A DNA stretch of 34,004 bases, taken from Planctomycetes bacterium DG_23. GTDB lineage: Bacteria > Planctomycetota > DG-23. The stretch is from positions 1-34,004 of the forward strand of contig LIZR01000007.1 in assembly GCA_001302825.1 (NCBI GenBank), written 5' to 3'. This document shows, one piece after another, positions 1 through 34,004 of the stretch; position 1 is the first letter of the stretch, and each line of letters opens with the position of its first letter. The notes under the pieces were generated by a model. It was not told where the DNA came from and did no database searches. It saw only the letters and a program-made list of their open reading frames with translations. Made by a program: the position numbers and the translations under genes.

Positions 1-19
1 CGAATGACGAGTGACGAAC

Positions 20-2023
20 CTATTGGCCTCGAAGGGGGAAGCCTTTCTTATGCAGATGCTTTATTATTCTTTCTTCTTCCCGGTCAACTTCCTCACCCGT
101 GAGCGTCTTTTCTGGCGAGCGAAAAAGAAGTGAGAAGGCGATGGACTTTTTGCCCTCGCCCAGCGCATATTCATCGAAAAAGGAGATTTCTTCCAAAAAT
201 GCGGGTTTCACTTCTTCGACAGCGGCCTTGAGGTTTGCCCAGGAGACCTCGTCATCGGCGACCACAGCCAGGTCGCGTCTGGTCGCGGGGAAGCGGGGAA
301 GCGGCCGGTAACGCTTTCCCATACGCGCCGCTTCGGCCAGAGAGGCAAAATCCAGTTCCGCCACCACCGGGCTTGAACTGAGGTCAAAAAGGCCGCGGAG
401 ATTTTCCGAAATAACGCCCACTATGCCTATGAGTTCATCATTTATAAAAATCTTTGCCGAATGCATGGATGCAAGAAAGGGGATTTCGGCCGGGACAATT
501 TCTGTATCTTCCAGGAGCCCCAGGGCCTCAAAGATGCCTTCCAACACGCCTTTCAGGGCGAAAAAATCGCCATCTTGCAGCAGGGCGAGGTGCGGTTTCT
601 CTATGGGCAGTTTGCCCTCCGCTTTTTGCGAGAGATAGGTGTGGGCCAGTTCATAAATCCTCAAATCCGTGATGCCCCGGTCTTCGTTAGTCTTTTTGAC
701 CCGAAGGAGCCCGGGAAGAAGCGTGGTTCTGAGGAGCGGCCTTTCTTTATCTATGGGGTTGGAAATGGAAAGGACTTCTCTTGAAGCGGCGAAGGCTTCA
801 AGGACACGAGCGCTTTCAAAACTTATGGTCATCACCTCATAGAATCCGGCGCCAAGGAGTACGGAGCGAGCCTTTTCGGCCACTATGGCCTCGGGGCGCT
901 TTTTGCTCACGGCCTGGGCAAGGCGGCTACGCTCGCTTATTTTGTCAAACCCGTGGATCCTGGCTACCTCTTCAATAAGGTCTACCTCCCGCTCGATGTC
1001 CGGGCGAAATGAGGGGATTTGAAGCGTGATGCGGTCGCTGGTGGCCTCAGTTATGGCGAAACCAAGCCGCTCCAGGATACCTTTCACCTCATCTTCGGGG
1101 ATTTCCAGGCCCAGGAGTTTATTCACCCGGGCCGGCCTGAGGGAAACCGTTTTTGGGGCAAGGTCCAGATAATTTACATCAATTAAGCCGGGAGCGACCT
1201 TGCCGGAGCCAATTTCAGACATCAAAGCAGCCGCGCGACGGCTGGCCCAGTCCGTCCCCCTGGGGTCAACGCCTCGCTCAAAGCGATAGGAGGAATCTGA
1301 AGTAAGCGCCAGCGCTCGGGAGGTGCGGCGGATGGAGGCCGGGCTGAAATAGGCGCTCTCCAGCAGCACGGTCTTGGTGCGCTCACTCACTTCTGTTTCC
1401 AGCCCGCCCATTACCCCGGCCACAGCCACGGGTCTTTCTGCATCGCAAATGGCGAGCATCTCGCCACTTAGAGCGAGTTCTGTGCCGTCTATGGTGACAA
1501 TTTTTTCTCCGGCCCGGGCCCGGCGCACGATGATTTTTCCCTCTTTTAGTTTATCATAATCAAAGGCGTGCAGGGGCTGGCCGCATTCCAGCATAACGAA
1601 ATTGGTGATATCAACGATGTTGTTCACCGGCCGAAGACCCAGGGCCACCAGGCGCGCTTTGAGCCAGGCGGGTGAATCTTTTACTTGCACATCGTAAATG
1701 ATGCGGGCAATATAACGAGGGCACAAATCGCGGTCAAAAATCTCCACACCGGTCCAATCAGAAACCGTCTTGCCGGTTTCCTGTAATTTAATCTCAGGAA
1801 TCTTAAGGGGTGCGCAGGTTGCCGCGGCAATCTCCCGGGCGAGACCCATATGGGAAAGGGCGTCCCCGCGGTTGGGGGTAATCTCCAGTTCCAGGAGGAA
1901 ATCCTCAGCCTTTTTTTCTATGGCCTCACAGCCGAAGCCGAGCATAGTGAAAAGTTCGGCCGTCCCTTCAGGAACCAGGTCGAAATCGCAGTAGTCTTTA
2001 AGCCAGGAGAAAAGAACTTTCAT
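20..2023 (-). CDS. pheT: Phenylalanine--tRNA ligase beta subunit (short form)
   Basis: 667 aa; motifs ITPNRGD, GLRPVNNIVDITNFVMLECGQPLHAFDYDKL, RPVAVAGVMGG, LLESAYFSPASIRRTSRAL, C-terminal anticodon-binding-like RYRPLPRFPATRRDLAVV. Follows pheS with a 6-bp gap. Confidence 0.97.
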   Translation of the reverse strand: MKVLFSWLKDYCDFDLVPEGTAELFTMLGFGCEAIEKKAEDFLLELEITPNRGDALSHMGLAREIAAATCAPLKIPEIKLQETGKTVSDWTGVEIFDRDLCPRYIARIIYDVQVKDSPAWLKARLVALGLRPVNNIVDITNFVMLECGQPLHAFDYDKLKEGKIIVRRARAGEKIVTIDGTELALSGEMLAICDAERPVAVAGVMGGLETEVSERTKTVLLESAYFSPASIRRTSRALALTSDSSYRFERGVDPRGTDWASRRAAALMSEIGSGKVAPGLIDVNYLDLAPKTVSLRPARVNKLLGLEIPEDEVKGILERLGFAITEATSDRITLQIPSFRPDIEREVDLIEEVARIHGFDKISERSRLAQAVSKKRPEAIVAEKARSVLLGAGFYEVMTISFESARVLEAFAASREVLSISNPIDKERPLLRTTLLPGLLRVKKTNEDRGITDLRIYELAHTYLSQKAEGKLPIEKPHLALLQDGDFFALKGVLEGIFEALGLLEDTEIVPAEIPFLASMHSAKIFINDELIGIVGVISENLRGLFDLSSSPVVAELDFASLAEAARMGKRYRPLPRFPATRRDLAVVADDEVSWANLKAAVEEVKPAFLEEISFFDEYALGEGKKSIAFSLLFRSPEKTLTGEEVDREEERIIKHLHKKGFPLRGQ

Positions 2024-2029
2024 AGCGTA

Positions 2030-3064
2030 TTAAAATTGCCTCAGAAACCTGAGGTCATCCTCGAAGAATAATCTGATGTCATCTATGCCGAATTTGAGCA
2101 TAGCCACCCGTTCCACCCCGAGGCCGAAGGCAAAGCCAGTATATTTTTCCGTATCATAGCCCACGGCCTCGAATACTTTGGGGTCAACCATACCAGCGCC
2201 CAGGATTTCTATCCAGCCGGTCTGGCCGCAGACCGCACAGCCTTTGCCCTTACAGAGGAAGCAGGATATATCCATATCCGCGGAGGGCTCGGTAAAGGGA
2301 AAGAAACTGGGGCGAAAGCGCGTCTTTACCTCAAAGCCGAAAACTTCGCGGGCGAATATGGAAAGAACCGTCTTGAGGTCGGCCATTGAAACATCCTCAT
2401 CTACCATCAGGCCTTCTATCTGATGGAACATAAAATGATGGGTGGCGTCAACGGTATCCGGGCGATAGGTGCGGCCGGGGATGAGCACACGAATGGGCGG
2501 CTGGGCGGCTTCCATAACCCTGATTTGCACCGGAGAGGTGTGACTGCGCAAGAGAACATCTTCTTTCACATAGAAGGTATCGTAGGGGTCGCGGGAAGGA
2601 TGGTCGCGGGGGATATTGAGGGCGGTGAAATTATAATATTCCAGTTCCACTTCCGGACCTTCGACCACGGAAAAGCCCAAGCGCGAGAAAACATCAATGA
2701 TTTCTTCGGTAATCTGGGTTATGGGATGAAGATGCCCCTGAGGGGGTCTCTTTCCGGGGATGGTTATATCTTTTGATTTGACAATTTGTCCTTTGATTCG
2801 TGGGCCGACCTGGCGAAATTTGCGGGGGAATCTGGTCTTGGCCTCATTTATGAGCCGGGAGACTTGCTTTCTTACCTCATTGGCCAGCCGCCCTACCTCC
2901 GGCCGCTCGTCCTCCGGAAGGGAGCCTATCTGGGACATCTCCTGGGCGATAAGCCCGCGCCGGGCCAGATATTTTATGCGCAACTTATCTACCATCTCCC
3001 AGGATGAGGCCGAGGCAATTTCTTCTTTCGCCTTTTTTTGGATTTGCTGGAGGCGCTTCTTCAT
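2030..3064 (-). CDS. pheS: Phenylalanine--tRNA ligase alpha subunit
   Basis: 344 aa; HPITQITEEIIDVFSRLGFSVVEGPEVE, RDPYDTFYV, LLRSHTSPVQIRVM, GLGVERVAMLKFGIDDIRLFFEDDLRFLRQF. Confidence 0.98.
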   Translation of the reverse strand: MKKRLQQIQKKAKEEIASASSWEMVDKLRIKYLARRGLIAQEMSQIGSLPEDERPEVGRLANEVRKQVSRLINEAKTRFPRKFRQVGPRIKGQIVKSKDITIPGKRPPQGHLHPITQITEEIIDVFSRLGFSVVEGPEVELEYYNFTALNIPRDHPSRDPYDTFYVKEDVLLRSHTSPVQIRVMEAAQPPIRVLIPGRTYRPDTVDATHHFMFHQIEGLMVDEDVSMADLKTVLSIFAREVFGFEVKTRFRPSFFPFTEPSADMDISCFLCKGKGCAVCGQTGWIEILGAGMVDPKVFEAVGYDTEKYTGFAFGLGVERVAMLKFGIDDIRLFFEDDLRFLRQF

Positions 3065-3084
3065 CCGGCCTCCCGGACCGCGGA

Positions 3085-3450
3085 TTACGCGGATATTTTA
3101 AGTTTCTCTTTGGCCATCTCCACCAATTTATCAAAAGAGGCTTCATCGGAGACCGCCATCTCGGCGAGCATCTTGCGGTTGATATCCACCTGGGCCTGAT
3201 TGAGGCCGTGGACGAACTCGCTATAGGTAATGCCGCGGGCACGGCAGGCGGCATTGATGCGGGTAATCCAGAGACGGCGAAAATCCCTTTTCTTGCGCTT
3301 GCGGTCGCGATAGGCGTAAACTTTAGCCCGGGTAACCGCCTCCTTAACCGTGCGATAAAGGCGATGGCGACCGCCGCGATAACCCTTGGCGGCCTTGAAG
3401 AGTTTCTTTTTTGCCTGACGGCGAGCGGCGCCTTTTCTGGCTCGGGCCAT
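3085..3450 (-). CDS. rplT: 50S ribosomal protein L20
   Basis: 121 aa; KAAKGYRGGRHRLYRTVKEAV, RDRKRKKRDFRRLWITRINAACR; operon context. Confidence 0.98.
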   Translation of the reverse strand: MARARKGAARRQAKKKLFKAAKGYRGGRHRLYRTVKEAVTRAKVYAYRDRKRKKRDFRRLWITRINAACRARGITYSEFVHGLNQAQVDINRKMLAEMAVSDEASFDKLVEMAKEKLKISA

Positions 3451-3462
3451 TTTCCCTCCTGA

Positions 3463-3663
3463 TTAAGATTTAGAGCCCAATAATCTGACTAATTTTTTTG
3501 CGGGACGGCCGAGGACCTCGCGAGTTTTCCTCAGTTGGCGGCGGCGTTTGCCCCGTTTTTTGGCCAGAAGATGGCTTTTGCCGGCGCGGCCGCGTAGGAC
3601 CTTGCCTTTGCGGGTGACCTTTATTCTCTTTTTGACACCTTTGTGCGTTTTGAGTTTAGGCAT
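3463..3663 (-). CDS. rpmI: 50S ribosomal protein L35
   Basis: 66 aa; MPKLKTHKGVKKRIKVTRKGKVLRGRAGKSHLLAKK; between infC and rplT. Confidence 0.97.
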   Translation of the reverse strand: MPKLKTHKGVKKRIKVTRKGKVLRGRAGKSHLLAKKRGKRRRQLRKTREVLGRPAKKLVRLLGSKS

Positions 3664-3743
3664 TTTTACACCTTGAACTGTAAGCGAAAAGCAAAAAATA
3701 TCCCCTTCCCGGGTAGCGCAAAAAGTTTTACTGTTTAGAGGCG

Positions 3744-4253
3744 TTATTTAGGGGCCAGGGTCATATTCATCATTCGGCCGGTGAGGACGGGCTGTTTTTC
3801 CACCTTGGCCACATCCTCAAGTTCCTGGGCCATACGGGCGAGGATGGCCTTAGCCAGGTCCGTATGAGCCAGTGCGCGCCGGCCGCGAAAGAGCATATTG
3901 AGCACCACCTTATCCTTGCGTTCCAGAAATTCCCGGGCCTTTTTCACTTTTATCTGGAGGTCGTGCGGGTCTATTTTAGGACTCAGGCGCAGGTATTTTA
4001 CTTGCACCAGATGCTGCTTCTGCCGGGATGAGTGCTGGCGTTTCTTCTGCTGATATTTGAACTTGCCATAATCCATAAGCCGACAGACCGGCGGCTTGGC
4101 CTCCGGCGCCACCTCCACCAGGTCCAATCCCGCTTCCTGCGCCCGGCCCAACGCCTCTTCCGTGGGGATTATCCCTATCTGCTCTCCATCCTCCCCTATA
4201 AGACGAACCTCCGATACGCGAATGCGCTCATTTACCCTCAACTCTTTGCCAAT
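3744..4253 (-). CDS. infC: Translation initiation factor IF-3, start re-assigned to ATT at 4253
   Basis: EVRLIGEDGEQIGI, APEAKPPVCRLMDYGKFKYQQKK. ORF track starts at TTG (4241); four codons upstream in frame is ATT (4253-4251) giving (M)GKELRVNERIRVSEVRLI, with an AGGAG about 10 nt upstream. Confidence 0.93.
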   Translation of the reverse strand: MGKELRVNERIRVSEVRLIGEDGEQIGIIPTEEALGRAQEAGLDLVEVAPEAKPPVCRLMDYGKFKYQQKKRQHSSRQKQHLVQVKYLRLSPKIDPHDLQIKVKKAREFLERKDKVVLNMLFRGRRALAHTDLAKAILARMAQELEDVAKVEKQPVLTGRMMNMTLAPK

Positions 4254-4352
4254 AGGCCTTCATCTCCTTTCTGTGTTGCAGTAAGATAAATCTGCTGACA
4301 ATGTCTAAAAACTGCTCCTGTAACGGCCTCACTCTTAACTGTCTCAGGCCGA

Positions 4353-6260
4353 TTAAGCCGGAATCCGTTCTTCAATCTCCGCAAGAAGGCGCGCCGCGAC
4401 ATCATCCAGGCAGTGCTGGCCCAAATCCCCTTCGGTGCGATGGCGTAGCGCCACCGTCCCTTTTTCCGCCTCCTTATCCCCAAGGATGAGCATATAGGGG
4501 ATTTTCTCCAGCGTGGCCTCACGAATCTTAAGAGAGATCCTTTCACTTCTGAGGTCGGCCTCCGAGCGTAGCCCTTTTTCTTGCAAACCCTTTTTTATCT
4601 CTAAGGCGTAATCATTATGCCGGTCAGCAATGGGCAGGACCTTAACCTGAACCGGAGCAAGCCAGAGAGGGAAGGCCCCGGCGTAATGCTCTATAAGCCC
4701 GCCGATGAAGCGCTCCATGGCGCCCAGGACGGTGCGGTGCACTATCACCGTCAGGTGCTCGGCGCCGTCAGCACCCACATAAGTGGCGTTAAAGCGAGTA
4801 GGCAGATTGAGGTCCACCTGAATAGTGGGCCCCTGCCAGAGGCGGCCCATAGAATCCAGAAGTTTTATGTCAATCTTGGGGGCATAGAATACCCCGCCAC
4901 CTTCATCCACCTCATACTGCGTGCGGCGCTCTTCCAGGGCCTTACGCAAGGCCTCAGTTGACCACTGCCACTCTTCCTCGGTTCCCAGATGGTCTTCGGG
5001 CATCGTGGCCAGATAAGTGCGGTAAGTGTAGCCAAAGGCCTTCATCATAAAATCCGCCAGTTCCAGGACGCCGGCCACTTCGGAGGCGAGTTGCTCCTGG
5101 GTGCAAAAGATGTGGGCATCATCCTGGGTGAAGCCGCGCACGCGCAGCATACCGTGCAAGGTGCCCGACGGCTCGTAGCGATATACCGTGCCCAATTCGC
5201 ACAGGCGCAGTGGCAAATCCCGGTAACTTCGCTTCCGGGACTGATAAATCATTATATGACCGGGACAATTCATCGGTTTCAGGCGATAAGGCTGGCCATC
5301 TATGTCCATAGGCGAATACATAAGGTCGGCATATTTGTCCAGATGGCCGGAAATTTCGAAGATGCGCTCGTTGGCGATATGCGGGGTATAGACAATCTGG
5401 TAGCCGCGCTTAAGGTGCTCTTCATACCAGAATTTTTCTATCAGGTGTCGTATGAGCCCGCCCTTAGGATGCCAGTGGATAAGCCCGGGGCCCACCTCTT
5501 CGTGCACACTGAAAAGGCCGAGTTCCTTGCCCAGACGGCGGTGGTCCCGGGCCTTTGCTTGCTCCAGAAGTTTAAGATGCTTTTTAAGTTCCTCTTCAGA
5601 ATAAAAGGCCGTGCCATAGACACGCTGGAGCATCTTGTTGCGCGAATCCCCCCGCCAGTAGGAGCCAGCCACGCTGAGAAGTTTAAAGGCCTTGATGCGG
5701 GAGGCATCGGGAAGATGCGGTCCCAAACAGAGGTCCAGAAAATCGCCCTGCCCATAAAAAGAAATCGGCTCCTGGTCAATCTCACCAAGGAGTTCCAGTT
5801 TATAGACCTGGCCGGCATCTTTCATCCTGCGCATGGCCTCGGCCTTGGGGAGACTGAGGCGCTGGAAGGGTTCGCCTTTGGCTATGATGCGGCGCATCTC
5901 CTTTTCAATTCTTCCTAAGTCTTCTTCGGTAATCTTTTCTTCCAGGTCAAAATCATAATAGAAGCCATCTTCAATGGCCGGGCCGATGGCGAACTTCACC
6001 CCTTCAAAGATATGACCCACGGCCTCGGCCATTATATGGGCGGCGGAATGCCGCAGTATATCCAGGCCCTCGGGACAGTCCGGCATTACCAGTTCCAACT
6101 TGCCGCTCTGGGTAAGCGGGGCGGAAAGGTCGAGCAGCCTTCCGTCCATCTTCACCGCCACCGCCTCCTGGGCTTGCTGCAAAGTGGCCGCGGCCTGGCC
6201 GGCCTCAATGCCTTCAGGGAACTCCCGCTCAGTGCCATCTGGAAATCCAATTCTTATCAC
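4353..6260 (-). CDS. thrS: Threonine--tRNA ligase
   Basis: 635 aa; N-terminal TGS domain, HSAAHIMAEAV, YRLKPMNCPGHIMIYQSRKRSYRDLPLRLCELGTVYRYEPSGTLHGMLRVRGFTQDDAHIFC; GTG start. Confidence 0.98.
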   Translation of the reverse strand: MIRIGFPDGTEREFPEGIEAGQAAATLQQAQEAVAVKMDGRLLDLSAPLTQSGKLELVMPDCPEGLDILRHSAAHIMAEAVGHIFEGVKFAIGPAIEDGFYYDFDLEEKITEEDLGRIEKEMRRIIAKGEPFQRLSLPKAEAMRRMKDAGQVYKLELLGEIDQEPISFYGQGDFLDLCLGPHLPDASRIKAFKLLSVAGSYWRGDSRNKMLQRVYGTAFYSEEELKKHLKLLEQAKARDHRRLGKELGLFSVHEEVGPGLIHWHPKGGLIRHLIEKFWYEEHLKRGYQIVYTPHIANERIFEISGHLDKYADLMYSPMDIDGQPYRLKPMNCPGHIMIYQSRKRSYRDLPLRLCELGTVYRYEPSGTLHGMLRVRGFTQDDAHIFCTQEQLASEVAGVLELADFMMKAFGYTYRTYLATMPEDHLGTEEEWQWSTEALRKALEERRTQYEVDEGGGVFYAPKIDIKLLDSMGRLWQGPTIQVDLNLPTRFNATYVGADGAEHLTVIVHRTVLGAMERFIGGLIEHYAGAFPLWLAPVQVKVLPIADRHNDYALEIKKGLQEKGLRSEADLRSERISLKIREATLEKIPYMLILGDKEAEKGTVALRHRTEGDLGQHCLDDVAARLLAEIEERIPA

Positions 6261-6321
6261 GACCCTAAACCTTCAGATAGAAATCGCCCCTTCTGGGGTG
6301 CGGGGGAAAAGGCAAAATAAG

Positions 6322-6397
6322 TGGTGGGCGATACTGGACTTGAACCAGTGACCTCTTGCTTGTCGAGCAAGCGCTCTTCCCACTGAGCTAATCGCCC
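6322..6397 (-). tRNA. tRNA-Val (anticodon GAC), CCA encoded
   Basis: Reverse complement GGGCGATTAGCTCAGTGGGAAGAGCGCTTGCTCGACAAGCAAGAGGTCACTGGTTCAAGTCCAGTATCGCCCACCA; acceptor GGGCGAT/ATCGCCC, anticodon stem CTTGC/GCAAG with loop TCGACAA, T-arm ACTGG-TTCAAGT-CCAGT. Confidence 0.97.
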
Positions 6398-6441
6398 ACC
6401 TGCTTCAGGAAATGCCTTTATGGAAAGCATCCTCGCAGGAT

Positions 6442-6469
6442 ATTTTATTGAATTCGGCCCTCTTGTCAA
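6442..6469 (-). promoter_or_regulatory. Sigma-70-type promoter for tRNA-Val (possibly also thrS operon)
   Basis: Minus strand TTGACA (6469-6464), 16-bp spacer, TAAAAT (6447-6442), about 45 nt before the tRNA 5' end. Confidence 0.75.
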
Positions 6470-6502
6470 GAAAAAAATGAAAATTTGCACCGGGAGGATG
6501 AG

Positions 6503-6531
6503 TTGACTTAGCCCTGAAAAAGGGTTAGGAT
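6503..6531 (+). promoter_or_regulatory. Sigma-70-type promoter for the 6556 glycosyltransferase
   Basis: TTGACT (6503-6508), 17-bp spacer, TAGGAT (6526-6531); divergent from the tRNA promoter. Confidence 0.55.
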
Positions 6532-6555
6532 TTATAGAATGGATTATCCAAATTT

Positions 6556-8163
6556 TTGGAGGTGGATTTGAAACTACGCTGGGAAATTCTTCTCATCGGG
6601 CTAATCCTCGTCGCAGCATTTGGCCTGAGGATGTATAAACTGGGCAAAAATGAACTGTGGCTGGACGAGGCCTACTGCACGCTCACGGCCAAAAAAGGGC
6701 CGGTGGGAATAGTCCAGGAACTGAGGACCGATAATACGCCGCCTCTTTATTATCTTTTGCTTTATCTCTGGATGAAAGTTGCAGGAGAGGATGAGGTGGC
6801 GCTGAGGAGCCTTTCGGTGGCCTTCGGCGTGGCCGCGGTTTTCCTTATTTACTGCCTGGGCAGAAAAAACTTCAGTCCCAAAGTAGGCCTCTGGGCAGGC
6901 TTAATTTTGGCTATAAGTCCTCTCCATATCTATTACTCTCAAGAGACGCGTATGTATGCGCCGCTGGTCTTTTTCCTGATACTCTTTTTCCATTTCCTCC
7001 TGCGGCTTCTGTGGGAAAGCAGGGCCTCAAACTGGGCGGGTCTTATAATTTCCGGAATCCTCGCCCTCTACACCAGTTATGCGGCATTTTTCTTTTTGCC
7101 CGTGGCGTCAGTCTTTTTTGTCCTGAGGCCGAAGCGGAAAGAGCAGATAAAAATGCTCGTCTCGCTTCTTATCATAGGCGCTTTCTTTCTTCCCTGGGTT
7201 CCTATCCTCCTATCTCAACCTTCGGCCCAGGCTACTACCTGGCTCGGGGCCTACTGGGAAAAAGGCAAATGGCTTATGCTACCCCGCTCCTTTGAGGCCA
7301 TTTTCCTGGGTGCAAATTACCCCCCTTATCTCAGGTCGCTTCCTCACGGAACGGCAAAACTATTGCGCATAGCCACCTTAATCCCGGTGGGGCTCATTTT
7401 TTGCTCAAGCGTTTTTCCCTGGAGAAAGGAACGGACGGGAAGCGAGCGAAAGGGGATATTATTTCTGCTTCTCGCGGCACTTTTTCTTCCTCTGGTTCTG
7501 GCATTTTTGCTATCTTTCTGGCGGCCTATGTTTGTGGTAGGAAGACATGATTTGATAGTGGTGCCGGTGGCGGCTTTGCTTCTGGGGATGGGTCTGGCGA
7601 AGTTGGGGCGGTTCTGGGCGCTGGGCTTGACTTGCCTGGTTATTTATTTCACCTGGGCAACGCTAAAAACGAATTACGGAAGCCGGCCAGAATTCTACGA
7701 AAAGGCCGCCGCAGTCTATATCCTGCAAAATAGCAGGGCGGAAGATGCGGTAGTGTTCACCGGCTATCGCCGCGCTCCGCTGGAATATTATCTGGGACTA
7801 TTCGGCGAACTCAGGGGGGCCAGACTACGCTATTATTCCTTCCCGCCGTCGGTAGCCCGGCATCTGGGTTGGTATGATAAGGCCGGGCTTCTACAGGAGG
7901 AGGAGAAACTCAAAAGCGATGCCCGCCGCCTGGCGCACCTGGTCTTGGAGGAAATCAGCCCCGGCAGTAAGGTCTGGATAGCCCAGTCCAAACAGCGAGA
8001 CATACGGGAAAGGATAAACCGCTATTTTGCCGGCGAGATGCAAAGGCTGGCTCAGGAGGAGGCGTTTGAAGAACTTCGGGACCTAAACTATCCCGACCTC
8101 GGCCTGAGATGCTTCCAGCGGCTGGAAAGAGAAAGCGGCACTCGAAACTCGTCACTCAGATGA
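6556..8163 (+). CDS. GT-C fold glycosyltransferase, PMT_2/GT39-GT83-like membrane protein
   Basis: 535 aa polytopic; ELWLDEAYCTLTA acidic first-loop motif, RTDNTPPLYYLLLYLWMKVAGEDEVALRSLSV, SPLHIYYSQETRMYAP typical of this family. Confidence 0.88.
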   Translation: MEVDLKLRWEILLIGLILVAAFGLRMYKLGKNELWLDEAYCTLTAKKGPVGIVQELRTDNTPPLYYLLLYLWMKVAGEDEVALRSLSVAFGVAAVFLIYCLGRKNFSPKVGLWAGLILAISPLHIYYSQETRMYAPLVFFLILFFHFLLRLLWESRASNWAGLIISGILALYTSYAAFFFLPVASVFFVLRPKRKEQIKMLVSLLIIGAFFLPWVPILLSQPSAQATTWLGAYWEKGKWLMLPRSFEAIFLGANYPPYLRSLPHGTAKLLRIATLIPVGLIFCSSVFPWRKERTGSERKGILFLLLAALFLPLVLAFLLSFWRPMFVVGRHDLIVVPVAALLLGMGLAKLGRFWALGLTCLVIYFTWATLKTNYGSRPEFYEKAAAVYILQNSRAEDAVVFTGYRRAPLEYYLGLFGELRGARLRYYSFPPSVARHLGWYDKAGLLQEEEKLKSDARRLAHLVLEEISPGSKVWIAQSKQRDIRERINRYFAGEMQRLAQEEAFEELRDLNYPDLGLRCFQRLERESGTRNSSLR

Positions 8164-9957
8164 TGGGGGACGGGTGAGTCGTCGCCAGATTAGAGCCAGA
8201 ACAATCCCCGCGATGGTCATAACCGAAAGCGCCGCACCTAATATCACGCTTGCGGGCAAGAAATAAAAAGTGAGCGCAAACTCTCCGCCTGCCACCTCGG
8301 CAGCAATAAGGCCCTCTTCGGAGAGGGCATTCGTCGTTTTGCCGCCTGCGAAAACTCGCCAACCACGGTAAAAATTTTGATTGAGGACGAGGAGGTCGCG
8401 CGAATCACTTCTGCCCTCTACTCTTATTTGGTTACAGGAGAAAAAGGTAATACGCGGGGTTTGCTGGGAATCTGACAAATACGCCTCGCCTCGATAATGA
8501 TCCCGATCTTGAGGAATGGCGCACCATTTGAGATGCAAGGGGTCGGAGGCATTGACAGAGCCCTGATTCTGGAGGAAATTAAGATACATACCCAGGGCCA
8601 GCCGACCCGGTAATTGACCGCCGAGTTTGGGGAGGGGCCCGGCATAGTACTTGGCCCACCCCTGGTGAAAAGGGGCTTCTTCGGTTGCTTCAGGCGGCTT
8701 AAAGGTAAATACCGGTGAAAGTAAAGTCCGATGCACCAGTATCAGGTCCAGAGTGACCAGCGCCACCAGGAAATACGCCAGGAAAAGTAAAACCAACTCC
8801 CTTTTTCTTCTGCCACAGCGGATGACAAAATCTATCGGTTTCCACAGGCCCTCCCCGCAAGTCAGGGCCATAACCAGAAGCACCAGAACAATAAAGCGAA
8901 AGGGCAGATGTATAGAAGCGAAAATGGGTGTCTCCGCCAACAGGCCATAAAGATATACCGGAGAATCGATGCCGAAGGAAATGACCAGGGCCACCATACC
9001 TGCGCAAAATAGCGGCCAGTTCTTCTTGATGAAAAAGTAGCACCCTATGGCAAATAAGAAAATGGGGATGACGCCTATGTAGGCATCGTATTCCCAGGAG
9101 CCGTATCGGCCCACGAAATCAGGCCTCAAGGTCTGGCCTCTTTTAAGCAGTGCCCGGGCCAGGACCTTAAAGCCGGAGCCGGAATAATCCTGTCCCACCG
9201 GGACTGCCCTGTGGAAAAACTCTACCATAGGGATAAGTTTCACGGCCGAAAGGCCCAGGGCCAGTAAAAGGATGAGCATCATTCGGCTTAAGGGGCGAAT
9301 CTTCTTTTCCCGGAAACAAAGGAAAAAACCATAAGCAAAAAGTAAAACCCCGGACCAGATAAGGGGATAAATGGCACCGGAGAAGAAAAGAAGCGTGCAG
9401 AGGGAAGCGGTAAACAATGAATAGATGGGCCGCTGGAGAGAATGCTCGTAGCAGATGACTATCCAGGGCAGAAGCAAGATGAAGGTATGGCCCAGGTGAC
9501 CCACGGCGAGATTCATCGCCATCCAACCATTCAGCCCCCAGAGAACTCCGACCAGTATTGCCCCGGGCCCTTTGATTTTATACTTCAGCGCCAGACTATA
9601 TGCCCCAAACATACCGAGGAAAAGAAGGGCCAGGACTATTATCTTCGAGCCCACCACCTCACCCCAGATAAGTACGGCCAGGAAAAAGGGGGAAAGAGAA
9701 TCTTCAAAGGTATGCGCGAAAAGAGGATTGCCGCCGTGCAGATAAGGGTTCCAGAGGGGGAGTTGACCAAATTTCAGGATACATCTGCGGGAGATGCCCA
9801 GCCAGGTCAACCACTGCGGCCAGTCGTGGATGCCTAAATTTGCTATGGGAGAAAATAGCGGCAGAAGATAAATAAAAGCCAAGAGTCCGAAGAAAACCAG
9901 CCCAAGCCACCTGCCCTTGAAAGCGTCTTTCATATCTTTTTTCTCTCTATCTGCCAT
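8152..9957 (-). CDS. YfhO-like polytopic membrane protein (putative GT-C glycosyltransferase)
   Basis: 601 aa; IHDWPQWLTWLGISRRCILKFGQLPLWNPYLHGGNPLFAH, LLLPWIVICYEHS, C-terminal FYRGWRVFAGGKTTNALSEEGLIAAEVAGGEFALTFYFLP resembling YfhO family. Stop overlaps the convergent 6556-8163 gene by 12 bp. Confidence 0.78.
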   Translation of the reverse strand: MADREKKDMKDAFKGRWLGLVFFGLLAFIYLLPLFSPIANLGIHDWPQWLTWLGISRRCILKFGQLPLWNPYLHGGNPLFAHTFEDSLSPFFLAVLIWGEVVGSKIIVLALLFLGMFGAYSLALKYKIKGPGAILVGVLWGLNGWMAMNLAVGHLGHTFILLLPWIVICYEHSLQRPIYSLFTASLCTLLFFSGAIYPLIWSGVLLFAYGFFLCFREKKIRPLSRMMLILLLALGLSAVKLIPMVEFFHRAVPVGQDYSGSGFKVLARALLKRGQTLRPDFVGRYGSWEYDAYIGVIPIFLFAIGCYFFIKKNWPLFCAGMVALVISFGIDSPVYLYGLLAETPIFASIHLPFRFIVLVLLVMALTCGEGLWKPIDFVIRCGRRKRELVLLFLAYFLVALVTLDLILVHRTLLSPVFTFKPPEATEEAPFHQGWAKYYAGPLPKLGGQLPGRLALGMYLNFLQNQGSVNASDPLHLKWCAIPQDRDHYRGEAYLSDSQQTPRITFFSCNQIRVEGRSDSRDLLVLNQNFYRGWRVFAGGKTTNALSEEGLIAAEVAGGEFALTFYFLPASVILGAALSVMTIAGIVLALIWRRLTRPPSSE

Positions 9958-11575
9958 ATACCAGTTGAACCAAATCCTGGGCCGTGGGATGCCGCTCAGG
10001 GTCTTTTCTGGTCATAACCAATATGCGCACCGGAAAACGAAAATCCAGATTATCCATCTCCCGCTGGACGATGATTTCATCTCGACTAACTTCCGGGAGA
10101 GGATAATCATTCTCTTGAGCCCAGTCCCGGAACCTGCGCAAATTATCTTTCGGGGTAAGGAAAAAGACTATGCGCTCAAGGTCCTCTTCTTCATATTCCA
10201 ACCACCTCAGGGTAGCGTGCAGACCTATAGAAGGGATGTTAGAGTAAGCGGTGAAATAGGCTCCAGTCGCATCAAGTGCTGGAGCGGGGAATACGGCCAG
10301 GGTGGCTTCATACTTCTGGGCCAGGGGAATGAAGGCCTTGCTCAGTGTAGTAAGGTCAATTTCCCCGGACTGGTGCCAATCCGAAAGGGGGATGGAAGAT
10401 TGGCTCACCCAGTAATGATTGAAATCTGCCGTGGCCTTTACCGAGAAAATGGCCATAGCCGCAAAGGTGAGCAAAATGAAGACGCGAACGGCTCGCAGAC
10501 GCTGCATTCGCGCCAGGCCCTGGTCCCAGAGAGTGCCTGCGAATACGCCCGCAAGGACACTGGCCGGCACAATGGCCACCGCATAGTGTCGCGGCAAACC
10601 GGCTGCCAAGAAAAAGGAGGCCCCCAAAATTATCCAGAAGGCCACCACAATGAGTTTGATAAATTCCTGCCGCACCTTTCCAAAGGCCAGAAGCACCCCC
10701 ACAGTCGCAAGGCATCCCGCGGCCGGCCCCATATAATCATAACCATATAGAATATCCGAGCCCCGAAGATGAGTAAACCAACCCAAGAAAAGTTCGGCGG
10801 CAAAGCCGGCGAAACTGAGGGGCGCAACATAACCGGAAGCGAGTTTATAGTCAAACCAGTTATGTCGCCAGTTCCAGTAAAAATTTGGACTCAATATTAC
10901 AAAGGCCAAAAGCAGGGAAAGGTAGATTTCTTTGCGCCTCAGCCAGCGGCGATACGACCGAGAGACCAAAAGAAAGACGAAGGCCGTGGGCACTAAAAAG
11001 AAAATGGTTTCCTTGGTCAATAGTCCCAGGCCCAGGACCACCCCGCTTAAGAGCACAAGTTTACGGCTATCCCGCTTCAAGCCCTGCCAGAAGACGAAAA
11101 GCCATAGCGTTGCCAGAAAGAGGTTAGCCAGTTCCTGGATGATATACTTGGTAAAAAGTATATGCACTTCACAAAGGCCGAGAAAGAGAGCGGCAAAGAT
11201 GGCCCCGACCCTGGAGGTGGCCTCTCGGGCAAGCCAATAAATGAGCAGGATATGGAAAGTGCCCAGGAGAAGATGGCCCAGGCGATAGCGGAAGGTTTCG
11301 CCCCGGGCTATGGGCGAAGCGGAATGAATTAGATAAATCATAACCGGGCCGTGGTCCGTGCTGTGTATGGGTAGGTTGATCCGTCCCGGAGTAATGGATA
11401 TGGTGTTGGCCAAGACTACCCCCTCCGGTTCATCATCAAAAAAGGGCAGCCAACTGCCGTAAAAGCGAAGCAGGAAGGAAAACACCACCACACCGGCCAG
11501 GACGAGCAGGTATCTCTTTGATTTTCCCCCGCCGGCAGTGCCATAGTCAGCAGTTTCTATTAAGCCTTCAGTCAT
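9947..11575 (-). CDS. GT-C/PMT_2 (ArnT-like) membrane glycosyltransferase
   Basis: 542 aa; LRFYGSWLPFFDDEPEGVVLANTISITPGRINLPIHSTDHGP; same architecture as the 19178, 20808 and 22606 ORFs. Confidence 0.83.
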   Translation of the reverse strand: MTEGLIETADYGTAGGGKSKRYLLVLAGVVVFSFLLRFYGSWLPFFDDEPEGVVLANTISITPGRINLPIHSTDHGPVMIYLIHSASPIARGETFRYRLGHLLLGTFHILLIYWLAREATSRVGAIFAALFLGLCEVHILFTKYIIQELANLFLATLWLFVFWQGLKRDSRKLVLLSGVVLGLGLLTKETIFFLVPTAFVFLLVSRSYRRWLRRKEIYLSLLLAFVILSPNFYWNWRHNWFDYKLASGYVAPLSFAGFAAELFLGWFTHLRGSDILYGYDYMGPAAGCLATVGVLLAFGKVRQEFIKLIVVAFWIILGASFFLAAGLPRHYAVAIVPASVLAGVFAGTLWDQGLARMQRLRAVRVFILLTFAAMAIFSVKATADFNHYWVSQSSIPLSDWHQSGEIDLTTLSKAFIPLAQKYEATLAVFPAPALDATGAYFTAYSNIPSIGLHATLRWLEYEEEDLERIVFFLTPKDNLRRFRDWAQENDYPLPEVSRDEIIVQREMDNLDFRFPVRILVMTRKDPERHPTAQDLVQLVYGR

Positions 11576-13539
11576 CCTGCGTCCCCCCCGCTGCGCAAAG
11601 AGCGAATTTCTTCCAGTTTGCCCCGCGCCGGACGGTGGTTGGGATATATTTTCAGTATGCGATTAAAGGCGTCCTCAGCCTCTTTGTAGCGACCTTGAAT
11701 TAGGTAGCATTCGCCCAGTTCCATCAGGGCGTCTGTATCGTCAGGGTCCCGGGAGATTATGCGCTGGAGTTCTCTTTGGGCCCGACCAAGCATCCCCTTC
11801 TCCTTATAGGCCAGCGCTAACTTGTAGCGGACCGCGGAAGAATCCGGGTCGAGCGCCACATTTATCCTTTGGGCAGCGATACCGCTAATCCAAATCCAGC
11901 CCAATCCGCAGAATACCGCCGCGATATAAACTGCCACCCAGATAAGTTTTCTTTTGCTAAAGAGAAATGTGCGCGCGGCCACTATGGCCGCGGTAAAAAC
12001 GAACGGGGTCACATAATGCACCCGCTTATTGCGGGAGGCCAGGATGATAAGAAAATAGGCGATGAAGGTGAAGGAAAATAGGCGGGCGATTTTGTCTTTT
12101 TTGGGGAGAAAGAAAAATATGCTCAAAAAAACCGGGCCGTAGAGAAACCAGTTCAGGAAACTGATGGTGTTGGCCACCGTGACCTTAGGCTCCGGCGTTA
12201 GACCCGATGGCGGCGGGCCAATGAGGCCAAAGTGATCGAACCTGACCATTACTTCGTATTTCACCGTTTCCAAAAAAACGGCCAAATTCCCCTGAGCGGC
12301 ACTTGCGCAAAGGATGAATACGAAAAAAAGCACCAGGAGGGCCAGATACTCCCCGTAGGCTCGAAGGGCTGGCCTCCGACTCGCTTTATCTAAAAGCAGA
12401 TGGAAAAACAAACCAACACTTATTACCAAGACCCCTGCATATCTGAAAAGAGCGGCCAGAAGTGCATAAACTACAAAAAGGCGAAATTCACCCTTGATTA
12501 GAAAACCGAAGGTAAGAAGTAAGGTAAGGACAAAAAGATGAGTGGGAAAAACTATGGTGCTGGGGTCGCTCTCGTGGAGAAAAAAATAACCGAAAATAGT
12601 GATGACCAGGATGAGAACGGCCGGCTGTGACCCCAGGGCCACCTTTTTGCTTTGTCCGCCTGGCTCCTGACCAAGAGCATCTTCTTTTTGAAAAAGAACT
12701 ATACTCAAGGCCACGAGGCTCGCCACATAGATGAAGGCCACAGAAGTTATACTCACTGCGCCGAAGGCATCCCCGAGAAATAGAAGCGCAAAGAGGTTGA
12801 AATAAGAGTGAAGAGGAGGGTTCACTACCGGAAAGCCGAATCTATCGGCATATTCCAGGTGCCAGTGAGGCAGCAGATGAGCCTTCAGGCTTTGGGCCAG
12901 ACCGAAGCGTTCATCGAGGTCCCAGCGACTGAGCGGGTCTCCGGAAATGGTCTTTCCCCCACTAAGGGCCGTGTCCAGCGCGGCAGAGGAAAGCATCTCC
13001 TGCGAGAAGACACCCAGACAAAGCAAAGTGGCAAAGCCAAAGGCAATATAAGGTACCGCTGACTTAAAAGACCAACGGAAGCGAATGTTCCCTTTGGCTT
13101 TTCTTGCCGCCAGAATGAGACCGAGAGCCACCACAGCAGCATCGAGCCCGAGAAAAGAAGACCGAGCAAGCGGCGAGGACGAGACTATCTTGAAGATAGT
13201 AGTGGCGGCAATAAGAAGCGCGACATTTAGAGGAAATGCCCAGGCCACGATGCGGGAAAAATGAACATCTTTCCCCGCGGGCCATAGCGCCAGAACCCAG
13301 ATAAATCCCGGGAGAATAAAGGCCAGGATAAGCGTAGCAACAACGGCAGATATTTTTAGCGACAAAGAAAAAATGGCACTATCAGGTGCATCCGGGCCGA
13401 ATACCACCGAGGCCTTGGCCCCCGGCGTGGCCATCCGGGAAAGGCCCATTATCGAAAGCCCGTAGACACCGAATAAGCCCAAAGAGCAAAGGGCCACTAT
13501 GACCAGAGCCTTCTTTCTGGAGATACTTTTCAAGACCAA
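11572..13539 (-). CDS. Polytopic membrane protein (PMT-like) with C-terminal TPR repeats
   Basis: 655 aa; about ten hydrophobic segments followed by SSAVRYKLALAYKEKGMLGRAQRELQRIISRDPDDTDALMELGECYLIQGRYKEAEDAFNRILKIYPNHRPARGKLEEI, i.e. TPRs. Confidence 0.75.
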   Translation of the reverse strand: MVLKSISRKKALVIVALCSLGLFGVYGLSIMGLSRMATPGAKASVVFGPDAPDSAIFSLSLKISAVVATLILAFILPGFIWVLALWPAGKDVHFSRIVAWAFPLNVALLIAATTIFKIVSSSPLARSSFLGLDAAVVALGLILAARKAKGNIRFRWSFKSAVPYIAFGFATLLCLGVFSQEMLSSAALDTALSGGKTISGDPLSRWDLDERFGLAQSLKAHLLPHWHLEYADRFGFPVVNPPLHSYFNLFALLFLGDAFGAVSITSVAFIYVASLVALSIVLFQKEDALGQEPGGQSKKVALGSQPAVLILVITIFGYFFLHESDPSTIVFPTHLFVLTLLLTFGFLIKGEFRLFVVYALLAALFRYAGVLVISVGLFFHLLLDKASRRPALRAYGEYLALLVLFFVFILCASAAQGNLAVFLETVKYEVMVRFDHFGLIGPPPSGLTPEPKVTVANTISFLNWFLYGPVFLSIFFFLPKKDKIARLFSFTFIAYFLIILASRNKRVHYVTPFVFTAAIVAARTFLFSKRKLIWVAVYIAAVFCGLGWIWISGIAAQRINVALDPDSSAVRYKLALAYKEKGMLGRAQRELQRIISRDPDDTDALMELGECYLIQGRYKEAEDAFNRILKIYPNHRPARGKLEEIRSLRSGGDAG

Positions 13540-13586
13540 TCCTCACACCACGCACCCGCCTGGCTGCCCCGCTTATCTAATATATT

Positions 13587-13614
13587 ATTATAAGACCTCA
13601 CCGACTGCTGTCAA
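13587..13614 (-). promoter_or_regulatory. Consensus sigma-70 promoter driving the leftward 13539-8152 operon
   Basis: Minus strand TTGACA (13614-13609), 16-bp spacer, TATAAT (13592-13587), about 50 bp upstream of the 13539 start. Confidence 0.8.
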
Positions 13615-13699
13615 GGTCTCGTGGCCGGAAGGCGCGGAAGAAAGTTTGTGCCTGGGCGGGACTAAACAGTCTGGATTTGCGAAAAGAATAAGAAGTTCC

Positions 13700-14371
13700 T
13701 CAGGATTTTTGCGGTGAGAAATCAAAGACTATGAGGAAAAAACTTCCCCATAGCCTTTTCTTGATGGAGATGTAGTTTGCTCCTGTCTGCTGTAGCATCT
13801 GGCGGAGGCTTTTGGGAACATAAGAAATCCCCAGAGAGAAGGCCGGACTGAATACGGCACCAAAAGACTTATCCTTCGGGAGCCCCAGAAAAACGAAGTT
13901 GCCAATGCGCAAGGCGGAATAAAGCCGGGCCACGAGGCTGCGAGGATTCTGCTCAAGGAATATGCCCACCGCGTCCTTCTTCATCACCCGTTTTATCTCG
14001 GCCAAACCTTCAAGGGGCTTGTTCCAATAGCACAGGGTGACTTTGCCCATTACGCAATCAAAAACATCCTCACGAAAAGGAAGTTTCTCCACATCGCCGA
14101 CCAGGAAATAGCCCCGCTGGCTGGCTCCTGATTTCTCAGAGGCCAGTCGAATTAAGAGCTCATTTTTGTCCAAGCCACAAACTAAACTGCCCGGCAAAAG
14201 TTCCCTAATTCTAATTGCTGCCGTGCCCGTCCCTGTGCCCACATCAAGAATCCTTTTTGCTCTTCTGCCTGTGAGATGTCGCCTGACAGTACGCACAAAA
14301 GCGCGCATCACAAACCAATGATAACGCCTGTAGCGCTTATCCATTTTATTCAAGCGTTCATAGATGTCCAT
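13700..14371 (-). CDS. Class I SAM-dependent methyltransferase
   Basis: 223 aa; RILDVGTGTGTAAIRIRELL (motif I), VCGLDKNELLI, FLVGDVEKLPFREDVFDCVMGKVTLCYW, LAEIKRVMKKDAVGIFLE. Confidence 0.9.
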   Translation of the reverse strand: MDIYERLNKMDKRYRRYHWFVMRAFVRTVRRHLTGRRAKRILDVGTGTGTAAIRIRELLPGSLVCGLDKNELLIRLASEKSGASQRGYFLVGDVEKLPFREDVFDCVMGKVTLCYWNKPLEGLAEIKRVMKKDAVGIFLEQNPRSLVARLYSALRIGNFVFLGLPKDKSFGAVFSPAFSLGISYVPKSLRQMLQQTGANYISIKKRLWGSFFLIVFDFSPQKS

Positions 14372-14414
14372 TTCGACCTTCAGCCTTCGAGCCAGACTAC
14401 CGGGCTTTCCTGTT

Positions 14415-15782
14415 TTATCTGAAATAAGAAAGAAAAAGCCTGAGTTGGCCGGGCAGGGAACTCAAGCGACCATACCTCATTCTATCCAGGATATATCGCG
14501 GACGCAAATAGAATTCCTTCAGCCCCCGGCGCACCATTTTTTTCAAGAAATCAAGCGAGTGTTCTTTTACGAAAACTTCCGGGAAAAGTTGTGCCGGGTC
14601 GGCTTCTCCGATGCCCGGCTCGCCCATCATCTCGGCAAATTTGGTGCCTGGATAGGGAATGGCAAAGTGAAAAGCGGCGTAGGTGGGGCCCAGCCGTTTG
14701 GCAATCTCAATGGTGGCCTCCATATCCTCCCGGGTCTCCGAAGGAAACCCGAACATAAAGAAGAGCAACACCTCAATGCCGCTTTTCTTTATGAGGCGCA
14801 CGCCTTCTTCCAGGGCCTGGAGTGTCGCGCCCTTATTAATGAGTTTCATTATCCTCTGGCTGCCGGTCTCTATGCCGGAGTGAATGAGCCTGCAGCCGGC
14901 CTTACGCATCGCCTCCAGTATCTCGCCGTCAACTTTGTCCGCCCGGGTCTGGCAGCACCAGCGGAAATCGTAGTCCTTTTTCGCCAGGTAGCGCGAGACC
15001 TCCATCACGAAATCCCTGTCCAGCGTAAATTCCAGGTCGAAGAAATAGCCGGTCTTAACCCCATAGCGGGTGATGGCGGTATCCACTTCTTTTAGAAAAT
15101 GGGATGTGGGCTTTTTGCGGATCCTGGTGCCATACATCACCTTGGCACAGAATATACAACCAAAGGGACAGCCGCGGGTAGCCTCAAAAAGGACGAAGGG
15201 CCTACCCAATATCTCATAGAAATATCTCTTGAGGGGGAAAAGCCCGTAGGCCGGGATGGGGAGGCTGGACAAGTCCAGGGGCTCTGCGAGAGGGGTGTTG
15301 ATTATTTCGCCGTCGCCGTGCGACCTGAAGGTAACTCCGGCGATTTCGGCGAGCCGCTGCTTGCGGCTTATCTCCAGGACCGCCTTTTCCGGCTCACCGC
15401 GGATAACCCCGGTGGCCGAGGTGAATTCCAACACTTCTTTCGGAAAGACCGTGCCGTGATAACCCATAACATAGACTTCCGAAGCAACTTCTCTTATGGC
15501 GCGGGTCACATCAAGGAAAGGCCGAATGTCCGTGTTGGGGCACTGCCAGCGGTCAAGGCCGGAGGAGGTTATGAAGACCTTATCTGCGCCGGATATGCGC
15601 CGGGCCACCTCCTCCGGGCGTAGGCGCTCGGCCTGGGCATCGACCACCTTCACCTCAATGCCCTCTTGAAGAAGTAGCGCGGCCGCATTAGCCAGCGAGA
15701 GGGGAAACCAGATACGATTGTAGGTGGCCTCAAGATAGGTTATGGGATAATACCAGCAAGGCCTGACCAGTGCTACTTTCAA
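14415..15782 (-). CDS. B12-binding-type radical SAM protein
   Basis: 455 aa; CPFGCIFC (CxxxCxxC), N-terminal Rossmann-like region with PLSLANAAALLLQEGIEVKVVDAQAERL, SGIETGSQRIMKLINKG, FFMFGFPSETREDMEATIE. Confidence 0.92.
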   Translation of the reverse strand: MKVALVRPCWYYPITYLEATYNRIWFPLSLANAAALLLQEGIEVKVVDAQAERLRPEEVARRISGADKVFITSSGLDRWQCPNTDIRPFLDVTRAIREVASEVYVMGYHGTVFPKEVLEFTSATGVIRGEPEKAVLEISRKQRLAEIAGVTFRSHGDGEIINTPLAEPLDLSSLPIPAYGLFPLKRYFYEILGRPFVLFEATRGCPFGCIFCAKVMYGTRIRKKPTSHFLKEVDTAITRYGVKTGYFFDLEFTLDRDFVMEVSRYLAKKDYDFRWCCQTRADKVDGEILEAMRKAGCRLIHSGIETGSQRIMKLINKGATLQALEEGVRLIKKSGIEVLLFFMFGFPSETREDMEATIEIAKRLGPTYAAFHFAIPYPGTKFAEMMGEPGIGEADPAQLFPEVFVKEHSLDFLKKMVRRGLKEFYLRPRYILDRMRYGRLSSLPGQLRLFLSYFR

Positions 15783-15804
15783 TCAATGCTTCTCCAAGTC
15801 TAAC

Positions 15805-16551
15805 TTATTTCACACCTAACCAAAGTCGCAGACGCAACTTCGCCAAAGCATATGAGTCCTGGAAGATATCCTTCACGATGCGTACGGTGGTCTCCAGGTC
15901 TTCTATCCATTCCACAGGTATCTCCCCAATCTTAAATCCCCGGCGCTCGGCCATCACCAATAGTTCGGTGTCAAAGAACCACCTGGGGTCGTGAAGTAAA
16001 GGGCGCAGTGTGTGCAGGGCCCGGGCGGTAAGGAACTTGAAGCCGCACTGGGCATCGGAGAAGTGAATGCCGAAGATCAGGTGCACTAAAAGATTATATC
16101 CCCGGGATAAAATCTCCCTTTTGAGAGAGCGGGTGATGCGAGAACCCGGAATGAGCCGAGAGCCGATGACTACATCTGCTCCCTGGGTCACCAATTCCAG
16201 GGCCTCCGGCAAGTGCTTCAAGTTCGTGGATAAATCCACATCCATATAGCCCACCACATCCGCTTTGCTCTGGCCCCAGGCAAATTTGAGCGCCCGGCCT
16301 CGGCCCTTCTGCTCCAGGCGGGTATAAGAAATCCTGGGGAATTTCTCCATTAAGGCCTGGGCTTCCGCCGGCGTGGAATCCGTGGAGGCGTTATCGGCTA
16401 TCACTATGCGCCAGTCGCAATCCGCCTCTTTTCCCAGAAAATGGTGAAGCCGGCGAATGTTCACCGGCAGGTCTTTTTCTTCATTATATACCGGAACTAT
16501 TATGTCCAGAGTAAAATGGCGCCCGCCCAAACTTTTGCTTTCGCCGCTCAT
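15805..16551 (-). CDS. GT2 glycosyltransferase, dolichyl/polyprenyl-phosphate hexose synthase type
   Basis: 248 aa; DIIVPVYNEEKDLP, IADNASTDSTP, GYMDVDLSTNLKHLPEAL, GSRLIPGSRITRSLKREILSRGYNLLVHLIFGIHFSDAQCGFKF (ALG5/DPG-synthase-like). Confidence 0.92.
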   Translation of the reverse strand: MSGESKSLGGRHFTLDIIVPVYNEEKDLPVNIRRLHHFLGKEADCDWRIVIADNASTDSTPAEAQALMEKFPRISYTRLEQKGRGRALKFAWGQSKADVVGYMDVDLSTNLKHLPEALELVTQGADVVIGSRLIPGSRITRSLKREILSRGYNLLVHLIFGIHFSDAQCGFKFLTARALHTLRPLLHDPRWFFDTELLVMAERRGFKIGEIPVEWIEDLETTVRIVKDIFQDSYALAKLRLRLWLGVK

Positions 16552-17786
16552 CCGGCCACCTCTTTCACCGCCTGCACGATGTAGTCCAGGTTCTCACGAG
16601 AGAGATTTACATTATTGGGAATCTCTACAGACTTCGCTGGCAGGCTCTCTGCCACCGGACAGGATTTGGCTTCCCCTGCGAAGATATCGAGCCGGTTACA
16701 GGCGCACATATCATCCCGCTGCGTATCCACGCCCCTCTTAAGAAGTCTCTGCCGAAACTCTCCTGAGTTCTCTACCAGCACTCTGAAATACAGGTATATG
16801 TGCTCACCCCTGGCCGAAGGTACAACAACTCCCGGCGTACCCTCCAGGGCCTGGCAAAGATAAGCACCATTCTGGGCCAGCGATGCATTCACTCCATCCA
16901 CGCGCTTCAGTTGTTCCAGGCCAGCGCGGGCTTGAAAATTAGGCATCTTCTGCCGCCAGTGGGGCGGAAACTCCTCCGGCAAAATGACCTCTTCCTCTAC
17001 ACTTCGGTCCGCCCAGTCCGAACGCAGGAGGGATAAAAGACGAAGCAGGGGATAGGTGGTAAAGGGAAATATCTTCGGACGGGTGAGAAGGTAAGCCAGA
17101 AGTCCTTTGACCACCGATTTCATCGCGAAAAATTTTGAGGGCAAACGAAATTCACTCTCCAGACCCCTCACCTTGTCGGCCAACTCCCTGTCGTCGGTGG
17201 TGAGCATTCCTCCCCCGAAAGAAGGCATATTCTTCCCTATGCTGAAACTGAATAGGCCCATCTTTCCCCAGGCGCCCACCTTCTTTTCCTGAACTGACGC
17301 CCCCAGAGAATGGGCGCAATCTTCTATCACAAAAAGACCGCCTCTTTGGGCGATATGGGCAATTTTTTCCATATCCGCCGGCTGGCCGAAGATGTGGGTG
17401 ACGATGATGGCCCGGGTGCGCGGGGTTATCTCGGCCTCGATGAGTTTGGGATCTATGTTGAATGTATCGCTTTCTACATCCACAAATACCGGTTTTGCCC
17501 CGGCCAGTTTCACCATAATAGGCATAGCGTGGAAGGTATATGCCGGCAAGATTATCTCATCGCCATCTTCCAGAGCCAGCGCCTTAAGTCCCAGCCAAAG
17601 CCCCAGCCGCGCCGAAGCCACGGCCACGGCATTTTTCACTCCTATGTAAGAGGCAAAGGTCTCCTCCAGCCGGCGAACTTCCTCACCCTCCAGGAGACTC
17701 CCCTTTATGAGGCTTTGAAAGAAAGCGGCAAATGCCCCGGGGCTTAAGTTTATCATATGTCTTGAGTAAGCCCGCATAGATTTCAT
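16548..17786 (-). CDS. DegT/DnrJ/EryC1/StrS (ArnB-like) PLP-dependent sugar aminotransferase
   Basis: DEIILPAYTFHAMPIMVKLAGAKPVFVDVESDTFNIDPKLIEAEITPRTRAIIVTHIFGQPADMEKI, VIEDCAHSLGA, FSFSIGKNMPSFGGGMLTTDD. Start moved from 17912 to ATG 17786, which gives ATGA overlaps with both neighbours. Confidence 0.92.
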   Translation of the reverse strand: MKSMRAYSRHMINLSPGAFAAFFQSLIKGSLLEGEEVRRLEETFASYIGVKNAVAVASARLGLWLGLKALALEDGDEIILPAYTFHAMPIMVKLAGAKPVFVDVESDTFNIDPKLIEAEITPRTRAIIVTHIFGQPADMEKIAHIAQRGGLFVIEDCAHSLGASVQEKKVGAWGKMGLFSFSIGKNMPSFGGGMLTTDDRELADKVRGLESEFRLPSKFFAMKSVVKGLLAYLLTRPKIFPFTTYPLLRLLSLLRSDWADRSVEEEVILPEEFPPHWRQKMPNFQARAGLEQLKRVDGVNASLAQNGAYLCQALEGTPGVVVPSARGEHIYLYFRVLVENSGEFRQRLLKRGVDTQRDDMCACNRLDIFAGEAKSCPVAESLPAKSVEIPNNVNLSRENLDYIVQAVKEVAG

Positions 17787-19159
17787 CCCCAGGCAATATG
17801 TCTCAAACGCCGAAAGAGCGAGGCAATAACCCGGGTAGAGGTTATCTGCCGGAAGTTGCGCCAGAGCACCCCGAAGCGCAGATAGAATTCCAAGAAGGCC
17901 CTGCGCCTCCAACTGGCCAGGGCCTGCGCCGACAGCCCTTCCAATTCCACCAGCACATGGTCCACATCGTATTTGCGCAGGTCATCTACCTTTATATAAC
18001 CCTTCTTTTTGTAAAGGTCGAAGATTTCCGTGCCCGGAAAAGGCACACACAGATTGAACTGCGCCGAATCCAGATCCGTTTCCTTGGCAAAGTTTATGGT
18101 TTCTCTCACCGTGCGCGGCGTCTCCCCGGGAAGGCCAAAGATGAAAAAGCCTACCGTGTATATCCCCAATTCTTTCGCACATTTTACCACCCGGCGCACC
18201 TTTTCCCGGTTTACTTCTTTATGGATATTATGAAGTATCCTTTCATTGACCGACTCTATTCCAAAGGCCAAAGAATAGCAACCGGCTTTATGCATCCAGA
18301 CCAGCACCTCCTCATCCAGGGTTCCTATATGCACCCCATCCGGGCATTTCCACCATATTTTAAGCCCCCGTTCAATGATCCCTTTACAGATGGCTATCAC
18401 GCGCTTGCGGTCCAGCGTCAGGTTATCGTCCTCAAAATGTATCTCTCGCACCCCCCATTCTTTCACCAGATATTCAATCTCATCTAAGACATTCTCTGGA
18501 GACCTTGCCCGCCACTTCCCTCCGGTAAGCACGCTATTAGCGCAGAAGGCGCAGCGAAACGGACAGCCCCGCGAGGTGAGCATAGTCACAAAAGGGGCCT
18601 GGCGAAAATAGGCGCCGTGTGGGGCCTGACCATATCTTTCCAGATGCAAGAGATGATATGCGGGAAAAGGCAGGCTATCCAGATTTCCAATGAGCTCTTG
18701 CTTGCGCAAATGAATCTGGCCATCTCGCTCAAAACAAAGGCCGGGAATTTCCTCCAGACTCTTTTTTCCTTCCAGGGCCTCAAGCAGCGCCGGGAGACTG
18801 CTCTCCCCTTCTCCGACAATCACGAAATCCACATCCTTCTCGCGTGCCGTTTCTTCAGGAAGGCAGGTGGGATGGACCCCGCCCAGGACCACAGTAATTT
18901 TGGGGTCTTTGGCCTTAATCAGGCGGGCGAGGGCCAGAGCGTCGTAGAAGTTATGGGTCATAGTGCTTATGCCGGCCACCTGGAACTCGCGGCGAAGCAC
19001 CTCCCGGCGAAGCCGCTGCCAGTTGCCCGAGAGGTCCGCATCCAGTATCTCTACTGCTTTTGCGTCTTTCTCCAGGCAGGCGGCGATATAACCCAGGCCC
19101 AAAGGTGCGCTATAAAAATGCGAGCCGAATGTCGGCGCATTGATAAGAAGGGTTCGCAC
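17783..19159 (-). CDS. B12-binding domain radical SAM protein
   Basis: 458 aa; PLGLGYIAACLEKDAKAVEILDADLSG, VVLGGVHPTCLPEETAREKDVDFVIVGEGESSLPALLEAL, TSRGCPFRCAFCANSVLTGGKWRARSPENVLDEIEYL, FFIFGLPGETPRTVRETI. Confidence 0.94.
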   Translation of the reverse strand: MRTLLINAPTFGSHFYSAPLGLGYIAACLEKDAKAVEILDADLSGNWQRLRREVLRREFQVAGISTMTHNFYDALALARLIKAKDPKITVVLGGVHPTCLPEETAREKDVDFVIVGEGESSLPALLEALEGKKSLEEIPGLCFERDGQIHLRKQELIGNLDSLPFPAYHLLHLERYGQAPHGAYFRQAPFVTMLTSRGCPFRCAFCANSVLTGGKWRARSPENVLDEIEYLVKEWGVREIHFEDDNLTLDRKRVIAICKGIIERGLKIWWKCPDGVHIGTLDEEVLVWMHKAGCYSLAFGIESVNERILHNIHKEVNREKVRRVVKCAKELGIYTVGFFIFGLPGETPRTVRETINFAKETDLDSAQFNLCVPFPGTEIFDLYKKKGYIKVDDLRKYDVDHVLVELEGLSAQALASWRRRAFLEFYLRFGVLWRNFRQITSTRVIASLFRRLRHIAWG

Positions 19160-19177
19160 TGCAAGCCTCTTTCAAAA

Positions 19178-20791
19178 TTAGAGCGGTCTGCCCATAACTA
19201 TTACAAAAAGACCTTTCAAATCCGGCTTAGAAGCGGTCTCGGTTTTGTCCATAAGCAAAATCTTCACCTCGAAATCAAAGGTTTCATCGCTGCCCCGGAA
19301 CTTACGTCGGGAGTGAAATTCCCGTGCCACGGGCCCGCTTACCTCGTAGCCGTTGTCCGCAGCCCATTTTCTGAAATCCTTCACTCTTAAAGAGGGGTCG
19401 AGAAAAACGATAATCCTCTTCTCGCAGCCCGGTGGGTAAGGATGCCAGAGCAGTTCCGGCTTTACTGTAATTATGGGAATGCCGGAATAGGCGCCGAAAA
19501 ATGCGCCCACTTCCTCCACAGAGCCGGAAAAGACCGCGAGCGTCGCACCCTCCTGGCGCGCTATTTCTATCAATCCCTGACTTATGGTGGTGCAGTCGGC
19601 CCAGCCTTCTCCTCCCAACCACCCTAAGTGCGTGGCCGAAGAGAGCAACGAGTACTCCTTGAACTTATGGGTAGCATAGCAGGAAAAGAGCAGCATCACC
19701 GCGCAGGCCCCCATCACCACTGCCTTGGCTGCCCTTCGCCACTGCCACATTTGCGCAAGCGGCAGGGAGGCAAGAGACGCCGCGGGCAAGATACTCACTG
19801 CGAAATGCCGCGGCATCCCTTGAAAAATAAATAGCGATATACCCACCACGGCCCAAAAACAAAAATGCAGGAATCTGGCCAGTTCACTTTTCTCATCGTC
19901 AGCCTTAAACACATATCGCAGAGTATAAAAAGCCCCCATTAAAAACACCAGCCCTATCACCGGACCCATATATTCCCAGCCCAGGTCGCTTTCAATATTC
20001 CCCGGAATCTTAGGAAAATAGTAACCCAGGAAAAGGTCAAATGTGTGCGCAGAGAAATTGAAGAGGCGTAAATACCCCAGTGCGTTACGTTTGAAAGCCA
20101 CAAATTGGTGCGTAATAGTCCAGTAGAGAAAAGGGCTGGAGATAAAGAAAAATAGAGCAAGGGAAAGATATAAGGCCGGCTTGGAAAACCAGCGCCTGCC
20201 CCGGCTCGTCAGGAGCAAATAAAGAAAAAGTCCCGGGACGATAAAGAGGATGGTCTCCTTTGCCAGAAACCCCAAGGCCCCGGCTACGGCAGCAGCAAAC
20301 ATCCATCCGGCCTTTTCAGTCTTTACGGCCTTAAAGAAAAAATAAAGGACGAGCGCAGCGAAAAAAAGATAAGTAATATCCTCCAGCATATTCTTGGAAA
20401 GAAAAATGTAAATCTCGTTCAAGGCGATAAGTACGGCAGCAAAAATCCCGGAAAGTGGACCAAATCCTTCTTTGGTGAGTGCGTAAACGGGAAAAATCAT
20501 CGCCGCCCCCAAAATCACATGTATAAAACGCCAGCCAAAAGGCGTGTCGCCGAAAAGAACCGAACTCACCCGGGTAAGATAAGGTTCGAATGGACCGTGA
20601 TATGTGCCGTAAACGGGGAGGAAAATTCTGCCGGGTTTTAGGGATATGTCTCTTGCCAAAAGCACTACATCCACACTATCATCTATGAAGGGCACCCCAC
20701 TGCCATAAATTCTGAGGCCCAAAGCCACCAGAAAAATAATCATCACTATTGCCAGCCGGACTTTTCTATTCATCTCAACTTCCGCTCGCAT
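19178..20791 (-). CDS. GT-C/PMT_2 (ArnT-like) membrane glycosyltransferase, paralog
   Basis: 537 aa; LRIYGSGVPFIDDSVDVVLLARDISLKPGRIFLPVYGTYHGPFEPYL; polytopic; C-terminal soluble domain as in the 20808 and 22606 paralogs. Confidence 0.83.
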   Translation of the reverse strand: MRAEVEMNRKVRLAIVMIIFLVALGLRIYGSGVPFIDDSVDVVLLARDISLKPGRIFLPVYGTYHGPFEPYLTRVSSVLFGDTPFGWRFIHVILGAAMIFPVYALTKEGFGPLSGIFAAVLIALNEIYIFLSKNMLEDITYLFFAALVLYFFFKAVKTEKAGWMFAAAVAGALGFLAKETILFIVPGLFLYLLLTSRGRRWFSKPALYLSLALFFFISSPFLYWTITHQFVAFKRNALGYLRLFNFSAHTFDLFLGYYFPKIPGNIESDLGWEYMGPVIGLVFLMGAFYTLRYVFKADDEKSELARFLHFCFWAVVGISLFIFQGMPRHFAVSILPAASLASLPLAQMWQWRRAAKAVVMGACAVMLLFSCYATHKFKEYSLLSSATHLGWLGGEGWADCTTISQGLIEIARQEGATLAVFSGSVEEVGAFFGAYSGIPIITVKPELLWHPYPPGCEKRIIVFLDPSLRVKDFRKWAADNGYEVSGPVAREFHSRRKFRGSDETFDFEVKILLMDKTETASKPDLKGLFVIVMGRPL

Positions 20792-20807
20792 ACCCCCAGA
20801 GTAAATA

Positions 20808-22409
20808 TTAATTCAGAGAAACCAAAAGGTTCATAAGTTCTTCGCCCGCTTTCTCCTTCACCTGTTCTTCTTTCTCAAAAACAAGGATGCGCACGGGCCA
20901 GGAGAAGCTTTCTTCGCGCCCCTGGAATCTCCTGGAGGCTATCATAGTCTCTTGTTTATTCAAAGTCATTTTTAGATTATGTCTTTCTGCCCATTTCTTA
21001 TATCGCCTCCCCTTAACCCCCGGCACCAAAATTATCACTACCTTCTTCAAATCCTCTGGATAGACCTTCCTCCAGCGATGCTGCCTCTTGGAACTAACCA
21101 CCTTCCAGCCGGAATAGGCCTCCATAAATGGGCCGGCGGCGCCCAGGTTCTTCCCGGGCAAAACCACTAAGGTCGGCTGGTATTTCCCGATCACCTCAAT
21201 CAAGCCCTTACTCAAGGTGGTCATATCTATGGAGACCCACCCTTTGTCATCCGGGACACAGATGGTGCTGTGGGGGACCCAGTATTCCCCAAATTTATAA
21301 GTAGCAAAGGATGCTATGATGCACATCAGTACCAGGGCCCCGATGACCAGGTATTGCGCCCCCTTTTCCCTTTCCCAGCGCCAGAGACTACCTAAAGCCG
21401 TAGAGGCCAAGACACTCGCCGCGATGAGGGCCGGGAGAAAATGTCTTGCTTCCCCCCTAACAAAAAGAAGAGAAACTCCTGCTACAGACCAGAACACCAG
21501 ATAAACCATCCTTATAAAATTATCCCTCAATTTCACCGTAGAATAAAACACCCCCATTAAAAGGACCATCCCCGAGAAGTGGTCCATATATTCATAGCCG
21601 AACTCTGTTTTGTAGGCCTTACCGCCAATAAAGAAAAAACTGCCCAGGAAGAGATTAAAGGCCTTGCCTGAAAAGCGGAATAACTCCACAAGCGCGGCTC
21701 TGTGGGGGTGGTGAGGCCAGTTGCGAGTATAGCCCCACAATAAGTAGGGACTGAAAATGGCCAGGGAGATGAGAAGAGCCAGGTAAATCTCCTTGCGCTT
21801 CAGCCACTTCCAGTAACCTTTGGAAAAAAAGACGAAAAAGGCCAGCCCCGGTATGACAAACAGGATGCTTAAATGGGTTATCATCGCCAGCCCAAACACA
21901 ATGCCGGAAGCGAGCATCCATCCCCGGCTATCTAATCTTAAGGCCTTCCAGAAACAAAAGAGCAGCAAGGTGCCCAGGAACAACAGCAAGCCATGCTCAA
22001 TATTATATTTAGAGTAAAATATATGGACAGGATTAAAGGCCAAAACCGCCATAGCCAGCAGGGCTTCAGTCTGGCTCAGGCCGTCCTTGACCAGCAAATA
22101 GAGGAGGGGCAAAGTGAGTGTGCTAAAAAAAACGGTGGCGAATTGCCAACCAAAAGGGCTCTGGCCGAAGATTAATGAACTTAGCCGTGAGGCATACACC
22201 AAGAGGGGGCCGTGGTAGCCACCATAAAGGGGTAAACAGACGTGGCGGGGATTAAACGAAATATCCCGGGCTATGGGGACGATATCTGCGGCATTGTGGA
22301 TAAAAGGAAGCCAACTCCCCCAGAGCCTTAGTCCTGCGCCCAAGACCAGGATAGTCAGCACCAGGATTTCACTTCTTCCTAATTTTATTTTGGGCCAAGG
22401 TGCCTTCAT
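20808..22409 (-). CDS. GT-C/PMT_2 (ArnT-like) membrane glycosyltransferase, paralog
   Basis: 533 aa; LRLWGSWLPFIHNAADIVPIARDISFNPRHVCLPLYGGYHGP; C-terminal TTLSKGLIEVIGKYQPTLVVLPGKNLGAAGPFMEAYSGWKVVSSKRQHRWRK. Confidence 0.83.
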   Translation of the reverse strand: MKAPWPKIKLGRSEILVLTILVLGAGLRLWGSWLPFIHNAADIVPIARDISFNPRHVCLPLYGGYHGPLLVYASRLSSLIFGQSPFGWQFATVFFSTLTLPLLYLLVKDGLSQTEALLAMAVLAFNPVHIFYSKYNIEHGLLLFLGTLLLFCFWKALRLDSRGWMLASGIVFGLAMITHLSILFVIPGLAFFVFFSKGYWKWLKRKEIYLALLISLAIFSPYLLWGYTRNWPHHPHRAALVELFRFSGKAFNLFLGSFFFIGGKAYKTEFGYEYMDHFSGMVLLMGVFYSTVKLRDNFIRMVYLVFWSVAGVSLLFVRGEARHFLPALIAASVLASTALGSLWRWEREKGAQYLVIGALVLMCIIASFATYKFGEYWVPHSTICVPDDKGWVSIDMTTLSKGLIEVIGKYQPTLVVLPGKNLGAAGPFMEAYSGWKVVSSKRQHRWRKVYPEDLKKVVIILVPGVKGRRYKKWAERHNLKMTLNKQETMIASRRFQGREESFSWPVRILVFEKEEQVKEKAGEELMNLLVSLN

Positions 22410-22460
22410 CGTCCTATCCTGACAGCCAGTTCTTTTTTAGCCCCAAAATTCTACGAAAAT

Positions 22461-22605
22461 CGGGCCTCAAAGCCAAAGGCCCCTGCCGCCACGGCAGCCA
22501 GCATCCATCCCCTTTTTCGGCCTTTATAGCCCTAAGATAAAGAAATAGAAAGTAAGCGCGGCGGCAAAAATACCAGCAGCTTCCCCAAGCCCTGTAGGTA
22601 AGACA
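22461..22605 (-). pseudogene. Decayed fragment of an additional PMT_2 paralog
   Basis: Minus strand gives VLPTGLGEAAGIFAA-ALTFYFFILGL, then AIKAEKG, then GWMLAAVAAGAFGF in three frames; matches EGFGPLSGIFAAV...AALVLYFFFKAVKTEKAGWMFAAAVAGALGF of the 19178 paralog. Confidence 0.75.
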
Positions 22606-24216
22606 TTATTCCAAAGGGACAAGGAGGTTCATAAGTTCTTCGCCTCCTTCTTCTCCCACTTGTTCCTTTGTCTGGAAAACCAGAATACGAACGGGCAAGG
22701 AGAAGTTCTCCACGTGCCCCCGGAATCTCCTGGAGGCCGAAACTTCCTCCTCCTTGCGCAGGGTCATTCTCAGATTTTGCCTTTCGGCCCACTGCTTGAA
22801 CCTTTTCTCCCCCACCCCCGGCGCCAGAATAACCACTGTCCTCTCTAAATCCTCAGGGAAAATCTTCCTCCAGCGGTGCTGCCTTTTGGAACTAACCACC
22901 TTCCAGCCGGAATAGGCCTCCATAAATGAGCCGGTGGCGCGCAGGTCCTTCCCGGGCAAAACCACTAAGGTCGGTTGGTATTTCCCGGTCACCTCAATCA
23001 AGCCCTTAGCCAAAGTAGTCATATCTATGGGATGGCCTTCGTCCGAAATAGCCACCGGAACTTCAGCGCTGGTAATCCAGTATTCCTCGAATTGATGACT
23101 GGCCCAGGCACTTGAGGCAAAAAGGGCGGCAAAAAGCACCAGAACTCCAAGGCGTGCCCACTTTTCCTTTTTCCAGCGCCAGAGGTCCGCCAAAGCGACC
23201 GAAGCCAAGGCCGCCGCCGCCAGCACCAGGGGCACAAAATGCCTCGCTTGCCCCACCACCAGAAGCAGCGAAGCCGCCACCGCCGGCCAGAATACGAAAT
23301 GCATCATCCTCACCAAATCGTTCCTTACTCTCCTCAGCGAATAGAGCATCCCTATTACCAACACCAGCCCGGAAAGCCGCCCCATATATTCGTAGCCGAA
23401 ATCGCTTTCAAGAGAGATATCTCCCATAGGAAAAAATCCGCCCAAAAAGAGGTCCAGGGTGATACCGTAAAAGCCAAAAATCTCAAAGTATTTGGCCGCG
23501 TTATTGTAATCGAACCAATTATGCCGCCAGTTCCAATAAAGATAAGGCGAAAAAATAGCCAGAGCAATGGCCAGAGCCAGATAAGTTTGCGGCCTTCGTA
23601 ACCACTTCCGGCCCCTGGAAGAAAAAAGCAAAAAAAGAAAAAGTCCCGGAAGAGGAAATATGGTTCCTAATTGGGAAATCATTCCCAGACCCAGAGATAC
23701 GCCGGCAAGAATCATCCACATTCCGCTTTCTCTCTGGAAGGCCCTCCAGAAACAAAATAGCATAAGCGCGGTGGTGAAAAATATCGCCGGCGTCTCCACA
23801 TTGTAATCGGAGTAGAATATGTGCACCTCATTAAAGGCCACCAGGGCCATAGCCATCGTCGCCTCCAACTTCCCCAGCCCCTCGCGCACTAAAAAAAACA
23901 AAATGACAAAACTCAAAACCGCAAGAATTATGCCCCCGAGACGCCAGCCCATAGGGCTCTGGCCGAAAACCAGCGCACTCAGGTAAGCCTGGTAAGTTGA
24001 AAAGGGGCCGTGGTCGCTGCCGTGGGCGGGAAGGTTAAACCTCGAAGGCTCAAGACTCACATCCCGGGCAATGGGAATTATGTCCGTCCCATCCTCCCTG
24101 AAGGGAAGCCAACTGCCCCAGAGCCTCAGTCCCACGCCCAAAATGAGGACAATTACCACCAGGGTCTCAAGTTTACTTAATTTCATCTTCAGCCAGGAAG
24201 ACTCCATCCCCCCCAT
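22606..24216 (-). CDS. GT-C/PMT_2 (ArnT-like) membrane glycosyltransferase, paralog
   Basis: 536 aa; LRLWGSWLPFREDGTDIIPIARDVSLEPSRFNLPAHGSDHGPFSTY; C-terminal TTLAKGLIEVTGKYQPTLVVLPGKDLRATGSFMEAYSGWKVVSSKRQHRWRK. Confidence 0.83.
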   Translation of the reverse strand: MGGMESSWLKMKLSKLETLVVIVLILGVGLRLWGSWLPFREDGTDIIPIARDVSLEPSRFNLPAHGSDHGPFSTYQAYLSALVFGQSPMGWRLGGIILAVLSFVILFFLVREGLGKLEATMAMALVAFNEVHIFYSDYNVETPAIFFTTALMLFCFWRAFQRESGMWMILAGVSLGLGMISQLGTIFPLPGLFLFLLFSSRGRKWLRRPQTYLALAIALAIFSPYLYWNWRHNWFDYNNAAKYFEIFGFYGITLDLFLGGFFPMGDISLESDFGYEYMGRLSGLVLVIGMLYSLRRVRNDLVRMMHFVFWPAVAASLLLVVGQARHFVPLVLAAAALASVALADLWRWKKEKWARLGVLVLFAALFASSAWASHQFEEYWITSAEVPVAISDEGHPIDMTTLAKGLIEVTGKYQPTLVVLPGKDLRATGSFMEAYSGWKVVSSKRQHRWRKIFPEDLERTVVILAPGVGEKRFKQWAERQNLRMTLRKEEEVSASRRFRGHVENFSLPVRILVFQTKEQVGEEGGEELMNLLVPLE

Positions 24217-24245
24217 CCTGAAAATCTCTCCTTTTTAGCCCCATA

Positions 24246-24274
24246 ATCTTACGAGAAATGCTCCTGATTGTCAA
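24246..24274 (-). promoter_or_regulatory. Sigma-70-type promoter for the 24216 PMT gene
   Basis: Minus strand TTGACA (24274-24269), 17-bp spacer, TAAGAT (24251-24246). Confidence 0.6.
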
Positions 24275-24390
24275 GACCAATTGCTTGCGCCCATAAGGCT
24301 TGACAAGGAAGGGACTTTGTGAAATATTATATTTTTATGGGCGCCGGGGTTTGCTTACTCCTGGCAAAAGGAAAGAAGCCCAAATTTGCT

Positions 24391-24409
24391 AACTGCCAAA
24401 ATGGCAGTT
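24391..24409. promoter_or_regulatory. Perfect dyad AACTGCCA-AAA-TGGCAGTT, candidate enhancer/operator for dnaK
   Basis: 8-bp arms, 3-bp spacer, no mismatch; centre about 90 bp upstream of the sigma-54-like -24 element. Confidence 0.55.
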
Positions 24410-24491
24410 GCTTTGTTAGGATCGGTTTTAGTCTTTTTCCCTAAGTACTTTGAATATAAAGGCTTAAACAAGCACTTACTAATCCGAGTTC

Positions 24492-24507
24492 TGGCACATA
24501 GTTTGCA
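24492..24507 (+). promoter_or_regulatory. Sigma-54 (RpoN)-type -24/-12 promoter motif upstream of dnaK-clpB
   Basis: TGGCAC-ATAGT-TTGCA; GG and GC separated by 10 bp; matches the consensus TGGCAC-N5-TTGCW at all specified positions; about 78 bp before the dnaK ATG. Confidence 0.7.
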
Positions 24508-24540
24508 CTTAATCTCACGAGAGTAATTCCTGTTTTACTT

Positions 24541-24565
24541 GACGAGCGAAAATACTTTGTTCGTC
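24541..24565 (+). promoter_or_regulatory. RNA hairpin in the dnaK 5' leader next to the RBS
   Basis: GACGAGCGAA-AATAC-TTTGTTCGTC, 10 pairs including two G-U, ending a few nt before GGAAAGGAG. Confidence 0.5.
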
Positions 24566-24584
24566 TCGCGGAAAGGAGCAAAAG

Positions 24585-26534
24585 ATGGCTGAAAAGGTTT
24601 CGAATAAGATTATCGGCATCGACCTGGGCACTACGAACTCCGTGGTCGCGGTGATGGAAGGCAGTAAGGCCACGGTAATAACCAATGCCGAAGGCTCGCG
24701 CATTACGCCCTCGGTGGTGGCCTTCACTGACCGCGGAGAGCGCCTGGTGGGACAACTGGCCAAACGCCAGGCCATCACCAATCCCACAAACACCGTCTAT
24801 TCCATCAAACGCTTTATGGGGCGCAGACATAATGAGGTGGAAGAAGAGGAGAAGATGGTGCCCTTTGAGATTGTGGGCGGGGCTAATGAACTGGTCAAGA
24901 TAAAGGTGAGGGACAAGGACTACACTCCGCCGGAGCTTTCCGCTATGGTGCTGCAGAATCTCAAAGAGACGGCGGAAAATTATCTGGGCGAGAAGATAAA
25001 ACGCGCGGTCATCACCGTTCCTGCCTATTTCAACGACTCTCAGCGCCAGGCCACCAAAGAGGCCGGAATAATCGCTGGATTTGATGTCGAGCGTATCATC
25101 AACGAGCCCACCGCCGCATCTTTGGCCTACGGGCTGGAGAAAAAGAAAAATGAGAGGATCGCCGTGTTTGACCTGGGCGGCGGCACCTTTGATATATCCA
25201 TTCTGGATGTGGGCGAGGGCGTCTTCGAAGTTATGGCTACAAACGGCGATACCCACTTAGGCGGCGATAATTTCGACCAGGTGCTCATCGACTGGATTGT
25301 CGCCGAATTCAAAAAGGACCAGGCCATAGATTTGTCCGGCGACCCTATGGCTATGCAGCGCCTCAAAGAGGCCGCAGAAAAGGCCAAGTGCGAACTTTCC
25401 ACCCGTCCGGAGACGGATATTAATCTTCCCTTCATCACCGCAGACCAGACCGGGCCCAAGCACCTGCAAATGAAACTCACCCGCAGCCAATTTGAGCAAA
25501 TGGTGGAGCATCTGGTGGAACGCACCCGCGGCCCGGTTATGCAGGCTATGGATGATGCCAAAATAAGCCCGGAACAGATTGATGAGGTCATCCTGGTGGG
25601 CGGCGCTACCCGAATGCCCTGCATCCAGGCCACGGTGAAGGAGATTTTCAAGAAAGACCCGCACAAGGGCGTAAATCCCGATGAGGTAGTGGCCGTGGGC
25701 GCGGCCATTCAGGCAGGGGTGCTTGCCGGCGAGGTCCGTGATGTGCTTCTTCTGGATGTTACCCCACTTTCTCTGGGCATTGAAACGCTCGGCGGGGTGA
25801 TGACCCGTCTCATCGAAAGAAATACCACTATCCCTACCAAAAAGACGGAAACATTCACCACCGCCAGCGACAATCAGCCCGCGGTGGATATTCATGTGCT
25901 TCAGGGCGAGCGGCCTATGGCCCCCAGCAACCGCACCCTGGGACGCTTCCAACTCATCGGTATCCCTGCTGCCCCTCGGGGCATCCCCCAGATTGAGGTC
26001 TCCTTTGATATAGATGCCAATGGCATACTCAATGTATCCGCCAAGGACCTGGGCACGGGCAAGGAACAGTCCATCGTCATCAAGGCCTCTTCCGGCCTTT
26101 CCGAGGAAGAGGTGGAGCGCATGCGCAAGGAGGCCGAAGAGCACGCCCAGGAGGATACTAAAAGGAAGGAACTGGTGGAGGCCAAGAATATGGCCGACCA
26201 GATTATCTACACCACCCGAAAGACCCTGAAAGAACACGAATCCAAAGTAAGCGATGCGGAGAAGAAAGATATTGAGCAAGCGCTTAAGAAACTGGAGGAA
26301 CTTAAGGAAAAAAGCGAGGATGCCGCAGCCATAAAGAAGGCCATAGAAGACCTTACCCAGGCCTCGCACAAACTGGCCCAGGCGATGTATGAGGAGGCGG
26401 CTAAAGCCAGAGGCGCCCAGGCCGGCCCGAGACCTGAAGGCGAGGCCGAACCCAAACGCGAAGCACCTAAGGAGGGCGAGGTCATCGACGCCGAATTTGA
26501 AGTGAAGGACGAAGGGGAAAAAGAAGAAAAATGA
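24585..26534 (+). CDS. dnaK: Molecular chaperone DnaK (Hsp70)
   Basis: 649 aa; [67 protein letters not shown]-terminal [12 protein letters not shown]. Confidence 0.99.
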
Positions 26535-29209
26535 TGCGATTGGATAGATTTACCATTAAGGCGCAGGAGGCGCTGGCGCGGGCCCAGGAACTGGCGCAGA
26601 AAAGTCAGCACCAGGAGGTGACGCCGCTACATCTTCTGGCCTCGCTCCTTGCGGAAGGAGAGGGGCTGGTGGGCCCACTGCTTGACAAACTGGGCGCCGA
26701 CAGGACTCAAGTTGAAGCGAAATGCCTGGACGCCCTGGGGAAACTTCCCCAGGTATCCGTGGCCGGGCAAGCAGGCGCGGCCGAGACTTATATATCTCGC
26801 GCGCTCAAGGGCCTCCTGGATAAGGCCTCGGATGAAGCGGCCAAATTAAAAGACGACTACATCTCCACCGAACACCTCTTGCTTTCCCTGGTAGAAAGCG
26901 AGGATGAGGCGAGCAGGATACTCGCTTCCTCCGGGGTTAGTCGGGATATGCTTCTGGCTGCGCTGAAGTCCCTGCGCGGTCAGACGCGGGTCACCGACCA
27001 ATTTCCCGAGGATAAATACCGCGCCCTGGACCGCTACTGTGTGGACTTAGTGCGTATGGCCCGGGCCGGGAAACTCGACCCGGTAATTGGCCGCGATGAT
27101 GAGATACGCCGGGTGATTCAGGTGCTATCGCGGCGCACCAAGAATAATCCTGTGCTCATCGGCGACCCGGGTGTGGGAAAAACGGCCATCGTGGAGGGTC
27201 TGGCCCAGCGCATAGTTGCCGGGGATGTGCCGGATAGCCTGAAAGACCGCCGGGTAGTGGCTCTGGATATGGGTGCGCTTATTGCCGGGACAAAATATAG
27301 AGGCGAATTTGAAGACCGCCTGAAGGCGGTAATTAAGGAGATTGTGGCTTCGGACGGCGGGATAATCCTCTTTATTGATGAACTGCATACCGTGGTGGGG
27401 GCAGGGGCCGCGGAAGGGGCGGTGGATGCCTCCAATTTACTTAAGCCCGCTCTGGCCCGGGGGGAACTGCGCTGCGTGGGGGCCACTACCCTGAATGAAT
27501 ATCGCGAGCATATTGAAAAAGATGCGGCCCTGGAGCGGCGCTTTCAGCCCATCTATACCGATGAGCCCACGGTGGAGGAAACCATAGCCATCCTGCGCGG
27601 GCTCAAAGAACGCTATGAGGTGCATCACGGTGTGCGCATCCGCGACTCCGCCCTGGTTGCCGCGGCAGAGCTCTCCCAGCGCTACATCACCGACCGCTTC
27701 CTACCCGATAAGGCCATAGATTTGGTCGATGAGGCCGCCAGCCGTCTGCGCATAGAGATAGATAGTATGCCCCAGGAACTGGAGAAAGTCCAGCGGCGCA
27801 TCGTGGCCCTGGAGGTGGAGCGGGAAGCGCTCAAGAAAGAAAAGGACGAGGCCTCAATGGCGCGCCGGGGGCGGGTGGAAAAAGAAATTGCGGCGTTGAA
27901 AGAAAAAAGCGCCGCCCTTCGCGCCCAGTGGGAAAATGAAAAGAAGGTCATAAAAAAAATTCAGCAACTCACCAGCCGCATAGAAGAGGCCAGGATTGAG
28001 GCCGATAAGGCCCAGCGCCAAGGCAATCTGGAGAAAGTGGCCCAACTGCGCTATGGGGTGATAGGAGAGGCTACGCGGGCCCTGGAAGAAGAGAACAAGC
28101 ACTTAGGAGAAATTCAAAAAGATATGGCTTTGCTCAAGGAAGAGGTGGAGCCGGAAGACATCGCCGAGGTGGTGGCGATGTGGACCGGGATTCCGGTAGC
28201 CAGACTCCTTGAAGGCGAGCGGGAGAAACTCCTGAAAATGGAAGAGCGTCTGCGGGAGCGGATTGTAGGGCAGGATGAGGCCGTTTCCGCAGTCTCCGAC
28301 GCCATCCGCCGGGCCAGAGCCGGCCTGCAGGACCCGCGCAGACCTCTGGGCTCCTTTCTTTTCCTGGGGCCCACCGGCGTGGGCAAGACGGAACTATGTC
28401 GGGCCCTGGCTCAGTTCCTCTTTGATGATGAAGATGCTATGACGCGTCTGGATATGTCGGAATTTATGGAGCGGCATTCGGTGGCCCGGCTCATCGGCGC
28501 GCCTCCGGGATATGTGGGCTATGAGGAAGGAGGCCGGCTCACCGAGGCTATCCGGCGGCGGCCTTATTCGGTAATCCTTCTGGACGAGATAGAAAAGGCA
28601 CACCCGGAAGTCTTTAACATACTTCTACAGGTGCTTGATGATGGGCGGCTCACCGATGGCCACGGCCGCACGGTAGACTTCAAGAACACGGTGGTGGCAA
28701 TGACCTCAAATATAGCCTCGCCGGTAATTCAGGAGATGGCCGGCAAGGCCACTGATGAGGATGTGGCGAAGCAAGTGAGACTGGCTTTGAGGCAAGAGTT
28801 CCGTCCGGAATTCCTCAACCGCATAGATGAGGTCATAATATTTCACGGTCTTAATAAAGAGCATTTGAAGCGCATCGTGGAGATCCAACTGCGAGATGTA
28901 GAGCGCCGTCTGGCGGAGCACCATATTTCCCTGAAGATTACGGATGCGGCCAAGGAGCATCTGGCGGAAGAAGGTTACGACCCGGTATTCGGGGCCAGAC
29001 CCTTAAAACGCACCATCGATAGCCGCATCCTCAACCCGCTTTCACTGGATGTGCTTTCGGGCAAATTCGGTGAGGGGGATGTGGTAAGCGTGGATGTGAA
29101 GGATGGGGAATATACCTTTGCAGAGACCTCGGAGGAAATAGAAAGCCCCCGCTTTACCCAGGCCAAAGCAACGAAAAAGGCCAAAAAACAAAAAAGGCCG
29201 CAAGCCTGA
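26531..29209 (+). CDS. clpB: ATP-dependent chaperone ClpB
   Basis: 892 aa; Clp N domain, two Walker A ([16 protein letters not shown]), coiled-coil middle domain between them, [17 protein letters not shown] overlap with dnaK. Confidence 0.98.
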
Positions 29210-29229
29210 TGGAAAGACCTGCGGCCTTT
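29193..29229 (-). terminator. Intrinsic terminator for the secretin gene, with the stem extending into the clpB 3' end
   Basis: 10-bp perfect stem AAAGGCCGCA (29193-29202)/TGCGGCCTTT (29220-29229); on the minus strand followed by T-rich TTTTTTGTTTTTTGG. Possibly bidirectional. Confidence 0.8.
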
Positions 29230-29258
29230 GAAGTCAAACCTTTAGCCCAAAAGCGAAA

Positions 29259-32200
29259 TCAGATAGCCTCCTTTATTACCCTCTCCTCTTCCTCCTCCTG
29301 CAGGATAATGTGCGGGGTGACCAGGATAAGGATGTTGTCCAAAGTGTAGGCCTCGGCCCTTCTGCCGAAGAGCCAGCCGATGTAGGGAAGTTTGTAAAGG
29401 ATGGGAACGCCGGCTTCACCCTCAACTTCTGAGGTAAAAAGTAGCCCGCCGGCCATAATGGTGCCGCCATCAGGCACGCTCACCGTATCGCGCACCGCGG
29501 TGGTGGTTATGGTGGGAAGGAAAACCACCCCGGCTGTCGCCCCGAACTGCCTGAGGTCCAATTGCCCCAGTTCAAGACTTCTCAGGGTCGGCGCCAGGTC
29601 CATCTGCACATAACGCCGGTCGGCGCTTACCGTGGGTCTTACATCAAGCACCACACCTATCGTGGTTACGGTGGTTTCCGTATCTATGGTAATTGTGGTC
29701 ACCGTCACGCCGTCACTCACAGTAGTATCTGTACTAATCTCCATATTCGAGACATAGGTAACATTACGGGTAACCGCCACATAACCTCGCTGGGCATTAA
29801 AGAGGGTAAGCCGAGGAGCGTTCATCACCTGGGCCTGACGGCTCTTTTGGACCAAATTCAGGAAATAATCTACTTCCCAGTTACTCCAGACATGCTGTCC
29901 GGTAAAGGACAATCCGGCGCCGCTGCCAGCCGTGCCCGGAGTAAAGGTAAAAGGAGCGCTGAGTGGAGTAAGACCGGTTTCCACAGTATAATCGAGGGAG
30001 GAAGTTACACTGCCCCAATAAGTAGCGTGCGCCGCCCCTGTGCGTTGTAACGAAAGTTCCACGCCTACCTGCTCTATGAACTCATCGGTGCAGCGGATGA
30101 AACGAATATCCATCGACACCTGAATGGCCCGGGCCCTACGCAAATTCTCCAGGAGGCGTTGAATCTTCTTGTGTGTGGACGGTGGGGCAGAAACGATGAG
30201 TTGGCCCTGGCGATATCTGATGGAATTGCCCGTAACAAGCCAGATATCGGGGTCTATGACCTGGCGTATGAGTTGTTCGGTCTGGACGCCGGCCTGGTCC
30301 GGGGTGAGGGCGCGACTAACCGCAGCCCCTTCTGTCGGTGGTACTTCCTCTTCAAATTCTCCGAATTCCTGGGCAAAGGCATCCATCTCTTCGACGCGCC
30401 GGGTACTTTCCAGGGCCGGAGCATCACCGAAAGCCGGGGCATCACCAAGTGTGCCACCCTCTAAGCCACCACCCGCAAACCCCATCGTCGGGGCGACGAA
30501 ATCCCTGACCGTGGCCGTCAGGTCCTGAATCATATAAATGACCTGCACCGGCTCGTCCATTAGCTCCACCCCTACTCTATCGGAGATGAAAAGCGCTCCG
30601 TCCTTAACGATGTAGGCCAGGTTCATCTGGATCAAAACATGTTTGAGGGCGCTTTCAATAGTGACATCGGTGAGCCTCAAAGTAATGGGGGTGAGCATAT
30701 CCGCCGGAGTGACCACGGCAGAGTCTACCACTACGTTTATATCTCCCACGGTGCGGATGAATTCAATCACATCGCCGAAAGGAGTATCAGTGAAGTCGAA
30801 GGTTATAAATTGCTTCAAGTTTTCTTCGACTTTGAGGTCCGCCGGGCTGGCGGGTTCCAGACCCAGTGCGGCCACTTCCTTGCGTCGCTCCGTGAGCAGC
30901 CGCCACACATCCGCAGGTGGGTAAACATAAATATCCCGCCAAGGGATGGTCAGTTCTGCACCGAGTTCCTTGCCTTTTCTGAGCTCCCAATCAGCCACCT
31001 CGCGCAGCCGGGCCATTTCATCCATATGCCTTTCGAGCCTCACCACCTCCAGGAGGACCAGGGCACGGGGCTCGGTAGTCTCCCGCATAAGGATGGATTT
31101 AAGGATGGCCTCGGCCTTCTCAAATTCTTTTCTTTCCATAAAGAGTTTGGCCAGTTCGATTTGCTGAGAAGTCTGCTCCTCGCGGATGTCTTCCCATTTT
31201 TCGCGCTCCATCTCGGCGATTTCTGCAGCCGTGAGGCGCGCCTCGTCTTCACGCATTTTTTGAGCCGCCTCGGCGGCTTCTCGCACCTGAGGCAAGAGGT
31301 CCACCAGTTCCTCTTTGATGCCATCAATAACATCGCTGGGAGGAATAGGAGCAAAACGGATTAACTCATCAATGTCTTCCAAATAAGACAGGGCCTCTTC
31401 GTATTTTTCTTCCTCAAGGAGCGCCTTGGCCTTGGCCAATCTATCGGAAAGGTGCTTCTCATAACGCTCGCGAGCGACCGTCTCTATTTCACGAACCTTG
31501 CTGGGCAAGGGGGTCTCGGAAGAGCCTTCAGTGGAGGATGAAGCCGCCGTCCCTTCCATTTGTGCCAACAGGCGCGCAGCATCCTGGTGCTGGGGGTTGA
31601 ATTCCAATGCCTTCTTGGCGTCTTCGCGGGCGCGGCTGTAGAGGCGACGGTCATAATTATTTTTGGCGTCGCGATAGTAAAGTTCCGCCAGGCTCTTCCT
31701 GCGCTGTTGGTCAGCCTGGGAACTACTTTCTAACTTGGCCGTTTGCTCCTGTTTGCGCTGGGCCTCAATATCTTCATCAATACGAACCAGATACCTTCTG
31801 AGACCCTCTTCCATCTCCGGACCCAAGTTCAAGTCGCCTTTGTCCCTTTGGACAGAGAGGAAAAGTCCTTTGGCCTGGGGGTAATCTCCCTTTTTGTATA
31901 AGCCGATAGCCTGTTCATAGCGCAACTTGAGCCGGGCGAACTCTGCCTGTCGGGCTCTGGCCTGGGTGGCTTGAGCCCTTCTTTCTTCTTCTTCGCGGGC
32001 AAAACGGCGCGCTTCGGCTGCCTTTTGCTCCTGTTCCAGTATCTTCTGGTCAACCCTGGCCAGATAAGTAGTAAGCCCGCGCTCAACTATCCAGCCCAGT
32101 TCAATATCTTCCTCATCCTGGCGCCGGGCCACCTCGTCAAAGGCCTTCTTGGCCGCGGGATAATCGCCCGCTTCATAAAGGGCCATGCCCTCATCATAAC

Positions 32201-32936
32201 GACTCAGGATTTCACCCTTAGCCTTTTCCTTTTCCTGGCTTTGAGCATCGGCGACCGTCTTTAAGGCATCTATTTTTTCCTTTTCCGCTATTTTCACATC
32301 AATATCAGATAAATAATCCTTGAGGCGGCGTTCGGCAAGCCAGCCGAAGGAAATGCCCATAGCCTCTTTCTGGCGGGCGACTTTCTCCAGCAGGGGTCTG
32401 GCCTCCAGGTATCTTCCTTGCTTATAGAGCCTTTCAGCGGTCTCGAAATCTTCCTCCAGGACTGTTTTCACTTTCTCTTGGTGAGCGCGCTCGGCCTCGA
32501 TTGTAAGACGAGTCTCCTCTGCCCGGGCCTCGGCCTTACTGGTGGGTGCCAGCGGGAGCCCTTGGGCCTCTTTTTCAGGCTCGGTAAGTTTTCCCTCGGT
32601 GCGCTTAAGGTACCTGCGCAGACCCCGTTCCACCCAGAAGCCCAGATAAAGGTCGTTGGAGGGGTCAAGGTCGTTTCGCGCGGCGTCGGCAGCGATGCGC
32701 AAGAACATAGTTCTCGCTTCCTGGTAGCGCCTCTGGCGGTATAGGGAAACGGCCTCTTTGTAATCCGCTTTTAGCCTTTCCACCTTGGCCCGTAAGGCCT
32801 TTTCAGCCTCGGCCTTGAGGGCTTTTTCACCGGTCTTTTCAGCCCCTTTCGCCAAGGGGAAAAAATCGAGGGATAGAAGCAAAAAGAGTAGGCCGAACAA
32901 AACAAAAACCCTCAGCACCCTAAGAGCAAACTTCAC
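29259..32936 (-). CDS. Secretin-family (type II secretion/type IV pilus GspD/PilQ-like) outer membrane protein with N-terminal TPR-like repeats
   Basis: 1225 aa, N-terminal signal-like hydrophobic segment; STN-like FDFTDTPFGDVIEFIRTVGDINVVVDSAV; secretin core QVMNAPRLTLFNAQRGYVAVTRNVTYV, GGTIMAGGLL, GVPILYKLPYIGWLFGRRAEAYTLDNILILVTPHII. Confidence 0.9.
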   Translation of the reverse strand: MKFALRVLRVFVLFGLLFLLLSLDFFPLAKGAEKTGEKALKAEAEKALRAKVERLKADYKEAVSLYRQRRYQEARTMFLRIAADAARNDLDPSNDLYLGFWVERGLRRYLKRTEGKLTEPEKEAQGLPLAPTSKAEARAEETRLTIEAERAHQEKVKTVLEEDFETAERLYKQGRYLEARPLLEKVARQKEAMGISFGWLAERRLKDYLSDIDVKIAEKEKIDALKTVADAQSQEKEKAKGEILSRYDEGMALYEAGDYPAAKKAFDEVARRQDEEDIELGWIVERGLTTYLARVDQKILEQEQKAAEARRFAREEEERRAQATQARARQAEFARLKLRYEQAIGLYKKGDYPQAKGLFLSVQRDKGDLNLGPEMEEGLRRYLVRIDEDIEAQRKQEQTAKLESSSQADQQRRKSLAELYYRDAKNNYDRRLYSRAREDAKKALEFNPQHQDAARLLAQMEGTAASSSTEGSSETPLPSKVREIETVARERYEKHLSDRLAKAKALLEEEKYEEALSYLEDIDELIRFAPIPPSDVIDGIKEELVDLLPQVREAAEAAQKMREDEARLTAAEIAEMEREKWEDIREEQTSQQIELAKLFMERKEFEKAEAILKSILMRETTEPRALVLLEVVRLERHMDEMARLREVADWELRKGKELGAELTIPWRDIYVYPPADVWRLLTERRKEVAALGLEPASPADLKVEENLKQFITFDFTDTPFGDVIEFIRTVGDINVVVDSAVVTPADMLTPITLRLTDVTIESALKHVLIQMNLAYIVKDGALFISDRVGVELMDEPVQVIYMIQDLTATVRDFVAPTMGFAGGGLEGGTLGDAPAFGDAPALESTRRVEEMDAFAQEFGEFEEEVPPTEGAAVSRALTPDQAGVQTEQLIRQVIDPDIWLVTGNSIRYRQGQLIVSAPPSTHKKIQRLLENLRRARAIQVSMDIRFIRCTDEFIEQVGVELSLQRTGAAHATYWGSVTSSLDYTVETGLTPLSAPFTFTPGTAGSGAGLSFTGQHVWSNWEVDYFLNLVQKSRQAQVMNAPRLTLFNAQRGYVAVTRNVTYVSNMEISTDTTVSDGVTVTTITIDTETTVTTIGVVLDVRPTVSADRRYVQMDLAPTLRSLELGQLDLRQFGATAGVVFLPTITTTAVRDTVSVPDGGTIMAGGLLFTSEVEGEAGVPILYKLPYIGWLFGRRAEAYTLDNILILVTPHIILQEEEEERVIKEAI
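31758..32771 (-). repeat. Four copies of an approximately 60-residue TPR-like repeat inside the secretin-family gene
   Basis: Shared pattern Y-x-x-A/G-x-x-LY-x-x-x-x-Y-x-x-A-(8-20)-lGw-x-x-Er-x-L-x-x-YL-x-x-x-D at residues about 56-120, 160-220, 245-303 and 337-393. Confidence 0.8.
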
Positions 32937-32966
32937 CAGTACCCCCCTTCTCTAAGTAAGGCAATG

Positions 32967-33045
32967 GGCGTGGGAAAGCGTCACAAAAAACAAATCTCAA
33001 TGGGTCTCTACAGGAAAATTTGTGCACTACGGCTTCACCCACGCC
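32967..33045 (-). promoter_or_regulatory. Structured intergenic element (long imperfect hairpin) upstream of the secretin gene
   Basis: Outer arms GGCGTGGG (32967-32974)/CCCACGCC (33038-33045); inner arms CACAAA (32982-32987)/TTTGTG (33019-33024); additional AAGC/GCTT pairing. Confidence 0.45.
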
Positions 33046-33089
33046 ACATCAAGCTATTAATGGGCTAAGGAAAACGCTCATCTTTTAAG

Positions 33090-34004
33090 TTAACGGCGCC
33101 TGGTTGTTCGCGGTTGGGAAGCACTGACTGCGCTTGCCGCTACCGTGCGCCTTTGGGTCCACTTATATTCGAGCCCGCCCTTGGGGTTAAGGTAGGCCAT
33201 CCTCAAGGTAGGACTTTTAACCAAGTCCTTTTCCGGGTCGAACTTCTCTCTGTTTTCCAAGTCCACCAGGGTATAACCGGTGGAAAAATCCACCTCTCGC
33301 TCCAGCAAGTTATTGGCTGCATCGACAAAGAATCGGCCGCTCTCATCTTTCAATTTCATTTTCACAGGATAGCCAATAGCCTCACCTGGCTTGACGCTGA
33401 AAGATTTGGTAATCCAGACCTCCGCTTCTGAGAGCCATTTGCGCACTTCTATAGAGGCGAAGGACTCAGTGCCTCCGCGCAGATAAAACACTGTGTCGCT
33501 GATGGCCCTGACTATATTGGAGGCATCGCTCATTGCGGTGGAGGATTTCTGAGGACTTTCCAGAAGGACCTCAACCTTATATTGATAATTTTCATTAGGT
33601 TCAACATTTGCATCCTCCAAAGTCAGAGGATGGGTCAAGGCTTCGGGAAGGTCTACTTGTGGAGCAATTACCATAGGAAGTCTAACGGTTTTTAAGCTGG
33701 GGGTACGCTGTTCCCGGCGAGCGTCATAGCCCCTATCTGCTCGCGCCTCCGCCTCCTCCCTCTCCCTGTCTTCTTCCTCGGCCAGGCGTCTTTCTCTTTC
33801 TTGCCAAGTTTCCCCTGTTTGGGATGTCGTTCCTCTTGCTGTTCTCCTGGGCCTGCGGGGCCCAACGACCGGGGTAGGCGTAGGGGCTACTGGCTTGGGC
33901 CTTTTTAACACCTCGGCCTCCTCGGGGCCAATCAACTTCAAGGCCAAGGCGAGGTCCACATCTCCCGGGTTCAAAGGCTTACCCGCGGTCAATTTATCCC
34001 TTAA
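33090..34004 (-). CDS. Hypothetical protein, 5' end truncated by the window edge
   Basis: Frame is open from the stop at 33090 to base 34004 with LRDK preceding the ORF-track TTG start, so the 33992 start is probably not real. Contains NVEPNENYQYKVEVLLES (fibronectin-III-like strand pattern) and basic/proline-rich linkers. Confidence 0.6.
   Translation of the reverse strand, partial: LRDKLTAGKPLNPGDVDLALALKLIGPEEAEVLKRPKPVAPTPTPVVGPRRPRRTARGTTSQTGETWQERERRLAEEEDREREEAEARADRGYDARREQRTPSLKTVRLPMVIAPQVDLPEALTHPLTLEDANVEPNENYQYKVEVLLESPQKSSTAMSDASNIVRAISDTVFYLRGGTESFASIEVRKWLSEAEVWITKSFSVKPGEAIGYPVKMKLKDESGRFFVDAANNLLEREVDFSTGYTLVDLENREKFDPEKDLVKSPTLRMAYLNPKGGLEYKWTQRRTVAASAVSASQPRTTRRR

Follow-up and report, generated by a model that had tools for sequence, protein, structure and literature searches.

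A conserved DegT-GT2-radical SAM gene trio in a Planctomycetota glycan locus that may make an unusual cell-surface sugar

What would be made by a gene run that joins three GT-C glycosyltransferases of the PMT_2 type, two B12-type radical SAM proteins (rSAM1 and rSAM2), a DegT aminotransferase, a DPM-like GT2 and a methyltransferase? The window analysed here is one entire contig of 34,004 nucleotides from a 2-Mb Planctomycetota assembly (G000, 85% complete). The first-pass annotation had described an eight-gene leftward run at 13700-24216. ORF and domain searches recovered all eight genes, each with its stated domains and all on the minus strand (Table 1). The interval itself was too short, as the minus-strand run extends past 13700 down to 8152 with three further membrane proteins. 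The intergenic gaps, from PMT_E to the methyltransferase, were 196, 16, 18, -4, -4, 22 and 43 bases. DegT likely starts at the ATG at 17786, which forms an ATGA overlap with the stop of rSAM1; the listed DegT ORF is longer. A promoter-like TTGACA-17-TAAGAT is located by PMT_E (24274-24246), and a perfect TTGACA-16-TATAAT, which is a consensus match only, lies directly upstream of memTPR655 (13614-13587). The latter match suggests that memTPR655, PMT_B and the 601-aa protein form their own transcription unit. No cobalamin riboswitch was found near the run at the Rfam gathering threshold. The sole Rfam match was a tRNA at 6325-6397.

Table 1. Protein-coding features of the locus and the matches that define them.
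Feature	Description	Length (aa)	Position	Strand	Matches and remarks
PMT_A	PMT_2 GT-C protein		6556..8163	+	PF13231 60.4 bits; convergent with the run
601-aa protein	Polytopic membrane protein	601	8152..9957	-	11 hydrophobic segments
PMT_B	GT-C (PMT_2)	542	9947..11575	-	PF13231 82.1 bits
memTPR655	Polytopic membrane protein with C-terminal TPR	655	11572..13539	-	TPR families; 13 hydrophobic segments
Methyltransferase	Class I SAM-dependent methyltransferase	223	13700..14371	-	PF08241 58.2 bits
rSAM2	B12-type radical SAM protein, core gene	455	14415..15782	-	PF04055 99.6 bits
GT2	DPM-like, presumed polyprenyl-phosphate glycosyltransferase, core gene	248	15805..16551	-	PF00535 86.7 bits
DegT	DegT/DnrJ/EryC1/StrS aminotransferase, core gene	412	16548..17786	-	PF01041 269.8 bits (cut-off 19.8)
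rSAM1	B12-binding radical SAM protein	458	17783..19159	-	PF02310 77.5 bits (cut-off 32.1); PF04055 99 bits
PMT_C	GT-C glycosyltransferase (PMT_2)	537	19178..20791	-	PF13231 98.7 bits
PMT_D	GT-C glycosyltransferase (PMT_2)	533	20808..22409	-	PF13231 74 bits
PMT_E	GT-C glycosyltransferase (PMT_2)	536	22606..24216	-	PF13231 90.7 bits

We compared the locus with other genomes. The order DegT-GT2-rSAM2 was shared by each of the other three class genomes (G001-G003), at 41-57% identity (41-48% for DegT and 53-57% for GT2). The trio lies on a single contig in G001 and spans contig ends in G002 and G003. The retention of this order in every other class genome supports a shared function of the three genes. 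One scan of a genome collection, made to look beyond the phylum, returned only three loci, all from class relatives. At the thresholds used, core-type DegT and rSAM2 co-occurred only within the class: nine genomes with rSAM2 from other classes gave no DegT of this type at E<=1e-45, and in G168 and G222 such a DegT is present but rSAM2 is not. Hence rSAM2 need not pass its product to DegT.

The pairing of GT2 with rSAM2 extended beyond the class. rSAM2 was found in 13 of the 392 genomes searched, and the orthologues formed a 13-member clade with a support of 100/100. GT2 was directly beside rSAM2 in 10 of these 13 genomes and one gene apart in an eleventh; the two genes overlapped by 4 bp in seven genomes. 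As a control, a GT2 neighbour was seen at 3 of 27 other rSAM loci (Fisher P 7e-5), a rough comparison in which loci were picked by similarity to rSAM1 and inspected over 1.5-kb flanks. With families counted once, the P value was 1e-3; related genomes are not independent. Furthermore, a second, distant rSAM in G000 is likewise paired with a GT2, and this pair is kept in three more genomes. The GT2-rSAM2 gene pairing is real and recurrent.

The co-occurrence envisaged for the whole set held in other genomes for the core trio, but not for the full set. The data did not support a pathway conserved across all eight genes, since the trio is found elsewhere without rSAM1, the PMTs or the methyltransferase beside it. 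First, the two rSAMs had been taken as parts of one composition. rSAM1, whose CX3CX2C motif begins at C199, forms its own clade (support 100/100). Its orthologues in G002 and G003 (47% identity) are unlinked to rSAM2, and no close orthologue was found in G001. In G002, the rSAM1 orthologue adjoins a 32% homologue of the 601-aa protein (L062, 7614-9398), away from the trio, and a 34% homologue of PMT_A is nearby. rSAM1 probably acts in a different step, one linked to the 601-aa membrane protein. Second, the methyltransferase and the PMTs did not behave as the conserved pathway parts they had been taken for. For the methyltransferase, G001-G003, G262 and G078 gave nothing at E<=1e-15, and at the same threshold PMT_B to PMT_E were without homologues in the relatives tested; those of PMT_C occurred only inside the window (10 genomes compared). 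PMT_D and PMT_E are tandem copies with 53% identity, and PMT_B is a fourth paralogue of the PMT_C/D/E family (33-35% identity to each). In the paralogue alignment, the first-loop motif is HN in PMT_D versus DD, DE or ED in the others. The only models matched by PMT_B to PMT_E were TIGR03663, a protein O-mannosyltransferase and an STT3 model, all weakly. memTPR655 is possibly of the GT-C type. The 601-aa protein, which had no Pfam match, may be YfhO-like, by reading only.

Given this distribution, the region could be a glycan island without a single product, with the conserved trio set among GT-C genes that expanded in this lineage, an unrelated rSAM1/membrane-protein pair and a stray methyltransferase. 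The strong promoter match that splits the run fits this account, whereas the 4-bp overlaps of rSAM1/DegT and DegT/GT2 are consistent with co-translation. We consider such an island unlikely.

The Arn-like logic proposed for the locus was upheld in part. As in ArnB-ArnC-ArnT, an aminotransferase, a polyprenyl-phosphate-type GT2 and GT-C proteins occur in one run. The best solved relative of GT2 is dolichol monophosphate mannose synthase (E 1.6e-14), no TM segment was found in the protein, and by its sequence it is a probable polyprenyl-phosphate glycosyltransferase. This enzyme together with GT-C proteins, a sugar aminotransferase and B12-type rSAMs is the part that stands. Unlike Arn, the equivalog cut-offs were missed by hundreds of bits (DegT scored 171.5 bits against 631 for ArnB, and GT2 34.6 bits against 529 for ArnC), ArnT models gave no match to PMT_B to PMT_E at E<=1e-3, neither ArnA nor ArnD was found among the main ORFs of the window, and rSAM genes are present. 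On these model cut-offs, Arn membership was rejected.

The Arn order of reactions is a separate matter. DegT would aminate a nucleotide sugar, GT2 would load the aminosugar and GT-C proteins would transfer it, with the rSAMs acting elsewhere on the glycan, for example in C-methylation. The predicted fold of DegT most resembles those of GDP-perosamine synthase and ArnB, both enzymes on nucleotide sugars; its PLP lysine is kept (K185 aligns with the family lysine), and DegT comes before GT2 in gene order. Against this order, beyond the low ArnB and ArnC scores, DegT bears an insertion of ~55 residues that the ordinary DegT of L102 lacks in the alignment, and its C-terminal half matches weakly. 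In addition, the run has no nucleotide-sugar dehydratase or decarboxylase to supply a keto sugar, and the GT2-rSAM2 coupling persists without DegT. We therefore give the Arn order a limited chance.

The GT2-rSAM pair recalls HpnI-HpnK-HpnJ, the bacteriohopanetetrol cyclitol ether system, in which a GT2 lies close to a B12-type rSAM remodelling a sugar carried on a lipid (PMC12583986). We asked whether our rSAMs are HpnJ-like hopanoid or BchE-like bacteriochlorophyll enzymes that are here by chance, given that both proteins have HpnJ and BchE among their best NCBIfam matches. Neither protein reached a cut-off: rSAM2 and rSAM1 scored 169 and 239 bits with HpnJ (cut-off 577.6), and the two rSAMs scored 131 and 196 bits with BchE (cut-off 481). 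Moreover, GT2 did not match HpnI, the run has no deacetylase, and no match to squalene-hopene cyclase (PF13243) was found in the 85% complete G000; matches were weak in G001-G003 and strong in only 4 of 12 rSAM2 genomes. A hopanoid or bacteriochlorophyll role was rejected as extremely improbable, in line with the expectation that the rSAMs would not group with these enzymes.

The closest structural relative of rSAM2 is of another kind. Its cluster motif CX3CX2C (C205/C209/C212) is invariant in the 13 orthologues. PF02310 matched rSAM2 with 30.3 bits, just below the cut-off of 32.1, and all 13 orthologues matched at E<=1e-3. The AlphaFold model (pLDDT 85) has alternating strands and helices in the N-terminal region where a B12-binding domain would lie. 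The invariant W79-Q80-C81-P82 comes right after strand 3, where lower-face residues lie in OxsB, TsrM and TokK, a position in the model that hints at cobalamin binding. Among solved structures, the radical SAM 1,2-diol dehydratase AprD4 (6FD2), which acts on a sugar, was at Foldseek rank 1 (TM 0.77, E 3e-24). AprD4 has the same length and fold as rSAM2 and is also its best solved sequence relative, though at ~19% identity. Unlike rSAM2, AprD4 has CX3CX3C in the alignment, and the AprD4 model NF033070 (cut-off 500) gave 100 bits with rSAM2 and 125 bits with rSAM1; no AprD3-type reductase was seen in the run. This closeness of a predicted fold does not fix the reaction of rSAM2, and diol dehydration is only a candidate activity.

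A different GT2 type partners rSAM2 in G344, G373 and G274, yet the adjacency still holds, which points to a common element, either the lipid carrier or the GT2 product. If the shared element is the lipid, rSAM2 may alter the polyprenyl chain rather than the sugar, by methylation, dehydrogenation or cyclisation, and so create a carrier pool reserved for these transferases. The lipid-acting B12-type rSAM families HpnR and TIGR04072 do match rSAM2, though weakly. On the other hand, its closest solved fold is a sugar enzyme, and within this class the rSAM2 gene keeps its place relative to that of a sugar aminotransferase. A modified carrier is, in our view, doubtful.

We favour, tentatively and at slightly less than an even chance, a multi-component transmembrane glycosylation system in which radical chemistry modifies the sugar donor. 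The analysis itself establishes the gene content, the conservation of gene order, the clades and the predicted folds; the catalytic steps, lipid carrier and acceptor that we infer from these are as follows. GT2 would transfer a hexose from its nucleotide-sugar donor to polyprenyl phosphate on the cytoplasmic side of the membrane, as judged from its family. rSAM2, encoded right after GT2, would modify this sugar, most likely once it is on the carrier or as it is being loaded; the repeated pairing of the two genes and the closeness of the rSAM2 model to AprD4 argue for this substrate. In this class, DegT would then aminate the sugar, plausibly at the keto carbon left by rSAM2, since the run offers no dehydratase or decarboxylase. 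The lipid-linked sugar would be flipped outward, where PMT_B to PMT_E and neighbouring GT-C proteins would attach it to a polymer or protein of the cell surface. In favour of this scheme, several rSAM2 copies have GT-C-type membrane proteins nearby, and the insertion that sets this DegT apart from an ordinary one is modelled as two helices (pLDDT 86 for the DegT model).

A stricter version, in which the aminosugar is assembled while bound to the lipid and never exists as a nucleotide sugar, seems quite unlikely. GT2 would make polyprenyl-phosphate-hexose, an AprD4-like rSAM2 would convert it to a membrane-bound keto-deoxy sugar, and a membrane-contacting DegT would transaminate it. The helical insertion of DegT is modelled partly at low confidence and is only weakly hydrophobic (Kyte-Doolittle maximum 1.0); no transmembrane segment was found in DegT by hydropathy. 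Membrane contact is thus a guess.

Known systems offer partial parallels to the preferred scheme. CsbB-GtcA-YfhO and its relatives are multi-component transmembrane glycosylation systems (PMC8035078). By domains only, our locus resembles them in combining GT-C transferases with a GT-A/GT2 enzyme, which would presumably load polyprenyl phosphate. It differs in that rSAM and DegT are in fixed order with GT2, there are several GT-C paralogues, and no known flippase family, GtrA-type included, was seen among the window proteins. The HpnI-HpnK-HpnJ system provides a precedent for remodelling a lipid-borne sugar. The DprE1/DprE2 epimerase likewise alters a sugar via a keto stage while it is on decaprenyl phosphate (PMC3937683); these are flavin and NADH enzymes, and the comparison with DegT-GT2-rSAM2 is an analogy that implies no homology. 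Among the papers covered by a literature search, none joined radical SAM, DegT, polyprenyl carriers and a GT2.

The DegT-GT2-rSAM2 trio may make an unusual cell-surface sugar. If the preferred scheme is right, B12-type radical chemistry on lipid-linked sugars would be a recurrent tactic of Planctomycetota beyond the hopanoid case, with a single genome holding two distinct GT2-rSAM pairs. Unassigned B12-type rSAM families would also gain a concrete test set. The first characterised glycoprotein glycan of Planctomycetota is already unusually methylated (PMC5088730), and the present locus would point to further, undescribed surface sugars in this phylum.

The glycan gene run lies on contig C140, which is the whole window, in an assembly of 2.02 Mb (173 contigs, 84.6% complete), and is flanked by thrS-infC-pheST on one side and dnaK-clpB on the other. 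The first-pass annotation had listed the genes of an Arn-like glycan module with two B12-type radical SAM enzymes at 13700-24216. ORF and domain analysis of the window bore out this gene list, with every named gene present in the order and on the strand claimed. The run extends beyond that interval on the same strand, through memTPR655 (a membrane protein with TPR), PMT_B (a PMT_2 GT-C protein) and a 601-aa membrane protein, and ends at 8152. Two 4-base overlaps occur, one between the genes for rSAM1 (one of the two B12-type radical SAM proteins) and the aminotransferase DegT, the other between those for DegT and GT2. The remaining intergenic gaps are 16-43 bases, except for the 196 bases before PMT_D. 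A perfect match to the sigma-70 consensus is found upstream of memTPR655.

Coordinates of features in the window and in other planctomycete loci
Feature	Location	Strand
memTPR655	window 11572-13539	minus
Sigma-70 consensus (TTGACA-16-TATAAT)	window 13587-13614	minus
Methyltransferase	window 13700-14371	minus
rSAM2	window 14415-15782	minus
GT2	window 15805-16551	minus
DegT	window 16548-17786	minus
rSAM1	window 17783-19159	minus
PMT_D	window 20808-22409	minus
1225-aa protein, TPR + secretin domains	window 29259-32936	minus
Second GT2, B12-type rSAM, methyltransferase (C148)	L064 7705-10789	
Radical SAM cluster (C172)	L065 7363-18327	
Asparagine-synthase-like gene between GT2 and rSAM2 (G262)	L079 7432-9342	
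Insertion-bearing DegT near PMT-like proteins	L100 9443-13639	
Insertion-bearing DegT near PMT-like proteins	L101 3459-8797	

We compared the locus with the three other genomes of the class (G001-G003). All three carry rSAM2 orthologues (47-49%). The order DegT-GT2-rSAM2 is found on one contig in G001; in G002 and G003, one contig opens at GT2 or within DegT and a second contig stops within DegT, which is consistent with the same core order. Among 392 planctomycete genomes, rSAM2 was found in 13 (E<=1e-90), and these copies formed one group with a support of 100/100 in a tree of 51 rSAMs. GT2 lay directly upstream of rSAM2 in 10 of the 13 genomes. As a control, a GT2 neighbour was present at 3 of 27 other rSAM loci; kinship among the genomes inflates this comparison, and counted by family, adjacency held in about 5/6 (P 1e-3). 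Seven of the GT2-rSAM2 pairs share a 4-base overlap, and in G344, G373 and G274 the partner GT2 is of a different type. In G262 the two genes are separated by one gene, asparagine-synthase-like by reading, and no GT2 stands beside rSAM2 in G333 and G315.

rSAM1, the PMTs and the methyltransferase did not travel with this core. The rSAM1 orthologues of G002 and G003 are sited away from the trio, and the neighbours of the one in G002 resemble the 601-aa protein (32%) and PMT_A (34%). In a search of five relatives, nothing matched the methyltransferase at E<=1e-15. The proteins PMT_B to PMT_E belong to a single paralogue family (33-53% identity), and no homologues were detected at E<=1e-15 in the nine other genomes searched. 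Of the eight-gene composition first proposed, DegT-GT2-rSAM2 recurs, rSAM1 is located elsewhere in G002 and G003, and PMT_C-E and the methyltransferase lack homologues at that threshold in the relatives searched. Outside the class, G168 and G222 have a DegT relative but no rSAM2, and no such DegT was found at E<=1e-45 in the nine genomes that carry rSAM2. The gene module is real and recurrent, and narrower than the original list. Within the PMT family, PMT_D has HN in the first-loop motif, where its paralogues have acidic residues; judged from this substitution, catalysis may be altered in one member of the tandem pair.

DegT retains the PLP lysine and has the fold of a sugar aminotransferase. 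It carries an insertion of about 55 residues, predicted with lower confidence as two helices, which is common to the class orthologues, G168 and G222 and is absent from the ordinary DegT of locus L102. Insertion-bearing DegT genes also occur near PMT-like membrane proteins, without rSAM2, at two loci of other planctomycetes (L100 and L101). The best solved relative of GT2 is dolichol monophosphate mannose synthase.

The rSAM2 model (pLDDT 85) was nearest in structure to AprD4 (TM 0.77), followed by TsrM, MgmA and OxsB, and AprD4 also ranked first by sequence profile. AprD4 dehydrates a diol of a pseudodisaccharide by radical SAM chemistry (PMC5461906). The folds are alike, with sequences only about 19% identical; the likeness does not fix the reaction. 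The test for AprD4 family membership failed. The B12-binding domain of the window copy scores 1.8 bits under the Pfam cut-off, yet all 13 orthologues match, which suggests that rSAM2 is probably cobalamin-dependent. A corrinoid adenosyltransferase is encoded in the same genome. The module, called Arn-like in the first-pass annotation, failed the tests for Arn membership. Hopanoid family membership, which had been named there as a possibility that would count against its reading, failed its own tests.

A second pairing was found on contig C148 of the same genome, where a second GT2 is followed by a B12-type rSAM and a methyltransferase. The rSAMs of this clade in G001, G002 and G051 are paired with GT2s 46-48% identical to the C148 GT2. 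Separately, a cluster on contig C172 of the genome that holds the window combines one B12-type rSAM and two radical SAM genes that lack a B12 domain with a GT2, PMT_2-like proteins and an LPG_synthase_TM protein.

Among the papers searched, we found no description of a module of this composition. Precedents for chemistry on lipid-borne sugars are HpnI-HpnK-HpnJ and DprE1/DprE2. The logic we propose is that of multi-component transmembrane glycosylation (PMC8035078). In this class, an amino group would be added by DegT, which may use the product of rSAM2; rSAM2 itself may act on either the sugar or the lipid, and either before loading or after it. The conserved coupling of a GT2 of the carrier-charging type with rSAM2, amid GT-C-type proteins, fits a system in which a polyprenyl-linked sugar is tailored and then moved outward.

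Follow-up and report, generated by a model that had tools for sequence, protein, structure and literature searches.

Probable sigma-54 control of a dnaK-clpB operon through an upstream activator site, and signs of a phylum-wide chaperone regulon

The dnaK-clpB operon in the window (the whole 34,004-nucleotide stretch of DNA that was analysed) appears to have a genuine sigma-54 promoter, with an activator site farther upstream. Both elements, the promoter and the operator, are well supported by sequence comparison. Very probably, the operon is opened by an enhancer-binding protein (EBP) of the receiver-AAA+-Fis type, which would act at a palindrome and of which this genome encodes a candidate on contig C166 (the C166 EBP); the same arrangement would serve a chaperone regulon throughout the phylum.

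The promoter element, TGGCACATAGTTTGCA at 24492-24507, consists of TGGCAC (24492-24497), ATAGT (24498-24502) and TTGCA (24503-24507), with 10 bp between the GG (24493-24494) and the GC (24505-24506). The original prediction had it matching the RpoN consensus at every specified position, with exact GG-10 bp-GC spacing; letters and coordinates are as given there. It was also correctly placed in a real intergenic gap and oriented toward dnaK: 368 bp lie between a divergent glycosyltransferase-like reading frame on the minus strand and dnaK on the plus strand. The features of this region are as follows.

22606-24216, minus strand: glycosyltransferase-like ORF, divergent from dnaK, bounding the 368-bp gap
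24300-24328, plus strand: sigma-70-like TTGACA-17-AATATT, possible basal promoter with a long leader (10/12 matches, TG before the second hexamer)
24391-24409, no strand assigned: palindrome AACTGCCA-AAA-TGGCAGTT, predicted sigma-54 activator site (perfect 8+8 inverted repeat)
24492-24507, plus strand: putative sigma-54 -24/-12 promoter element TGGCAC-N5-TTGCA (exact consensus, genome count, dnaK-linked conservation in relatives)
24517-24520, plus strand: predicted transcription start (from known sigma-54 promoter geometry, about 12 nt past the -12 GC)
24541-24565, plus strand: possible small leader hairpin (z-score -1.0; 31/200 shuffles fold equally well)
24572-24578, plus strand: Shine-Dalgarno-like AAAGGAG, read from the sequence
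24585-26534, plus strand: dnaK (Hsp70, 649 aa; PF00012, E 1e-262)
26531-29209, plus strand: clpB (892 aa; Clp_N, AAA_2, ClpB_D2-small)

Transcription from a start near 24518 would leave a leader of about 67 nt, in line with the 65 nt or so first estimated. The leader hairpin, no better than its shuffles, was dropped as a meaningful structure. Since clpB starts at 26531, within the last codons of dnaK, the two genes are probably co-transcribed. A similarity search against plasmid DNA matched only at the conserved 5' end of dnaK. The divergent neighbor is one of four similar membrane glycosyltransferase-like ORFs on the minus strand of the window (9947-11575, 19178-20791, 20808-22409 and 22606-24216), apparently a duplicated family.

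The dnaK element is the only exact -24/-12 match in the window. Genome-wide there are four, against none for the reversed control, in 2,020,164 bases on 173 contigs (84.6% complete); about one per genome would be expected by chance, by our own estimate. Two of the four precede type IV pilin genes; the others precede dnaK-clpB and a short TPR-like ORF followed by groES-groEL. Thus, half of the sites serve the two main chaperone operons. Type IV pilin genes are a classic RpoN target; here, their sites (L203:579 and 1696; G000:C130) share a contig with a kinase and the EBP L005, and their probably PilSR-like control is useful as an internal reference. The TPR-like ORF (L045:955-1374, minus strand) encodes 139 aa with a sub-threshold match to TPR_2; many relatives have a receiver ORF in its place at the head of groES-groEL.

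The decisive companion of the dnaK element is one that the original prediction did not report: the palindrome, whose core TGCCA-N3-TGGCA occupies 24394-24406. Its distance to the -24 element is 98 bp here and 100-101 bp in three relatives of the same class, where the dnaK -24/-12 is near-consensus. An alignment of the four same-class dnaK promoters retains the palindrome and the -24/-12 as its main conserved blocks, the remainder having diverged. An enhancer site paired with a promoter is the established layout for sigma-54, and at 98 bp the conserved palindrome falls within the range of upstream activating sequences (roughly 80-150 bp upstream). The groESL -24 element of the same genome has a close copy, CAATTGTCATTTTGACAGAAA, 132 bp ahead of it.

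Genome-wide, TGYCA-N3-TGRCA occurs ten times. Five copies are upstream of a -24/-12, in the promoters of dnaK, groESL, and the receiver gene, the latter two having operators in tandem; the other five (C1, C3, C117, C119, C158), for which no -24/-12 stands at a fitting distance, were treated as chance occurrences. Operator and promoter show weak helical phasing, with p about 0.006 at the best of 11 periods, and it is not relied upon. The receiver-domain gene (L095:3613, minus strand; G000:C98) encodes about 138 aa, and its two operators are 40 bp apart. No groES follows it here, but its homologs in relatives head groES-groEL operons; the protein is a possible feedback part. A second dnaK-like gene (L201:993-1601, minus strand; G000:C129) is shortened or cut by the contig end, and the 1.6 kb read there contains neither operator nor -24/-12.

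Is the pair a general feature? The original prediction proposed scanning the dnaK upstream regions of relatives, and the motif and its palindrome proved to be conserved together, in same-class relatives and broadly across the phylum. The phylum in question is, judged from sequence, most likely the Planctomycetota; in the DnaK tree the Planctomycetota loci L039, L040 and L043 fall among the relatives. Deep resolution in this tree is poor, and L024 and L034, two mistranslated rows, have very long branches, so the assignment depends on those three loci jointly. The pattern TGNCA-N3-TGNCA, followed after 75-135 bp by a -24/-12, gave 110 matches in 61 genomes of the phylum, versus 15 when reversed. 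Of 91 examined sites (seven matches in G055, which is AT-rich, two in G030, and a small number elsewhere are outside this set), 73 directly precede genes for DnaK, GroES/GroEL, Hsp20, ClpB or a receiver-domain ORF. Among the less certain Hsp20 calls, some depend on 28-34% identity; Pfam confirmed one of these. The receiver ORFs span about 120-170 aa (Response_reg was confirmed in three cases), and groES-groEL usually comes next downstream. Bases that the pattern leaves free are also conserved: C before the operator core (65/88), G after it (48/88), and T preceding the fixed TTGC (52/73). Tandem operators are spaced 39-43 bp apart in 10 of 14 instances.

A stricter pattern applied to 151 genomes gave 48 matches and none when reversed. 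Held-out loci, from 90 previously unused genomes, lie without exception (16/16) upstream of DnaK, GroEL/GroES, Hsp20 or receiver-groES-groEL genes. Under the strict pattern, 25 of the 61 genomes have no chaperone-linked pair. Several dnaK promoters outside it have degenerate operators about 101-105 and 141-145 bp ahead of a weaker -24/-12. Four genomes (G019, G026, G048, G049) have an EBP gene adjoining dnaK and no strict pair; there, EBP and dnaK may be on a shared transcript, or the operator may be a variant. Together, these comparisons suggest a phylum-wide sigma-54 chaperone regulon that includes dnaK, groESL, hsp20 and clpB. The original prediction envisaged an unusual circuit for one dnaK-clpB unit. 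Its sigma-54 component is supported, by rpoN and by conservation; its singularity is not, the operon being one predicted member of a regulon found across many families.

The genome also encodes the proteins that such a promoter calls for, as the original prediction had asked. RpoN is present (PF04552, E 5.9e-55), along with five proteins that have a full sigma-54 activation domain; a GAFTGA-type loop is found among these AAA+ EBPs. (Two further matches, both weak, belong to AAA+ proteins about 860-900 aa long, and the ClpB of the window is one of the two.) Among the five, the C166 protein comprises a receiver (PF00072), a sigma-54 activation domain (PF00158) and a Fis-type domain (PF02954). 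The gene directly preceding it encodes a small histidine kinase (HisKA, HATPase_c). This kinase-EBP pair is located apart from dnaK, and no operator was seen near its genes.

A candidate for the stress-linked activator that was to be looked for was also found. Many relatives encode a receiver-AAA+-Fis protein next to dnaK, and the C166 EBP is its counterpart here. An EBP gene lies directly upstream of dnaK in eight relatives; a histidine kinase gene usually stands just before the dnaK-linked EBP gene, and the order kinase-EBP-dnaK recurs in many relatives. The C166 EBP is nearest to these dnaK-linked proteins, at 45-60% identity, whereas the other four reach 37-49% with lower bit scores; its best match is a dnaK neighbor in 16 of 60 relatives. 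All 18 dnaK-linked EBPs in the tree cluster with C166, away from L003, L004, L005, and nearly all second-best EBPs, the deep forks having modest support (88-93% SH-aLRT). The recognition helix reads GERTLYRK, or nearly so, throughout the dnaK-linked EBPs and is variable in other EBPs. Moreover, a strong match to C166 goes with the operator-promoter pair: 32 genomes have it and 7 do not, against 4 and 18 where the match is weaker (Fisher p 1.5e-6, in a test that ignores relatedness and at one of four thresholds tried, which gave p 1.5e-6 to 6e-4). The C166 EBP is thus the likely activator of dnaK-clpB.

This suggests the following model. Sigma-54 RNA polymerase would be held as a closed complex on TGGCAC-N5-TTGCA at 24492-24507. 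The receiver-AAA+-Fis protein would bind CTGYCA-N3-TGRCAG about 90-145 bp upstream, sometimes at two sites about 40 bp apart, loop the DNA to the polymerase, and open the complex by ATP hydrolysis, yielding dnaK-clpB mRNA. The common operator and promoter pair would likewise drive groES-groEL and the lone receiver protein here, and hsp20 and clpB in relatives, so that a sigma-54 regulon would substitute for sigma-32 or HrcA control. From proteotoxic stress, the signal would pass through the kinase to a phosphorylated activator and on to chaperone transcription. We infer that the EBP binds the palindrome and is phosphorylated, and that heat or misfolded protein provides the signal; the receiver protein at the head of many groESL operons would possibly act in feedback. 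A more ambitious version would apply to most of the Planctomycetota: a dedicated kinase would sense damaged protein and phosphorylate the dnaK-linked EBP, which would activate dnaK, groESL, hsp20 and clpB at CTGYCA-N3-TGRCAG operators, and the lone receiver, heat-induced and co-expressed with groESL, would act as a phosphate sink for feedback. We hold this version tentatively, at somewhat under even chances.

Control of dnaK is usually exerted by sigma-32, by HrcA at CIRCE, or by HspR, and the original prediction saw no CIRCE in the gap. Indeed, no CIRCE (TTAGCACTC-N9-GAGTGCTAA) with at least 14 of 18 matches was found within 450 bp before dnaK, here or in the relatives examined. Nor did any of the 61 genomes yield hrcA, in a search that was positive in 7 of 14 named control genomes. 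With neither gene nor operator found, HrcA/CIRCE control was rejected. Likewise, no RpoH exceeded the cut-off of a proteobacterial model in the 61 genomes: the best match in this genome scores 150 bits against a cut-off of 323, and a truncated fragment in G051 scores 301. With sub-threshold matches only, sigma-32 control was set aside as well.

The gap also holds a sigma-70-like sequence. The original prediction paired TTGACA at 24300-24305 with TATTAT at 24325-24330, at 19 bp; the first hexamer is real, but a scan pairs it with AATATT at 17 bp. This sequence may also serve dnaK as a basal promoter alongside sigma-54. Two inverted repeats, GCGCCCATAA/TTATGGGCGC (24287-24296 and 24335-24344) and TTGTCAAG/CTTGACAA (24268-24275 and 24299-24306), surround it together with a divergent minus-strand TTGACA, and are possibly an operator between divergent promoters.

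Could this sequence be the main promoter instead? If so, dnaK-clpB would be transcribed chiefly from 24300, the -24/-12 would be minor, and the palindrome would act much as in HrcA/CIRCE control, as a repressor operator or an attenuator hairpin. The TG-bearing TTGACA-17-AATATT is in keeping with such an arrangement, as are the inverted repeats flanking TTGACA and the terminator-like hairpin score of the palindrome. However, the palindrome keeps to a set range of distances from a conserved -24/-12 across families and chaperone genes; a repressor of an upstream sigma-70 promoter needs no such fixed distance, which argues against the repressor reading. With HrcA and CIRCE both absent, we consider it highly improbable. 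Another alternative, a chance match in a long intergenic gap, starts from the estimated one exact match per genome, and is already contradicted by conservation: orthologous recurrence, the paired operator, the excess over reversed patterns, and the held-out loci leave it virtually no credence.

A closer competitor accepts the sigma-54 promoter and the palindrome as its activator site, but assigns the site to another EBP (or EBPs), the dnaK-linked family having a different job. The genome offers candidates: two of its five EBPs, L003 and L006, lack a receiver domain, and a near-consensus -24/-12 lies upstream of L006. In many families, however, it is the C166 type alone whose gene is linked to dnaK; this type also follows the operator-promoter pair from genome to genome, and its recognition helix hardly varies. 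L005, which shares its contig with the two pilin genes, is probably PilR-like. Assignment to another EBP is unlikely, though it deserves more weight than either of the other alternatives. Activation by the C166 type remains the preferred reading.

Sigma-54 is linked to stress genes elsewhere. In Escherichia coli, the psp operon, ibpB, and rpoH P6 are examples at stress and chaperone genes; there, in contrast, sigma-54 is a side branch to sigma-32, and the activators are not known to be encoded beside dnaK. In Myxococcus xanthus, the HsfA/HsfB two-component system controls lonD; it too ties an NtrC-type response regulator to heat-shock expression, with a different target gene. The hrcA-grpE-dnaK operon of Chlamydia has a sigma-54 promoter beside a sigma-66 promoter (PMC8762339). 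This chaperone operon of the related PVC group likewise combines a sigma-54 promoter with an activator of the AtoC type, but HrcA is a main heat control in Chlamydia, whereas here HrcA is absent and the operator is common to groESL, hsp20, and clpB.

Sigma-54 control of chaperones was itself already predicted in 2025, so the circuit was partly foreseen: in both Planctomycetota and Bacteroidota, chaperone COGs are enriched in predicted sigma-54 promoters (PLoS One 2025, PMC12316311). That study predicts the same promoter class at DnaK, GroEL, GroES, GrpE, DnaJ, IbpA, and ATP-dependent proteases, in Planctomycetia and less in Phycisphaerae. It proceeds from promoter enrichment by COG and class, and no terms for palindromes or upstream activating sequences appear in its main text; added here are the operator, the operator-promoter regulon, the gene-linked activator, and the absence of HrcA. 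The literature covered, which mostly excludes subscription papers, contained no prior account of this operator or of an EBP linked to dnaK.

Within the same phylum, heat induces dnaK, groEL, clpB, hsp20, grpE, and dnaJ in Rhodopirellula baltica, with rpoH, rpoE, and rpoN unregulated, and the authors inferred a significantly different cascade (PMC2754498). The unchanged rpoN mRNA in R. baltica is no counter-argument to control via phosphorylation of an activator.

Bacterial heat-shock control is usually described in terms of sigma-32, HrcA, HspR, or CtsR. In a large phylum, neither HrcA nor a clear RpoH seems to be present, and an activator that uses ATP and works from an enhancer seems to take their place. 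Chaperone synthesis would then be governed by a phosphorelay in place of a repressor or an unstable sigma factor. With candidate kinase, activator, operator, and targets named, the question open since the R. baltica study becomes directly testable.
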